Assembly (NCBI GenBank): GCA_000802095.1
Contig: JUEB01000002.1
Coordinates: forward strand, 1 to 58,430
Direction of reading: 5' to 3'
Origin: Peptococcaceae bacterium BICA1-7
GTDB lineage: Bacteria > Bacillota > Desulfotomaculia > Desulfotomaculales > Desulfocucumaceae
Length of the DNA stretch: 58,430 nt
The notes beneath the pieces are model-generated. The model made no database searches. It was given only the letters and a program-made list of their open reading frames with translations, and was not told the DNA's origin. Shown here in pieces: positions 1-58,430 of this stretch; the stretch's first letter is position 1; each line of letters begins with the position of its first letter. The translations under genes were made by a program, and so were the position numbers.

Positions 1-301
1 CGGCATCCTTGACATCGGTCTTACGCCCAGGAACAGCCTTTATGTGTTGAGCGTTTACCACTAGGACTTCCTTCAGGTCGTAATGCTCCAGGATGTTGTA
101 GATTGGCTTCCAGAAGACACCGGTTGATTCCATGGCCACGTGCGTGCAGCCCTCAGCTTTGATCCAGTCAGCCAGGTTGAGCAGATCGGCAGTCATGGTA
201 CCAAACGTTCTTAACTCCTTTCCTTTGGGAGTAATGATACAGGCTGTGATGGTATTCTTGTGAACATCCAGTCCACAACAGTGTGAATAGAGGACTTCCA
301 T
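1..301 (-). CDS. IS110-family transposase, N-terminal part (cut by the window edge)
   Basis: Translating the minus strand from an ATG at 301 gives an open frame running off the left edge (100 codons). It has the RuvC-like DEDD start of IS110 transposases: GLDVHKNTI near residue 10 holds the first catalytic Asp, MESTGVFWKP near residue 61 the Glu, and GRKTDVKDA at the edge the next two acidic residues. The family recombines a circular intermediate into target DNA, now known to be guided by a bridge RNA. An AAAGGAG ribosome site lies about 10 bases upstream. The serine-containing C-terminal domain is outside the window, so intactness cannot be judged. Confidence 0.9.
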   Translation of the reverse strand, partial: MEVLYSHCCGLDVHKNTITACIITPKGKELRTFGTMTADLLNLADWIKAEGCTHVAMESTGVFWKPIYNILEHYDLKEVLVVNAQHIKAVPGRKTDVKDA

Positions 302-515
302 TTGTGTTTGCACTCCTTTAGCGGTTTTTATTGGGCTGGTGCAGTGACCTAAAAGAGGCATTCTGCCCTGCGTGCTTCCCTTATGGGAGCAACATTCTGT
401 GGTGCACCAGATCGCTGAGGTCTGTCTGGCTTACGGGCTTATAAAGCACCAATGAAAAATCGACCTCGCTTCGCCAGCCGCTAAAGGATTAATTCGTCAG
501 ACCCCATTTTCGTTC
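302..515 (-). ncRNA. IS110 non-coding end; candidate bridge RNA region
   Basis: About 200 bases without a coding frame separate the transposase start from the next repeat. In the IS110 group the long 5' non-coding end encodes the bridge RNA, so this is the expected place. The stretch can pair internally, for example TGGTGC and GCACCA around 390-450. The element boundary was not resolved: it may lie near 480-515, beside a palindromic segment (GCCGCTCTTAGCGGC, 527-541). The RNA assignment is inference from position and family knowledge. Confidence 0.35.
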
Positions 516-545
516 CTCTGATGGTGCCGCTCTTAGCGGCATGGG
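516..545. repeat. Palindromic segment shared with 20066-20092
   Basis: CCTCTGATGGTGCCGCT followed by TAGCGGCATGG forms a small palindrome. A related sequence, CCTCTGATGGCGCCGCT then GTGGCATGG, occurs at 20066-20092, which has no transposase next to it. It therefore looks like a dispersed chromosomal repeat rather than part of the insertion sequence, and may be the IS110 target. CAGACCCC (500-507) and GGGGTCTG (544-551) flank it as an inverted repeat. Confidence 0.4.
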
Positions 546-549
546 GGTC

Positions 550-582
550 TGGCTTCTGAATTCTGGATTCTGTATTCTGACC
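550..582. repeat. Heptad array 1
   Basis: Period-7 units (GGCTTCT, GAATTCT, GGATTCT, GTATTCT) end in GACC, immediately downstream of prfA. It is the minus-orientation form of the GGTCGG-plus-heptads repeat found throughout the window. Confidence 0.8.
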
Positions 583-607
583 TTAAAAACCTGCCCTCCA
601 GCTATGG

Positions 608-1675
608 TCAATCCACCTGCCGGAGTTTTTCCGTCTGGTCGGTGGTTACCAGAGTATCAATAATTTCATCCAGATCGCCCAGCAATATCTCCTGCAGGCG
701 GTGGGTGGTAAGCCCAATCCTGTGATCGGTTAGCCTGTTCTGGGGGAAATTATAGGTTCTTATCCTTTCGCTCCTGTCACCGGACCCCACCTGGGATTTG
801 CGGCTGCTGGCTATCTTATCCTTTTGTTCCTGCTCGGCCCTGTCCAGGAGCCTGGCCCTTAACACCCTCATGGCCTTGTCCTTGTTTTTATGCTGGCTCT
901 TCTCATCCTGGCAGGATACCACAATTCCGGTGGGTATATGGGTTATCCTGACGGCTGACTGGGTGGTATTGACCGACTGGCCTCCGGGGCCGGTAGAGCA
1001 GAAAAGATCAATCCTTATTTCATTTGGGTTTACGTCCACATCCACCTCCTCGGCCTCAGGAAGCACTGCCACCGTTGATGCCGAAGTGTGAATACGCCCC
1101 CCTGACTCGGTGGAGGGAACCCTTTGCACCCTATGAACCCCGCTCTCAAATTTTAGTCTACTGAAGGCGCCCTTGCCTTCAATCATAAAGATAACCTCTT
1201 TAAACCCACCCAAATCAGTATAGCTGGTGTTCATTATATCGGATTTCCAGCCCTGGCGCTCAGCGAAGCGGGTGTACATCCTGAAAAGGTCGGCGGCAAA
1301 AAGAGCAGCCTCCTCCCCCCCGGTCCCTGCCCTTATCTCCACCAGAACGTTTTTATCATCATTGGGATCCCTGGGTAAAAGAAGAAATTTCAGGGCCTTT
1401 TCCAGGTTTACCTTTTTTTCTTCAAGGTCGCCCAGCTCAGCCTCCACCATTTCCTGAAAGTCGGCTTCGGGCTTGCCTTCCAGCATCTCCCTGGCCTCAT
1501 CTATGCCCTCCAGGGTCTTTTTATACTCACGGTATTTACCAACCACTTCAGCCAGTTCTGCATGGCCTTTTACAAGCTGCTGCCAGCGGCTGTTGTCAGC
1601 AATTATTTCCGGGTCACCGATCAGATTTTCCAGCTCTTCATATCTGGTTTCCAGGCTGGCCAGTTTATCTAACAT
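608..1675 (-). CDS. prfA: Peptide chain release factor 1
   Basis: RF1 recognises UAA and UAG in the ribosomal A site and triggers peptide release. The protein (355 residues from the chosen start) has the PST tripeptide of the RF1 anticodon region (VPSTESGGR) and the catalytic GGQ loop ([10 protein letters not shown]). The ATG at 1675 gives [15 protein letters not shown], matching the usual Firmicute N-terminus; a GTG at 1690 would add five residues but sits directly against the AGGAG. The start overlaps the end of the upstream yqhQ gene, so translation is probably coupled. Confidence 0.95.
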
Positions 1676-2603
1676 TGCCCTGGTCCTCACTCTCCTTTAA
1701 AGCTGACCCGCAAGCCGAATCGGGCGCCTCCACCCGGTTGGCATCCTGCTCTTCCAAAACGGCCCCGAAGGCTGAAATAGCCACCTCTACCTGGCTGTCG
1801 TCGGGCTCGCCGGTGGTCATCCCCTGCAGCCACCTGCCTGGCGAAATAAGCACCCGGCATAAAAAATTATCCGCGTATTTGGCGGACAGTTTCAGGGCCT
1901 CATACGAAATACCGGCTAAAACCGGAAGAAGGAGTATCCGGGAGGTTATCCTCCACCAAAGCACCTGGTGACCCAGGAGTGCAAATAGAAATATGCTCAG
2001 CACCAGTACTATCAGTAAAAAGCTGGTGCCACAGCGGGGATGAAAGGTGCTGTACCGCTGGACACTCTCCACAGTAATGTGGTCACCGGCTTCATAGGCG
2101 TTGATCACCTTATGCTCTGCGCCGTGATACTGAAAAACCCTTTTTATGTCCTGCAGGCGACCGATTAGATATACATACAGTACAAAAACGGCCAGCCTAA
2201 TGGCGCCCTCCACCAGGTTCTGGGCCAGACTTCCCTGCACATACCCTTTTAGCAGGTGTGCCGCCCCGGTGGGCACCACCACAAAAAGAACAATGGCCAG
2301 AGCAAAGGCAAATCCTATGGTCAGCACCATTTCAGTCTTGCTGAGCTCTTCCTCCTCGCCCAGCGCCTGGCTGGCCGAGTAACTCAGGGCTTCTATACCT
2401 ATAAGCAAAGATTCAACCAGCGCCACCACGCCCCGCAAAAGCGGCCATTTTAAGAAGGGGTATTTTTTTGTAACCGATTCAATAGTCTTTTCATCTACGG
2501 CAATGCCCCCCTCGGGCAGCCTTACCGCAACGGCCCTGCCGCAGGGACCCCGCATCATCACACCCTCTATGACTGCCTGGCCCCCGTATTGAAAATCAGA
2601 CAT
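1665..2603 (-). CDS. yqhQ: DUF1385 membrane protein, YqhQ family
   Basis: A membrane protein of about 312 residues. The N-terminal [16 protein letters not shown] motif is the hallmark of DUF1385, and [15 protein letters not shown] plus [11 protein letters not shown] are further conserved family blocks. Four or five hydrophobic segments lie between residues 60 and 240. Its biochemical role is unknown; in Firmicutes it commonly sits beside rpmE and prfA, as here. The last 60 residues are acidic and Ala/Glu-rich. The ATG at 2603 is preferred over an upstream GTG at 2612, which abuts the GAGAAG ribosome site. It overlaps prfA by about 10 bases. Confidence 0.88.
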
Positions 2604-2660
2604 GCTGTTCACTTCTCATTTCTTAATTAAATGGCAGAGCTCAAGGCTCTGCCAGCTATT

Positions 2661-2861
2661 CTAGTTAAGGCCGTATTTTTTCCGGAACCTGTCGGCCCTT
2701 CCGCCAACTTCCACCTGCCTCTGTGATCCGGTGTAGAATGGGTGGCAGTTGGAACAGATTTCTACTTTAAGCTCCTTGCGGGTGGAGCCTGTTTCAAAAG
2801 AGTTCCCGCACACACAGGTTACCTTGGCAGTCTGGTATTTTGGATGGATTGTTTCCTTCAA
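2661..2861 (-). CDS. rpmE: 50S ribosomal protein L31 (zinc form)
   Basis: Ribosomal protein bL31, 66 residues from a TTG start at 2861. That start yields [10 protein letters not shown], matches the family N-terminus and length, and lies six bases after GAGGTG; the longer frame from 2909 adds 16 unrelated residues. CVCGN and [10 protein letters not shown] supply the zinc-binding cysteines of the C+ form, and the end [12 protein letters not shown] is typical. It lies 57 bases upstream of yqhQ and probably shares a transcript with it. Confidence 0.93.
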
Positions 2862-3192
2862 TGGGTTCACCTCTTCCCCTTTCTTTATAAAACCCGACTC
2901 TCGTCGCATACGTCATGGTATACACGCCATAAAATTATACCACAACGTTTTTTTCACTGCAAGATGTAGCTAAAAAGAATGGCCACCGGGTCCGGAGACG
3001 GGAGCTCGTAGCTTTAGCTGAACAGGGGCTTCAGATGGGGACCCTACCCCACTTGAAGCAAAAAGCTGCAAATTTGGCTTCTCAGACTACTGACAAGACC
3101 ATTTCTAATAATCATACCTCCCGTCTCCTGACCAGAGGTATTACCCTTAAGCATCTCCCGTCTACCGTCTCCTGACCTTAAAGCAATGCCCG
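2862..3192. other. Intergenic region with heptad units and a long hairpin
   Basis: No gene is evident. Heptad units of the GGAGACG type lie at about 2989-3005, and inverted copies (CCCGTCTCCTGACC) at 3121-3138 and 3157-3178. Between the last two is the head motif GGTATTACCCTTAAGCAT. In the middle (about 3027-3060) GCTTCAGATGGGG and CCCCACTTGAAGC form a hairpin with a short loop. Confidence 0.6.
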
Positions 3193-4464
3193 TTAGCGGA
3201 TCGGCCTGCTGAAATTGCCTATTTCAACTCCCGGAACAGACCTTAAGGAATCAATAAGGCCCTCTATCCCTATTATATCCCCTTGGGCCGGGGGGATGTT
3301 TGCATAGAGATAATCCGGGTCTATATTGAGATTTCTCAGCTGCACCATATTGACCCCTGTTTCACCTATAAGTGAAACCAGGGCCTCTATTTCCTCCTCC
3401 CGGTCGGTTAGTCCGGGGAAAACCAGCAAATTTAAAGATGTAAACACTCCCTGGCCCACCGCAGCCCTTATCGAGGCTTGCACATCCAGGAGGCTGTACC
3501 CCCGGGGCCTGTGATACCGGCTGTAAACCTCTTCCCTGGCGCTTATTAGGCTCACCCTCATGGAATCAAGGCCTGACCCGGCCAACTCTTCCACCGCCCG
3601 GGTTATTCCGGCATTTGTATTAATGTTTATTGTACCCCCTGGGGTTTTTTTCCTTATCCTGGCCAGTGCTTTAACTATAATGTCAGCCGAGGTGGTAGGC
3701 TCCCCCTCGCATCCCTGGCCGAAGCTTATGATATTGTCTCTGCCGGCCTCCAGGTGCTTAATACCCAGCTCAGACACCTCTTCCACCGTAGGCGAAAAAT
3801 CAATCCTTTTTTGTGGTGACGGGCAGCACTCGGCGGGCTGGAGAGATATGCATCCAAGACATCCGGCATTACAGATCCTGGATACAGGGAGTCCCCCCTC
3901 CCAGCGCCGGTAAAATATATTCTGGGCGGTAAAGCAGCCGTAATCCAGAGAGCACCGGGCAAGCTGCCTCACTATTCTGCTGCCTGGCAGCTCTGAAGTA
4001 AATGCCTCCACCAGCCCGGGCAGATCCGGGGTGTTGTAATGTTTGGGATCCCACCTTGTGGGGTTGTCTGTTTTAGCAGCGGCCACATAAACCTTCCCCC
4101 TGCGCCAGGCCACTGCGGAATAGCCCAGAAGGGGAAGAGGGCTCTGGGCGTTCCTGCAACGAAAGGCAGGCAGCAAAGTTCTGGTATACCCCTGGGGCAA
4201 AAGCGCCCCTACGGCAAAGGCAGGACCCTCCCCCCCATGCTCCCTCTCCACCAGTGAAAAACGTCCTCCAGAGAAAATCCCTACCGGGTTTCCCCCGGGA
4301 ATCATTACCAGGGAAGCTCCGGGCGGTAGTTCGATAAGGTCCTCCCGTTCCATCTCCAGAAACCTGTCCCCTGTCCTGCCCACCGCCCCGACAGTGGGAT
4401 GGTCATAACAATTTCCCTCTTTATCAGTATAAAGCAAACGCATACTACTAGTGCTCATAAGCAT
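3193..4464 (-). CDS. Radical SAM protein of unknown substrate
   Basis: A 423-residue protein. CNAGCLGC near residue 198 has the C-x3-C-x2-C spacing of the radical SAM [4Fe-4S] cluster; FGQGCEGEPTT resembles the glycine-rich SAM-binding segment, and ININTNAG and MRVSLISA are barrel strands. An N-terminal domain of about 190 residues precedes the barrel and I do not recognise it. The function is unknown; the fold suggests 5'-deoxyadenosyl radical chemistry. Several in-frame ATGs (4464, 4458, 4443) are possible. The GGGAG before the first belongs to the head of a heptad repeat, so the repeat seems to provide the ribosome site. Confidence 0.75.
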   Translation of the reverse strand: MLMSTSSMRLLYTDKEGNCYDHPTVGAVGRTGDRFLEMEREDLIELPPGASLVMIPGGNPVGIFSGGRFSLVEREHGGEGPAFAVGALLPQGYTRTLLPAFRCRNAQSPLPLLGYSAVAWRRGKVYVAAAKTDNPTRWDPKHYNTPDLPGLVEAFTSELPGSRIVRQLARCSLDYGCFTAQNIFYRRWEGGLPVSRICNAGCLGCISLQPAECCPSPQKRIDFSPTVEEVSELGIKHLEAGRDNIISFGQGCEGEPTTSADIIVKALARIRKKTPGGTININTNAGITRAVEELAGSGLDSMRVSLISAREEVYSRYHRPRGYSLLDVQASIRAAVGQGVFTSLNLLVFPGLTDREEEIEALVSLIGETGVNMVQLRNLNIDPDYLYANIPPAQGDIIGIEGLIDSLRSVPGVEIGNFSRPIR

Positions 4465-4471
4465 TACTCCC

Positions 4472-4509
4472 GGTCGGAATACAGAATACAGAAGTCAGAA
4501 TTCAGAATA
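4472..4509. repeat. Heptad array 2a, left arm of an inverted pair
   Basis: GGTCGG followed by AATACAGAATACAG and further CAGAAGT/CAGAATT units. It is the inverted partner of 4643-4679; together they form arms of about 37 bases around a 130-base loop. Confidence 0.85.
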
Positions 4510-4579
4510 GTAAAAGCCTTTCTTACAGGCACAAAAATAATATCATGCCTCAGTTTTTTTAACAAGCAACAGGAATAAG

Positions 4580-4606
4580 TTAGGCCGGCTCACTCGCCGG
4601 CCTTTT
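4580..4606. terminator. GC-rich hairpin, possible terminator
   Basis: GGCCGGC (4583-4589) and GCCGGCC (4596-4602) form a perfect stem followed by TTTT on the plus strand. The neighbouring genes are on the minus strand, where the T run is on the wrong side, so its action on the sensor-gene transcript is uncertain. It sits in the loop between heptad arrays 2a and 2b. Confidence 0.5.
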
Positions 4607-4642
4607 AAGCTCCTAAAATAACTGCTAAGGAATGCCCCATCC

Positions 4643-4679
4643 ATTCTGGATTCTGAATTCTGTATTCTGAATTCCGACC
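4643..4679. repeat. Heptad array 2b, right arm
   Basis: Units ATTCTGG, ATTCTGA, ATTCTGT, ATTCTGA end in CCGACC, the reverse complement of array 2a. Confidence 0.85.
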
Positions 4680-4702
4680 GAGGGAAATACCCCTGAGGCA
4701 GT

Positions 4703-7660
4703 TTACTGTCCCTCCAGCAGCTTTATAAAAACCTTCACCAAAATCGGATCAAACTGCACCTCGGAACACCTTTCCAGCTCGGCCAGGGCCTCTTTCTTGG
4801 GAATGGCCTTACGGTATGGCCGGTCACTGGTCATTGCGTCGTAGGCATCAGCAATGGACAGTATCCTGCATTCCAGGGGTATCTCGTCTCCTTTGAGCCT
4901 TAGAGGGTAGCCGTTTCCGTTCCACCACTCATGGTGCTTCAAAACCCAGTCCGCAATCGATGCCAGGTCCGGCGCCGATTGGGCTATACGGAAGCCTATC
5001 TCACAGTGCCTCTTCATTTCATTATACTCTTCCTCGGTAAGGGGGCCGGCTTTAAAGAGTATACGGTCCGGTATGCCAACCTTTCCTATATCGTGAAACT
5101 GGGCAAACAGCCGCAGCTCATTGGCCTTTCTCTCCGAAAGACCCATCACCAGGGCCATATCCTCTACCAGGTCCTGAATTCTGTCCCCATGTCCCTCAGT
5201 TATAAAATCTCTGGCCTCCAGAGCCTTCATCAGGGTGCTGACTATAACGCTCCGGGCGCTCTGGCTATGGTGCAGCTTTTCACGATACATGTTGTTATCG
5301 GCATCTTTAAACACCTGACCAAGGCCCATTGAACTGTCCACGGCGGTGGAAAACCCGATGGACAGGCTTAATGGAAGGTCTGGATTATCATCGTTATAAC
5401 AATTAACGTTTTCCCTCATTTTAGCGCAGCAGGACTCAACACCCGCCCGGTTAATGCCCGGAAGCAGTATTGCAAACTCGTCTCCCCCTATACGGGACAC
5501 TATCACGCCGGGATCAAATGACCGCCTGCTTACATCTGCCGCAGCAATAAGGAGGGTGTCGCCAGCACTGTGACCAAGGCTGTCATTAACCAGCTTAAGC
5601 CCGTCAACATCACACAGAATTATGCTCAAGGGATAACTGTTCCCTCCCTCAAGACGGCGCATTTCCTCCTCAAAATAAGTTCTGTTATATAGTCCGGTCA
5701 GTGAATCGTGAAGGCTGAGATACTTTAGCCGGTCCTCTATTTCTTTCCTTTGGGTAATGTCCCTGATGGAACAGATAGCCCCTACAAAATTCCCCTGTCT
5801 GTCTATAAGGGGTGAAGCCTTGACCCATATATAGCCGCCTTTATTTTTGTTAAGTGTGGAAATAAAAACCTCGGCAAACAGGGTACTCCCCTTTCTTTCC
5901 ACATAGTCATACATTCCCTCGGCACTGACATCATCAGAAAAAATCAAGTCTATAATCACAGGCCTGGGCTCCCCATAAAAAGGAATGGCATAAGCAAAAT
6001 CACCCCTGCCGATCATATCCTCCTTCGGCGCCCCGGACATTTCTTCTATAGCCCTGTTCCAGGCAATGATAATTCTATTCTGATCAAGCACAAAGGTGGC
6101 GTCAGGAAGGAACTCTATTATATCCTGCAGCTGCTGGTGGGCGTAAGCGAGCTTTTCAGCAGCCAGCCTGCGCTGGGTGATATCCCGTATAATTCCGAAA
6201 TAACCGAGAAACTCACCTTCGGAGAAAAAAGGTACCCCGTTTGTCTCCATAAATACAGGAAAGCGGTCTTTATGCAATACTTTTATCTCAAAAGATCGGA
6301 AAGACTTAAGCTGGTCAGCAAAGGACCTGAAAATGTTGTTTACCCGCCTGGCCTCCTCTTTAGCCATTAGATGAAAAACCGTTCTGCCAACCACCTCTTC
6401 GGGTGAATAACCAAGCATATCCTTTATCTGGGGGCTAACATAAGTAAACACTCCCCGGGGGTCAACCTCCCAGACCCAGTCGTCGGTGGACTCAACCATA
6501 CTGCGGAAGCGCTCTTCACTTTTTCTTAGCGCCTCTTCCTTCTGTCTCTCCAAAGTCATATCCCTGAAAACAAGAATAACCCCAAGCATTTCCCCGGTCT
6601 GATCACAAATTGGGGCCGCACTGTCAGCAATTGACTTTACTGTGCCGTCCCGGGAAATAAGCGAGGTGTGGTTGGCCAGTCCAACAGTCTGTCCCTCTTC
6701 AAGAACTTTCTGCACCGGATTTTCCACCGGCTCACCGGTGTACTCGTTAACTATTATAAATATTTCCTCCAAGGGACGGCCAAGGGCCTCTCCCTCGCTC
6801 CACCCGGTAAGTGACTGGGCTACCGGGTTAATAATGGTTACTCTTCCGGACCTGTCCACGGCAATAACGGCGTCACCGATGCTGGTAAGTGTTACAGCAA
6901 GCCTTTCCTTCTCCTTGAATAGTGTCTTCTCGGCAGTTTTTCTTTCGGTAATATCTTCATAGATGGCATACATTCCAATATGTTTGTTATCCAACACCAC
7001 CGGATAGCCCACCAGAGAGACATTGACAAGGCTTCCATCCTTACGCTTTCTTACCGTATCCTCCTGTATAACTCCCCCGGCAAAAACAGTTTTTGAATTG
7101 TGAAAGGCATCTTCCATAAAGTCTTCCGGCACAATCACATCATTTATTGGAATGCCCCTTATTTCATCAATAGAATATTGAAAAAGTTTCTCAAAGCCAC
7201 CGTTTATCTCAACAAACCTGTCCTGGTCATCCATCATGGCGATGGCATGAGGTGAGTTTAAAAAGAGCTGCTGAAAGTGTACCTTTTGTATATTGAGCTC
7301 ATTACTAACTTTTGTCTGGCTGGTAATATCTACAAATTGACCCAGAGAGGCAGCCCTTCCGTCGTATTCTATGTTTGAAAAAAAAATACTTAAATAGCTG
7401 ACCTCCCCTTGAGGGTTCAACACGCGGAATAAATAGGTCTCCGGAGCTTTACCGCTTAACCTGAGGGAGGAATAATTTTCCACCATTTCCCTGTCAAGGA
7501 AATACACCAGTTCCATACATGGCCTGGTCAGCAGTTCCTCCCGGCTATACCCGCTGATTTCAACCATTTTAGGATTAACATAGCGAAAATATCCATCCTG
7601 CACAACAAATACAGGAAGGGGCAAAAAGTGAAAGGCTTTTTCACAAACATCCGGTGACAT
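4703..7660 (-). CDS. PAS(x5)-GGDEF-HD-GYP cyclic-di-GMP protein
   Basis: A 985-residue signalling protein without transmembrane segments. Five PAS modules are visible at roughly 8-110, 128-240, 250-370, 378-500 and 515-640. A GGDEF domain follows (SRIGGDEFAIL near 750; CDVDGLKLVNDSLGH upstream), then HD-GYP (HDIGKVGIP near 860; HHEWWNGNGYP near 910). Both catalytic signatures look intact, so it could make and degrade cyclic-di-GMP. RSFD lies eight residues before GGDEF, not the five usual for an inhibitory I-site. The ligands sensed are unknown. AAAGGAA precedes the ATG. Confidence 0.93.
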   Translation of the reverse strand: MSPDVCEKAFHFLPLPVFVVQDGYFRYVNPKMVEISGYSREELLTRPCMELVYFLDREMVENYSSLRLSGKAPETYLFRVLNPQGEVSYLSIFFSNIEYDGRAASLGQFVDITSQTKVSNELNIQKVHFQQLFLNSPHAIAMMDDQDRFVEINGGFEKLFQYSIDEIRGIPINDVIVPEDFMEDAFHNSKTVFAGGVIQEDTVRKRKDGSLVNVSLVGYPVVLDNKHIGMYAIYEDITERKTAEKTLFKEKERLAVTLTSIGDAVIAVDRSGRVTIINPVAQSLTGWSEGEALGRPLEEIFIIVNEYTGEPVENPVQKVLEEGQTVGLANHTSLISRDGTVKSIADSAAPICDQTGEMLGVILVFRDMTLERQKEEALRKSEERFRSMVESTDDWVWEVDPRGVFTYVSPQIKDMLGYSPEEVVGRTVFHLMAKEEARRVNNIFRSFADQLKSFRSFEIKVLHKDRFPVFMETNGVPFFSEGEFLGYFGIIRDITQRRLAAEKLAYAHQQLQDIIEFLPDATFVLDQNRIIIAWNRAIEEMSGAPKEDMIGRGDFAYAIPFYGEPRPVIIDLIFSDDVSAEGMYDYVERKGSTLFAEVFISTLNKNKGGYIWVKASPLIDRQGNFVGAICSIRDITQRKEIEDRLKYLSLHDSLTGLYNRTYFEEEMRRLEGGNSYPLSIILCDVDGLKLVNDSLGHSAGDTLLIAAADVSRRSFDPGVIVSRIGGDEFAILLPGINRAGVESCCAKMRENVNCYNDDNPDLPLSLSIGFSTAVDSSMGLGQVFKDADNNMYREKLHHSQSARSVIVSTLMKALEARDFITEGHGDRIQDLVEDMALVMGLSERKANELRLFAQFHDIGKVGIPDRILFKAGPLTEEEYNEMKRHCEIGFRIAQSAPDLASIADWVLKHHEWWNGNGYPLRLKGDEIPLECRILSIADAYDAMTSDRPYRKAIPKKEALAELERCSEVQFDPILVKVFIKLLEGQ

Positions 7661-7894
7661 TTATTGCATTCCTTTCGGGAACATTTTTAGGACCCCTCAG
7701 GTGGTATATATAACCATTAAATAAATACGACATTTTTTTCATATTTCCCTCTTGCATTTGTCAAAAGTCACAAATATATCAAACTTTTCCTTCATTTATT
7801 ACGCTCAGCTGTATTCCAGTTTGGCCGAGTAGACAAAGATGTATTTCTGTTTTGTCGGAGGGGTCAGGAGTGCACTCCCCTGGTTCTCCGACCA

Positions 7895-7936
7895 AAAAAA
7901 AATACCTCTGAGTCTTTCCGACCCAGAGGTATTACC
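7895..7936 (-). terminator. Rho-independent terminator of the LysM-M23 gene
   Basis: On the minus strand AATACCTCTG and CAGAGGTATT form a long stem followed by nine T residues. It begins about ten bases after the stop codon at 7945. The rising arm contains the GGTAATACCTC head motif of the heptad repeats. Confidence 0.85.
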
Positions 7937-7944
7937 CTTGAGCA

Positions 7945-8844
7945 TCATGCGCTTCCCCTGTTGAAACATATGACCGGGTCATAGGGGAGGCCGTTTATAA
8001 GCACTTCCATGTGCAGGTGAGGGCCCCTGGATTTACCTGTGTTACCTACCAGGGCTATTACCTGGCCCTTGTTTACCCATTCACCCTCAGATACAAGAAT
8101 CTTTGAGGAGTGCGCATAGAGAGTTCTCAGCCCCTCTCCGTGATCCAGTATCACCGCCAGACCGTATGTTCCTCTGGGGCCGGCAAATACCACCCGTCCG
8201 GACATTGAAGCCTTGATGGGTGTTCCATAGTTGGCGGCTATATCGACGCCTTCGTGGGGCTTACCGTCACGGAATCCGAAGGGAGAGCTGATCCAGCCCA
8301 CAGCAGGCCATTCCATCTCTCCAACGGGAAGGCCCCGTGTATTCGATCCGGCATACAGTCCCCCTCTGGATATCTGCATTCCCGGAATTATCAGCCTCTG
8401 GCCAATTATTAACAGATCTTCATCCCTGAGCCCGTTGGCCCTGGAAATCTCCTTTGCCGGTATGCCTGACTTCAGGGCAATACAGTATAGTGTATCCCCG
8501 GGGACTACCGAATAAATACTACTGATACCGGGAACAACAATAACCTGACCCTCCCTGATAAAGTCAATATCGCCAAGGCTATTCAGCGCCGCCAGATCAG
8601 ATACCGCAATCCCAAACCTCTTTGAAATGACCTGCAGGGTATCGCCCTTCTGTACAGTATAACTGCCTGAAGCCTCCCCGCCTTCTCCTATACACTCTTT
8701 CTCTTCAGCGGCCTCAAAGTCACTGTCAAGGTACAGACCTTTTTCCGGAATCCACTCATCCGGTGTAGCTGCCGCGTTTACCGTAAATACTCCACTTAAC
8801 AACACCACTGTCAGCAATACTGCCGTAATCTTTTTAACTGTCAT
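7945..8844 (-). CDS. Secreted LysM-LysM-M23 peptidoglycan endopeptidase
   Basis: A 299-residue exported protein. A signal peptide (KKITAVLLTVVLLSGVFTVNA) precedes two LysM domains, each starting Y(T/S)V..GDTL (about 62-106 and 110-155), which bind peptidoglycan. The C-terminal M23 domain has HEGVDIA and GPHLHMEV, supplying the zinc ligands of LytM/lysostaphin-type enzymes that cut peptide cross-bridges. The architecture is common in vegetative and sporulation wall remodelling; which applies here is not evident. It is monocistronic, with its own strong terminator. Confidence 0.9.
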   Translation of the reverse strand: MTVKKITAVLLTVVLLSGVFTVNAAATPDEWIPEKGLYLDSDFEAAEEKECIGEGGEASGSYTVQKGDTLQVISKRFGIAVSDLAALNSLGDIDFIREGQVIVVPGISSIYSVVPGDTLYCIALKSGIPAKEISRANGLRDEDLLIIGQRLIIPGMQISRGGLYAGSNTRGLPVGEMEWPAVGWISSPFGFRDGKPHEGVDIAANYGTPIKASMSGRVVFAGPRGTYGLAVILDHGEGLRTLYAHSSKILVSEGEWVNKGQVIALVGNTGKSRGPHLHMEVLINGLPYDPVICFNRGSA

Positions 8845-8950
8845 TTTGTATTCCTTCGAAATACACCTCTATTCTTGTTTTATAAGGCAGTCCGCTTACT
8901 ATTATTACCAATTTGGGCTAATCTAATACTTATACTGAAAGACTTATTCT

Positions 8951-9025
8951 GTCGGAATACAAAGGAAAGGGGACACACCTGCTGAAGTTTGGGTATTTCT
9001 TTGTAGACAGGAATTTCCCCGATTG
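8951..9025. repeat. GGGGACA element, copy 1
   Basis: A segment of about 65 bases starting GGGGACACACCTGCTGAAG and ending TTCCCCG, with near-identical copies at 22742-22806 and 47890-47965. Its ends are a short inverted repeat (GGGGACA/TGTCCCC in the better copies). It is bordered by GTCGGAATACA on the left and by heptads on the right, as if inserted into a heptad array. Confidence 0.75.
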
Positions 9026-9050
9026 GGACCAGAATACAGAATTCAGAATA
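9026..9050. repeat. Heptad array 3a
   Basis: GGACC then AGAATACAGAATTCAGAATA; inverted partner of 9168-9197. The rho terminator lies between them. Confidence 0.8.
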
Positions 9051-9108
9051 ATTTTGAAAGAATCAACTTACCGCAGATATGGGGCAACAGTTCGTCAAAT
9101 ATTATAGC

Positions 9109-9141
9109 TAAAAGCAAAACAGCCCTTGAAAGAGCTGTTAC
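9109..9141 (-). terminator. Rho-independent terminator of rho
   Basis: On the minus strand AACAGC and GCTGTT form a stem around CTCTTTCAAGG, followed by TTGCTTTT. It lies about 85 bases after the rho stop codon, inside the heptad pair. Confidence 0.65.
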
Positions 9142-9167
9142 TGAAGGCCGGCGGGGAATGCCTGGCC

Positions 9168-9197
9168 ATTCTGACTTCTGTATTCTGTATTCCGACC
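9168..9197. repeat. Heptad array 3b
   Basis: ATTCTGACTTCTGTATTCTG followed by TATTCCGACC, the inverted form of array 3a. Confidence 0.8.
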
Positions 9198-9223
9198 GGG
9201 AAGTAGTGCCTATAAGCAAGGAA

Positions 9224-10480
9224 TTACGCATTTCTGCGTAATTCCTTAAAGGACTGCATCAGATCGATATTGTCCTTGGTTCTTTTTATCCTGTCCAGCA
9301 TTAGCTCCATGGCCTCTACCGGAGACATGCCGGCCACGGCCTTACGGAAATGCCACATCCAGTCCAGCTCAAACTTGCTGAGCAGCAGCTCTTCCTTGCG
9401 GGTCCCGGACCTGAGCACGTCTATTGCCGGGAAAATCCTGCGGTCGGCCAAACGGCGGTCCAGTATCAGCTCCATATTGCCTGTCCCCTTAAATTCCTCA
9501 AAAATAACATCATCCATACGGCTTCCAGTTTCCACCAGGGCGGTGGCTAAAATGGTAAGGCTTCCACCCTCCTCAAGATTCCGGGCTGCCCCGAAAAATC
9601 TCTTGGGGCGGTGCAGGGATGCCGGATCTACACCTCCGCTCAATGTACGTCCGCTGGGTGACACCACCAGGTTGTGGGCCCTGGCCAGGCGGGTAATGCT
9701 ATCCAGCAGTATGACCACGTGAAAGCGGTGCTCCACCAGGCGCTTGGCTCTTTCCAGAACCATATCGGCCACCTTTACATGGTTTTCCGCCGGCTCATCA
9801 AAGGTGGAGCTTACCACCTCTCCCTGCACAGACCGCTCAATATCCGTTACTTCCTCGGGACGCTCATCTATGAGAAGTACTATGAGGTAAATATCAGGGT
9901 AATTTTTGGTTATGCTGTGGGCAATATTTTTGAGGAGTGTGGTTTTTCCTGCCTTGGGCGGCGCCACTATCAGTCCTCTCTGCCCCTTTCCAATGGGGGC
10001 AATAAGGTCTATCAGCCTGGGGGAGAACCTGTCGGGGTCAGTTTCCAGCCTTATCCTTTCATTTGGGTACAGAGGAGTGAAGGCGTCAAAATGGAGTCTT
10101 TCCGTAGACTGTTCCGGGCTAAGGCCGTTCACCCTCTCCACTCTAAGGAGAGCATAGTACCTCTCGTTATCCTTGGGCCCCCTTACCTGGCCTTCAACAT
10201 AATCCCCTGTACGAAGGTCAAATCTCCTTATCTGGGAGGCCGAGACATAAATGTCATCATAACTGGGCAAGTACTGAAAGGGCCTTAAAAACCCATAGCC
10301 CTCGTGAATGATATCCAGCACCCCGCTGGCCATCATTAGCCCTGTTTTTTCAGTCTGCTTTTTTGTTATTTCAAAAATAAGCTCATTTTTGCGGAGCTTG
10401 GAATATCCAGTCAGCTCCATCTCCCTGGCTATCTTATAGAGCTCCTGCATTGTCTTGTTTTCAAGATCTGTGTACGTCAA
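9224..10480 (-). CDS. rho: Transcription termination factor Rho
   Basis: Rho is the hexameric RNA-dependent ATPase that ends untranslated transcripts. The protein (418 residues) has the Rho N-terminal helical domain ([15 protein letters not shown]), the cold-shock-like RNA-binding domain ([29 protein letters not shown]) and a RecA-type ATPase with Walker [13 protein letters not shown] near 180. [16 protein letters not shown] and [20 protein letters not shown] are conserved Rho blocks. There is no large insertion and the length is normal. It begins near an ATG preceded by GAGGTTG, and a terminator lies downstream. Confidence 0.97.
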
Positions 10481-10553
10481 TTAGGCAACCTCGCTTTATT
10501 CCGGTGTATAGTCAAAGGTCCGGTAACTATTTGCTTTTTAATTTTAAAAGGGA

Positions 10554-11066
10554 TTAACGGGCTTTTTCAGGTTGGGGCAGCTTAATGAGGTGGGAATCAT
10601 TTTTTTTTCTGCGGTAGTAGTCCAGCAGGTACTTTACCCCAAAATATGAACCTATTCCGGCTATGCTGGAATTTACTAAAGATCCTACTAAAAATGGGTA
10701 GCTGAGGCTTTTAATCCAGGCAATCCAGGCCCCCGGCCCGGTAAAACTTATACCTTCCATAACATCTCTAACCGGAGCCCCTTCACCGAGGAGCATTTTC
10801 CCTACCAAAAAGTCAAAATAAAAAAATATCGGCACTGCCCACTTGAAAAAAATAACCGCCAGTACCGCAGAAACAGCGTTTATCCTGAACAATTTGGCCA
10901 GTATGAAAGAGACGGGAATACTGATAAATGGAAGGGGAAGAAAATCGAGAGCGATACCCAGGGCAACGCCCTGGGCAATTTTCCTGGGGGAATCCGGAAG
11001 GTCCAAAACTTGACTACAGGTATCCTTGAACTTCCGGATATACTTGGCTATAAACCTGTACAACAC
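10554..11066 (-). CDS. DUF2062 membrane protein
   Basis: Membrane protein of about 170 residues. GVALGIALDFLPLPFISIPVSFILAKLFRINAVSA, written here in part as DFLPLPFISIPVSF, is the conserved core of DUF2062, followed by three hydrophobic segments. The likely start is the GTG at 11066 (MLYRFIAKYIRK), nine bases after AAAGGA; an ATG at 11093 lacks a good ribosome site. The function is unknown; relatives are often predicted to act near envelope sugar or lipid enzymes, but nothing here shows that. It is a single gene upstream of rho with a 73-base gap. Confidence 0.78.
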   Translation of the reverse strand: MLYRFIAKYIRKFKDTCSQVLDLPDSPRKIAQGVALGIALDFLPLPFISIPVSFILAKLFRINAVSAVLAVIFFKWAVPIFFYFDFLVGKMLLGEGAPVRDVMEGISFTGPGAWIAWIKSLSYPFLVGSLVNSSIAGIGSYFGVKYLLDYYRRKKNDSHLIKLPQPEKAR

Positions 11067-11226
11067 AAGTGGAGTCCTTTCTTTAAAACACATAAATACA
11101 AAAACTTTCGGGTTTTGACGTTAAAAATAGTATATCCTGCACCGATACAGCAGTCAAGAGCCGCCCTGCGACTTTACCAGTGCAGCACTATTATTAAGTA
11201 ATTACCCTTATGTAAGTGCTTTTAAA

Positions 11227-11874
11227 CTATTGTTTTGGCATTTTTTCCCAGTCGGACAGGAATTTTTGAATGCCCATCCCGGTAAGGGGATGCTCCAGCA
11301 TCTGCATAATAACCTTGTATGGAACGGTAGCAATATCTGACCCGGCAAGGGCGGCCTGGGTCACATGCAAAGGGTGCCTGATGCTGGCGGCAATAATTTC
11401 TGTGTCAATATCATAATTGGAGTATATCTCCATTATCTCCCCGATAAGGTTCATGCCATCATACCCGATATCATCCAGCCTGCCCACAAAGGGGCTGACA
11501 TAGGTAGCACCCGCCAGAGCGGCCAGCAAAGCCTGGTTGGATGAAAAAACAAGGGTTACATTGGTCTTTATCCCCCTGCCTGAAAGCTCCTTTACGGCCT
11601 TTAGCCCCTCGGCGTTCATGGGTACCTTCACTACTATATTGGGGTGTATAGCCGCAAGTTCCCCGGCCTCGGCTATGATCCCGGGAGCCTCGGTGCTTAC
11701 TGCCTCAGCGCTTATAGGTCCATTTACAATGGCGGTAATTTCCCTGACCACCTGGATGAAGTCCCTGCCTTCCCTGGCTATCAGGGAGGGATTGGTAGTT
11801 ACCCCACTGATCACTCCCAGCTCACTGGCAGCTCTTATTTCCTCTATGTTGGCGGTATCGATGAAAATCTTAAT
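11227..11874 (-). CDS. Transaldolase, fructose-6-phosphate aldolase type, with apparent ATT start
   Basis: Class I aldolase of the small transaldolase/FSA family. The Schiff-base lysine is in NIVVKVPM near residue 83, and [17 protein letters not shown] and [11 protein letters not shown] are family blocks. The first ATG/GTG/TTG codon in frame (GTG at 11814) would remove the first strand, including the catalytic Asp6. Reading from an ATT at 11874 gives (M)[19 protein letters not shown], the standard N-terminus, with a family-length total of 215 residues. AGGAGG lies eight bases before that ATT. The ribosome site is part of a heptad-repeat head. A one-base indel after the nearby ATG at 11879 is the alternative explanation. 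Confidence 0.87.
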
Positions 11875-11889
11875 AGCATTTCCCTCCTG

Positions 11890-12060
11890 TCGGAATACAG
11901 AATACAGAAGTCAGAATCCAGAATAATTTGTGCTAACAGGACTGAACCTTCAGGTCGGGAGACAGGATACAGGAAACGAGGGTTTTACGCTATGCCCCTG
12001 ATGCTGAAAGAAATTCCCAAGCCCTTCTGAATTCTGTATTCTGAGTTCTGTATTCCGACC
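11890..12060. repeat. Heptad arrays 4a-4c between fba and the transaldolase
   Basis: Array 4a (11890-11925) starts GTCGG and has CAGAATA-type units. 4b (11953-11978) starts GGTCGG with GAGACAG units. 4c (12025-12060) is inverted (TTCTGAATTCTG...) and ends CCGACC. No coding frame lies between them, and the gap is otherwise featureless. Confidence 0.85.
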
Positions 12061-12083
12061 CAAGGTAATACCTTTATACCATG

Positions 12084-12938
12084 TCACGCTTTCCCCGAAC
12101 TTCCAAAGATCCTTATTTTTTCCCGGATAATTTCTGTGGCTGCCTCCCTGGCCGGGCCAAGCAGCTTTCTGGGATCGATCTCCTCCGGATGGTCCCCGGC
12201 CACCTTCCTTACAGCATCAACGAAAGCTTCCCTTATATTGGTGTCGATATTTACCTTGCGAACACCAAGCTTGACGGCTTCTATAATCTGATCTTCCGGA
12301 ACACCCGAGGAACCGTGCAAAACAATGGGCACATCTACAAGAGAGCGGATTTTCCTCAGCCTGTCAAAATCAAGTTTGGGCTCTCCCTTGTACCTTCCGT
12401 GAGCTGTCCCTATAGCTACAGCCAGGGACCCTACACCTGTCTTTTCAACAAAATACCTGGCCTCCTCGGGATCCGTCATCATGGCTTCCCGGTCGGAAAC
12501 TGTAATATCGTCCTCGGTGCCGCCTATTTTGCCCAGCTCGGCCTCCACTGATATGCCAAGAGGATAAGCGCATTCTATAACCTTACGGGTAATGGCGATG
12601 TTTTCTTCCAGAGGCTTTTTAGAGCCGTCTATCATCACTGAACTGAACCCGGACCTTATACACCACATTATCTGATCAAATCCGGTTCCGTGGTCAAGAT
12701 GCAAAGCAACCGGAACCTTTGCTGCAGAGGCTGCCTCCCGGGCCATGGCCACAATAAATTCAATACCCGCATACTTTATGGCTCCCTGGCTGGCCTGCAT
12801 AATTACCGGCGCTTTTTCAATCTCCGCGGCATTTACTATGGCCTGGACTATTTCCATGTTGTTGCAGTTAAAGGCGCCAACAGCGTACCCGCCTGCCTCG
12901 GCATCCTTTAAAAGATCATCCACCGGAACAAAAGACAT
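12084..12938 (-). CDS. fba: Class II fructose-bisphosphate aldolase
   Basis: Zinc-dependent aldolase interconverting fructose 1,6-bisphosphate with the two triose phosphates. The protein has 284 residues from the ATG at 12938 (MSFVPVDDLLKDAE), which fits the family; a longer frame from 12986 adds 16 unrelated residues. HLDHG near residue 82 holds a zinc-binding His and the catalytic Asp. AELGKIGGTED, TAHGRYKGEPKLDF and LHGSSGVPEDQ carry the other metal and phosphate-binding residues. It lies upstream of the transaldolase gene, as in many Firmicutes, but heptad arrays separate them. Confidence 0.95.
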   Translation of the reverse strand: MSFVPVDDLLKDAEAGGYAVGAFNCNNMEIVQAIVNAAEIEKAPVIMQASQGAIKYAGIEFIVAMAREAASAAKVPVALHLDHGTGFDQIMWCIRSGFSSVMIDGSKKPLEENIAITRKVIECAYPLGISVEAELGKIGGTEDDITVSDREAMMTDPEEARYFVEKTGVGSLAVAIGTAHGRYKGEPKLDFDRLRKIRSLVDVPIVLHGSSGVPEDQIIEAVKLGVRKVNIDTNIREAFVDAVRKVAGDHPEEIDPRKLLGPAREAATEIIREKIRIFGSSGKA

Positions 12939-13059
12939 ATTTTCCCCCGACTCTGCCCGGATTACCTTGCACAGAACCCGGACCACCGGGTAAACCCCCC
13001 TCCGAATCTATAAATTTACACAGCCCTTTAGGTTAGAGTATATCTCCCTGCCTATAGTA

Positions 13060-13749
13060 TTATGTTTGGTTATTGTGTCCGCCGCCTGACTTTTTGATTT
13101 TCCCCGTTCTTACAAGGCTATCCAGGTACTCAAAACCGTTTTTAACCAGTTCGATTTCTTCAACCTGACTGATCACCTGCAGGTCTTCCTCGGTCTCAGC
13201 ATAAATAATATTAACACTGCCGCAGTTGCCACACAAAAGCTCAAGACGGTCCGAATATATTTTAACCTCAACCTGCCTGTTACCGCACTGGCAGTACAGT
13301 GTACCCTTTTCAGCCATGTGGTGAAGGCACTGGAGCACCTCATACATTATCTTGCTGCTGCTGAAAAAATCATCCCTGCCAAACTCATTGATGAGGATCT
13401 CCAGTTCCCTGTCCCGCCCTGACGCTATTTCTCTGACTTGGTCTTCCACGCCAATATGCCCCAATTCCAGGCCGGTATCATTGCAATACAGGTCCGTAAC
13501 CCCTGGGGAGGACCATATTTCCCTCCCGGGCAGGGTAAGGAAGTGGTAGCCCTCACAGAATATACAGGCCACCTTTAAATTATAGTCCGACCGGTTTTTT
13601 GTACCAATCACGAGCTTGACCGCACCGCACGAACACTTTATGTTCAGGCTTCTGCCCGGTCCGGCTGAAAACCGCTGCAAATCCTGATACTCCAGCCTGC
13701 CGCACTGTGGACAGCGCATTGCCAACACCTTTTCCGTTTCCACGGGCAC
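13060..13749 (-). CDS. Zinc-ribbon protein of unknown function
   Basis: A 229-residue soluble protein that I cannot assign. It has several cysteine pairs: MRCPQCGRLEY (11-21), IKCSCGAVKL (37-46), CIFCEGYHF (65-73), YCQCGNRQVEV (151-161) and LLCGNCGSVN (171-180). These suggest two or three zinc ribbons around a central acidic region. The GTG start at 13749 is eight bases after GGGAGGTAA. It lies between the spo0F-like and fba genes and on the same strand, so co-transcription is possible. The end (KKSGGGHNNQT) is basic and flexible. Confidence 0.65.
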   Translation of the reverse strand: MPVETEKVLAMRCPQCGRLEYQDLQRFSAGPGRSLNIKCSCGAVKLVIGTKNRSDYNLKVACIFCEGYHFLTLPGREIWSSPGVTDLYCNDTGLELGHIGVEDQVREIASGRDRELEILINEFGRDDFFSSSKIMYEVLQCLHHMAEKGTLYCQCGNRQVEVKIYSDRLELLCGNCGSVNIIYAETEEDLQVISQVEEIELVKNGFEYLDSLVRTGKIKKSGGGHNNQT

Positions 13750-13851
13750 CGGTGTTACCTCCCTCCGTGATCATTACAACCGGGGTTGCGTGATTAAGGT
13801 ATTTCCATATCAGATCAGTTCGCCGCAGCCAGGTAAAATCCTGTTGGGGTG

Positions 13852-14259
13852 CTAACCAATTTCCTTCAACTTGCCCGGCCTGTCCCCAATTTCCATCAGC
13901 AGCCCCTTGACCATCATCTTGACCTCGTTAAGGTCAAAGGGTTTTATTATGTAATGCTTAACACCAAGCTTTTTGGCCTGATCAACCACCTCCAGGTCAC
14001 CATAAGCCGTCATCATCAGTACAGGCAAATCCTTACTTGCCTTCCTGATCTCACCCAGGGTCTCAATCCCGCTCATAACAGGCATTTTTATATCCAGAAG
14101 AACTAAGTCAGGCATTTCCTGGGACAACATTTTAAGGGCTTCCATTCCGCTTCCGGCCATTCTCACCTGGTATCCCTCATCGTTAAAGGCCTCAAAAAGA
14201 AGCCTGCGAACACCGTTTTGGTCATCCACTATAAGCAGGCCGTATTTATTTTCTTGCAT
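13852..14259 (-). CDS. spo0F: Spo0F-like single-domain response regulator
   Basis: A 135-residue receiver domain with no output domain. LLIVDDQNGVRRLL carries the acidic pocket, LVLLDIKMP the phosphorylated Asp near residue 55, MTAYG the Thr switch and YIIKPFD the conserved Lys. The DDQ-G-R motif and lack of an effector match Spo0F, the phosphorelay intermediate passing phosphate from sensor kinases to Spo0B/Spo0A. Placement near fba and the transaldolase resembles the Bacillus spo0F-fbaA-tal order, supporting the assignment. Confidence 0.85.
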   Translation of the reverse strand: MQENKYGLLIVDDQNGVRRLLFEAFNDEGYQVRMAGSGMEALKMLSQEMPDLVLLDIKMPVMSGIETLGEIRKASKDLPVLMMTAYGDLEVVDQAKKLGVKHYIIKPFDLNEVKMMVKGLLMEIGDRPGKLKEIG

Positions 14260-14357
14260 CGCAACACCTCCGCTCCTATATAAAAATTCGCCAACTGGAT
14301 AAATATCCCTTTACAATACAAATCACTTTGATTTTTTTAATCCTTCTTTTTTCCTGA

Positions 14358-15170
14358 TTAATTTACCATATTCGCCAGGGGATACACCATAGCGGCCACC
14401 ATCACTGCAAAGAATACTATGGCCAGCAAAATAGCGATGGCCGGTATGAGGGACACCAGAACTGCCGACCCCGTACTTAGCTGCTGGGTCTCCCTAATTC
14501 CTATAATCACCAGCACCAGTCCCCATATCAGCACGGCCAGCACAATCAAAAAATTAATCAGGTCGGCCATCCAGTTTCCACCCAATAAGGTGATCAGTAT
14601 CTGTACCGGAAGGAAAAGAAGGGATGGCAGCGCAGCAAGACCGGTGACCACCAGCACTCCAGCCGCCCTTCCGGACCCGCCGGCTAAATCAGCCAGCAGG
14701 TGCAGAGCTCCACTGTACACAAACCATTTAACGTAGTCATACACCAGAGCCCCGGCAATAATTACAGGAACCATTACTCTGAACACTTCCTCCATGCCCT
14801 GGTCATAAACACCCGCTATGTCCCTGTCCATCAATTCAGAAGGCAGAGTATACCATAATACCGTCACTGAAAGCACCTTCACCAGTGAAAAAATAAGCAC
14901 TGTCCAGCCAAGGGGCAAGTTATTGGAGATTCTTCTGAAAGTGTGCACCGGGTCAAAAAGAGTTCCGTATACAAGCTCAAAAAGACCCAGCTTTTCTCTG
15001 CCTGCATCTTCAGGTGACTGCAGTCCCTCAGAAGGAACTCCTTCATCGTCCGCCCGGTCAGCCCCGCCTTCCCGGTTTGCATCGCTGTTTATATCTAAAA
15101 CACTATCCTCTGGATTGAGCAAACCAGCGCCTTCTTTATCTCTTTCCGGGAAATTGCTTTCCACCGCCAA
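14358..15170 (-). CDS. Yip1-family membrane protein
   Basis: A 270-residue protein. The first 65 residues are acidic and hydrophilic (rich in Glu/Asp/Gly), followed by LFELVYGTLFDPVHTFRRIS, a motif typical of bacterial Yip1-domain proteins. Five hydrophobic helices fill residues 85-270. The molecular role is unknown. It starts 21 bases after the sppA stop codon, so the two form an operon. Confidence 0.72.
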   Translation of the reverse strand: MAVESNFPERDKEGAGLLNPEDSVLDINSDANREGGADRADDEGVPSEGLQSPEDAGREKLGLFELVYGTLFDPVHTFRRISNNLPLGWTVLIFSLVKVLSVTVLWYTLPSELMDRDIAGVYDQGMEEVFRVMVPVIIAGALVYDYVKWFVYSGALHLLADLAGGSGRAAGVLVVTGLAALPSLLFLPVQILITLLGGNWMADLINFLIVLAVLIWGLVLVIIGIRETQQLSTGSAVLVSLIPAIAILLAIVFFAVMVAAMVYPLANMVN

Positions 15171-15191
15171 GCCCCCTTCTATCTATTCAAT

Positions 15192-16175
15192 TCAATTACC
15201 CACCAGAGGGCACAACAGGAGAAGCCCGTAATAACTTTCCAGGGAATTCAGCTTAATATCCCTTGTGCCGGCGGACCCGCCGCCCATATCGTCAAAAAGA
15301 CGCCACCATTGCGTTCCGGGTTCCATATTGACGGTTCTGGGGCTTTTGCCCAGCCCGGACAGCTCCCCGGCCAGACTGATGGCATCGTAAAGGTTTCCTG
15401 TTTTATCCACCAGGCCGGCCTCCAGTGCCTGCCGCCCGGTAAGCACTCTCCCGTTGAGCCCGTGAATCTCCTCGGGGCTTATTTTGCGGCCTTTGGCCAC
15501 GGTCTCCACAAACTGGCTGTAGGTATCATCTACCATGGACTGAAATATTTCCTTTTCCTCCCCTGACATAGGCCGGTCGGGAGAGCCCATATCCTTGTAA
15601 GCACCGCTTTTTATAGTATTTGAGTGTACTCCCAGCTTATCCATAAGGCCCTGGTAATTCTGAGCCTGCATGATCACCCCAATACTCCCGGTGATTGTTC
15701 CCGGGTTGGCCACTATCTTGTCTGAGGCCGAAGCAATCCAGTAAGCCCCCGAAGCAGCCGAATCTCCCATGGAGGTAACAACTTTTACCCCGGACTCTTT
15801 CAACCTTATAATCTCATCTGTTATTTCCTGTGCGGCGGCAGGGGTCCCCCCGGGACTGTTTATCCTTAAAACCACAGCTTTTATGCCCGGGTCCCCGGAA
15901 ACGTCCCTGAGCTGCTGCATTACTGTCTGGGACCCGGCTATACTGCCGCTGAACAACCCGGCGGATGAGTAGTCCCCTATAATCATCCCATTTATTTCAA
16001 TTATACCCACCATTCCCCCCTCCCCGGAGGAGGTTCCACCGGTTCTTCCTCCTTCAGCCCCACCGGACCCTTTAATCAGCAGTATGACCACCAGGGACAG
16101 CACCGCAAGGCCAACCACAACTCCACCAATCATCTTCTTCAGGGCCAAATTTTTAACCCCCAATTCTTTTGACAT
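15192..16175 (-). CDS. sppA: Signal peptide peptidase SppA
   Basis: Membrane-bound serine peptidase that degrades cleaved signal peptides. The protein has 327 residues, with one N-terminal transmembrane segment (about 14-34) and a Gly/Ser linker. The S49 peptidase domain has INSPGGTPAAAQEI for the oxyanion region, GDSAASGAYWIASA with the nucleophilic Ser, and GAYKDMGSPDRPM with the catalytic Lys. The length fits the short Gram-positive SppA. It is the first gene of a two-gene unit with the Yip1-like protein. Confidence 0.92.
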   Translation of the reverse strand: MSKELGVKNLALKKMIGGVVVGLAVLSLVVILLIKGSGGAEGGRTGGTSSGEGGMVGIIEINGMIIGDYSSAGLFSGSIAGSQTVMQQLRDVSGDPGIKAVVLRINSPGGTPAAAQEITDEIIRLKESGVKVVTSMGDSAASGAYWIASASDKIVANPGTITGSIGVIMQAQNYQGLMDKLGVHSNTIKSGAYKDMGSPDRPMSGEEKEIFQSMVDDTYSQFVETVAKGRKISPEEIHGLNGRVLTGRQALEAGLVDKTGNLYDAISLAGELSGLGKSPRTVNMEPGTQWWRLFDDMGGGSAGTRDIKLNSLESYYGLLLLCPLVGN

Positions 16176-16302
16176 AAAAGTCTGTTATTTCCACTTTCTT
16201 AAATATGATATAAATTCTATCAATATTCCTACTTTAAGCCCCATTTGGACAGCCTGATTATAATATCGGCATATTTATAATATTCTTCTCTCTCATTTAT
16301 CC

Positions 16303-16342
16303 TATATACGAAAAAAAAACCCAACGCTTATGCTGTCAGGTT
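16303..16342 (-). terminator. Terminator of pyrG
   Basis: On the minus strand CCTGAC and GTTGGG pair with wobble around AGCATAAGC, followed by nine T residues. It lies 20 to 60 bases after the pyrG stop codon. Confidence 0.65.
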
Positions 16343-16362
16343 AATATTTTGCAATGAATTTT

Positions 16363-18021
<1,659 letters not shown>

Positions 18022-18025
18022 TCAT

Positions 18026-18055
18026 ATTCTATCTGTGGACAAAGGGGCATGTCAA
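18026..18055 (-). promoter_or_regulatory. Sigma-A-type promoter of pyrG
   Basis: On the minus strand TTGACA (18055-18050) is followed by an 18-base spacer and TAGAAT (18031-18026). Initiation near 18018 would give a leader of about 42 bases before the pyrG ATG. Confidence 0.75.
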
Positions 18056-18077
18056 CCTGGAACGACAATTTAATACT

Positions 18078-18245
18078 TTATCTGATACTCCAGCCCATTT
18101 TTAAGGCCACCACATATCCCAGGAAGATTCCCACAATTCCCGCCACCCCGGCAAGAGTAGGCGGAGCGGGAGCCGGAAGCCTGAATACTGCGAACAAAAT
18201 ACCCACCACCGACCCTGTCACCAGGGCAAGCAACACCTCTTTCAT
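18078..18245 (-). CDS. Small XapX-domain membrane protein
   Basis: A 55-residue protein with two hydrophobic helices. LALVTGSVVGILFAVFRLP followed by PAPAPPTLAGVAGIVGIFLGY matches the XapX domain, found in very short bacterial membrane proteins of unknown function. The ATG at 18245 follows GGGGGGTGTACC with normal spacing. It begins 20 bases downstream of argS and likely shares its transcript. Confidence 0.8.
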   Translation of the reverse strand: MKEVLLALVTGSVVGILFAVFRLPAPAPPTLAGVAGIVGIFLGYVVALKMGWSIR

Positions 18246-18265
18246 CGGTACACCCCCCACCGGTC

Positions 18266-19951
18266 CTACATTTTCTCAGGGGCTGACAGCCCCAGGAGCC
18301 TTAACCCGTTTCGGATTACCGTACGGGTGGCGCAGGCCAGCGCTGCCCTGGCATCGGTCAGCTCCTCCCGGTCGGAAATAACCCTGTGAGCATTGTAATA
18401 ACTGTGGAAAAGCCCGGCCACCTCGTGCAGATAGCGGGACATCCTGTGGGGAGCCATATCCCTGGCCGAGGCCGCCACCTCCTCCGGGAATTCTGCCAGC
18501 TTGCGGATAAGCATCAATTCCGACTCCTCATTAAGCAAGGAATAATCTACCCGGCCGGGGTCCGGCAACTCACGGCCCAGCTCCGCCAGCTGCCTTAATA
18601 TGCTGCAAATGCGGGCATGGGCGTACTGGATGTAAAAAACAGGGTTATCGTTAGTCCTGGATTTGGCCAGGTCCATGTCAAATTCCAGGTGGCTGTCAGG
18701 GCTGCGCATTACAAAGAAGTATCTGGCCACATCCCGGCCCACCTCTTCCAACAGCTCCTCCAGGGTGACAAACTGGCCTGTACGCTTGCTCATACGGACA
18801 ATAACACCGTTTTTATATAGCCTGACCAGCTGCATAAGAATAACCTGCAGGGCCTCCGGATCATACCCCAGGGCCTCCACCACACCCTTCATCCTGGGCA
18901 CATGGCCGTGGTGATCCGCCCCCCATATGTTTATCACCTTATGGAAGCCCCGCTCAAATTTGTTCATATGATAGGCAATGTCAGCGGCGAAGTACGTGGG
19001 CACCCCGTTGCTGCGGACCAGCACCTCGTCCTTCTCCACCCCGAAGTCGGTGGCCTTAAACCATACGGCGTCCTCCTGCTCGTAGAGGTAGCCCCTCTCC
19101 CCGAGGCGCTTTATGGCATCCCGGACCTGCCCGGACCGGTGTAAGGCTTTCTCGGAAAACCAGACATCGTATAACACCCCGAAATCCTCCAGGGTGTTTT
19201 TTATGTCGGCTATTTTTTCCTCCAGAGCGTAACTGACCATGACCTCGCGCCTCTCGCCCTCCGGGGTTTCCAGGTATGCATCTCCGAAACTTTCTATAAA
19301 GCCCCGCATGGTGTCGGTTATATCCTCTCCGTGGTAGCCCTCCTCGGGAACCTCGGCCTTTTTGCCCAGCAACTGCAGATAGCGGGCCTCCAGAGACCGC
19401 CCGAAATGCTCAATCTGGTTTCCGGCATCATTTATATAGAACTCCCTGGTCACCTCGTATCCGGCAAAATCCAGTATTGAGGCCAGACTGTCCCCAAGCG
19501 CAGCGCCTCGGGCGTTGCCCATGTGCAGCAGCCCGGTAGGGTTGGCGCTTACAAACTCCACCTGTATTTTTCTGCCGCCCCCTATATTCACCCGGCCGTA
19601 ATTTTCATTCAGGGATAGTATTTGTGGCAGTTCAGCAAAGGCCCAGTCGCTTTTAAGATAAAAATTGATAAACCCTGGCCCGGCCACCTCCACCTTCTCC
19701 ACCGGTGAATTTTTAAGGTCCAGCTCCCCGGTCAGGGCCTCGGCTATTTTCCTGGGGGCTGTCCGGGCAGGCTTGGCCAGAAGCATGGCCATATTGGTGG
19801 CGAAATCACCGTGGTCCTTTTCCCTGGGCGCCTCCACCACGAAATCAGGCGCCTCCACAACCGGCAGTATGCCTTTTTTCCCGGCTGAAACAAGAGCTTC
19901 TTTCATCAGCCCGGCAATCAGTCCCCGAGTTTTTTCAACTATTCCGCTCAT
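18266..19951 (-). CDS. argS: Arginyl-tRNA synthetase
   Basis: Class I synthetase charging tRNA-Arg. The protein has 561 residues. The N-terminal Add-1 domain (about 1-110) is followed by FVSANPTGLLHMGNARGAALGD (signature HMGN, the HIGH equivalent), catalytic blocks WGADHHGHVPRMKG, and VRMSKRTGQFVTL in the KMSKS position. The C-terminal DALR anticodon domain has YAHARICSILRQ and ends RNGLRLLGLSAPEKM. The length and motifs are normal. It is first in a unit with the XapX gene. Confidence 0.97.
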   Translation of the reverse strand: MSGIVEKTRGLIAGLMKEALVSAGKKGILPVVEAPDFVVEAPREKDHGDFATNMAMLLAKPARTAPRKIAEALTGELDLKNSPVEKVEVAGPGFINFYLKSDWAFAELPQILSLNENYGRVNIGGGRKIQVEFVSANPTGLLHMGNARGAALGDSLASILDFAGYEVTREFYINDAGNQIEHFGRSLEARYLQLLGKKAEVPEEGYHGEDITDTMRGFIESFGDAYLETPEGERREVMVSYALEEKIADIKNTLEDFGVLYDVWFSEKALHRSGQVRDAIKRLGERGYLYEQEDAVWFKATDFGVEKDEVLVRSNGVPTYFAADIAYHMNKFERGFHKVINIWGADHHGHVPRMKGVVEALGYDPEALQVILMQLVRLYKNGVIVRMSKRTGQFVTLEELLEEVGRDVARYFFVMRSPDSHLEFDMDLAKSRTNDNPVFYIQYAHARICSILRQLAELGRELPDPGRVDYSLLNEESELMLIRKLAEFPEEVAASARDMAPHRMSRYLHEVAGLFHSYYNAHRVISDREELTDARAALACATRTVIRNGLRLLGLSAPEKM

Positions 19952-20002
19952 TGCCTAAATACTTCCTCCTTAAAACCACATGCTTATACTGATATCCTTA
20001 TC

Positions 20003-20039
20003 GGTCGGAATACAGAACCCAGAATTCAGAATTCAGAAT
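20003..20039. repeat. Heptad array 5a
   Basis: GGTCGG followed by AATACAGAACCCAGAATTCAG and more CAGAATT units upstream of argS; inverted partner of 20297-20332. Confidence 0.85.
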
Positions 20040-20164
20040 GGATTGAGCATTCCTTTTATTCTCATCCTCTGATGGCGCCGCTTGTGGCATGGCCAACTAC
20101 CCTGATGAGGGATGATATGGCGATTTTGTATATTATACTCTTTTTCCTGAGTAACCAAAAGGAT

Positions 20165-20192
20165 GGAAAAAAGCCGCCCTTGAGCGGCGGCG
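20165..20192 (-). terminator. Terminator downstream of iorB
   Basis: On the minus strand GCCGCC and GGCGGC form a stem followed by TTTTTT. It lies 157 bases after the iorB stop and between heptad arrays 5a and 5b. Confidence 0.75.
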
Positions 20193-20208
20193 CATTGAAA
20201 TTACTAAA

Positions 20209-20332
20209 TGGTAATACCTCCGGTCGGAGACAGAATACAGGAGACAAAATAACCCGTATCCCGCAGTATCGACCTATCAGGAATGCCCGGATGTGATTCT
20301 GAATTCTGAATTCTGGGTTCTGTATTCTGACC
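20209..20332. repeat. Heptad arrays 5b and 5c with head motif
   Basis: GGTAATACCTCCGGTCGG (head) leads into GAGACAGAATACAGGAGACA (20222-20250). After 46 bases an inverted array, ATTCTGAATTCTG..., runs 20297-20332 and ends just before the iorB stop. Confidence 0.8.
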
Positions 20333-20348
20333 TATAAGTCACTCAGTA

Positions 20349-20924
20349 TTAGCCTATGCCATACCCGGCAGCGAAGGCCTTCCTGTTTACATCCAGGAAC
20401 CTGGCAGGCACCCTGGCGGCCAGCGCCTCCTGCCAGTTATCCTCCGCAAAAGGCAGCCTCCTGGCCAGCAGCCCCACCAGAACCACATTGGCAGCCCTGG
20501 CATTTCCGCACTCCCTAGCTGTGCCCAGGGCATCCAGCACTACTGTGTCCTTCACTTTTGCTTTAAGATAGCCGGTTATATCCTGAGGGTATTGTGCAAG
20601 GCCTGCCAGAACAGGTACCGGGTAGATGGCCTGGTCGTTTACCAGAAGGCTTCCCCCGGGCTTTAAGTAGCTCAGCCAGCGCAAGGCTTCCAGCTTTTCA
20701 AAGGCCAGTATTACATCGGCCCTGCCCTCCTCTATAAGGGGTGAATAAACCTTTTCGCCCATACGGACCTGGGTGACCACGCTGCCTCCCCTCTGGGCCA
20801 TACCGTGTATTTCAGATACTTTAATGTCATATCCGGCAGCCTGGCCCACATGGGCCAGTATCCTGCTGGCCAGAATTGTTCCCTGGCCTCCCACGCCAAC
20901 CAGAAGAATATCTATCTCACGCAC
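20349..20924 (-). CDS. iorB: Indolepyruvate:ferredoxin oxidoreductase, beta subunit
   Basis: Beta subunit of the IorAB enzyme, which oxidatively decarboxylates aryl pyruvates to aryl-acetyl-CoA with ferredoxin as acceptor. The protein has 191 residues of the POR gamma-type domain: LLVGVGGQGTILASRIL at the N-terminus and SEIHGMAQRGGSVVTQVRMG near residue 40 are the signature. It overlaps the end of iorA by eight bases, indicating coupled translation. With paaK just upstream, the neighbourhood suggests aromatic amino acid oxidation or its reverse. Confidence 0.93.
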   Translation of the reverse strand: MREIDILLVGVGGQGTILASRILAHVGQAAGYDIKVSEIHGMAQRGGSVVTQVRMGEKVYSPLIEEGRADVILAFEKLEALRWLSYLKPGGSLLVNDQAIYPVPVLAGLAQYPQDITGYLKAKVKDTVVLDALGTARECGNARAANVVLVGLLARRLPFAEDNWQEALAARVPARFLDVNRKAFAAGYGIG

Positions 20925-22683
20925 CGGCCTCGCCCCCTTCCGCCACCAGAGCGCCGAATTTGCACACCTGCGTGCACAGCCCGCATCCTATGCAGGACAC
21001 GGGGTCCACCGAGCATAATTTTTCATTTACAGATATGGCGGGACAGCTGAGCTTAAGGCAGGTCTTGCAGCCTGTACAGGCTTCCCTGTCCACCGTTACA
21101 GGAGGCTTGGCCTCTCTTTTAAGCAAAGCGCAGGGCTTCCGGGCAATTATAACCGACGGCCCGGAGGCTGCCACCTCAGCCTTGATGGCCTCGGTGAGCT
21201 GAGAAAGGTCCAGTGGATCAACAGTACTCACCCGGGTCACTCCCAGAGCCCTGACCAGCCCTTCCAGATCAACCCTGGGCGCGGCTGCTCCCATAAGAGT
21301 TTTACCGGTAGAGGGATGTTCCTGGTGTCCCGTCATGGCTGTAGTGCTGTTGTCCAGAATCATTACGGTGGTATTGCCATTATTGTATATAACATCAATA
21401 AGCCCGGTTATGCCTGAGTGCAGAAATGTAGAGTCCCCTATAACGGCCACCGTGCGCCCCCTCAGTTCCGGGGAGGCCTTGTCAATGCCGTGGGACATCC
21501 CTATGCTGGCCCCCATGCAAACGCAGCTGTCCATCCCCTCCAGGGGAGCCAGCCCCCCCAGGGTATAACAGCCTATATCCCCTGTAACTACCAGCTTTAG
21601 CTTGTGCAGGGTATAAAACACACCCCTGTGGGGGCAGCCGGCACAGAGCACCGGAGGCCGCACCGGCACTGCGGGCATATCATCAAAACTCTGTACGGGA
21701 ACCGCCTTCTCCTCAGGAATAATCCCGGCGGCCATAAACCCTCTTTTTAATACTGCCACACTCAGCTCGCCGGTTTCGGGGAAAAACTCCCTGCCGGCCA
21801 CGGGCAGGCCCAAAAGCCTTACAAATTCCTCTATATGGGGCTCCAGTTCCTCCACCACGAAGAGCCTTTTTACCCCGGCGGCAAATCTTTTAATCAGCTC
21901 GGCCGGCAGGGGGTAGGTCATCCCCAGTTTGAGCACCGACGCTCCGGGAAGTGTCTCCCGGACATACTGAAAGCTGATGCCGCTGGTAATAACCCCGACC
22001 TCCGGGCTGCCCTCCAGCACAAAGTTTACCGGGGTTTTTTCCGAGTAATCCAGGAGCCTGGTAAGTCTTTCTCCCAGAGACTGCCTTCTCATTCTCCCGA
22101 AGGCCGGCACCATCAGCCATTTGCGGGTGTCCTTTTGATAATCTTTTAGGCTCCTCTCCACACGTTCTTTAATCTCAACAAAGCCCTGGGAGTGAGCCAC
22201 CCTGGTGGTGGTGCGCAGGATCACCGGTATATCAAATTCTTCGCTGATATCAAGGGCCAGCCCCACCATGTCCCTGGCCTCGGCGCTGTCTGCAGGCTCC
22301 AGTACCGGAATCCTGGCAAACCTGGCGTAATTGCGGTTGTCCTGTTCGTTTTGCGAGCTGTGCATCCCCGGATCATCAGCTGAAACAAGCACCAGGCCCC
22401 CATTGACCCCTGTATAGGCAGCGGTGAGCAAGGGGTCGGCGGCCACGTTTACACCCACGTGCTTCATGGTCACCAGCACTCTGGCGCCCGCCATGGCGGC
22501 GCCTATACCTACCTCCAGGGCCACCTTTTCGTTAGGCGCCCACTCAGCATATATTCCCTGGTACCGGCAGAAATTTTCCAATATCTCGGTGCTGGGTGTA
22601 CCGGGATAGCCGGCCCCCACGGTGACCCCACTCTCAAAGGCCCCTCTGGCAATAGCCACGTTACCCGTCATAAGCTCCTTCAA
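20917..22683 (-). CDS. iorA: Indolepyruvate:ferredoxin oxidoreductase, alpha subunit
   Basis: TPP-dependent alpha subunit, 588 residues. The N-terminal pyrimidine-binding domain has GAGYPGTPSTEI and AMAGARVLVTMKHVGVNVA. The C-terminal TPP domain has GDIGCYTLGGLAPL and GDSTFLHSGITGLID. The final 55 residues hold two ferredoxin clusters: CTGCKTCLKLSCP and CIGCGLCTQVCKF. The first has an atypical extra spacing, which is usual for this family. It is translationally coupled to iorB. Confidence 0.95.
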   Translation of the reverse strand: MKELMTGNVAIARGAFESGVTVGAGYPGTPSTEILENFCRYQGIYAEWAPNEKVALEVGIGAAMAGARVLVTMKHVGVNVAADPLLTAAYTGVNGGLVLVSADDPGMHSSQNEQDNRNYARFARIPVLEPADSAEARDMVGLALDISEEFDIPVILRTTTRVAHSQGFVEIKERVERSLKDYQKDTRKWLMVPAFGRMRRQSLGERLTRLLDYSEKTPVNFVLEGSPEVGVITSGISFQYVRETLPGASVLKLGMTYPLPAELIKRFAAGVKRLFVVEELEPHIEEFVRLLGLPVAGREFFPETGELSVAVLKRGFMAAGIIPEEKAVPVQSFDDMPAVPVRPPVLCAGCPHRGVFYTLHKLKLVVTGDIGCYTLGGLAPLEGMDSCVCMGASIGMSHGIDKASPELRGRTVAVIGDSTFLHSGITGLIDVIYNNGNTTVMILDNSTTAMTGHQEHPSTGKTLMGAAAPRVDLEGLVRALGVTRVSTVDPLDLSQLTEAIKAEVAASGPSVIIARKPCALLKREAKPPVTVDREACTGCKTCLKLSCPAISVNEKLCSVDPVSCIGCGLCTQVCKFGALVAEGGEAGA

Positions 22684-22741
22684 ATCCTGACCACCTCCAA
22701 ATACGAAAAAACCATATACAAGACATTATACATCATTTAAG

Positions 22742-22806
22742 AGGAATGGGGACACACCTGCTGAAGTTTAGGAATTCTTTTTGGGGCAGGAATGTCCCCG
22801 ATCGGG
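22742..22806. repeat. GGGGACA element, copy 2
   Basis: ATGGGGACACACCTGCTGAAG leads to GGCAGGAATGTCCCCG (shown here in part as GGAATGTCCCCG). The terminal inverted repeat is intact. Heptad array 6 follows 70 bases later. Confidence 0.75.
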
Positions 22807-22878
22807 GTGGCTTTTGTTCTCCCCCCATTCCTAACTCCTAATTCCCATGCTTATATACTTAAAAGAATGCATAAACTA

Positions 22879-22914
22879 TTCTGGCTCCTGGCTTCTGGCT
22901 CCTGAATTCCGACC
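22879..22914. repeat. Heptad array 6
   Basis: ATTCTGGCTCCTGGCTTCTG and following units end in CCGACC, just downstream of the paaK stop codon. Confidence 0.8.
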
Positions 22915-22933
22915 GTCAAATCTATCCTAAAAG

Positions 22934-24232
22934 CTATTTTTTCCTATTATCAATAATCCTCTTGGCCTTACCCTGGCTCCTCTCAATGGAGTAAGGCTCC
23001 ACCAGCCTTACTCTGGCGCCTATGGACAAAACACTTTGCAGCCGGGATTTTATCCTTCCCTCCAGGGCCTCAAGGTCTTTAAAGCTCCCTGTGAAAGCCT
23101 TTTCTGTAGGCTCCACCTGGACCTCCATCATATCCAGATAACCTTTCTTGGACAGTATTATCTGGTAGTGGGGGGATATCCCGTCAATCTCCATAAGCAC
23201 ACTCTCTATCTGGGAGGGGAATACATTTACCCCGGAAATAATCAGCATATCGTCGGAGCGGCCGGTAACCTTGCGCATCCTGGCAGTTGTTCTTCCACAT
23301 ATGCAGGGCTCGTAGCTCAGTTTTGTAATATCCCTGGTGCGGTACCTTATAACCGGGAAGGCCTCCTTGGTAAGGGTGGTGATCACCAGCTCACCCTCCT
23401 CGCCGGGACCCATGGGCTCTCCGGTATCAGGGTCGATTACCTCCACCAAAAAATGATCCTCATTTATATGCATGCCCAGTGCCTCAATGCACTCCCCGGA
23501 CACTCCCGGACCCATTACCTCGCTGAGCCCGTAATTATCGGTGGCCCTTATCCCCCAGGCCTTCTCCAGCTCTGAGCGCATATTTTCCGACCAGGCCTCT
23601 GCCCCGAACAGCCCTACCCTGAGCTTTAAGTCTGCCGGCCCCATCCCCATACGGCGGGCTGCCTCGGCCAGGTGCAGCGCATAGGACGGAGTGCCAACCA
23701 GCACAGTAGTCCCAAAATCTTTCATAAGCATGATCTGCTTTTCAGTATTGCCCACCGAAGAGGGAACTATAGCCACACCGGCCTTCTCCAGCCCGTAGTG
23801 GAGCCCGAAGGCCCCGGTAAAAAGACCGTAGCCGAAGGTAATCTGGGCCACATCCTCGTCAGTGACCCCGGCCATGGACACTATACGGGCAATAAGCTCC
23901 GACCAGGTGTTCAGGTCCTTTTTGGTATACCCCACCACGATAGGCTTTCCGGTAGTTCCCGAGGAGGCGTGCAGTCTGACAACATCCTTCATGGGCGCTG
24001 CAAAGAGGCCGTAAGGGTAATTGTCCCGCAGGGCCAGCTTGGTTGTAAAGGGGAATTTTCCTATGTCCTCCAGGGTGTGCAGGTCCTCGGGGCGGCAGCC
24101 TTCCCTGTCGAACAATTCCCGGTAAAAGGGAACCCGGCTGTATACCAGGGAAAGTGTTTCCTTCAGCCTGTTAAGTTGCAGGTCCTTAAGACGCTCCCTG
24201 TCGATGCACTCGTGTTGAGGGTCCCAAATCAT
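22934..24232 (-). CDS. paaK: Phenylacetate-CoA ligase
   Basis: AMP-forming ligase that activates aryl acetates to CoA thioesters. The protein has 432 residues, the usual PaaK length. [17 protein letters not shown] is the phosphate loop near residue 90; [16 protein letters not shown] and YRTRDITKL are adenylation motifs, and [20 protein letters not shown] starts the C-terminal PaaK domain. Adjacent iorAB makes the same class of CoA esters with ferredoxin reduction, so the three genes could interconvert arylpyruvates, aryl-acetyl-CoA and aryl acetates. Confidence 0.94.
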
Positions 24233-24393
24233 TGACTATCCACTTCCTTACATCATTTACTGTTATGCTGCAATCTGCTGTGATACCACGAAAGGATGAA
24301 CATGGCCGGAACAGCCCACCTTAGCATATGTACCAAATAAAAAAACTGCTGCAAAAAATGTGGCGCCGTACACCAAGGCCGAGAGCCAGGGAC

Positions 24394-24510
24394 CTATATC
24401 CCTGCCACCCGGAAAAAGCAGTTCACGCTGCGGGATTTTCTCATGCCTTTATACCCGCTGTAAACCAGTACGGCCACAAAAAGAAACAGCAGCAAATACT
24501 TGATGATCAT
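24394..24510 (-). CDS. Possible 38-residue membrane peptide
   Basis: ATG at 24510 opens a 38-codon frame whose first 19 residues are strongly hydrophobic (MIIKYLLLFLFVAVLVYSGY) followed by a basic stretch (KGMRKSRS), the pattern of a single-pass peptide with cytoplasmic positive charges. The only ribosome-site candidate, GGGAG 11 to 15 bases upstream, is weak. There is no family match I know. It could be a chance frame. Confidence 0.3.
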   Translation of the reverse strand: MIIKYLLLFLFVAVLVYSGYKGMRKSRSVNCFFRVAGI

Positions 24511-24562
24511 TAAACTACCATGCTCCCATCCTGCAAGCGCTTTTTGTATAAAAATAGCTTTG

Positions 24563-24596
24563 CTGGGCGGGTTAACCCCCGCCCAACAAATATCTA
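24563..24596. terminator. Hairpin downstream of the aminotransferase gene
   Basis: TTTGCTGGGCGGG and CCCGCCCAACAAA form a long stem around TTAAC. T residues are present but not immediately adjacent on the minus strand. It lies about 45 bases after the stop at 24641. Confidence 0.55.
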
Positions 24597-24640
24597 TTTC
24601 AACACATTTTGATATTTTCCCTTTAACTACTGAATATTTT

Positions 24641-25846
24641 TTAAAGATTTACCACAGTTTTAGGCCGAACACCGCTCCTCCTAACCAATGAGGTCATTCT
24701 GCGGAAGGCCTCACTCAGGTCCTCCATGGAGGCTGCGTAAGAACACCGGACATAGCCTTCGCCGCTTGGGCCAAAGGCGTTTCCGGGAACCACGGCCACC
24801 TTTTCCTCCATCAAAAGCCTTTCGGCAAACTCCTCTGAGGTAAGGCCGGTGGGGGTAATATCGGGAAATGCGTAAAAAGCTCCCCCTGGCTCGAAGCAGT
24901 GCAGTCCCATTTCTTTGAAGGACTGCATAACCATGTGACGGCGCCGGTTATACTGCTGAACCATTCTGATCATCCCGTCCCGGCCATTTTTAAGGGCCTC
25001 CAGGGCGGCCATCTGGGCAGTAATAGGGGCGCATAGTATGCCGTACTGGTGTATTTTGTTCATAGCCTCTATAAAATAGGGATTGGCTGCGGCATAGCCT
25101 ATACGCCAGCCCGTCATGGCATAGGCCTTTGAAAAGCCGTTCAAAAGCACTGTTCTGTCCTGCATGCCGGGTATTGACGGAAAGCAGGTATGGCTGCCCA
25201 CATAAGTCAGCTTGTCGTAAATTTCATCCGATATGACAATCAGGTCATGGCGCCTCACCACCTCGGCTATTTCCAGCATGTCTCTGCGGCGCAGCACCGC
25301 ACCGGTGGGGTTATTGGGATAGCAGAGGAGCAGTATTTTGGTTTTAGGAGTTATTTTCTTTTCCACGCTCTCCGCCGTCAGTCTGAAATCATTTTCAACG
25401 GTGGTGGGCATGGCTACCGGCACCCCTCCGGCCAAGGTGGTTGTGGGAGCGTAAGATACATAGGAGGGCTCAGGAATAAGAACCTCATCGCCGGGGCTTA
25501 CCAGTGCCCTTATGGCCAGGTCCAGCCCCTCGCTTACCCCCACGGTAATCATAACCTCCCGGCGGGCATCATAAGTGACTCCATAAGAAATATCCAGGTC
25601 CCTGACTATTTCCTCCCGAAGCTCCAGAAGGCCCTGATTTGAGGTATACATGGTGTATCCCTTCTCAAGGGAATAGATGCACCCCTCCCTGATGTGCCAG
25701 GGGGTGACAAAATCAGGCTCTCCGACACCCAGTGATATTACACCTTTCATTTCAGTTACCATATCGAAAAATTTGCGTATGCCCGACGGAGGGATGCTTC
25801 GCACTACAGGGTTGACTCTTTCGGACCAGTCGGCTTTATTATTCAA
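24641..25846 (-). CDS. PLP aminotransferase class I (AspC/AlaT/PatA type)
   Basis: A 401-residue fold-type I aminotransferase. SLGVGEPDFVTP and YTSNQGLLELREEI are N-terminal blocks, YPNNPTGAV holds the conserved Asn, SDEIYDKLTY the PLP-binding Asp/Tyr, NGFSKAYAMTGWRIGY the Schiff-base Lys, and YVRCSYAAS the substrate Arg. The substrate is not determined by sequence alone. It overlaps the Lrp-type regulator by four bases (ATGA) and lies under a T-box whose tentative specifier codon is GCC (Ala), which would hint at alanine. Confidence 0.92.
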   Translation of the reverse strand: MNNKADWSERVNPVVRSIPPSGIRKFFDMVTEMKGVISLGVGEPDFVTPWHIREGCIYSLEKGYTMYTSNQGLLELREEIVRDLDISYGVTYDARREVMITVGVSEGLDLAIRALVSPGDEVLIPEPSYVSYAPTTTLAGGVPVAMPTTVENDFRLTAESVEKKITPKTKILLLCYPNNPTGAVLRRRDMLEIAEVVRRHDLIVISDEIYDKLTYVGSHTCFPSIPGMQDRTVLLNGFSKAYAMTGWRIGYAAANPYFIEAMNKIHQYGILCAPITAQMAALEALKNGRDGMIRMVQQYNRRRHMVMQSFKEMGLHCFEPGGAFYAFPDITPTGLTSEEFAERLLMEEKVAVVPGNAFGPSGEGYVRCSYAASMEDLSEAFRRMTSLVRRSGVRPKTVVNL

Positions 25847-26322
25847 GGTGAAACCACCAACCTTCTATCTTCTTCATCATCCTCAATGATAACCCCGTCC
25901 TGCTTGTAGGTTTTGAGTACAAAATGGGTGGTTGTGCTAATCACACCATCAATGGTGGACAGCTTGGTGGCCACGAAATGACTTACCTCTTTCATGGTCT
26001 TGCCCTCAATAAAGACTCCCAGGTCATAGGTCCCCGACAGCAGGCGGACGCTACGGACCTCGGGAAAGCGATATATCCTCTCGGCTACGGCATCAAAGCC
26101 CACGTCCCTCTGGGGAGTGATGCGCACCTCGATCATGGCCGAAACCTTCTCTTCACCCACCTTTTCCCAATTTATCAGGGTAATATATCTCAAAATGGTT
26201 TTATTTCTCTCCAGCTCCCTTATCCTGTTCCTCACTTCCTCCTCATCCATTTTAAGCATAACAGCTATCTCGCTTTCAGTCAGCTTGGCGTTGGACTCCA
26301 ACAAATCCAGCAACTCTTTCAA
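25843..26322 (-). CDS. Lrp/AsnC-family regulator
   Basis: A 159-residue regulator with an N-terminal HTH (KLTESEIAVMLKMDEEEVRNRI) and a C-terminal RAM/AsnC ligand domain (VSAMIEVRITPQ, FPEVRSVRLLSGTYDL). The TTG start at 26322 lies seven bases after AAAGGAGGTG; frames starting further upstream run through the T-box leader and are not credible. It is the first gene of a T-box-controlled pair with the aminotransferase, which it probably regulates or co-senses. Confidence 0.88.
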   Translation of the reverse strand: MKELLDLLESNAKLTESEIAVMLKMDEEEVRNRIRELERNKTILRYITLINWEKVGEEKVSAMIEVRITPQRDVGFDAVAERIYRFPEVRSVRLLSGTYDLGVFIEGKTMKEVSHFVATKLSTIDGVISTTTHFVLKTYKQDGVIIEDDEEDRRLVVSP

Positions 26323-26354
26323 GCAGGGCACCTCCTTTACTAATAGCTTATACA

Positions 26355-26608
26355 AAACAAAAACTCCCGCCCCCACATAAAGGGACGAGAGGTTTTTCTC
26401 GCGGTACCACCCAAATTGGCCGCCACAGCGGCCCACTTAAGACACCCTTTAACGGGGGCTACCGGCGGACTTACTAACCATTTGGTTTTTAGTCCTGCAA
26501 CTCCGGGGCGGCACGGGCTTTTTCATCTGCCAGGCTTTCACCATACCCCGGCTCGCTTAAGACTACCTTATCCCACATTCCCCATCATGGCCTTGCATAT
26601 TCGAAATT
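26355..26608 (-). promoter_or_regulatory. T-box riboswitch upstream of lrp-aminotransferase
   Basis: The minus-strand leader contains the T-box sequence TGGGTGGTACCGCG (about 26416-26399), a distal stem I of canonical form (GAGCCGGGG, then GGTG, then AAGCCTGG), and a terminator: CTCTCGTCCC pairs with GGGGCGGGAG, followed by TTTTTGTTTT. Binding of uncharged tRNA would favour the antiterminator and expression. By position, before a purine and CCCC, the specifier could be GCC (26512-26510; alanine); this is tentative. Confidence 0.92.
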
Positions 26609-26614
26609 ATGGAA

Positions 26615-26644
26615 ATTATAGCACGGGCTTTTTTCTCAAGTCAA
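26615..26644 (-). promoter_or_regulatory. Promoter of the T-box operon
   Basis: On the minus strand TTGACT (26644-26639), an 18-base spacer and a perfect TATAAT (26620-26615). Initiation would fall near 26608, at the 5' edge of the T-box. Confidence 0.8.
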
Positions 26645-26684
26645 CAGGAAATCAGTAGTAAATGCTAAAACGGCTTGAATTCCC

Positions 26685-26833
26685 GGTCGGAATACAGAAG
26701 ACAGGAGTCAGAATTCAGAATACAGTGAGGGTAAGAAATGGGGCCTTTTAAAACCCTTAAACCAGCAATAAATGTCTAAATCCTTCTAACTACTGGCTTC
26801 TGGCTTCTGGCTTCTGGCTCCTGGCTCCCGACC
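26685..26833. repeat. Heptad arrays 7a and 7b, inverted pair
   Basis: 7a (26685-26726): GGTCGG then AATACAGAAGACAGGAGTCAG and more. 7b (26790-26833): four GGCTTCT/GGCTCCT units ending CCGACC, next to the ypeB stop. About 60 bases between them hold no clear hairpin. Confidence 0.85.
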
Positions 26834-26844
26834 GTTAAGACAAT

Positions 26845-28215
26845 TTACATAGTAAGCACCCCGCTGTTGGTCTTGATCACCTTCAGCAGCTTAACTTCCT
26901 CCCCGGTTAGCGCATCTATATAAACAAGGAAAACATCCTTTTCCAGCCTGCCCTGAAACTCATAGGTGAGCACTTCACTGTCCACAGTTTTAGGTATTAG
27001 AGCCAGCCGCCCGGGAGTAACATCCTCCAATTTGGGGCTCAGTTTCTCCCTGGCCTGGGTGACCGACAGCTTGGCCTGGGGCAGCTTTCTTTCATTGTGC
27101 GCCATCCAGTAATTGGCGGCATCAAAGCCCACCACCTGGCCGTTGTCCAGAGAAACGGTAACCTTTATCTGGTCGGGATACAGAATTACCTTCCCCTGGG
27201 TGGCCGCATAATTGTACACCGCCAGGTTATCCCGGACTTCATAATAGGTGGACTCCATCTCCTTAAAGCCCCGGTCCTCCAGGAAACTGCCCGCAATGTC
27301 CCCGGCCTCCCTTACTGACAGGGCAGCAGCACCGGGAGATCTTGAGTTGAGCATCCAGACAACCTTTCCTCCCCGGCTGGAAACACCCATGGAAATCCTT
27401 TCACCGTTTTGCGCCGGCCTGGGTGTTATATCCACCCGATGAACCGGAATTCTGCCGTTTACAGTACCGGCCACACTGGCGATATAGGTGGTATCCGGCC
27501 TGCTCCCAATAAACTTAAGGGCTATGTCCCTGGCCTGGTCGCCGCTGACCTGGGCTCCCTCCAGTCCTACGGGAGTCTTCTTGACAATATGGTCTGAGAA
27601 GGGCCCGTCATAAATAAGGGTGGGAAACTGCTGCATATTCCTGTCAATAACCTGAAAATTACTGTTGGCCAACTGGGGCCCGGCCCTGCGCAGAACATAC
27701 CTGCTGTCCCTCCTCAGCTCACTTAAGGTAAGGTTGCCGCTGGAAAGATTGGCCTCAACATCTCTCAGCTCTCCATTCAGTGTCTGGGCCTGCTTATAAA
27801 GCTTATTCAGGGTCTGCCACTGATCGTCACTTTTTGAAGCCCCCCCGGCGGTCTGCGTAGCCAGGCTCTGGGAGTAGGCCCCCACCTGGTTTAAAAACTT
27901 GATGGTCCGGGCCACGCTGGCTTCAGTTACCGGTATCTGTCCCAGATTGCTCTGGGCTGCCAGGGACTCCTGCCACAGACCCATAAAAAGCTGGGCATCC
28001 TGCTTTGTTTCTTGCCCCACCAGAGACTTGGACAGTATCACTTCCATATTCTGAACATTATTCATGAGGTTGTAGAAAGCAAGGTTATACTTATTAGTCA
28101 ACGCTGTTTCGGCAGCTTGGCGGGCTGCCATCTGCCCGTAGCCCCAGAGGGCCACCCCTGCCACCAGAAGTATCCCCAACCCCAGTGGAAAAAACCGCCT
28201 GTATTTCCTCAACAC
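26845..28215 (-). CDS. ypeB: Spore germination protein YpeB
   Basis: YpeB localises and stabilises the cortex-lytic enzyme SleB in the spore. The protein has 456 residues from the GTG at 28215, which lies six bases after TAGGAGGG. An N-terminal membrane anchor (about 7-27) precedes a helical region and a C-terminal half with PepSY-like repeats (GDQARDIALKFIGSRP, REAGDIAGSFLEDRGF, TQAREKLSPKLEDVTPG). The ribosome site overlaps the sleB stop codon, so the two genes form a tight operon, as in Bacillus. Confidence 0.93.
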   Translation of the reverse strand: MLRKYRRFFPLGLGILLVAGVALWGYGQMAARQAAETALTNKYNLAFYNLMNNVQNMEVILSKSLVGQETKQDAQLFMGLWQESLAAQSNLGQIPVTEASVARTIKFLNQVGAYSQSLATQTAGGASKSDDQWQTLNKLYKQAQTLNGELRDVEANLSSGNLTLSELRRDSRYVLRRAGPQLANSNFQVIDRNMQQFPTLIYDGPFSDHIVKKTPVGLEGAQVSGDQARDIALKFIGSRPDTTYIASVAGTVNGRIPVHRVDITPRPAQNGERISMGVSSRGGKVVWMLNSRSPGAAALSVREAGDIAGSFLEDRGFKEMESTYYEVRDNLAVYNYAATQGKVILYPDQIKVTVSLDNGQVVGFDAANYWMAHNERKLPQAKLSVTQAREKLSPKLEDVTPGRLALIPKTVDSEVLTYEFQGRLEKDVFLVYIDALTGEEVKLLKVIKTNSGVLTM

Positions 28216-28226
28216 TGCAATCCCTC

Positions 28227-28937
28227 CTAACGGGCAAAAATATGCTGACCTATTTGCGTTAGTACCTGCCTGGACCATATCCAGGCATTTACAGGCTTAT
28301 ATGGATTCCAGAAAAAGGTTGCCCCATTGCTGGGATCAAATCCGCTTATGGCTGCCTGGGCGGCCCGGATAGACTCATCGGAAACCGGCCTGGTATACTG
28401 CCCGTTGGTAACCGATTCAAAGGCATGGGGCTGGTATATCACTCCGGCTATTGAGCTGGGAAAAGCACCGCTCTGGGTGCGGTTTATGATCACTGCGCCC
28501 ACCGCCACCTTACCCGTATATGACTCATCGGCAGCTTCCCCCTCTATAACCCTGGCCAGCAGGCTGACACTGTTATTGTCGGAGACACCCCTGGCGGCCC
28601 CTGAGCTGTAGGTACCATAGGCCGACTGCCTCACTACCGGGTGTCCCAGTGCGGCCCAGGTCCTGTCACCCACCACACCGTCCGGGTTAAGACCGTTTTT
28701 CCTCTGGAAATCCTGCACCGCGGCAAATGTTTTACCGGAATAATAACCATCAATGGGGCCGGTGTAATAACCCCACCTGTTCAGCAAAGCCTGCACCTTG
28801 GTAACCTGTGGGCCGCTGCTTCCCCAGTATAAAACAGTGCTCTGCCCCAGGGCCTCGCCCCCCCGCCAGATTACCATACCGCTCACCAATAAGGCCCCAA
28901 TAATAAGAGATGCTTTTATCACCCTCCGCAAATACAA
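28227..28937 (-). CDS. sleB: Spore cortex-lytic enzyme SleB
   Basis: Lytic transglycosylase that degrades muramic-delta-lactam cortex during germination. The protein has 236 residues: an N-terminal signal/anchor, a PG_binding_1 domain (KVQALLNRWGYYTGPIDGYY to GLNPDGVVGDRTWAALG), then the SleB (hydrolase 2) domain beginning LLARVIEGEAADESYTGKVA, with the predicted catalytic Glu in IEGEA, and containing AVIINRTQSGAFP. The length is shorter than Bacillus SleB but normal for clostridial relatives. It is co-transcribed with ypeB. Confidence 0.95.
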   Translation of the reverse strand: MYLRRVIKASLIIGALLVSGMVIWRGGEALGQSTVLYWGSSGPQVTKVQALLNRWGYYTGPIDGYYSGKTFAAVQDFQRKNGLNPDGVVGDRTWAALGHPVVRQSAYGTYSSGAARGVSDNNSVSLLARVIEGEAADESYTGKVAVGAVIINRTQSGAFPSSIAGVIYQPHAFESVTNGQYTRPVSDESIRAAQAAISGFDPSNGATFFWNPYKPVNAWIWSRQVLTQIGQHIFAR

Positions 28938-29022
28938 ATAAGACCCCCCCTGACAAATAGAGTTTAAAATATTTTGTCTTGAACAAGGTCTAAGTATGTA
29001 CGAGCTTACAGGTATTCTTTAT

Positions 29023-29060
29023 GGTCAGTAGACAGAATACAGGAGACAGGAGACAGAATA
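29023..29060. repeat. Heptad array 8a
   Basis: GGTCAGTAGACAGAATACAG followed by GAGACAG units; inverted partner of array 8b with a terminator between. Confidence 0.85.
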
Positions 29061-29147
29061 AACAGACCCCAAAAAGCAGTTACCAAAAGAGAATGCCGTT
29101 CACTTTAGCACTTTAAAGCTTTATATAGTTACGCTGATCAAAATCAA

Positions 29148-29190
29148 AGAAAAAACCGTCCGCCAAGGCGATAATCGCCTTGGCGGACGG
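29148..29190 (-). terminator. Strong terminator downstream of the dsrN-like gene
   Basis: CCGTCCGCCAAGGCGA and TCGCCTTGGCGGACGG form a 16-bp perfect stem with a three-base loop; on the minus strand it is followed by TTTTTTC. It ends the ferredoxin-dsrMKC-dsrN transcript. Confidence 0.85.
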
Positions 29191-29221
29191 CAGAAGGTTG
29201 ACTAATAAGGAATACCTGGCA

Positions 29222-29258
29222 ACTTCTGTCTCCTGTCTACTGTCTCCTGTCTCCCGAC
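29222..29258. repeat. Heptad array 8b
   Basis: Units CTTCTGT, CTCCTGT, CTACTGT, CTCCTGT, ending CCCGACA, the inverted form of 8a. Confidence 0.85.
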
Positions 29259-29269
29259 AGAAGCTTCAT

Positions 29270-30673
29270 TCAGCTACTTCTCTTTTCCTTATACTCCCTG
29301 GCCTTCTTCACCAATGCCCCTGCCCATCCTGAACAGGACAGCGCATGCAGATGACTGTAGCAGGCCAGCACATTTTTATATACAGCACCGTCCCGGTGTC
29401 CGTCAACCCCCCACCCCCTGGTTACCCGGAAGCAGAAGGAAACCTTTTCCTCATCTATGTTTTCCACCCTGGAATGGTGAAACTCGTGGGCCTTTATAAC
29501 CGATCCCCGGGGGAAGAAAGGGTTGTCACCCTCCACCTCAATAACCTCATAACCATGGCCCTGGGGCCGGTCAGACATCACCACGTCAAAGGGAAGACAG
29601 CCCGACATGCAGTACTTCCGGTCATTCCAGATAATACTGCCGGAGAGGTACATGAGTCCGCCGCACTCGGCATATACCGGCAGTCCGGCCTCAACACCAT
29701 CCCTGACCGCCCGCCTCAAAATTTCATTGGACTCAATCTTTTCCGCAAAAATCTCGGGAAAGCCACCGCCTATATACAGGGCATCCACATCCGGAAGTGT
29801 TTTGTCGGTAAGGGAGTCTACAAAAACCAGGTCCGCCCCGGAGGACACTAGGGACTCAATGTTCTCAGGATAATAAAAAGTAAATGCCCTGTCCCTGAAT
29901 ACCCCGATAACAGGCCTGTCACCTTCTTCTGCCCGGTCCCCGCAGAAAGGTAGAGTATGGTAGTTCAGGGGGTCTGCGGAACTGGCTACCTCCATTATCT
30001 TATCCATGTCGAAAAAGCTAAGGGCAGCCTTTCCTATTTCGGTGACCGATGCCGCCAGCTCATCCCTTTCGGCAGCAGGGATCAGCCCCAGGTGCCTGTC
30101 CGGAATGGCAAACTGCTGCCCCTTGGGTATTACACCCAGCACCGGGATGCCACAGTACCTTTCAATAGCATCTCTCAGCATTCTTTCATGCCTGGGCCTG
30201 GCCACCTTGTTTAAAATAATCCCGGCCACCTTCAACTCCGGGTCGAAATGCATGAATCCGCTGACCAGCGGGGCCACGCTGCGTGTCATCCGGGTGGAGT
30301 CCACCACCAGGATAAGGGGCGCCCCGATAGCCTTGGCTATTTCTGCCGTACTGCCGCTGCCCTCTATATCAACCCCGTCAAAAAGGCCCATGGCCCCCTC
30401 CACCACGCCAATATCAGCGTCCGCTGTATTCACGGCAAAGGAATTCCTTATAGACTCCCCGGTCATCATGAAGCCGTCCAGGTTTCGGCAGGACCTTCCG
30501 GTAACCATGGTCATCCAGCTGGGATCTATGAAATCGGGGCCTTTTTTAAAAGGCTGCACCACCATGCCGGCACTTTTAAGAGCGGCAAGAATCCCCAGCG
30601 TTACGGTGGTTTTTCCCGATCTGCCGCTGGGGGCGCCCACTACAATGCGCGGTATGTTTTTACTTAACTGCAT
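29270..30673 (-). CDS. dsrN: CbiA/CobB-type amidase, probable DsrN (siroheme amidation)
   Basis: A 467-residue cobyrinate a,c-diamide synthase homologue: an N-terminal ATPase domain (VVGAPSGRSGKTTVTLGIL; GVVEGAMGLFDG) and a C-terminal class I glutaminase-like domain (YIGGGFPEIFAEKI, YAECGGLMYLSGS with the nucleophile Cys, EFHHSRVE). No other cobalamin gene is nearby. In sulfur oxidisers and reducers a CbiA homologue linked to dsr genes is DsrN, thought to amidate the siroheme of DsrAB. It lies 177 bases downstream of dsrC with a hairpin between. A true CbiA role cannot be excluded. Confidence 0.85.
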   Translation of the reverse strand: MQLSKNIPRIVVGAPSGRSGKTTVTLGILAALKSAGMVVQPFKKGPDFIDPSWMTMVTGRSCRNLDGFMMTGESIRNSFAVNTADADIGVVEGAMGLFDGVDIEGSGSTAEIAKAIGAPLILVVDSTRMTRSVAPLVSGFMHFDPELKVAGIILNKVARPRHERMLRDAIERYCGIPVLGVIPKGQQFAIPDRHLGLIPAAERDELAASVTEIGKAALSFFDMDKIMEVASSADPLNYHTLPFCGDRAEEGDRPVIGVFRDRAFTFYYPENIESLVSSGADLVFVDSLTDKTLPDVDALYIGGGFPEIFAEKIESNEILRRAVRDGVEAGLPVYAECGGLMYLSGSIIWNDRKYCMSGCLPFDVVMSDRPQGHGYEVIEVEGDNPFFPRGSVIKAHEFHHSRVENIDEEKVSFCFRVTRGWGVDGHRDGAVYKNVLACYSHLHALSCSGWAGALVKKAREYKEKRSS

Positions 30674-30759
30674 ATTTGACGCCTCCGATCACAGCCACGG
30701 GAAAAAGCCTTCCCTCTTTAGCCTCTCCAAAGGGCAAAATAATAGGCACATTAGCATTT

Positions 30760-30792
30760 TAGTTTGCCGGCGGCATAACCGCCGGCAAACTT
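30760..30792. terminator. Hairpin between dsrC and dsrN
   Basis: GTTTGCCGGCGG (30762-30773) and CCGCCGGCAAAC (30779-30790) form a 12-bp perfect stem with a five-base loop. There is no long T run on the minus strand, so it may be an attenuator or an RNA-stabilising structure rather than a full stop. Confidence 0.6.
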
Positions 30793-30850
30793 ACTGGCCT
30801 GTGCCTTATCACAAAAATCTTTACTTAATTAAGCCAGGCTGCTGTATCTA

Positions 30851-31168
30851 TTACACGCAACCGGTGGGCTTGGGCAGGCCTGCCAGCTTGCAGGAACCTT
30901 TTGCAGGGCCGGTGGGAAACAGCTCATAGATGTACTTCAGGCTGCAGCCGGTTTCCTTGCATAGTTTACGAATCATGGGTGCAATCTGGAACTGCTTATA
31001 GTAGTCCCTCAGGTAGCGGATAACTTTCCAGTGATCCTCGGTCAATTCGTTGATTCCTTCGCCAGGGGCAAAATATACGGCGCAATCGTCAGTCCACTGC
31101 TCGGGGTCTACCATGAAACCATCTTCGTCCAGTTCTACTTCTCTCCCGTTAATATTGATGTTCGCCAT
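30851..31168 (-). CDS. dsrC: Sulfite reductase-associated protein DsrC
   Basis: Sulfur carrier of dissimilatory sulfite reduction; its two C-terminal cysteines form a trisulfide with the sulfur released by DsrAB. The protein has 105 residues and the full C-terminal arm: GSCKLAGLPKPTGCV has the penultimate Cys and the second Cys eleven residues earlier, which separates true DsrC from TusE. WTDDCAVYFAPGEGINEL and LRDYYKQFQIAPMIRKLC are family blocks. GGAGGTG precedes the start. It lies downstream of dsrK, the likely reductase of its trisulfide. Confidence 0.96.
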   Translation of the reverse strand: MANININGREVELDEDGFMVDPEQWTDDCAVYFAPGEGINELTEDHWKVIRYLRDYYKQFQIAPMIRKLCKETGCSLKYIYELFPTGPAKGSCKLAGLPKPTGCV

Positions 31169-31376
31169 CTAAAACAGCACCTCCATTAAAATTTTTATAT
31201 GGCGTATTTTTATATTCGCCTTTTATATATCCGAGGTTAACAGGCTTATTTAACGGGCGCCCCCACAAGCGCCATTAAAGACAAGTTCCCCCCATTTACA
31301 AGGATACCATTGACAGGGCTATTCGTCAATTACCGGACTGTGAAAATAGTCTTTTACCAGCTATTACAACAGCCTA

Positions 31377-32756
31377 TTAAAACACCAGGGCCTTGCCCAC
31401 CAGATCTATCAGACCTTTTACCTCCACACCAAGGTTGTGCTCTTCAACCATGGGATAGAGCTGAGCCTTACAGATTGAGCAGGGAGCACAGAGATATCCG
31501 TTCCCATTGGCGCCTACTCCGGTGGCCCTTACCAGCTCGGCCTTTTTGGCAGAAAGCTGGATGCGGCGCTGGTACATTTCCGGGTCGTCAAACAGTATGC
31601 CTGAACCGCCGCCGCAGCAGAAGGTCCAGTCCTTGTTGGGAGTCATCTCCCTGAAGTCCGACACGCATGCCTTGACTACAGTACGCAGGTTTTCCTGCAG
31701 ATCGCAGGCCCGGGCGTAGTTGCAGGGGTCATGCAGGGTGGTGGGATGGTCATTCCTGGACGGGTCCAGTTTAAGCTGATTGGTTCTGATATAGTGTGCC
31801 ACCTCGTCGTGTATATGGGTGATGGGCCAGTGCACAGGCCGGTCGGCCATAGTCGGGACGTACATCTTGGCCGCCCGCCAGCCGTGGCCGCACTCGCCCC
31901 ATACAATCTTTTTGGCGCCCAGTTCCTGAGCAGCGTCCAGAAGGCGCATCACATTGTGGCGCTGGGTAAACCTCTGGTCAAACAGGAAGCCAAAGTTACC
32001 GGCCTCAGTCACCTTACTGGGAATAGTCCAGTTAGCCCCGATGTAGGTGAAGAACAGGCCGGCGCCCATAAGGGTGTACGGGTTTAGTGCAAAGTCCGCT
32101 GACGAGGGGATATAGATAATATCAGAATCCGGCTTGTCAACCGGGAAATTAACCTCTACCCCAAACTCATCCAGTATATCATCGGCAAGGAACTCAAGGG
32201 TGTCCACAATCCCCGGCCTGGGCAGGTTCATGTGGTTGCCGGTGTTCTCCATGGCGCCGCCGGTATTGGCGTGCAGTCTTGGAGTTATGCCCAGCCAGTG
32301 CAGTATCTGCCGTCCCACAAAGGTAACCTCGCAAGTATCAATGCCGAAGGGGCACGACCGCGCGCAGCGGCGGCACTCACTACACTGGTAGAAGTAGGAA
32401 TACCACTCTTCAATAACATCCAGGCTGATGTCCTCTGCCCCCACCAGTTTGCCGAACCAGCGGCCTTCCAGGGTGAAATACCGCTTGTAGATCTTGCGGA
32501 TAAGCTCTGCCCGGTTGGTGGGAATATTGTTGGGGTCCTTGGTGCCAAGATAGGTATGGCAGTTCTCGGCACAGGCCCCGCACTTGACGCAGGACTCCAT
32601 GGCCGTCACAAAGGACCTGAATTTTTTGCGCATTTCATCAAGGTACTGAAGCGCCTTCTCACACTTTTGATCATCTGGGGTAAGATCGATGTGGAGCTTC
32701 TTCATTTCCTTTTCAGAAGCCCTGGCGGGCTGCACCATATCTTTGTATTTAGGCAC
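31377..32756 (-). CDS. dsrK: DsrK, catalytic subunit of the DsrMK complex
   Basis: Heterodisulfide reductase-like iron-sulfur protein of 459 residues, believed to reduce the DsrC trisulfide with electrons from DsrM. CVKCGACAENCHTY (about 59-72) and CSECRRCARSCPFG (about 124-137) are two [4Fe-4S] sites. Later, CNYARACD and WTFCCGGGSGILFDD form the CCG-type motif for the unusual catalytic cluster. It is soluble and membrane-associated through DsrM. It starts three bases after the dsrM stop. No DsrJ, DsrO or DsrP is present, as usual for Gram-positive sulfate reducers. Confidence 0.95.
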   Translation of the reverse strand: MPKYKDMVQPARASEKEMKKLHIDLTPDDQKCEKALQYLDEMRKKFRSFVTAMESCVKCGACAENCHTYLGTKDPNNIPTNRAELIRKIYKRYFTLEGRWFGKLVGAEDISLDVIEEWYSYFYQCSECRRCARSCPFGIDTCEVTFVGRQILHWLGITPRLHANTGGAMENTGNHMNLPRPGIVDTLEFLADDILDEFGVEVNFPVDKPDSDIIYIPSSADFALNPYTLMGAGLFFTYIGANWTIPSKVTEAGNFGFLFDQRFTQRHNVMRLLDAAQELGAKKIVWGECGHGWRAAKMYVPTMADRPVHWPITHIHDEVAHYIRTNQLKLDPSRNDHPTTLHDPCNYARACDLQENLRTVVKACVSDFREMTPNKDWTFCCGGGSGILFDDPEMYQRRIQLSAKKAELVRATGVGANGNGYLCAPCSICKAQLYPMVEEHNLGVEVKGLIDLVGKALVF

Positions 32757-32759
32757 TCT

Positions 32760-33572
32760 TTATACCCCCCCTTCGCCGGAAGGCACGCCGATTCCAGCCT
32801 GACGGGCCGCCGCTATGTCAACATTGGGAAGTCCGGAAGCCGGGTCCTTGTAGACACGGTTTATAATCCAGCGGTTGGCGAACATGCCGAAAACGTGCAT
32901 AAGTTTACTGAACGGGAAAACCATAAGAAGAATCTGCACAAACAAAAGGTGCAGCACAAAAAACGGTGTTGTTATGGCAAGGTGATCCATCGGCAGAGGC
33001 TTTAGCATCAAAAGATGAGCTACATAGTCCTTTGCCGGAGCATAGGCTATACCTAAATCGTGCTCAAAAAGACGCATAATGTTGCCTACAACAACTATAG
33101 CGAGAAGGAGTACGAGCTGCAGGTAATCGCTTGTACCTGTAACTTCCTTGACCTTCTGAACGGTTAAGCGCCGAATAAGCAGGTATACAAGGCCTGCCAG
33201 CAAAGCCAGACCTGCTGATGTGCCCAAAAGGGCCGACATCTGCTCGCTGAGGTGCTCAGACATACCGAGATAGACAAACTGCTTGCCAAGGAAATATATG
33301 CCCACCAGGTGGCCGCCAATCGCGCCAAACAGCGCCATATGCATTAGCCATGCCCCTGCCCATAGCGGGCGGTCAGAACTGAAAAGACTGCGGAAGAAAA
33401 TGACTTCGGCTGCGAAAATGCCCAAAACCTGGCTATTCCTTTGTGGAAAAGGTGCGAGGGTGATATTATGCACAATCCTGGATCCGGCCCACCGGCCCAG
33501 TCTGAATAACACACCAAAAGTAAATACCACCAGGGTGATGTAGGGCAAGATTTGCATTATAAAATAGGACAA
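32760..33572 (-). CDS. dsrM: DsrM, membrane cytochrome b subunit
   Basis: Integral membrane protein of 270 residues of the NarI-like cytochrome b family, which passes menaquinol electrons to DsrK. Six hydrophobic segments are visible, and several His residues in helices (MHMALFGAIGGHLVG; HLLFVQILLMVFPFSKLMH) are candidate haem ligands. The TTG at 33572 (MSYFIMQILPY) lies eight bases after AAGGAGG, a better start than the ATG at 33602. It is preceded by a ferredoxin gene and followed closely by dsrK. Confidence 0.93.
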   Translation of the reverse strand: MSYFIMQILPYITLVVFTFGVLFRLGRWAGSRIVHNITLAPFPQRNSQVLGIFAAEVIFFRSLFSSDRPLWAGAWLMHMALFGAIGGHLVGIYFLGKQFVYLGMSEHLSEQMSALLGTSAGLALLAGLVYLLIRRLTVQKVKEVTGTSDYLQLVLLLAIVVVGNIMRLFEHDLGIAYAPAKDYVAHLLMLKPLPMDHLAITTPFFVLHLLFVQILLMVFPFSKLMHVFGMFANRWIINRVYKDPASGLPNVDIAAARQAGIGVPSGEGGV

Positions 33573-33606
33573 CTCTAACACCTCCTTGTGGTGCGACAGC
33601 ATGAAA

Positions 33607-33792
33607 TTACTGTTCCTGCACAGTTACTGCGCCACTGGGACATACACTGACGCATGACTCACAGCCGAGACATTCATCAGGGTTGGTCACTTCGGCCTTC
33701 CCGTCCACCATTTCTAGCACCGAAGCCGGACAGGTATCAGCGCACTCGCCGCACCCCTCACACTTATCACGATCAACCTGGACCAGGTACAC
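33607..33792 (-). CDS. Two-[4Fe-4S] ferredoxin, first gene of the dsrMKC unit
   Basis: A 61-residue ferredoxin: CEGCGECADTCPASVLEM and CLGCESCVSVCPSG carry eight cysteines for two [4Fe-4S] clusters. The GTG start follows GGAGGTGATCC. It is 34 bases upstream of dsrM on the same strand, so it is probably co-transcribed and may pass electrons to or from DsrMK or DsrAB. It is about 75% identical by eye to the ferredoxin at 34222-34410. Confidence 0.93.
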   Translation of the reverse strand: MYLVQVDRDKCEGCGECADTCPASVLEMVDGKAEVTNPDECLGCESCVSVCPSGAVTVQEQ

Positions 33793-34221
33793 CGGATCAC
33801 CTCCTTAATCTATAAATCTAAATTATCATGTTGGTAGCCCTTCAAAACTCCCCTCCACAACAAAAGCCACCACCATAAATGAAACCGTTTTACATATATG
33901 AGCACTGTAAAAAAAGCAGCGCCACACCCTTAAATGACAGAAAAAAAACCTAACGCCCCAGGCTCCGGGTCGCGCGGAATGCACCTATAACTATTCGTTG
34001 CCAGTATTAATTTATCCTTCTGGAAGCATTCAGTTTTTTGCAAGTTTCGCTAAAAGCTCTTATTTTGATGATCCTGATTAAGAGGCATTAAAATAGAATT
34101 ATATTTTTGAAATAAGTTTAATAAAGCCGCCACTCATAAGCGGCGGCTTTATTTCAAGCTACTTCGGACAGGCTCATGGTAAACAATCCTGTCAACCGGT
34201 CTGCCAACCAATAAAAAACTA
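33793..34221. other. 429-base gap between the two ferredoxin genes
   Basis: It holds the terminator of the upstream ferredoxin (34119-34154) and a block at 33992-34039 (TATTCGTT, then ATCCTTCT, then a T run) conserved in two other gaps of the dsr region. No coding frame is credible. The promoter of ferredoxin-dsrMKCN should be in the lower half, but I found no strong hexamers. Confidence 0.55.
34119..34154. terminator. Bidirectional terminator below the second ferredoxin
   Basis: AATAAAGCCGCC (34120-34131) and GGCGGCTTTATT (34142-34153) form a 12-bp perfect stem, A/T-rich at its base on both strands. It lies 68 bases after the ferredoxin stop. Confidence 0.75.
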
Positions 34222-34410
34222 TTAGTTTTCCTCCAGGGTAACCGCGCCGGAAGGGCAAACGGACACACAGGTTTCGCAACCGAGGCAGTCAGCCAGGTCG
34301 CCCACTACATCAGCCTTGCCGTCTTTCATTTCCAGGATGGAAGCCGGGCAGTTTTCGGCGCACTCGCCGCATCCCTCGCACTTATCACGATCGACTGTTA
34401 CGGTGTACAT
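34222..34410 (-). CDS. Two-[4Fe-4S] ferredoxin, second copy
   Basis: A 62-residue paralogue of the ferredoxin at 33607: CEGCGECAENCPASILEM and CLGCETCVSVCPSG bind two [4Fe-4S] clusters. AAGGAGGTT precedes the ATG. It stands alone between two gaps, with its own terminator. Duplication of a dsr-linked ferredoxin with separate transcription suggests different electron partners or different expression levels, but the sequence does not show which. Confidence 0.93.
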   Translation of the reverse strand: MYTVTVDRDKCEGCGECAENCPASILEMKDGKADVVGDLADCLGCETCVSVCPSGAVTLEEN

Positions 34411-34849
34411 TAAAAAACCTCCTTAAAATATTATGTTTTGTTACTGTTATGTTATGGCCGCTCCCGTCCTTCAAACTCCCTCTCCGTTTCTCTCTAAAAA
34501 GTTATCAGCCGGAGCACCGCCATACCAGCCATCATTACCTCAAACCGGCAGTCCAAAAACCTATCCGTGCTTTCTCTTTTCGTTTATTCGTTGCTGCAAA
34601 GATTATTCCTTCTGCCAAAAACCATTTTTTTTACCGCGCCCACCCAAAGATATTTTAACTCCACCTGTCCGGATTGTCCACAGGATGTGGTTGCCATTAT
34701 CCTTAAAAAAATACTCGAAAGCGGGCCAAAACAAGCCCGTCCGGGAGCAATTAGACATTTGACTGGTATATCCTATACTGATATAATAACGACGGTAATG
34801 GGCCATAACAGGCATTGTTTAAATACACGCCATGCAGGGGGAGATATAA
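34411..34849. other. 439-base gap with conserved block and possible ComFB remnant
   Basis: TATTCGTT (34585-34592), ATTCCTTCT (34605-34613) and a run of T (34626-34633) repeat the block seen at 33992 and 41182. At 34661-34720 the plus strand encodes CPDCPQDVVAIILKKI, which resembles the zinc-binding C-x2-C-x2-DV-x-A-x2-L core of ComFB proteins but lacks a plausible complete gene. The promoter of the fmdB pair is expected near 34770-34800 (for example TATACTGATATAAT). Confidence 0.5.
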
Positions 34850-35095
34850 ATGCCTATTTACGAATTCAGGTGCCTGGAATGCGGAAATGTTTTTGAAAAA
34901 CTGTTTAAAAAGCCGGATGAAGAGGTGGCCATACGCTGCCCCGGGTGCAAGTCGGAATCCTTTGAGCGGGTTATAAGCAGTACAAACTATAAAATGAGTA
35001 TCGGGAAGTCAGGCAAAAGGCCCTCTGTGACCACTAAATCCTGCAGTTCCGGCAATGGGTGCACTACCCTGGAAATTCCCGGACCGGATGATTAA
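34850..35095 (+). CDS. FmdB-family zinc-ribbon protein
   Basis: An 81-residue protein starting MPIYEFRCLECGNVFEKLF, with a second pair RCPGCKSESFERV; this is the FmdB/CxxC_CxxC_SSSS zinc-ribbon signature. FmdB was named as a putative regulator of formamide/amide genes, but the role of most members is unknown. A GGGGGAGATATAA ribosome site precedes the ATG. Its stop codon is two bases before the next gene, making a two-gene plus-strand unit between the dsr clusters. Confidence 0.85.
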   Translation: MPIYEFRCLECGNVFEKLFKKPDEEVAIRCPGCKSESFERVISSTNYKMSIGKSGKRPSVTTKSCSSGNGCTTLEIPGPDD

Positions 35096-35097
35096 GC

Positions 35098-36264
35098 ATG
35101 AAAAAGTTTTCGGATAAAGGATCTGCAGGAAGGAATATAATTAAAAGGCCCCAGTGCCCTTTTTGCGGAATGTCCCTGGACAGGCCCAGAGAGCTGGAAA
35201 CCCGCCGGCCCGGCGAAATGCCGGTAGGCTCCTGTGAGGGCTGCGGGGCTGTTTATGCCTTTGATGCAACAGGACGCAATCTGGGGGCCACCTTTATTGA
35301 GGCCCTTGTATTCGGCTGCGATATGGACTGGGATCTTGCCTGGAGCCTTTCTTTAGGTGAGGACTACCTGGAAGCCATGTTGGAAAATTACGATTTGGAA
35401 AGCAATTATATAGTCCCCGGGGGATTTTTTGAAGGCAGAAAAATTCCCGGGGTGCTGTATTTTATAAGGCTGCAAAAGGATATTCAGGAGGCCACCGCCG
35501 GAGGTGTAAAAAGAAACCTTGACCGGGCAGCCGATCCAATTCCGGGATATGCGCCTGAAAACAGAGATTCTTTCAAGCGTTACACAAAAAAAGAAGTGGA
35601 AGAAATTGTAGCTGGCTATCAGGTAGATAAGCTAATGCAGGCCGCCGGACAGGATAAAAAGATTATCCGCATTCTGCAGAGGCTCTTGTGCTCAGATAAC
35701 CTGACCCGCCTTAGATCGGCGGAATTTATAGGCCGGTCGGCCACCATAATTGCCCGGACCGATCCGGGTACCGTTACTGTTCTTCTGCAAAATCTTTTCG
35801 GCTCTCTGTCCGATACCGGGTCTGCCAACCTGGGGGCACTGGATGCCATAGGTGAAATAATTGGCGGCTGTCCCGATGTTTTTATCGGTTATATGCCCGC
35901 CCTTTATCACTTCCTTCAAGAAAGCGACAAGCGCCCGCAAGTGGTCAGGGCACTGGCCAGAATAGCCCAAAAAAGGCCTGATCTGGTCAGGAAAACAATA
36001 TTCAGGCTACTGCCCTACCTCCAGGACTCCGATCCTGAAACCAGAGGCTATACAGCACTGCTCCTGGGTCACCTGAGAGCTCCCGAGGCCAAAGATCACC
36101 TTAAGCCAATAACCGGTGACGGGGCCGGGCTGAATGTTTACACCAAAGGACATTTTGAAAAAAGAACAGTGGGCTTCCTGGCCCAGGAGGCCCTGGAGAG
36201 GATTAGCTCAAAAGAATGGACTTCGGGTCGGGAGACGGGAGACGGGAGACGGGAGACAGAATAA
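35098..36264 (+). CDS. Zinc-ribbon and HEAT-like repeat protein
   Basis: A 388-residue protein. The N-terminus has two cysteine pairs (CPFCGMSL; CEGCGAVY), followed by an acidic region and, from about residue 185, helical repeats resembling HEAT units (FIGRSATIIARTDPGTVTVLLQ; ALARIAQKRPDLVRKTIFRL; GYTALLLGHLRAPEAKDHL). Such proteins are adaptors; the partner is unknown, but location between dsr units suggests sulfite metabolism or its cofactors. The last 13 residues (SGRETGDGRRETE) are encoded by a heptad array and are unlikely to be ancestral. It is followed at once by a bidirectional terminator. Confidence 0.7.
   Translation: MKKFSDKGSAGRNIIKRPQCPFCGMSLDRPRELETRRPGEMPVGSCEGCGAVYAFDATGRNLGATFIEALVFGCDMDWDLAWSLSLGEDYLEAMLENYDLESNYIVPGGFFEGRKIPGVLYFIRLQKDIQEATAGGVKRNLDRAADPIPGYAPENRDSFKRYTKKEVEEIVAGYQVDKLMQAAGQDKKIIRILQRLLCSDNLTRLRSAEFIGRSATIIARTDPGTVTVLLQNLFGSLSDTGSANLGALDAIGEIIGGCPDVFIGYMPALYHFLQESDKRPQVVRALARIAQKRPDLVRKTIFRLLPYLQDSDPETRGYTALLLGHLRAPEAKDHLKPITGDGAGLNVYTKGHFEKRTVGFLAQEALERISSKEWTSGRETGDGRRETE
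36226..36262. repeat. Heptad array 9, inside the 3' end of a coding sequence
   Basis: GGTCGGGAGACGGGAGACGG followed by more GGAGACG units. It overlaps the last 13 codons of the HEAT-like gene, with the stop codon just after the array. Confidence 0.85.
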
Positions 36265-36272
36265 AAATAAAA

Positions 36273-36307
36273 TTAAGCCGCCCAATCTTTATGGGGCGGC
36301 TTTTATA
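36273..36307. terminator. Bidirectional terminator between convergent genes
   Basis: AAGCCGCC (36275-36282) and GGCGGCTTTT (36295-36304) form the stem, with T on the plus side and A on the other. It serves the HEAT-like gene (+) and possibly the YkgJ gene (-). Confidence 0.85.
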
Positions 36308-36929
36308 ATGGATTTAACAGTTCTTCAACAGGAGTTTTTATAGAGCCGGATACCGGGACCAAAAGAGACGCTCTGTCCAGTTCCTTCCGGCCCAGCCTGA
36401 CCAGCATTTTCTTTGAGAGCTGGTAAAGCTCCCTGTATGCTCCGTCAAGATCATAGACAGGATATTCCCTGCCTTCCTGAAAGCCTGCCTTCCAGCAGGC
36501 CCGGACCTTTCCGCTGATAAGGGTGGGGATTCCGTAAACCCTGCAGGTGAGCGGCCTTACCGAATAAAGAGCGCATTTGCCCCCTTCATCCAGCAGCGGG
36601 CACCTGACCCTTTCCCTGGCCATGGATAGAGCCTGGTTATCCTGGTCGCCATCCTGAAGCCTTTTTTCAATCTCCAGCAACTCCCTTTGGGCCTTATCCA
36701 CCCTTTGCAAAATCTCTCTTCTCTTTTTCCTGTCAAGCCTGCCAAATTCCAGATTCAGATACACCGACTCTATAAGAAAAAGCCCAAATATCGATCTACA
36801 GCAGTCGGAACACTTAATTTCACACTTTATCCGGTCACCATAGCCCTTTTCCATATCCTGAAACTTTCTATCCGCCTTTGCCACAAGCTCCTCATAATCC
36901 GTGATTATATCCCTGCATACATTCATCAT
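36303..36929 (-). CDS. YkgJ-family cysteine cluster protein
   Basis: A 208-residue protein. CEIKCSDCCRSIFGLF (about 37-52) and CPLLDEGGKCALYSVRPLTC followed by RVYGIP (about 116-141) are the YkgJ-type cysteine cluster, predicted to hold an iron-sulfur or zinc centre. An acidic and basic helical stretch of about 50 residues separates the two halves. The function is unknown. It overlaps the TPR gene by four bases (ATGA), so both are translated together at the end of the dsrABD unit. Confidence 0.82.
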   Translation of the reverse strand: MMNVCRDIITDYEELVAKADRKFQDMEKGYGDRIKCEIKCSDCCRSIFGLFLIESVYLNLEFGRLDRKKRREILQRVDKAQRELLEIEKRLQDGDQDNQALSMARERVRCPLLDEGGKCALYSVRPLTCRVYGIPTLISGKVRACWKAGFQEGREYPVYDLDGAYRELYQLSKKMLVRLGRKELDRASLLVPVSGSIKTPVEELLNPL

Positions 36930-37552
36930 TTTAAACGGTGGGACTCCAATCTCTTAACAAATTCGGGATGTGGCTGGAATCCTAATTCAACCGCACGATC
37001 CAGGTGCTCTATGGCCTTTGGGAATTTTTCATTCAGGTAATAGGCATAGGCCAGATTGTTGTGCCCCAGGGAGAAATCAGGGGCGAATTCAACCAGCTTT
37101 TCCCCCACCTCAATGGCCTTATCTATATTGTCTTGCTGGAGGTAGGCGTTGATAAGATTGCTCCAGGCCTGGGCAATTTCCGGGTTCATTTCGATGGCCT
37201 TTTCAAGGGCCTCGATGGCCTCTTCAGGCATGGCCATTTGCAGATAGGCAAAGCCTATATTGGCGTAGCCCCGGGCATATCTGGGCTCAATCTGCACAGC
37301 CTTCTGGTTGACCTCAACCACCTTTTCCAGCTCTCCCAGCTTGAAATAGATATAGCCAAGGTTTACGCAGGCCTCGAACATCCGCCCGCTATTTTCTATG
37401 GCCTCCTCAAAATACTGGATGGCCTCCCTGTACCTTCCCTGCTCCATGAAGAAAACACCCAGGTTGTTGTAGGAGTTGGCACAGCCAGGGTTTTCATTCA
37501 GTATATTTATTTGTTCTGCGATAAATTTATCAGCGCTCTGCGGTGTTTTCAT
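36926..37552 (-). CDS. Tetratricopeptide repeat protein
   Basis: A 208-residue protein from the ATG at 37552 (MKTPQSADKFIAEQ). At least five TPR units of 34 residues are visible, for example NPGCANSYNNLGVFFMEQGR, SGRMFEACVNLGYIYFKLGE, EPRYARGYANIGFAYLQMAM, NPEIAQAWSNLINAYLQQDN and DFSLGHNNLAYAYYLNEKFP. There is no signal peptide, so it is cytoplasmic. TPRs bind proteins; the place right after dsrD suggests a role with DsrAB or its assembly, but that is inference. Confidence 0.85.
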   Translation of the reverse strand: MKTPQSADKFIAEQINILNENPGCANSYNNLGVFFMEQGRYREAIQYFEEAIENSGRMFEACVNLGYIYFKLGELEKVVEVNQKAVQIEPRYARGYANIGFAYLQMAMPEEAIEALEKAIEMNPEIAQAWSNLINAYLQQDNIDKAIEVGEKLVEFAPDFSLGHNNLAYAYYLNEKFPKAIEHLDRAVELGFQPHPEFVKRLESHRLK

Positions 37553-37583
37553 GTGTACCGCCTCTCCTTCTGTTAAAGTTAAA

Positions 37584-37616
37584 GAGGCCGCCACCTTGCT
37601 AAAGATAGCGGCCCCT
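37584..37616 (-). terminator. Hairpin between dsrD and the TPR gene
   Basis: On the minus strand GGCCGC and GCGGCC pair around a 16-base loop, followed by TCTTT. It may partly end dsrABD transcription and lower expression of the TPR and YkgJ genes. Confidence 0.5.
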
Positions 37617-37633
37617 TAAACTAACTACAAATA

Positions 37634-37885
37634 CTACTCGTCAGATCCCTCGGTGGGGTCTTCGGTCATGCCCCTGCCCTTCAGGCCGTACATGGTGCTG
37701 CTGCCGGTGGAGAAATAAATCAATACTCCCTCCATGACAAGCTCGCTGGCTGCCTTTTTGACTTCCCTCATTTTGGCTCCGGGAACCTTTTCCGATACAG
37801 CCTTTTCCATATCTTTGAAATAGAACTTGGTTTTTTTGCTGCCTTCGGCAAATTCCAGAATAGCCTTTTTGAGCTCTTCCATCAT
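37634..37885 (-). CDS. dsrD: DsrD, activator of sulfite reductase
   Basis: An 83-residue winged-helix-like protein: KKAILEFAEGSKKTKFYFKD and KKAASELVMEGVLIYFSTGS match DsrD. The protein is known as an allosteric activator of DsrAB and is a marker for the reductive direction of the pathway. The C-terminal 13 residues are acidic. It starts 26 bases after the dsrB stop, in the usual dsrABD order. Confidence 0.95.
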   Translation of the reverse strand: MMEELKKAILEFAEGSKKTKFYFKDMEKAVSEKVPGAKMREVKKAASELVMEGVLIYFSTGSSTMYGLKGRGMTEDPTEGSDE

Positions 37886-37911
37886 AACATCTCCTTTATA
37901 CTAGGTAAGAC

Positions 37912-39108
37912 CTACTCGTCAATACCACCTGCCGCCTTGGAAACTGCCCAGGCTGCATCGGTGAATTTGAACTGAGTGCTGGTCCGCCAGGTGTCGTATG
38001 CAAGACGGTAGTCGTCGATCAGGTGCTCAGTAAAGGGCAGCCCGGTCTTTTCGAAGAATCTCTCCCAGCCGATCCTTTCGGCCCAGTCGCCCAGGCGCTC
38101 GTACTTGTTGGCGCTGTTTGCGTAGGCGTTGATGATCTTTTTAACCGAGTCAACCACCTCGGGGAAACGAGGGAAGTTGTTCGGCAGCCAGGGCACAACC
38201 ACCTTGGAGAACTTGGGCTCGCTGATGCGGTTGGAAATCTTTCCACCGGCCAGTATGGTCACGCCGTCACCCTCTTTATCGGAGAGAGGCAGGGCCTGGC
38301 ACATGGTGTAGCAGTTTCCGCAGAACATGCAGCGCTCATCTTTAATCTTGACGGTTCTTTTGCCCTCCGCAGTCTTGTCCGGGGAGATGGCTCCCACCGG
38401 GCAGGCGGCGATGGCCAGGGGAATTTCGCAAAGCTTGCTGATATACTCATGGTCTACGATAGGAGGCTTCCGGTGATAGCCCAGCAGCGCTATGTCAGAG
38501 CAGTGCACGGCGCCGCACATGTTCAGGCAGCAGGCCATGGAAACCCTTAACTTGGCCGGAAGATCCATCCCGGTGAAGTATTCGAACAGCTCATCCGACA
38601 CCGCCTTAACCATGGAAGAAGCGTCAGTGGCCGGAGTGTGGCAGTGGATGTAGCCCTGGGTGTGCACGATGTTGGTGATGCCGGCGCCGGTTCCGCCGAT
38701 GGGGAACTTAAAGCTGCCGGAAACGTGCTTGCGGCTCTGCAGGTCCTTTTTCAGGGCCTCAAGCTTTTCCAGGCTGTCCACGAGAAATTCAATGTTGTTA
38801 CGGGTGGTGAAACGGACATAGCCACCGCAGTGCTTGTCGGCTATATCGCAGATTTCCCTGACATGCTCAACACTCATGAAACGGGCGGCACCGCACCTGA
38901 CGGTGAACACCTTGGCTCCGGTTTCAGATACGTGCACCAGCACACCGGGCTCCAGAATATCGTGGTAAGCCCACTTGCCGTAGTTTTCCTTAATAACAGG
39001 CGGGAAATACTCCCAGTAATGCCTCGGACCCAGGTCTGTAAGCCTGCCTTCCTGCGGAGTCTCAGGAATATATCTGCCCAGTCTTTCTAAAGATAATTTT
39101 TCACTCAT
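37912..39108 (-). CDS. dsrB: Dissimilatory sulfite reductase, beta subunit
   Basis: A 398-residue beta subunit carrying the catalytic sirohaem-[4Fe-4S] site. [14 protein letters not shown] and [16 protein letters not shown] supply the four cysteines of the sirohaem-coupled cluster; CPVGAISPD and [18 protein letters not shown] hold the ferredoxin-domain cluster. With DsrA it forms the alpha2beta2 enzyme reducing sulfite with DsrC as co-substrate. It starts 16 bases after dsrA. Confidence 0.97.
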
Positions 39109-39124
39109 TTACACTAACCCCCCT

Positions 39125-40543
39125 CTATCTCTTATGTCTCGTCCGATAATCATTGATATCCCGCTTCCAGCCGCCGGCAACGTCTTCTTCCTTCCAGAAG
39201 ATGTACGGGTTGGAACGAGGAGCCCTGACCATTTGCGGCGCGGGAGGCAGTTCGAGAACCTCGATAAACTTCGGCAGGCCGATACGCTGAATCATTTCAC
39301 CGACGCGCTCACGGTTCTTGCCTTCATCCATCCAGTATTCCCATATCTTCTCGATAACTTCCTTGATGTTATCATAGGGAGCCTCAGCCTTCATAAAGGG
39401 AACCAGCAGGGTAGCCATCTGGGCGCCGTCCAGGATGGGGGCCTTGGCACCGCAGAGCAGGCTCACGCCGGTATCGGTGCCGGGCTTCAAAGCCCTGGGC
39501 ATGGTGTTGATGCAGTGCATGCAGCGCACACATTCCGCATTGTCTATTTTCAGCTTGCCATCCACCATGGCCATGCAGTTGGAGGGGCAAAGGTCAAAAA
39601 CCTCTTTCTGGATGTCGAATTTACCCCAGTCTTTTTTGCCGTGAGCTCCGGCATTGGGTTTAATATCGCCGGCGATGTATGCTTTTACAGCTTCCTGGTC
39701 GATTCTAATATCATCTCTCCAGGTGCCGATGAAGGACAGGTCGGAGCGGGCGATGGAAGCCACGCAGCCGTTGGGACAGCCGTCAAACTTAAACTTGAAC
39801 TTATAGGGGAAAGCCGGACGGTGCAGTTCATCCTGGTAGTAGTTGGTCAGCTCATAGCTCAGCTCCTGGGTATCAATGCAGGCAAACTCGCAGCGGGCCT
39901 TGCCGATACAGCAGGAAGGAGTTCTCAGGTTAGATCCGGAACCTCCGATATCAGTGTCCATGACATGGGTCAGGTCAAAGAAGATGGGCTCCAACTGCTC
40001 GGTGGTGGTTCCCAGAAGAACCAGGTCACCGGTGGAACCGTGCAGGTTCATCAGACCGCTGCCCCTGTATTCCCACAGGTCGCAGATGGTCCGCAGAAAA
40101 TCTGTATCATAAAACTTACTGGCCGGCTGGTTTACGCGCATGGTGTGGAAGTGGGCCACTGAGGGATATTTTTCCGCCAGGTCCGAGTACCTTCCGATAA
40201 CACCGCCGCCGTAACCCATAACGCCGACGATTCCGCCGTGCTTCCAGTGGGTCTCGCCTTCTACAAAGGACTGCTCCAGCACTCCCAGCAAATCTTCGGT
40301 GCCTTCCCTGTCAATCAGCATTTTGTCATCAGCAAGCTTTTTCCTGCGCAGGGCGTTGCGCTTGGCGTCGGCCACAAAGCTGGGCCACGGTCCCTTTTCC
40401 AGCTCATCAAGCATGGGGATTTCATGCTTAATTTTAAAATTTTTCAGTTCCTCTTCGGTGTAGTTTTTTAGCTCGGCGTCAGAGTATATTCTCGACTCCT
40501 GGTAGCTTATTTTCTTGACTGGTCTTTTCGGTTCAAAAGCCAC
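39125..40543 (-). CDS. dsrA: Dissimilatory sulfite reductase, alpha subunit
   Basis: A 472-residue alpha subunit, somewhat longer than the typical 430-440. CCIGKARCEFACIDT (about 219-233) and FDGCPNGCVAS provide the C-x5-C and C-x3-C cluster ligands; CPSNCMAMV and CVRCMHCINTMP the ferredoxin domain. The first 45 residues are charged and may account for the extra length. The GTG start follows AAAAGGAGGT by seven bases. It is the first gene of dsrA-dsrB-dsrD-TPR-YkgJ. Confidence 0.97.
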   Translation of the reverse strand: MAFEPKRPVKKISYQESRIYSDAELKNYTEEELKNFKIKHEIPMLDELEKGPWPSFVADAKRNALRRKKLADDKMLIDREGTEDLLGVLEQSFVEGETHWKHGGIVGVMGYGGGVIGRYSDLAEKYPSVAHFHTMRVNQPASKFYDTDFLRTICDLWEYRGSGLMNLHGSTGDLVLLGTTTEQLEPIFFDLTHVMDTDIGGSGSNLRTPSCCIGKARCEFACIDTQELSYELTNYYQDELHRPAFPYKFKFKFDGCPNGCVASIARSDLSFIGTWRDDIRIDQEAVKAYIAGDIKPNAGAHGKKDWGKFDIQKEVFDLCPSNCMAMVDGKLKIDNAECVRCMHCINTMPRALKPGTDTGVSLLCGAKAPILDGAQMATLLVPFMKAEAPYDNIKEVIEKIWEYWMDEGKNRERVGEMIQRIGLPKFIEVLELPPAPQMVRAPRSNPYIFWKEEDVAGGWKRDINDYRTRHKR

Positions 40544-40572
40544 TGGCGATACCTCCTTTTGTTAATATGGAT

Positions 40573-40620
40573 TCAAACCAACTATGTTTTTCTTGTTCAG
40601 TTCAAATCCACATGGTTTGA
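40573..40620. promoter_or_regulatory. Inverted repeat in the dsrA leader
   Basis: TCAAACCA and TGGTTTGA are perfect complements 32 bases apart, between 30 and 77 bases upstream of the dsrA start. They could form an RNA stem or bind a dimeric regulator; neither is shown by the sequence alone. Confidence 0.35.
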
Positions 40621-41439
40621 GACTACCTGGACAATTTAAAAATGGAACCTGTTTTCCTCCCGCTGATCGCACGGGAAGTAATTAAAGAAGGTTTTAGTGC
40701 TGCGTCATAAACTTCCGCCTGCACCGGGGGGCCGGCCGTCCCTCTGGCCTGCCAGCCTGCAGCCTCCGGTAGAGGTGCTGCCCGTTAACTTATCCCTATC
40801 CTCCACGCTGTTCTCTTTATCTGGCGCATCATCGGATACCAAAGCGATAAACAACCTAACCTCCCTTCCCAGCATTCATTCCTCCCCTGGCGGTACTACT
40901 TCCATTGTAAATCTGATAAAGCAATTCAATTTCGCTGCGACCAACCGGGGCCTTATTATGCTTAAATCGAGGGCAATTACTTGTCCCCGTAAAGAATCTT
41001 TCAACATTTTAACTAATTAATATATACCTGTCCATGGGTGGCGGGGGACTTAAAAACCTTCTTCACAAAGACACAAAAATCCAACCCACGGTATCCCTTA
41101 AACCGGCATACCCGGTTCGCTTTAGCGGTACTGCCAGTCCAAGTGAAAAATGGGCGGACAAAAAATCTTTTTCAATACCTGTATTCGTTACTCATTACAT
41201 TATTCCTTCTAAAAGAGGTCATTTTTTTTAAATTAGGCCACTGTCTGCCTCTGTCAGCCCTGATGACGGGGTCTTGTCCCCAGTCAGGACAAACATCTGC
41301 AGACCTTCCCCAACCCCTCGTCTACAGGCATATTTTACACCACCCTTAGTGTAAAGTCCACAGGATGTGGCTGCCATTGCAGAGATGGCAAATCAGTTCC
41401 CAATGACTTGAAATTTTTAAAGGTAATTTTTTCGGCATT

Positions 41440-41451
41440 TTTTGGTATAAT
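41440..41451 (+). promoter_or_regulatory. Extended -10 promoter of the cyclophilin gene
   Basis: TTTGGTATAAT has a perfect -10 hexamer (41446-41451) with the TG of an extended -10. The -35 position is T-rich and weak. Initiation would be about 25 bases before the ATG. Confidence 0.6.
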
Positions 41452-41482
41452 AGTCACATTCATGCGGAAAGGAAGATGAATT

Positions 41483-42004
41483 ATGAACCAAAATCCTGTA
41501 GCTACCATTGAAATGGGGACCGGCAAACAAATCAAGGTGGAGCTTTATCCCGGGATAGCCCCCAATACTGTAAAAAATTTTATTTCTCTGGCCAACAAGG
41601 GGTTTTATGACGGGCTCATATTCCACAGGGTAATCCCAGGCTTCATGATCCAGGGGGGCTGCCCGCAAGGCACCGGAATGGGAGGCCCGGGGTACTGCAT
41701 AAAGGGTGAGTTCACCGGCAACCGCCACCCCAACAGCCTGGAGCATGACCGGGGAGTCATTTCCATGGCCAGATCAAGCATGCCCGACTCGGCCGGCTCC
41801 CAGTTTTTCATCATGACTAAAAAATCCCCCCACCTGGACGGGCAGTACGCCTCCTTCGGGAAGGTGACCGAGGGCATGGAAGAAGTGGACCGCATAGTCG
41901 GCTCGGAAAGGAATCACCAGGACCGGCCCAATGAGGACCAGCAAATGAAAAAAGTAACCGTGGAGACCTTCGGGGTAGAATACGGGGAGCCGGAACACGC
42001 GTAA
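41483..42004 (+). CDS. Cyclophilin-type peptidyl-prolyl isomerase
   Basis: A 173-residue cytoplasmic prolyl isomerase. FHRVIPGFMIQGGCPQGTG carries the catalytic Arg and the Phe/Met/Gln pocket; ISMARSSMPDSAGSQFFI and LDGQYASFGKV complete the active site. No signal peptide is present. GGAAGATGAATT precedes the ATG. The stop codon overlaps the head motif of a heptad repeat (ATGCTTAAGGGTAATACC begins at 42004). Confidence 0.94.
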   Translation: MNQNPVATIEMGTGKQIKVELYPGIAPNTVKNFISLANKGFYDGLIFHRVIPGFMIQGGCPQGTGMGGPGYCIKGEFTGNRHPNSLEHDRGVISMARSSMPDSAGSQFFIMTKKSPHLDGQYASFGKVTEGMEEVDRIVGSERNHQDRPNEDQQMKKVTVETFGVEYGEPEHA

Positions 42005-42207
42005 TGCTTAAGGGTAATACCTCCGGTCAGGAGACAGGAGACTGCTAACAGGCACAAACACCAGGGTCGGGAGACAGGAGACAGAATTTGTCCAAAGCAT
42101 TCCTTTTTGGATAGCTAATTTGACAGAAGGTCAGACATTAACAGGCATAAAAGGTCAGGCTTTTAAAATCTCCTGTATCCTGTCTCCTGTCTTCTGTCTC
42201 CTGACCC
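42004..42207. repeat. Heptad arrays 10a-10c with head motif
   Basis: The head (42004-42030) reads ATGCTTAAGGGTAATACC, then TCCGGTCAGG. 10a (42025-42044) and 10b (42065-42088, GGTCGGGAGACAGGAGACAG) are plus-oriented; 10c (42169-42207) is inverted, with CTCCTGT/CTTCTGT units ending CTGACC. They fill the gap between convergent cyclophilin and Lrp genes. No classic terminator is seen, so the inverted arrays may themselves form the hairpin. Confidence 0.85.
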
Positions 42208-42222
42208 GTAAAACAATCAGTA

Positions 42223-42639
42223 TCAGCCTTTAATCCTGCCTATGGAAAGGTTCACTCTGTAGTTGCCATAGGCAAGTATCCTGTCCAGCAGGCGGCTCAG
42301 GTCCTCTGAGGAGGCCAGGCTGGCCTCCAGAAGGTAGCATCCCTCCCCACTGGTACGGTGAACACTGATAATCTCTTCATTGCCGGCCGCAAAGGACTCA
42401 AAGGAGTGGTGGCCGGCAGTCTTCATATAAACAGTGATAAATGCCGTTATGGCCCTGCCCATCTTTTCAGTGTTAAGCTTTACCGTATACTCCTCAATGA
42501 TCCCCAGTTCTTCCAGCCTGCGAATCCTGGCTGCCACCGCCTGGCCGGTGAGGTGAACCCTCTGTCCTATCTCCTTCCACTGCATGCGGGAGTTTTTCTG
42601 AAGGCAGCGAATTATTTCCATATCCGTCCAGTCAATCAT
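42223..42639 (-). CDS. Lrp/AsnC-family regulator
   Basis: A 138-residue Lrp-type regulator: HTH in MQWKEIGQRVHLTGQAVAARIRRL (given here in part as KEIGQRVHLTGQAVAARI) and a RAM-type domain (ITAFITVYMKTAG, EGCYLLEASLAS). It is shorter than the regulator at 25843 and has a different effector pocket. AGAGGGG precedes the ATG. It is divergent from the MBL-fold gene, which it may control. Confidence 0.9.
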   Translation of the reverse strand: MIDWTDMEIIRCLQKNSRMQWKEIGQRVHLTGQAVAARIRRLEELGIIEEYTVKLNTEKMGRAITAFITVYMKTAGHHSFESFAAGNEEIISVHRTSGEGCYLLEASLASSEDLSRLLDRILAYGNYRVNLSIGRIKG

Positions 42640-42747
42640 TTAGCCCCTCTTCCTTTCACCGGAGAAGTAAAACCTCCCAAACTATTTCACCGCGATATGG
42701 CTGTTATGACTGTGCGGTGATAGTATTTAACCGGGAGGTGATGAACC

Positions 42748-43512
42748 ATTAAAATAAGGCTTGTACGCCACGCCACCACAATTGTTATAGCCGGGGGATC
42801 AAAAATACTGGTAGACCCCATGCTCAGCCCTGCCGGGGCCATGGCCCCGGTGGAGAATTCGGCAAACCGGCTGCGGAATCCTCTTGTGGATCTTCCGGCC
42901 AGCGCCGGTGATCTAATCGATGTTGATGCCGTACTGCTTACTCACACTCACCGGGATCATTTTGACAGTGAGGCAGCCAGTCTCCTGCCCCGGTACCTGC
43001 CGCTGCTCTGCCAGCCGGAAGACCAGGAAAAACTTTTGGGAATGGGCTTTGGCAAGGTCATTCCGGTAAACACCTCTTTTTGCTGGAATGGGATAACTTT
43101 TACCAGGACCGGGGGAAGGCACGGCACCGGAGAGATTGGAAAAATGATGGGGCCCGTTTCAGGCTTCGTGCTGGAGGCTGAAAATGAGCCCCGCCTCTAT
43201 ATCGCCGGCGACACCGTTTGGTGTCCGGAAGTGGAATCAGCCCTTGGGTCCTTTCAGCCGGAAATAACGGTTGTCTACTCGGGGGCAGCCCGATTTAACA
43301 CCGGGGACCCCATTACCATGACGGCCGATGACATCATCCGGGTGTGCCTTAAAAATGAGGGTACCCGCATCCTGGCGGTGCATATGGAGGCTTTTAACCA
43401 CTGTGCCCTGACCCGGGAGGAACTGGGCCGCCGCCTTGAAAAGGAAGGGTTGTCCGGCAGGGTGATCATTCCAGCCGACGGAGAGTGGGTTGATTTCTCC
43501 GGAAGCTTATAA
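42748..43512 (+). CDS. Metallo-beta-lactamase-fold hydrolase with apparent ATT start
   Basis: A 254-residue MBL-fold protein: LTHTHRDHFDSEA is the H-x-H-x-D-H metal motif, with IAGDTVWCPEVES and ILAVHMEAFNHCA supplying later ligands. It resembles UlaG/UPF0173-type metal-dependent hydrolases; the substrate is unknown. The first ATG in frame (42820) would cut off IRLVRHATTIVIAGGSKILVD, a conserved first strand. ATT at 42748 (followed by AAAATAAGG) gives the family start MKIRLVRHAT and lies nine bases after GGGAGG; a TGA two codons upstream closes the frame. No ATG, GTG or TTG exists in between. Confidence 0.85.
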   Translation: MKIRLVRHATTIVIAGGSKILVDPMLSPAGAMAPVENSANRLRNPLVDLPASAGDLIDVDAVLLTHTHRDHFDSEAASLLPRYLPLLCQPEDQEKLLGMGFGKVIPVNTSFCWNGITFTRTGGRHGTGEIGKMMGPVSGFVLEAENEPRLYIAGDTVWCPEVESALGSFQPEITVVYSGAARFNTGDPITMTADDIIRVCLKNEGTRILAVHMEAFNHCALTREELGRRLEKEGLSGRVIIPADGEWVDFSGSL

Positions 43513-43521
43513 AGAAATACC

Positions 43522-43560
43522 CGCAAAAAAAGGCTGCCGATTTTTTCGACAGCCTTTCTT
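43522..43560. terminator. Bidirectional terminator between the MBL and aminomutase genes
   Basis: AAAGGCTGCCGA (43529-43540) and TCGACAGCCTTT (43546-43557) pair around a T-rich loop; A and T runs flank both sides. Both genes end here convergently. Confidence 0.75.
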
Positions 43561-43567
43561 CCACTGG

Positions 43568-44830
43568 TCAGGAGGGCTCCATAGCACACTCCAGAATCCT
43601 GTTTTCCCAGGTGCGTATCTTTACTTTCCCGCTTTCCCTTCCGATCAGGTATTGGGGCAGCAGCGGTGTCTTTCCGTATCCGTTGGGGGCGTTGATAATG
43701 TAGGTGGGAACAGCCAGCCCCGAGGTATAGCCCCGAAGCTTCTCAATTATGGCCAGGCCCTCTTCCACCGAGGTTATAAAGTGTCCTGTTCCTTTAACCT
43801 GCTTGGCATGAAATATATAGTAGGGGCGCACTCTTATTTTCAAAAGCTCCTGGTTAAGCTTTTTCATAACGAGAGGATCATTGTTTATACCCCTTAACAG
43901 AACAGCCTGGTTGCCCAGCACCACCCCTGCCCCAACCAGCATGTCGCAGGCCAGCTTGCTCTCGGGAGTTATCTCCCGGGGGTGATTAAACTGGGTGTTA
44001 ATGAATACCGGCGGGTGCTTTTTAAGCACATCACACAGCTCCTGGGTGATCCTCTGGGGCATGGTCACAATGGCCCTGGTGCCTATTCTTTTTATCTCTA
44101 CATGGTCAATGCTGTCCAGTTCCCCGAGCAGCCAGTCAATCCTCCTGTCATCCAGCAGGAGGGCATCTCCTCCGGTGATGAGGACATCTCTTATTTCCCT
44201 GTTTTTGCGAATATAGTCAAGGGCGGCCACCATGCTGCCCCGGGGCTGGTGCCTGTCATTCTCTCCTATATTTCTGCGCCTCTGGCAGTGGCGGCAATAC
44301 ATGGCGCACTGGTTGGTAACATTGATAATGAGCCTGTCAGGATACCGCCTGGTTATACAGGGTGCAGGCGAGGTATATTCTTCGGCCATAGGGTCGGAGT
44401 ACCCGGACTCATCCAGCTCTTCCACAGATGGGACAGACTGAAGCATTATGGCATCCTCTTCGGCGCCCGGGTCCATAAGTGAGGCGTAATACGGTGAAAT
44501 AGCCCAGCGGTAGAGGTTCCCCACCATTTTTATCTCCCGGCAGCGGCCTTCACTGAGATGAAAAATCTCCTTTAACAATTCAGCCCCGGTTATCCGGTGG
44601 GCCATATGCCAGCGCCAGTCCTTCCAATCCTCTTCGGTGGCGCTAAAATGGCGGAGCAGACTTTCCCTGTTTTCCCTCACCCTGTCCTGCATATCAAAAC
44701 CGGTTTTTATATAGTCCTTTTTATCGGTGTAATCACTGATTCTTTTTCTTAGTTCCGCCGCACGGGTCAGGGCTATGGCCCTCTTTTCCTCTTCACTGTG
44801 GTTGAGCCTGTCGTAGGCGCCTATAGACAT
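43568..44830 (-). CDS. eam: KamA-family radical SAM aminomutase, predicted glutamate 2,3-aminomutase
   Basis: A 420-residue aminomutase: CAMYCRHCQRRRNIG (about 172) is the C-x3-C-x2-C SAM cluster motif, with ITGGDALLLDD and RIGTRAIVTMPQRIT in the barrel and the PLP lysine likely in the C-terminal part. In lysine 2,3-aminomutase two Asp residues bind the lysine side-chain amine. The aligned positions here are Asn (INNDPLVM) and Lys (FHAKQVKG), as expected for a glutamate enzyme making beta-glutamate, an osmolyte. Substrate assignment is inference. GGGGG precedes the ATG. Confidence 0.85.
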   Translation of the reverse strand: MSIGAYDRLNHSEEEKRAIALTRAAELRKRISDYTDKKDYIKTGFDMQDRVRENRESLLRHFSATEEDWKDWRWHMAHRITGAELLKEIFHLSEGRCREIKMVGNLYRWAISPYYASLMDPGAEEDAIMLQSVPSVEELDESGYSDPMAEEYTSPAPCITRRYPDRLIINVTNQCAMYCRHCQRRRNIGENDRHQPRGSMVAALDYIRKNREIRDVLITGGDALLLDDRRIDWLLGELDSIDHVEIKRIGTRAIVTMPQRITQELCDVLKKHPPVFINTQFNHPREITPESKLACDMLVGAGVVLGNQAVLLRGINNDPLVMKKLNQELLKIRVRPYYIFHAKQVKGTGHFITSVEEGLAIIEKLRGYTSGLAVPTYIINAPNGYGKTPLLPQYLIGRESGKVKIRTWENRILECAMEPS

Positions 44831-45277
44831 TTGTTATCCCCCTTTCAAGATAGGCGGTACCTCTATGAAACCTTAAAAAGCGGCTTCCCAATACACTGCA
44901 AGTTAAAGCAAAGCCTACCCCACCTTTCAACGCTTACGAAGTTAGCTGACGGATTCGGATTGAAAGTTAACCCTACCCGATTCGGTCGTCGGACGTTTGG
45001 CGTCGGTCGTCGGATAAAAAACCCCCAGAGGCTTCTTGATGCCTGACGGCTGACTACTGACGGCTAAATCAGGATTCACCCCACTAGATTGGGTCCTCCG
45101 CTTCTTTTATAAAGAATTAAGCGAGAGAAGGATATGGATTTATAGGTACAACTTGTATGTTTGTGTCGAGTTGTCTCTTGTTTTATTCTACCATAAAAGA
45201 GGGTTCCGGGGCAATTATCTTATTGTGCAATATTTTGACAAAGTGTTTGCGCGGCAAGGCTTTGTCACCTCCCAAAC
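44831..45277. other. Gap with heptad arrays upstream of the aminomutase
   Basis: Heptads of the CGGTCGT/CGGACGT type lie at 44982-45013 and GACGGCT/GACTACT units at 45039-45066, inverted to each other. ACCCCC...GGGG-type pairing is weak. No gene is evident; a plus-strand frame at 45157 has no ribosome site. Confidence 0.55.
44982..45066. repeat. Heptad arrays 11a and 11b
   Basis: 11a: CGGTCGTCGGACGTTTGGCG, then TCGGTCGTCGG. 11b: GCCTGACGGCTGACTACTGA, then CGGCT. The period is seven, but the unit family differs from the CAGAATA type. Confidence 0.75.
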
Positions 45278-45313
45278 AAAAAGGAACCGGCTGTGAGCCA
45301 GTTCCTTTTTGTT
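45275..45313 (-). terminator. Terminator of the acyl-CoA synthetase gene
   Basis: AAAAAGGAACCGGCT and AGCCAGTTCCTTTTT form a stem with a three to four-base loop; on the minus strand it ends in TTTTTGTTTG, directly after the stop at 45321. Confidence 0.85.
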
Positions 45314-45320
45314 TACTTTA

Positions 45321-46805
45321 TCAGGCTTTTTCTTTTGTGGCCTTTCCCTGGTCCAGCAGTCTTTTCAACACCTTGCCGCCTACTCCCCGGGGAAGCTCGG
45401 TGGTTATGACATACTCTTCCGGTATTTTGTAGTTGGCCAGCCTCTCCTTCAGGAATTTGAACATCTCCTGCTTATCCGGGGCATGGCCTTCCTGGGGCAC
45501 TATGTAGGCCTTGACCACCTCACCCTTAAGCGGGTGGGGTGTCCCTATAACGGCTGCCTCCAGAACCGACGGGTGCTGGGCAAGAACCTCCTCCACCTCC
45601 CTGGGATATACATTGAACCCGGCAGTTATAATAAGCTCTTTCTTACGTCCGGCGATAAATACATAGCCCTCCTCATCCCTGTAAGCCAGGTCTCCGGTGT
45701 ACAACCACCCGCCTTGCAATGTTTGAGCGGTTTCTTCTTCTCTGTTGTAATAGCCCTTCATTATATTGGGCCCCCTGGCTGCAAGCTCTCCGACCTCACC
45801 GGCGGGCAGCTCCCGGCCCCCGTCATCGATAATTTTTACCTCCATGCCCGGCAGCGGAATACCAATTGACTTGACCTTGCGAACCCCATGCAGGGGGTTG
45901 AGGCAAACCACCGGAGAGGCCTCTGAAAGCCCGTACCCTTCTATAATTGGAATGCCAAAGTCCTTTTCAAAGGCCCTTATAATGTCCCCGGAAATGGAGT
46001 CCCCCCCGGAGATGGCAAACTTTAGAGCCGGAAAGGACGCCTTCTGCCGCAGCTTAAGCAAAACCGAAAACATGCTGGGGACGCCGCAAAAAACTGTTAT
46101 GCCTCCCCCGGAAAGCACCTGCAGCATCTCTTTGGGCATAAAATTGTCCAATATGGTTATGGTACAGCCAAGGTAAAGCGGCAGCAAAACGCATACAGTC
46201 CAGCCGAAGCTGTGAAACATTGGCAGCACCGCCAGGAAATTATCATCCCTCCCAAATCTGGAGGCCTCGTCCATGGCTGCCACATCTCCCCAAAGATTAT
46301 CATGGGTTAGCATGGCGGCCTTGGGGTGGCCCGTGGTTCCGGAGGTATAAAGGAAGGTGCAGACCTCATCGCTTTTAACAGGAGGAAAGCCAGCGGGCGG
46401 GGCTAGGTTAATCTCTCTCTTTTTATCTTCATCAATAATAATAAGCTCCAGGGGAAGGTTGGGGAAATCTTTAAGCTGAGCGCCTATGGCCAGGTTGGTG
46501 ATGAAAAATCTTGCCCCCGAGTCCATGATTATAAAAAACAATTCCTGGGGCGCCTGGAGAAGATTTAGCGGCAAAGCCACACCCCCGGCCCGGGCTATTC
46601 CCAGGTAAGTGTAAATAAATTCAGGGCAGTTGGGAAAGGCCACGGCCACCCTGTCTCCCTTCTGCAAGCCCAGTGCGCTAAGGTATCTGGCATACTGCTC
46701 TATATTTTGTTCAAGCTCGGCATAAACAATCTTTTTGTTCTGGAATACCAGGGCGGTGTGCTCCCCACCTGCTGCAGCTCTCTTATGAATATCCGAAATC
46801 ATCAA
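45321..46805 (-). CDS. Long-chain fatty acid-CoA ligase (AMP-binding)
   Basis: A 494-residue ANL-family adenylating enzyme. TFLYTSGTTGHPKAAMLTH is the phosphate loop near residue 155, IIEGYGLSEASPVVC the A5 motif, YTGDLAYRDEEGYVFIAGRK the A7/A8 hinge, and PRGVGGKVLKRLL contains the catalytic Lys near the C-terminus. The family fits medium/long-chain or aromatic acid activation; the exact substrate is open. It is a single gene with its own terminator, divergent from degV. Confidence 0.9.
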   Translation of the reverse strand: MMISDIHKRAAAGGEHTALVFQNKKIVYAELEQNIEQYARYLSALGLQKGDRVAVAFPNCPEFIYTYLGIARAGGVALPLNLLQAPQELFFIIMDSGARFFITNLAIGAQLKDFPNLPLELIIIDEDKKREINLAPPAGFPPVKSDEVCTFLYTSGTTGHPKAAMLTHDNLWGDVAAMDEASRFGRDDNFLAVLPMFHSFGWTVCVLLPLYLGCTITILDNFMPKEMLQVLSGGGITVFCGVPSMFSVLLKLRQKASFPALKFAISGGDSISGDIIRAFEKDFGIPIIEGYGLSEASPVVCLNPLHGVRKVKSIGIPLPGMEVKIIDDGGRELPAGEVGELAARGPNIMKGYYNREEETAQTLQGGWLYTGDLAYRDEEGYVFIAGRKKELIITAGFNVYPREVEEVLAQHPSVLEAAVIGTPHPLKGEVVKAYIVPQEGHAPDKQEMFKFLKERLANYKIPEEYVITTELPRGVGGKVLKRLLDQGKATKEKA

Positions 46806-46979
46806 GTGGCCTGTCCTCCTTCTAGCAGAATGTTGGCAATCTATTTCGACAAAATATTTTTTAATTCCTTTTATAAATAAATATTTCAGACAAAAAACAA
46901 AATTTTAATAAATTAGTGTTAATCTTACACTCTGCCTGTATTTGTAAGAGATCCCCCCTTAAACTTTTTATTGCTCTTT

Positions 46980-46995
46980 TATGTCTTATAATATA
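46980..46995 (+). promoter_or_regulatory. Possible -10 region of degV
   Basis: TTATAATATAAAA includes TATAAT at 46987-46992, 43 bases before the ATG. No good -35 was found at the right distance, so this is weak. Confidence 0.35.
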
Positions 46996-47034
46996 AAATT
47001 TCGTTAGTATTTTTACAAAAAGGGTTGATTTTTG

Positions 47035-47871
47035 ATGAGTATTAAACTGATTACCGACAGCTCCTGTGATCTTCCGGAGGAACTGCTAAAGGAACACAAC
47101 ATAGAAGTAGTTCCACTATCTGTTACCTTTGAAAACGGGGACACCTTCGAGGAAGGAACGGAGATTAGCCCGGAAGTGTTTTGGGAAAGGCTCCGCCTGG
47201 CCCGGGATCTTCCCAAGACCTCCAGGCCGAACCCGGAATCCTTTGCCAGGGCCTTCAGACAGGGGCTGGAGCATTATAGGGCAGTAATATATATGGGCAT
47301 ATCCTCGGCACTCAGCGGAACCTTTGAAAGCGCCTGTCTGGCAAGGAAGATGGTAAGCGGGGACATACACCTCATTGATTCCCTGACCGGCTCGCTGGGA
47401 CTGGGAGTTCTGGCGGTAAAGGCCGGTGAATTGGCCAGGACTGAGGCAAACGTGCAGTCCATGGTAAAAAAGATAACGGAGTACCGTGACGAGATGAATA
47501 CCCTCTTTACGATGGACTCACTGGAAAACCTCATCAAGGGAGGCCGCCTGGCCCGGCTGCCGGGCCTGATAGGAACAGTGCTGGATATAAAGCCTATAGG
47601 AAAGGCCAGCCCCAGGGGCACCATTGATATACTGGAGAAGGTCCGGGGGAGAAAGAAATCTCTACAGCGCGTGGCCCAGCTGGTGGGGGAAATGGGCAGC
47701 AACCTCCAGGAAAAAATAGTGGGCATTAGCCATTTAAACTGCCTGCCCGAAGCCATCAGGCTTAAAGAAACCATAGAGGAAAAATTCCAGCCCCGGCAGG
47801 TGATACTTGCTAGAATAGGGAGCACTATGGGGACATATGCAGGAGCCGGGGGAATAATTCTTTCTTTCTAA
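47035..47871 (+). CDS. DegV-family fatty acid-binding protein
   Basis: A 278-residue DegV protein. KLITDSSCDLPEELL starts the family, TSRPNPESFARAF and GISSALSGTFESACLA hold the Ser/Thr contacts to the bound fatty acid, and IKGGRLARLPGLIGTVLDIKPI is the conserved second block. DegV proteins (FakB) present fatty acids to the kinase FakA; no fakA is nearby. The ATG at 47035 follows AAAAAGGG at ten bases. Confidence 0.92.
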   Translation: MSIKLITDSSCDLPEELLKEHNIEVVPLSVTFENGDTFEEGTEISPEVFWERLRLARDLPKTSRPNPESFARAFRQGLEHYRAVIYMGISSALSGTFESACLARKMVSGDIHLIDSLTGSLGLGVLAVKAGELARTEANVQSMVKKITEYRDEMNTLFTMDSLENLIKGGRLARLPGLIGTVLDIKPIGKASPRGTIDILEKVRGRKKSLQRVAQLVGEMGSNLQEKIVGISHLNCLPEAIRLKETIEEKFQPRQVILARIGSTMGTYAGAGGIILSF

Positions 47872-47889
47872 TACTGCATGAATTTGCAG

Positions 47890-47989
47890 TCGGAATTCAA
47901 AGGAATGGGGACACACCTGCTGAAGTTGTAGTATTTCATAGAGGACAGGAATGTCCCCGGCTGGGAGTCAGAATACAGAATTTAGAATG
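47890..47989. repeat. GGGGACA element, copy 3, inside heptad array 12
   Basis: GTCGGAATTCA precedes ATGGGGACACACCTGCTGAAG, and GGAATGTCCCCGG closes it; AGTCAGAATACAGAATTTAG heptads continue from 47965. The arrangement equals that of copy 1: an element between the head and the body of a heptad array. Confidence 0.78.
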
Positions 47990-48024
47990 AATTTAAGCAT
48001 TTCTTACCGCAATTTGGAGCTTGA

Positions 48025-48061
48025 AAAAACAAGGCTGTCCCGGAAGGGCAGCCTTGTTTTT
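48025..48061. terminator. Bidirectional terminator between degV and the LUD gene
   Basis: AAACAAGGCTG (48027-48037) and CAGCCTTGTTTTT (48049-48061) form a stem with an 11-base loop, flanked by A and T runs. Confidence 0.8.
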
Positions 48062-48094
48062 AGTGGTATTTTTTATGCCGTCAGCGGGAAAAAA

Positions 48095-48706
48095 TCATAT
48101 ACCAAAATCCTCATCCACCAAAATGACAGTAATCCGGTCTCTGTCAGCAGGCATCTGCCCTCTTATGACGGTATAGCAACGGCATATTCTTTCCGGTGAA
48201 TTACAGTCGGTGCATACCCCGCTTCTGGCGCAGGGGGTGGCCCTGCCCAGTTTTTTGGCCAGGGCCGGGGCGGTATACTCCCTGAGCCTGTCCCAGGCCT
48301 TCTCCACATCTTCCACTATCTTGTTTCTGCCTGCCACCACCACAACCCTGTCCGGGCCGAACATCATAGCAGCCGTCCGGTTTCCCTTGCCGTCAATATT
48401 TACAAGCTCACCGCTCATGGTAATGGCATTGGCGCCGGTGAAATAAACATCGGCAAGCATTCCCTGCTTTCTCCTCCTCAGGTTCTCCCCGGGAGATATA
48501 CCGGTCTCAAACTGGTTGATCAGGCTATAGCCGCCTGTCACAAGGGAGTCATAGATACCCGTTTCCCTCAGGGTTAGGGAATTCCCCATGCCCACCAGGG
48601 CCCCCGGAGGAATAAGGCTAAGGGCAATCTCCCTGGCCTCCTGCCTGTCCCTGGCCTTAAAAGCCCTTATGTTGTTCTGGGAAAGCCTGTGCATAAGTTT
48701 TTCCAA
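48095..48706 (-). CDS. LUD-domain protein (LutC/DUF162 family)
   Basis: About 203 residues of the lactate-utilisation (LUD) domain: GALVGMGNSLTLRETGIYD, YFTGANAITMSGELVNIDG and RVVVVAGRNKIVEDVEKAW are conserved. A C-terminal cysteine group (CARSGVCTDCNSPERICRC) suggests a metal centre, seen in some free-standing members. No lutA or lutB lies nearby, so lactate oxidation is not implied. The TTG at 48706 follows GGGGGGT; frames starting up to 48730 are possible. Confidence 0.85.
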   Translation of the reverse strand: MEKLMHRLSQNNIRAFKARDRQEAREIALSLIPPGALVGMGNSLTLRETGIYDSLVTGGYSLINQFETGISPGENLRRRKQGMLADVYFTGANAITMSGELVNIDGKGNRTAAMMFGPDRVVVVAGRNKIVEDVEKAWDRLREYTAPALAKKLGRATPCARSGVCTDCNSPERICRCYTVIRGQMPADRDRITVILVDEDFGI

Positions 48707-48817
48707 ACTTTTACCCCCCATGTTGTACAAACTTATATTATTTATTTATATAGCGGCGGGGCTAATTCCTGTTATTAATTTTTATACCTCCCGCAGGCTA
48801 CGGGAGGTACAAGCTGA

Positions 48818-49147
48818 TCAACCATACTGGTTCAAAAGGGCGGTTACTACCTCTTTAAAGCTATGGGACCCCAATTTTTCCATCACCCTGTCCAGCTCGG
48901 TTTTTCTCTTCAGAGACCCCTCAAGAACAAATTGAATGGTCTGGTCCCTGTCCACCAGCACCGATATAACCTCCAGAACCCCTGACAGAAGCCCAAATGC
49001 CACTAATACCGACGAAGGCGCCAGGCTTTCCTTGTTTGAACTGCTGCCATCCTTCCCTCCGCCACACTTTCCGCCACCACCGTCTGCCAGGTCTATCTGT
49101 TCCATAATTCTTGCTTTTAATTGGTTGATAAAGGTCTCCGATAACAT
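48818..49147 (-). CDS. Hypothetical 109-residue protein
   Basis: I recognise no family. Residues 20-40 are a Gly/Lys/Ser-rich linker (DGGGGKCGGGKDGSSSNKES); residues 44-65 are hydrophobic (SSVLVAFGLLSGVLEVISVL), probably one membrane-facing helix; the C-terminal 45 residues are a charged amphipathic region. AAAGGTGA precedes the ATG. It follows the 44-residue membrane protein by 19 bases, as a two-gene unit. Confidence 0.6.
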   Translation of the reverse strand: MLSETFINQLKARIMEQIDLADGGGGKCGGGKDGSSSNKESLAPSSVLVAFGLLSGVLEVISVLVDRDQTIQFVLEGSLKRKTELDRVMEKLGSHSFKEVVTALLNQYG

Positions 49148-49166
49148 TGCCAGTCACCTTTCAGTC

Positions 49167-49301
49167 TCACGGGATTACTATGGGCCCCTGTGATTCAACC
49201 GGGGTAGAAATGCCTGTGGCAAATAGAATTACAACCGCCGTTGTAATTATGAGCAGAATATCATGCTGTATTTCTTCAGTGTTGGTAGTTTGATCTGCCA
49301 A
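49167..49301 (-). CDS. 44-residue single-pass membrane protein
   Basis: A TTG at 49301, eight bases after GGAAGGTG, opens a 44-codon frame: an acidic N-terminus (MADQTTNTEEIQHD), a 17-residue hydrophobic helix (ILLIITTAVVILFATG) and a short tail (STPVESQGPIVIP). Good ribosome site, length and close spacing to the next gene support it as real. The function is unknown. Confidence 0.55.
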   Translation of the reverse strand: MADQTTNTEEIQHDILLIITTAVVILFATGISTPVESQGPIVIP

Positions 49302-49482
49302 CGCTATCACACCTTCCCGGCTTTACTTATATTAGTATAGTATTAGCCCGCCTTCAGGGTGTGCCTTATTCCACCCGGGTTATTCCGTGTCCTCCGCCCG
49401 TTCAGCCGCAACCTGTCACAATAAAGACTTTCACAATACAGGCCATATTATTCTAATAATGAATTAAGAGGGGAAGGCAGCT

Positions 49483-49872
49483 ATGATTGATTCGTCCAGA
49501 CTACTGGGACTGATTATGAACATATTGAACCAGCAGGCCCAGGCCCCAAAAATAAACAGCTCCCCGGTAATGGAAACAGCTGAAGAAGTGATTGTCACCC
49601 TTGAGGCGCCCGGCATACAAAAAAGAGAGGATGTTTATTTTTCCATTACCGCCACCCGGGTGACCATAAGAGGAGTCCGAAAAAAAACTGCCGGGGCCCA
49701 CCTGATATCGGAGAATGAAATATCCCAGGAAAGATTTGAAAAAACATTTCAACTGCCCCACCCCGTCCGGCCGGAAAGTGCCACCGCCCTTTACAGCAAA
49801 GGAATACTGGAGCTACGAATTAAAAAGCTCCCCGAAAAAATCTGGGATAGAGTATTTGTCCAGTTTCTTTAA
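49483..49872 (+). CDS. Hsp20/alpha-crystallin family protein
   Basis: A 129-residue small heat-shock-type protein. The crystallin core spans about 27-118: VMETAEEVIVTLEAPGIQ, RVTIRGVRKK, ERFEKTFQLPHPV and ATALYSKGILELRIKKL. The final V-x-L-type (VFVQFL) could act as the oligomerisation tail. Some Firmicute spore-coat proteins share this fold. GGGGAAGG precedes the ATG. Confidence 0.88.
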   Translation: MIDSSRLLGLIMNILNQQAQAPKINSSPVMETAEEVIVTLEAPGIQKREDVYFSITATRVTIRGVRKKTAGAHLISENEISQERFEKTFQLPHPVRPESATALYSKGILELRIKKLPEKIWDRVFVQFL

Positions 49873-49947
49873 GCATCCCCTGCAGGAATTGTCGATTTTT
49901 TTCTTGAAATTGTTATAAGTCAATTAACTGAAACGGGGATGTATAAT

Positions 49948-51213
49948 TTGAAAAAAAATGCCATGGGCATTATCCTTTCCATCATTCTACCAGCCCTGCT
50001 GATTATTGCCGCGCAGGCCGGTTTTTCACGGCCGGCCCGGGCCGCTGAAAACAGTCCCATTTCTGTCTATGTGGACGGGCTTCCGGTGGCCTTCGATGTA
50101 AGCCCGCTCCTGCAAAACGGCCGCACCATGGTCCCCTTCCGGGCACTGGCGGAGGCGCTGAATATTGCCGTAACCTGGGATAACGCCACCCGGACGGTCA
50201 GGGCAGCAGGAGTCAGCACATCAATAAGCCTTCAAATAGGCAGCTCCACCGCCTACCGGAACGGAGCAGCCGTCACCCTGGACGCCCCGCCCCAGCTTGT
50301 CGGGGGGAGAACTCTTATACCGCTGAGATTTTTCAGTGAGTCACTGGGCTGCGGAGTCCAGTGGGTGGAAGCCTCCAGGGAAATTAAAATAGTATCCCCG
50401 GCGGCGTCCATGACGGTGGTGGGCTTTTACGCCCTGGGCGACTCCACCACCAGCAGTTGGACAAACCTGTTTGGGGCCAAGTTCCCCCAAACAGGACCAG
50501 GACAGACCGATATGGTGAGCACTCTGGCCCTGGGCTGGTACAGCCTGGACAGGGAGGGTCAGCTGCTGACCAAAAGCAGGACAGGCTGGCAGAGGCCCGA
50601 TGACTGGGAAAAGGTTATGGAGGCCGCTAAAGAATACGGGCTCAAAACCGAAATAGTGGTTCACTCTTCCGATGGGGACGGATCAGTATCAGCCCTTCTG
50701 TCCAGTGATTCAGCCATTTCCACAGCCGTCTCGGCCATAGCCGCCGAGGCAGGCACATATGACGGGGTGAATATAGATATTGAGGGACTGGGCTGGTCGG
50801 GAAACACTGACCGGGAGAAATTTACCCGTTTTGCCGGACTCCTGTCCAAAAGGCTTAAAGAGTCAGGCATTCCCCTGACCCTGACCCTGCACCCGCCCAA
50901 CAGCGCCTATAAGGGCTATGACTACCGGTCCCTGGGTCAGCTGGCCGACCGTATAATAGTGATGGCCTACGACTATGGAACCAGGCCCGAGCCGGTATAC
51001 AAGGTTATTGAGGCCGTGGAGATGGCCAAGGCGTCAGTGCCTGCTGAAAAGCTCCTGCTGGGCATCTCAGCCCCCAGCGAAACTCCGGAGAGCATCGTAA
51101 CCAAGGTGGGCATAGCCAAGCGGTACGGCCTGAACGGAATAGCCCTGTGGAGGCTGGGGCTGGTGGAGGAAGGAATGTGGAACAGCTTGAGGGCTTCAGT
51201 CCGGGCAAACTGA
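49948..51213 (+). CDS. Copper-amine-oxidase-like domain plus GH18 hydrolase
   Basis: A secreted protein of about 421 residues. After the signal peptide (IILSIILPALLIIAAQAGFS) come two copies of the copper-amine-oxidase N-terminal-like domain (PISVYVDGLPVAFDV to RTMVPFRALAEALN; VTLDAPPQLVGGRTLIPLRF), a wall-binding module common in Firmicutes. The GH18 domain has YDGVNIDIEGLGW, the D-x-D-x-E catalytic motif of spore cortex hydrolases such as SleL/YaaH. GGGG fits a TTG at 49948 better than an ATG three codons earlier. Substrate: probably peptidoglycan. Confidence 0.9.
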   Translation: MKKNAMGIILSIILPALLIIAAQAGFSRPARAAENSPISVYVDGLPVAFDVSPLLQNGRTMVPFRALAEALNIAVTWDNATRTVRAAGVSTSISLQIGSSTAYRNGAAVTLDAPPQLVGGRTLIPLRFFSESLGCGVQWVEASREIKIVSPAASMTVVGFYALGDSTTSSWTNLFGAKFPQTGPGQTDMVSTLALGWYSLDREGQLLTKSRTGWQRPDDWEKVMEAAKEYGLKTEIVVHSSDGDGSVSALLSSDSAISTAVSAIAAEAGTYDGVNIDIEGLGWSGNTDREKFTRFAGLLSKRLKESGIPLTLTLHPPNSAYKGYDYRSLGQLADRIIVMAYDYGTRPEPVYKVIEAVEMAKASVPAEKLLLGISAPSETPESIVTKVGIAKRYGLNGIALWRLGLVEEGMWNSLRASVRAN

Positions 51214-51247
51214 TTAAAATAATCTTTCTCCTAAAAAGGTTTAGTCA

Positions 51248-51287
51248 TAAAGAAGCCCCCGCCAGGTAAGGCGGGGCTTCTTCTTTA
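51248..51287. terminator. Bidirectional terminator after the GH18 gene
   Basis: GAAGCCCCCGCC (51252-51263) and GGCGGGGCTTC (51270-51280) form the stem, with TTCTTT on the plus side and AAAGA-type sequence on the other. It separates convergent genes. Confidence 0.85.
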
Positions 51288-51295
51288 ACTATTTT

Positions 51296-53287
51296 CTAAT
51301 TTGAGGCAGTGGTAAAGGACCATGTTATTTCTTCATTTACGGTTCCATCCTGACTGCTTTCCACCTCTCCGGACGGAATAGTGAGAGTGTATGAACTGCC
51401 TGGATCCAAACCGCTGTATGACGCCGTCAGATAAATCCCGCTTGCAGTTCCCGGTCCCACTGTGCCGGGGCCTCCCGCCAACTGGACTGTAATATTGGCA
51501 TTATCCACCAGGCTGGTGTTGAATTTGACCCGTATATCACCTTCCACGGGCCAGCTGTTTTTAAGCGGGCCGGTAGGAGTAAGCTTTAGTACTTTACCGT
51601 TTATTTCCACATTAAATCCTACCGGATCATCGTTTTCATCTACAATAGTAACATAATTTAAATTATTTCCTGCCTGTATGCTATCTTGAAAGGTAATGCT
51701 GATTATGCTGTCAGGAGCCACACCTGTCTGACCGCTGCCAGGATAGGTGCTGATCGCCTGAGGGGCTGTTCCTCCCCCGCCACTGCTTCCTCCGGATGAA
51801 TTGGAACCGCCCTGTTCGGAAGTCGAATCCTCCACTGAATCTTCAATTTGATCTTCAATTTCCGGGGGGGTAAAGAGTATTCCGTTCTGTATTGCCAGAG
51901 CTCTGCCCTGCACCCAGCCGCTGACCTGCTTCCAGGCAGCCCGCTCTTCGGAGTTCATCCTCCTGGGACTTGAAGGCGGAGACGCAATTGTAGAGGAGTA
52001 TCCCTCAGGCACTGTAACTGTCTCACCCGACGCGGTCAGTTCCACAGCCCCGTCGCTCACGGTGGTAACCGCCTTATTACTCATTACATCATTCATCCAG
52101 ATGGTGCCCCTTACACCGGCCACGCCCCAGGGCATATCGACCTTTACCCGGACCTGGGTGTCAGAGGCTGTTTCCCACCAGGGGGCCTCGTTTTCCGCAA
52201 GGGTTACGGCAAGGGGCAGCAGTCCGGTCGAGGCCAGCAGCCGCCCACCGGCAGGGCTATTGTTAAAAGCGGTTTTCTTTACTGACTCTTCCTGTTTGAA
52301 TATGTACCCGTAGGCCAGGGCCCCGAACATCCTGCCCCTGTCAAGCTGAATTTCAAGGTAGTCCACATAAGCGCCGGGAGTGCCGTCCTTTAAAATAGCT
52401 GCCTTACCCTGTATTTCTTTTATGGCAATCTCGGTGTCAGGCTCAAGCCTTAGCCCGGACCCGTCGGAAAAGTTAAGCTCGGCAACTCCTGAGACACCGG
52501 TTTTTATTACGGCCCCCTCTCCACAGGAGGTGGTCCCGGTTATATTCTCAAATTCCCCGTCCCTTTTTACCAGCACCTCTCCCTTAACAGCCACCAGTGA
52601 ACCTTCCAGTTCCAGCCCGGGCCTGTCAGGACTTGTGGTCATCATCAGGGCCAGGCCCCTGGCCACCTGGGAGCGAGGGGCGGTAACATCGGGGGCAAAG
52701 TTATTTTCCTCCACCGTTTCCAGCAGACCGGCAGCCAGTGCGGCAGCAATTATATTCCGCGCCCAGTGGTTTTCTCCCACATCCTGAACAGCTGGCGGCA
52801 GCGCCACCACAGGCAAGGGGCTGCTGGTTAGGTTAAAAAGAAGAGCCGCGGTTTCCGCCCTGGTCACCTCGGTATCGGGCCTGAAGGACCCGTCGGGATA
52901 GCCATTCATAAGACCCGCTGCAGCAGCGGCCTCCACCACACCGTAGGCCCAATGGCCGGCTCCCATATCAGTAAAGGTTGCTGCAGGGGGACTTGTAGGG
53001 GCCAGCCCGGAGGCCTTTACCAGCATGGCAGCCGTTTCTGCCCTGGTTATACCGCTAACCGGGCGAAATGTCCCGTCCGGATACCCGGAGATTATGTTTT
53101 TATTAACCAGGTATTTGATATAGGGGTAGCTACTGTTATCAACCGAAAGGTCACTGAAAGCGGCCTCCTCGGCCAGGGCCCCGGCAGGAGCCGCCAGGCA
53201 GATCGCTATTAGCGCTAATGCCAATATCAGTTTAATATGTTTATTTATTAATATAGGACTTCTAAATTGAGCGGGTTTAAGTAACAT
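51296..53287 (-). CDS. SLH-FecR-Ig-like cell wall protein
   Basis: A 663-residue exported protein. A signal peptide (about 18-40) precedes three SLH domains (about 42-215; GYPDGTFRPVSGITRAETAA and GYPDGSFRPDTEVTRAETAA) that bind secondary wall polymer. A FecR-like beta domain follows (GEGAVIKTGVSGVAELNFSD; GVAGVRGTIWM). A Gly/Ser linker (near 505-525) leads to a Big_5/Ig-like domain (STYPGSGQTGVAPDSIISIT). It starts 23 bases after the 1363-residue gene, with AGAAGGGGGG as ribosome site; they form an operon of surface proteins. Confidence 0.88.
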   Translation of the reverse strand: MLLKPAQFRSPILINKHIKLILALALIAICLAAPAGALAEEAAFSDLSVDNSSYPYIKYLVNKNIISGYPDGTFRPVSGITRAETAAMLVKASGLAPTSPPAATFTDMGAGHWAYGVVEAAAAAGLMNGYPDGSFRPDTEVTRAETAALLFNLTSSPLPVVALPPAVQDVGENHWARNIIAAALAAGLLETVEENNFAPDVTAPRSQVARGLALMMTTSPDRPGLELEGSLVAVKGEVLVKRDGEFENITGTTSCGEGAVIKTGVSGVAELNFSDGSGLRLEPDTEIAIKEIQGKAAILKDGTPGAYVDYLEIQLDRGRMFGALAYGYIFKQEESVKKTAFNNSPAGGRLLASTGLLPLAVTLAENEAPWWETASDTQVRVKVDMPWGVAGVRGTIWMNDVMSNKAVTTVSDGAVELTASGETVTVPEGYSSTIASPPSSPRRMNSEERAAWKQVSGWVQGRALAIQNGILFTPPEIEDQIEDSVEDSTSEQGGSNSSGGSSGGGGTAPQAISTYPGSGQTGVAPDSIISITFQDSIQAGNNLNYVTIVDENDDPVGFNVEINGKVLKLTPTGPLKNSWPVEGDIRVKFNTSLVDNANITVQLAGGPGTVGPGTASGIYLTASYSGLDPGSSYTLTIPSGEVESSQDGTVNEEITWSFTTASN

Positions 53288-53310
53288 GGCAATTCCCCCC
53301 TTCTCATTAT

Positions 53311-56300
53311 CTACTGCTCATCAGGTTCCTGGACTGTAAATGTAAAGATATATTCTTCAGCCAAGGGAACGCCGTCAGTACTATTCACAGCCCCGACCGG
53401 TATGGTCACGGTGTAGGTCATAGCACCATCCGGCGTTTTTGACAATACCTCCGGCACAGCGCCAGCGCCACCTGCTGTGGTGAATATTACTGACGGGCCG
53501 TCAGTGCTCCAGTTCCCTGCTGCATCCCCGGCCTCTACCTTAAAGGTATACTGGGTGCCGGCTGAAAGGCCGGTTATGTTTGCACTCCGGGTATTAATAT
53601 CAACAACAGCCCCATCCAGGGGTGTCCCGTCCCGATATATCTTATAGCCGGTAACCGCTACATTATCGGTGGCGCTATCCGTCCAGGTCAGCTTAAGACT
53701 GTCAGCGGTAATTTCGGAGGCAGTCAGGCTGCCGCCCGTCCAACTGGGAGTTGTGATATCAATTGGATCCTCCTGCCAGTTGCTTACAAATATATCAACA
53801 TCCCCGTTGGTGTCCCCAGCCACCAGGTTGGTGGCGTCAGATGCATAAGCCACATAGCGCTCACCCGCGCTGATGCGCGGCTCAAAGCTATCTTCGCTGC
53901 CCGGATTGCCGAAGCTGGAAACACTCATCCTCCTGGTAGTTCCAGCTGCGCGATCGTGTACAAAGACATCCAGAGCCCCGTTACCGTCTCCTGGCACCAA
54001 GGTGGAGGCCTCGGTATAAAAGGCCACGTAACGCCCGTCGCCGCTGATTGTCGGCCAGAAGCAGTTAGCATTGGCCTGTGCCCCGAAGCTTGAAACACTT
54101 ACTCTTTCCAAAGAGGTTTCTCCAGCCTCATCAAAGGTTCCGTCTACGTCCTTATCCCGGTCAAGCACGAAAATGTCGCCCACTCCGTTGGTATCTCCGC
54201 CCACCAGACTTGCGTTACCGGAATCAAAGGCTACGTAGCGCCCGTCTGAGCTTAATGCCGGATCACTGGTTTCTGGTACCCCGGCCCATACTGTCTGACC
54301 TGTCTGTAGGTCGTGAATGTAAATGCCAAAGTCCGTGATGCTTGGCACAAGGGTGGCAGCGCCGGTGGTAAAAGCCACATAACGTCCGTTGGAGCTTATT
54401 ACGGGGTTATAACAGTCACTATCGCTCTCAACCCCGGTACTGGATACGCTTACCCGGGTAGTAGAGCCTGTCTGCCGATCACGGACAAAAATGTCCGCGA
54501 TTCCGTTCGTATCATTCTCCACCAGGTTGGCGGCGTCAGACCTAAAAGCCACATACCGGCCGCCATAACTTACGGTAGGATAGTAGTTCCAGCTTCCTGG
54601 AGCGGCCTGAACTCCCGCTCCGGACACACTGATTCTTTCCGTGGTTGCAGCCCCGACCTCGTCGAAGATGCCATCTTCGTCAGCATCGCGGTCCCGGAGA
54701 AAAACATCTTCTTCTCCGTTGGTGTCTCCCGGTACCAGGTTTGAGGCTCCCGACGTAAAGGCCACGTAACGTCCGTCCGGGCTGATGTAAGGACACCTGC
54801 TGCCGCTGTTGCCCTGAACGCCAGTGCTGGACACACTTGCCCGCGTGGTTGTGCCGCTCTGCCGATCATGCACAAAAACGTCCATGGTGGACCCGTTGGT
54901 ATCGTCTGACACCAGGTTGCTGGCATAAGAATAAAAGGCCACATAGCGCCCATCTGCGCTGATACTGGCCTCCAGGCTTGAATCGTTACCCTGGGTGCCG
55001 TCGCTGTGCAGACTAACCATCCCTGTGGTGGTGCCATCGGAAGTTATGGCTATAACGGTTAAATCGAATACCACCGTAGCGCTGGCGCTCCCCCTGGATA
55101 TTGTGGCCGTAAGGGTAACCGTCTGGTCCGGGAGATCTGACGGCTGCGTAACCTGGCCGTCTATGCCGATCAGGTCTTCATCGCTGCTGGCCCAGGCGAT
55201 GGTGGACCCGCACTGTCCGGTGGTGATGAGGTTAAGGTCGGAGGAAATATTGTCCGGCGCGGAGTTGTTATTAGCGATCATGTTAAAGGTCAGGCCCGCC
55301 TCGTCGGTCGCCACCGCCTCGGAGTCAAGAGCGAAAACCCGGCTGAATGCTATGACGTAGTTGTTTTCTTCATCTTGTGTATGATATGCAACCATGAATT
55401 GTGAATCGGTGGAATTGTTGGCTACTGTTGGGTCACGCTGGTATTCGTCATTAACAAAGACAGCGAAATCATTTCCCGCCAGTGACCCGCCGCTGGCGTT
55501 CAGCAGTTGCACAAATATATTATCCGGGCCGTTTCGAGTGTCTTCCCACGCCGCCAAAAATCTTCCGGAGGTTCCGTCGTAAGATACCGATGGATCATTC
55601 TGGTAGCCGGGAGCATTGGAAACGGGGTAATTTCCCCCGTCAGGGGAACCGTCCACAGTAACCAGTTGGGCGTATATGTCCGCATCCGATATGAGTTCGT
55701 TACGGTAATCTTCCCACACCACCAGAAAATTGCCGCTGTCATTGTCGCAGGCCACAGAGGGAACACTCTGATCGTTGACATCACTGGACACGGAGAAATT
55801 TCCCCCGTCAAGGCTTCTATCGGCATTTACCAGCTGGGCATATATATCGCTATTACCGCTGCGCAAGTCTTCCCACGCCACCAGAAACTTGTTGCTGCCG
55901 ATGCCGCTGTAGCAGGCCACCGAGGGACCGCGCTGAATGTCGGCGGTGCTGGAAACAGGGAAGTTAACCCCCTCAAGGCTGCCGTCGGCATTTACAACCT
56001 GGGCGTATATATCGCCATTGCCATCGCGCCAGTCTTCCCATGCCACCAGATAAACCTGGTTTTCCCCGTCATAGGCCACCACAGGACCCGAATTTGCATC
56101 TGGGCTGTCAGAAATAGTTATAGTGCCTCCCACGGGCGTCCCGGTAGCAGCGAACAACATTTTTCCGTAAATAGTGGCGCTGTCCTCCCAGACCACAAGA
56201 TACACATTATCTACACCGTAAACACCCTGTGCAACTGATGGATAAATCCCTTGATCGTCGGATACAAAAAAATCACTTCCGGACAGGATACCTTCTGAAT

Positions 56301-57402
56301 CTACCAACTGCCCCCTGATAGACCCGCTGGCGGTATTCTGGTAAACAGCGAGGTAGCTGTTGCTGCCGGGGTCATAGCCCAGCGCGGGGTAATAGTTGCC
56401 CGGTGACATTGTCCCGTAGGCCGAAAAGGCCAAAAGAATTTCACTACCCGCATCGGAACTGCTTTTGCCTATTTCCTCCAGGGGGATTGCAAATTCGTAC
56501 ACCTTGTGCTGGTAGTCCACTTTATCAGTATATGTAAACCCAGGCCGGCCCCAGCGGGTCTCGGGCACCGACACCTTGAATTCTTTAAGCCCGGTGGCAG
56601 TTTTCACGTACACCTTGGCGTAGTCCTTGTCCCCGTCCATGGTGTTGTCGGGGGTTGTGTCAAGGGTAACGTAGAGGTTTTCACTGTCGTTCATGACCCA
56701 GCAGTATATCAATCCAGGTGGGTGCCCTGAGCCGGGGTAAACGTACTCTTTGAAAAAGGGATCTCTTCCGCTTACCTCGGCTATATTTTCGTCAACGGCT
56801 ATGCCGGCCCGGTTTGAATCCATTTCATACCGGTAAAATACTGCATGCTCATCCATTTCTTCATAGAGGTTGGACAGGGGAAACTGGAATGGGACTTTGC
56901 TTATCACCAATCCTTCTATCCTGGCGGTGACAGCCAGGGAGGCACCCTCGCCTGCCGCCGGGAACTCAAGCTCTATCCCGCCCGAACCTACGTTTATTAC
57001 GTCAAAGTCCTTTTTTGAGAGCTTGTCAAGCGGAAAACCCTCCCCACCATTCACCGTAAGCGGAGGGGCATCACCCAAGAAAACACTGTCCAGGTGGGCT
57101 GATCCCCCGCCCTTTTGGACCAGCCTCACTTTAACCGGATCACCGGCTGGCAAAAAGCCCCCCAGGTCTTTTTCCCCTTCCCGCAGGTACTTATCAAAGG
57201 GCAGGTTTCCGACCTTTGTCCATTGGGAGCTCTCCAGCAGATAAACCTCAAGCTCCCCGTTGGGCCTCATATCCTCATGGTTATAGGCCTTCTGCGGCAT
57301 GCCCTGTGAGTTGACCGGCGCCCCTGCAGCAATCCCGCAGGCCATAAATAAAAGTACCATTGACATAATAGCCGCAAGCCGGATGGTTTTTAAAAAAATC
57401 AT
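53311..57402 (-). CDS. Large repeat-rich surface protein (beta-propeller, Ig-like, FN3)
   Basis: A 1363-residue secreted protein. After the signal peptide (possibly a non-standard lipobox, LLFMAC) come an N-terminal beta-sandwich of about 340 residues, then about six propeller-like repeats of 50-55 residues with V(A/V)WED and DIYAQL(V), an Ig-like domain (SDLNLITTGQCGSTIAWASS), five or six TolB/PD40-type repeats (ISADGRYVAF..DVFVHDR), an FN3 domain (DSLKLTWTDSATDNVAVTGY) and a tail. It lacks SLH domains, so the neighbour may anchor it. No enzyme motif was recognised; adhesion or ligand binding is likely. Confidence 0.85.
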   Translation of the reverse strand: MIFLKTIRLAAIMSMVLLFMACGIAAGAPVNSQGMPQKAYNHEDMRPNGELEVYLLESSQWTKVGNLPFDKYLREGEKDLGGFLPAGDPVKVRLVQKGGGSAHLDSVFLGDAPPLTVNGGEGFPLDKLSKKDFDVINVGSGGIELEFPAAGEGASLAVTARIEGLVISKVPFQFPLSNLYEEMDEHAVFYRYEMDSNRAGIAVDENIAEVSGRDPFFKEYVYPGSGHPPGLIYCWVMNDSENLYVTLDTTPDNTMDGDKDYAKVYVKTATGLKEFKVSVPETRWGRPGFTYTDKVDYQHKVYEFAIPLEEIGKSSSDAGSEILLAFSAYGTMSPGNYYPALGYDPGSNSYLAVYQNTASGSIRGQLVDSEGILSGSDFFVSDDQGIYPSVAQGVYGVDNVYLVVWEDSATIYGKMLFAATGTPVGGTITISDSPDANSGPVVAYDGENQVYLVAWEDWRDGNGDIYAQVVNADGSLEGVNFPVSSTADIQRGPSVACYSGIGSNKFLVAWEDLRSGNSDIYAQLVNADRSLDGGNFSVSSDVNDQSVPSVACDNDSGNFLVVWEDYRNELISDADIYAQLVTVDGSPDGGNYPVSNAPGYQNDPSVSYDGTSGRFLAAWEDTRNGPDNIFVQLLNASGGSLAGNDFAVFVNDEYQRDPTVANNSTDSQFMVAYHTQDEENNYVIAFSRVFALDSEAVATDEAGLTFNMIANNNSAPDNISSDLNLITTGQCGSTIAWASSDEDLIGIDGQVTQPSDLPDQTVTLTATISRGSASATVVFDLTVIAITSDGTTTGMVSLHSDGTQGNDSSLEASISADGRYVAFYSYASNLVSDDTNGSTMDVFVHDRQSGTTTRASVSSTGVQGNSGSRCPYISPDGRYVAFTSGASNLVPGDTNGEEDVFLRDRDADEDGIFDEVGAATTERISVSGAGVQAAPGSWNYYPTVSYGGRYVAFRSDAANLVENDTNGIADIFVRDRQTGSTTRVSVSSTGVESDSDCYNPVISSNGRYVAFTTGAATLVPSITDFGIYIHDLQTGQTVWAGVPETSDPALSSDGRYVAFDSGNASLVGGDTNGVGDIFVLDRDKDVDGTFDEAGETSLERVSVSSFGAQANANCFWPTISGDGRYVAFYTEASTLVPGDGNGALDVFVHDRAAGTTRRMSVSSFGNPGSEDSFEPRISAGERYVAYASDATNLVAGDTNGDVDIFVSNWQEDPIDITTPSWTGGSLTASEITADSLKLTWTDSATDNVAVTGYKIYRDGTPLDGAVVDINTRSANITGLSAGTQYTFKVEAGDAAGNWSTDGPSVIFTTAGGAGAVPEVLSKTPDGAMTYTVTIPVGAVNSTDGVPLAEEYIFTFTVQEPDEQ

Positions 57403-57630
57403 ATTAATTTGCTGTCCTCCCTCTATAACAGATCAAGACTCATATAATGTTTTTCTTTATGCAAAGTATGGCAGATATTCTATTTAATTTGGATATTTCC
57501 TTCTTATATGTATAAGAACAGCAATAAACATAACATGATCGCAATATTACGTTAATCTTTGAGACTTTTCCCCATTTTTAAGATCTTTTGTCCCAGTTGG
57601 CCTGGGTTGTTTATCCACTGTAGAAACAAT
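57403..57630. other. Promoter region of the surface-protein operon
   Basis: AT-rich, no gene. Upstream of the 57402 start the minus strand carries AGGGAGGACAGC as ribosome site. Exact promoter elements were not identified. A weak GGGTTG...CAACTGGG-like pairing near 57595 is not convincing as a terminator. Confidence 0.45.
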
Positions 57631-57668
57631 AAAAACAGAATCCCCGTGCATTCAGCACAGGGATTCTT
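57631..57668 (-). terminator. rRNA operon terminator, distal copy
   Basis: GAATCCC and GGGATTC, extended by GTGC/GCAC, form a stem with a short loop; on the minus strand it is followed by TGTTTTTATTG. It is nearly identical to the hairpin at 57753-57790. Confidence 0.8.
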
Positions 57669-57680
57669 TAAAAATAAATT

Positions 57681-57707
57681 CCGGCGACGATCTACTCTCC
57701 CAGGGAA
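57681..57707 (-). pseudogene. Remnant of a second 5S rRNA 3' end
   Basis: CCGGCGACGATCTACTCTCC (plus strand) repeats the last bases of the 5S gene at 57801 with one mismatch, but the rest of a 5S gene is missing. With the hairpin below it, this is half of a tandem duplication of 5S end plus terminator. Confidence 0.75.
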
Positions 57708-57752
57708 ACCCAGGAAGCGGTCACTCAAAATTGCTGGTAACAAGCGCTTATG

Positions 57753-57790
57753 AAAAACAGAATCCCCATGCATTAGCACAGAGATTCTTT
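57753..57790 (-). terminator. rRNA operon terminator, proximal copy
   Basis: The hairpin GAATCCC..GAGATTC, with TGC/GCA in the inner stem and TTTTTC after it on the minus strand, lies directly below the 5S gene. Confidence 0.8.
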
Positions 57791-57798
57791 AAAATTAA

Positions 57799-57911
57799 TT
57801 CCGGCGACGACCTACTCTCCCAGGATAAATCCAAATACCATCGGCCCTGGAGGACTTAACTGCCGTGTTCGGGATGGGAACGGGTGTGGCCCCTCCGGTA
57901 TGGTCACCAGA
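57799..57911 (-). rRNA. rrf: 5S ribosomal RNA
   Basis: The minus strand reads GGTGACCATACCGGAGGGGC, then the CCCGTTCCCATCCCGAACACGG region typical of bacterial 5S loops (given here as CCCATCCCGAACACGG), and GGGAGAGTAGGTCGTCGCC at the 3' end. About 113 bases, normal size. It is the last gene of an rRNA operon running on the minus strand. Confidence 0.95.
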
Positions 57912-57927
57912 AAATCTATGCTTTTTT

Positions 57928-58112
57928 CTGACGTCCGACGTCCGACGCCTGACGACCGAATTCGCACCTTCAAAACTTCACAGTTCATCAAGAGAACAAA
58001 AGCGTTAGGATTTTCGAAGCTGAAGTTACGGGCAGAAAATTGTATCTATCCGGAATTAGCGTCCAGCCAATTCCTTCACAATCCAACCTCCAACCTCTAA
58101 CTTCCAACCTCC
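57928..58112. repeat. Heptad arrays in the 23S-5S spacer
   Basis: GACGTCCGACGTCCGACGCC then TGACGACCGA (57928-57959) and CCAACCTCCAACCTCTAACT then TCCAACCTCC (58083-58112) both have period seven. They lie within the internal transcribed spacer, so they are transcribed and removed during rRNA maturation. Confidence 0.75.
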
Positions 58113-58119
58113 ATTTTAA

Positions 58120-58430
<311 letters not shown>

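Follow-up and report, generated by a model that had tools for sequence, protein, structure and literature searches.

Inward-facing heptad-repeat palindromes at gene ends of Peptococcaceae bacterium BICA1-7, and period-seven arms of unrelated sequence at the same sites in its relatives

Heptad repeats are known from several bacterial phyla, and Peptococcaceae bacterium BICA1-7, with 168 repeat arms in a quarter of its genome, makes their origin testable: are they mobile DNA, or the product of a process that makes palindromes in sevens? Either answer bears on the making of bacterial intergenic DNA and on the growth of riboswitch loops and RNA spacers. The question arises at positions 4472–4679 of contig C2, the whole of which (58,430 nucleotides, hereafter ‘the window’) was analyzed here as part of a 4.75 Mb genome in 33 contigs. 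On its left side this locus carries GGTCGG followed by AATACAG AATACAG AAGTCAG AATTCAG AAT; the right side mirrors the left and ends in CCGACC, and a GGCCGGC...GCCGGCC hairpin lies in the middle.

An earlier note, made from the letters alone, had described degenerate heptad arrays, many of them inverted, in at least twelve gaps of the window, and had named four pairs (4472/4643, 9026/9168, 20003/20297 and 29023/29222). All four pairs are present. Profile searches found 24 arms, of which 23 are spread over 12 gaps and one, a weak 12-bit match at 27165–27186, falls inside a called gene; facing pairs are present in seven of the gaps (4455/4704, 9030/9219, 11862/12083, 19979/20356, 26658/26846, 28998/29274 and 42001/42232). 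Period-7 and inverted-repeat searches recovered the arrays and inverted pairs independently of the profiles. The features, with arms written ‘>’ or ‘<’ so that ‘><’ is an inward-facing pair, are as follows:

536–605, − strand: single arm (profile, 44 bits)
3118–3200, − strand: two direct arms, type B (profile; the orthologous gap of the sister species G002 holds a ‘><’ type A pair)
4455–4530, + strand: ‘>’ arm, type A, with outer box, GGTCGG, four heptads and inner box (profile, 61 bits; sequence)
4583–4602, no strand assigned: GC hairpin between the arms, with a T-run on the + strand only (by eye; within the predicted RNA fold)
4617–4704, − strand: ‘<’ arm, type A, mate of 4455–4530 (profile, 67 bits; inverted-repeat search)
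8950–9053, + strand: ‘>’ arm interrupted by an unrelated repeat of ∼68 bp with GGGGACACACC at about 8962–9029 (by eye; inner part 9030–9053 by profile)
9114–9139, − strand: terminator-like hairpin between arms (by eye)
9156–9219, − strand: ‘<’ arm, type A (profile, 42 bits)
11862–11933, + strand: ‘>’ arm, type A, its outer box overlapping the start of a TAL/FSA gene (profile, 55 bits; Pfam)
11928–11996, + strand: second ‘>’ arm, type B (profile, 36 bits)
12003–12083, − strand: ‘<’ arm, type A (profile, 61 bits)
19979–20061, + strand: ‘>’ arm, type A (profile, 71 bits)
20165–20192, − strand: intrinsic-terminator-like hairpin between arms (by eye)
20197–20249, + strand: inner ‘>’ arm, type B (profile, 27 bits)
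20267–20356, − strand: ‘<’ arm, type A (profile, 60 bits)
22858–22940, − strand: single arm (profile, 58 bits)
26658–26722, + strand: ‘>’ arm, type A (profile, 56 bits)
26797–26846, − strand: ‘<’ arm with CTGGCTT units (profile, 39 bits; period-7 search)
28998–29060, + strand: ‘>’ arm rich in CAGGAGA (profile, 44 bits)
29149–29190, − strand: intrinsic-terminator-like hairpin between arms (by eye)
29197–29274, − strand: ‘<’ arm (profile, 47 bits)
36202–36263, + strand: single arm with CGGGAGA units, overlapping the end of a gene model (profile, 27 bits)
42001–42112, + strand: two tandem ‘>’ arms, type B, in a gap between convergent genes (profile, 40 and 37 bits)
42169–42232, − strand: ‘<’ arm (profile, 44 bits)
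47964–48010, + strand: weak single arm (profile, 21 bits)

Hairpins do lie between the arms of the four named pairs, as had been stated, but the one at 4583–4602 is no obvious terminator for the flanking genes, because its T-run is on the + strand and both genes run opposite. The arm placed at 9026 is real, but it is only the inner stretch of a longer arm, which begins at 8950, is split by the ∼68-bp repeat, and is uninterrupted in G002. The inserted repeat itself (window 8962–9029) has dozens of matches in relatives, most of them in G002. Two neighboring features can be recorded here: the TAL/FSA gene (window 11815–11880, − strand; identity from Pfam) seems, by eye, to have a non-ATG start (ATT or ATA after GGAGG), as it does in three related genomes, and a T-box leader at 26378–26597 (− strand) directly adjoins a heptad pair.

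The anatomy of the arms was derived from 97 leftmost arms and two profiles. An arm is 50–90 bp long and consists, in order, of an outer box (roughly GCTTATACTGATATTCTTT in type A, roughly TGCTTAAAGGTATTACTTCC in type B), GGTCRG, CAGRANN heptads, AAT or GAG, and then often an inner box (roughly GGTTTGGGCATTCCTTATAAG), whose reverse complement resembles the outer box by eye. The boxes rest on the aligned arms and their mutual likeness on inspection by eye, since a weight matrix of the outer box had no power as an independent motif (584 matches against 510 in the control at one threshold). The borders are shared by many loci; the GGTCGG/CCGACC border first described exists, but in the looser form GGTCRG, with variants such as GGTCAG at 29023 and 42025, TGTCGG at 11888, and CTGACC ending at 20332 and 42206. 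CAGAATT units abound in type A and CAGGAGA units in type B, and type B arms can run in series as modules of ∼31 nt (by eye). Type A pairs most often have four units in each arm (21 of 41 pairs in BICA1-7 and G002 together). The 950 units counted are mostly AATT (193), GAGA (145), AATA (134), AATC (122), AAGC (81), GAGT (61), AAGT (60) and GAGC (39); GATN units are scarce (9). Mates lie 1 to 414 bp apart, and their centers are usually unlike one another across loci, although two gaps of one contig have 169 nt in common at 77%, arms and center included. Arms in facing pairs score modestly higher than single arms (medians 42.1 bits, n = 198, and 36.8 bits, n = 81; p = 0.017). The arms match no Rfam family at gathering scores. 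A separate repeat, ∼250 bp long and containing 9-nt units (CACAGAGGA) as well as a GGCCGC hairpin, is often joined to heptad arms (C26:187017–187479, C11:241007–241365, C26:80080–80487 and C26:115202–115566; 82–89% identity in the three best gap pairs).

These heptad arms are not a chance effect. Our sample of BICA1-7 comprised 1,258,430 bp (the window, C26:1–400k, C11:1–340k, C24:1–60k and C33:1–400k), stretches that were not chosen at random but open large contigs in which matches had been seen before; that of G002 comprised 922,478 bp, and genes in both came from a purpose-made caller. Training of the profiles drew on arms from the first 858 kb, which left C33:1–400k and G002 outside the training set. 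In the 1.26 Mb of BICA1-7 there were 168 arms, whereas the reversed control had none; 163 of the arms are intergenic, though 83% of the sampled DNA is coding. The window is arm-rich: it makes up 58 kb of the 1,258-kb sample and has 24 of the 168 arms. Genome-wide, the pattern GGTCGGAATACAGAATNCAG with up to two mismatches gave 192 matches against 0 in the reversed control, and the looser scan used to choose seeds gave 237 against 8; the profile control on reversed sequence gave one match at E up to 1. Arm density in G002 is biased upwards because its contigs were mostly picked from repeat-bearing lists; tests of orientation and position are less affected by that choice.

The orientation of neighboring arms within a gap follows one rule. 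In BICA1-7 we counted 46 ‘><’, 12 ‘>>’, 15 ‘<<’ and no ‘<>’ pairs, and in G002 the corresponding numbers were 53, 5, 5 and 0; over both genomes 99 of 136 neighboring pairs face inward and none outward, where independent orientations would make about one quarter ‘<>’. Inward-facing heptad palindromes are thus a real, non-random and abundant family in BICA1-7. Position relative to genes is also biased. Among gaps of at least 100 bp, arms occur in 23/71 convergent, 60/382 tandem and 4/126 divergent gaps of BICA1-7 and in 25/55, 52/295 and 9/88 of G002. A stop codon lies no more than 12 nt from the outer end in 56 of the 93 cases in BICA1-7 (mean 33.9, maximum 43 in 500 random placements) and in 57 of 92 in G002 (mean 44.1, maximum 52), a start codon in only 4 of 44 and 8 of 57 cases, respectively. 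Proximity to stop codons therefore exceeds the maximum of the null placements in both genomes, so that the 3′-end enrichment, the pairing and the inward orientation that had been suggested all hold. Single arms in tandem gaps run ‘>’ along transcription by 19 to 6 in BICA1-7 but by 13 to 11 in G002; orientation is consequently weak relative to genes and strong relative to the mate.

Placement after stop codons would be expected if the arms were selected 3′-end structures, the paired arms forming long RNA duplexes that stabilize the mRNAs upstream, insulate genes or aid termination. The predicted fold of a transcript of window positions 4440–4710 (−117 kcal/mol, z −9.6) is consistent with this, as is the finding that mates belong to one subtype beyond chance (34/46 in BICA1-7 against 23.7 expected; 46/53 in G002 against 38.6). 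Across subtypes, mates match each other better than swapped mates do (9 of 5000 permutations as good). Within subtypes, however, true mates have no advantage over swapped ones (equalled in 2458 of 5000 permutations for BICA1-7 and 4912 of 5000 for G002), so that the long duplexes proposed earlier find no support as structures specific to each pair: the complementarity expected of a regulatory RNA duplex at 3′ ends does not extend beyond subtype. Terminators, counted with a simple purpose-made finder in the first 858 kb, were about equally common in gaps with and without arms. Gene-sense terminators occurred in 20/48 tandem gaps with arms and 76/215 without, and in 14/19 convergent gaps with arms and 21/32 without; those in paired gaps lay between facing arms (13 in 2215 bp), outside them (9 in 2238 bp) or inside arms (2). 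The framing of terminators, put forward earlier as a special feature, is probably a side effect of the places in which the elements are tolerated. An association with terminators was rejected, enrichment in arm-bearing gaps not being clear, and the elements do not look like a dedicated gene-ending system. Where a terminator does lie between the arms, moreover, the second arm would mostly go untranscribed. In favor of selected 3′-end structures there remain two further observations, described below, namely arms kept in both species at many orthologous gaps and related elements in transcribed sites; against them stand the many differences between species in presence and absence. On balance we consider this explanation unlikely.

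Comparison of 273 orthologous gaps between BICA1-7 and G002 (mean identity of one flanking gene 87%) showed that the elements come and go between species, where the earlier note had looked to variation between strains. Arms occurred in 39 of these gaps, 20 in both species, 6 in BICA1-7 only and 13 in G002 only; the 19 one-sided gaps are an upper estimate, because some ‘absent’ calls are effects of gene models or thresholds (at C2:36264, for example, the BICA1-7 arm sits in a gene model). Random orientation, random placement, a lack of excess pairing and a lack of variation, which were to have counted against that note, were accordingly not what we found. By eye, alignment shows a gap of 393 bp at C26:44560 against 9 bp in G002, and at C26:78532 G002 seems to join two outer boxes without the interior. 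The orthologous-gap alignments inspected, which were the cases with a shorter gap of at most 260 bp, established neither a target-site duplication nor a clean junction at an empty site. One gap (window 2862–3192) has switched subtype, with two type B arms in BICA1-7 and two type A arms in G002, and the gap at 8845–9223 carries its pair in three species (G000, G002 and G001) at 70–90% gene identity; the pair was not detected in the orthologous gap of G005.

Between orthologous arms the aligned units (96–97) are identical at 99, 90, 99, 80, 99, 76 and 60% for the successive positions C, A, G, R, A, N and N, figures in which constraint is overstated because the detector of orthologous units favors CAGRA. 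The contrast between 99% at C, G and the second A and 76 and 60% at the free positions hints at constraint beyond neutral decay, and would suit a protein that binds DNA or RNA at arrayed sites whose register is set by the heptad. So would the narrow vocabulary of units (GATN, 9/950), and the excerpted text of PMC2700814 has the Geobacter authors proposing IHF/HU-type proteins for similar paired sites. The detector's preference for CAGRA weakens the first of these points, and a combination of two founder types with G-to-A mutation may explain why GATN is scarce. A distance between mates that varies from 1 to 414 bp also speaks against binding-site arrays, as do unit sequences that differ wholly between families at one site (see below), and we regard this account as quite improbable.

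We put at about even chances a reading in which the arms are dispersed, non-autonomous copies of a palindromic repeat, REPIN- or BIME-like in behavior, that spread, decay and are tolerated mainly at gene ends. The unit would be an inward-facing pair of arms (outer box, GGTCRG, typically four CAGRANN in type A, inner box) around a variable center. Copies would spread by means of some machinery, pairs would decay into single arms, and copies would be tolerated chiefly in the stretch that runs from a stop codon to the next transcription unit, other positions being harmful. We infer that the copies are mobile and do not originate on the spot, that a single arm is what is left of an element, and that transcript hairpins are incidental. 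Shared borders, the inward-pair rule, the preference for gene ends, the differences between species, the higher scores of paired arms, the two gaps alike through arms and center, and the core-bearing element and ‘><’ arrays of other genomes (below) favor this reading; the failure to find a partner, a target-site duplication or a clean empty site, the varied centers, the well-kept positions of the units and the unrelated arms at shared sites (below) weigh against it.

Of the options offered previously, non-autonomous mobile DNA is the best-fitting, but a partner enzyme was not found at the Y1 transposase loci searched. BICA1-7 has five Y1 transposases, and 45 matches were found in 13 of 14 other genomes searched. 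None of 30 loci read among those 45 matches (13 genomes) had a CAGRA array of at least three units within ∼1.5 kb, and the five loci of BICA1-7 had a single weak arm of 5 bits; a RAYT/REPIN partner was rejected on these grounds. Facing arms 0.3–4 kb apart occurred three times in the 1.26-Mb sample, two of the three enclosing 2 and 4 genes, and nothing there was convincing as an autonomous element.

The bordered pattern was found in 6 of 41 genomes, BICA1-7 included, and five of these six belong to its family, in which three of eight genomes lack it. Among 299 genomes of the phylum, 17 (BICA1-7 included) had a borderless heptad pattern when three mismatches were allowed, and the other 282 were heptad-free. 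In seven other genomes 13 of 14 neighboring array pairs were ‘><’, and the sole ‘<>’ is the joint of two adjacent elements; four contigs of the MAG SKS1.bin126 with neighboring arms gave 6 ‘><’, 5 ‘>>’, 5 ‘<<’ and no ‘<>’. One ‘><’ pair (L035, 2336–2433) lies on a contig binned as Gemmatimonadaceae, which may reflect transfer or misbinning. A different element, with heptad arms around a 22-nt core (CGAGACGATAAACCGTTCTC), occurred at 14 places in 4 of 15 genomes from three families (G003, of the BICA1-7 family and another genus; G280 and G326, family f46; G149, family f51). A heptad array adjoins that core in 10 of the 12 loci read, and does so on both sides in seven.

Heptads are not confined to CAGRANN. 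Intergenic tandem arrays of BICA1-7 have period 7 (77 arrays), 14 (39), 21 (5) or 9 (13), with at most 4 at any other period from 3 to 20 and 0–1 in Markov simulation; G002 has 94 at period 7. The two genomes together contain 168 CAGRA arrays and 51 of other units (54 before three AT-only or nearly AT-only arrays were dropped), the latter comprising 26 distinct units when rotations and strands are counted as one. An inverted partner lies within 250 bp of 103 of the 168 CAGRA arrays (direct 7, background 8) and of 17 of the 51 others (direct 1, background 0), or 14 of 47 when four ACGGGAG arrays, which are type B variants, are left out.

Elements related in this way occupy an RNA loop and RNA spacers, in the window as well as elsewhere:

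44916–45133, − strand: c-di-AMP riboswitch holding an 86-nt insertion
44980–45065, − strand: the 86-nt inverted-heptad insertion (CGTCRG family) in the variable loop of that riboswitch (ends by eye)
57925–57960, no strand assigned: heptad array of the GACGTCC family in the 23S-5S spacer
58077–58114, no strand assigned: heptad array of the AACCTCC family in the 23S-5S spacer

The same riboswitch loop carries GTGAGAA-type arms in the G002 orthologue, and riboswitch copies by the same upstream gene carry CAGTAGT-like arms in G003 and G006 and are only 130 nt long in G001. The 28 riboswitch matches in eight genomes comprise 13 of 198–289 nt and 15 of 129–162 nt, with clear heptads in some, not all, of the long loops. 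In tRNA spacers an element with the hairpin core TTGTTGGAATTGGC...GCCAATTCC has TTCGATG, TTCGAAN or GTGAGAN arms according to locus, and its arm sequence varies by locus and species (C11:117299–117414 in BICA1-7; L292, L300, L299 and L306). A strict core pattern gave seven sites, three with heptad-like flanks on both sides; a looser one gave 24 places in eight genomes against 7 in the control, of which 16 became loci. Left and right arms around the core tend to be of one family (217 of 20,000 permutations as good), a value that is only indicative because the nine loci (eight of those 16 plus one riboswitch locus, L280) were picked by eye for their heptad flanks. Inverted period-7 arms of unrelated sequence thus stand at identical sites in relatives, the riboswitch loop included, and a single mobile family does not explain them.

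These arrays bear most directly on the possibility that arms are both made and renewed where they stand, through replication slippage by 7 nt at a time and through arm-to-arm copying at hairpins (template switching). Such an origin would account for the dominance of period 7 and its multiples, for the inverted partners of arrays with other units and for the tendency of arms around a conserved core to be of one family; the excerpted text of PMC4692102 also cites a proposed link between heptads and the stretch of DNA that lies in the active site of the polymerase (its footprint). Fresh slippage, however, would give identical units, whereas those observed are degenerate at set positions, and neither the borders and boxes that many loci have in common beyond their heptads nor the prevalence of four units per side would follow from it. 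We hold this origin to be rather improbable. Equally doubtful, in our estimate, is a dedicated process, independent of sequence, by which hairpin arms are built and renewed 7 nt at a time, with both arms switching units together. The 7-nt period, the inverted pairing and in some cases the core at the center would then persist while the units of the two arms change jointly, hence the unrelated arms in one riboswitch loop or tRNA spacer across sister species; the GGTCRG/CAGRANN elements would merely be the most abundant product of that process in BICA1-7.

How do these elements compare with known systems, on the reading of dispersed palindromic copies? BIMEs are mosaic in build and prefer gene ends. 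Both properties are seen in the BICA1-7 arms, in which the REP motif was not identified. The pairs resemble MITEs in having terminal inverted repeats, but their centers usually differ, unlike those of a simple MITE. Cyanobacterial STRR sequences are tandem heptads in gaps, and heptad repeats reportedly occur within the RNase P RNA of cyanobacteria (the subject, by its title, of a 1997 paper by Vioque). By their descriptions, STRR and small dispersed repeats of cyanobacteria are set apart from the BICA1-7 arms, since their units differ. The excerpted text of PMC4692102 mentions only a few inverted pairs, for one Nostoc heptad. TAACTGA repeats of Beggiatoaceae, as described in PMC4679880, are intergenic many-copy heptads like those of BICA1-7 but are direct rather than inverted, and lie mostly just upstream of start codons.

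REPINs are dispersed extragenic inverted pairs whose paired copies are better conserved than singles (PMC3116915, in excerpt). The inverted doublet is likewise the main extragenic unit in BICA1-7, and doublets outscore singlets modestly; the arms are nevertheless heptad arrays with boxes, 50–90 bp long, rather than the short palindromic REPs of REPINs and BIMEs, and an association with RAYTs was not found at the 30 Y1 loci read. A limited literature search did not turn up the form with borders, nor the orientation statistics, nor the switching of families at one site.

The nearest published relatives come from Xanthomonas and Geobacter. According to excerpts of PMC4692102, two Xanthomonas genomes carry GGGAATC heptads, mostly as four units, which form 70 and 75 close convergent pairs; 83% are kept in the same context, and length and sequence are variable. 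That unit is G-rich and treated as forming G-quadruplexes, and the GGTCRG border and boxes present in BICA1-7 are not seen in the text examined. Excerpts of PMC2700814 describe MTYCTGA heptads (class 3; five units, eight pairs) in Geobacter metallireducens, read as sites of a global regulator, perhaps IHF/HU. BICA1-7 shares this unit family (reverse complement TCAGRAK), and the legend implies opposite strands; the Geobacter sites are few, the BICA1-7 copies many. To call the BICA1-7 arrangement its own system, as the earlier note did, is therefore too strong, convergent Xanthomonas pairs and paired Geobacter heptads having been published already. Paired heptads of this kind are in print without an accepted explanation, and the BICA1-7 elements, being degenerate heptads in close convergent intergenic pairs, are of the same kind.
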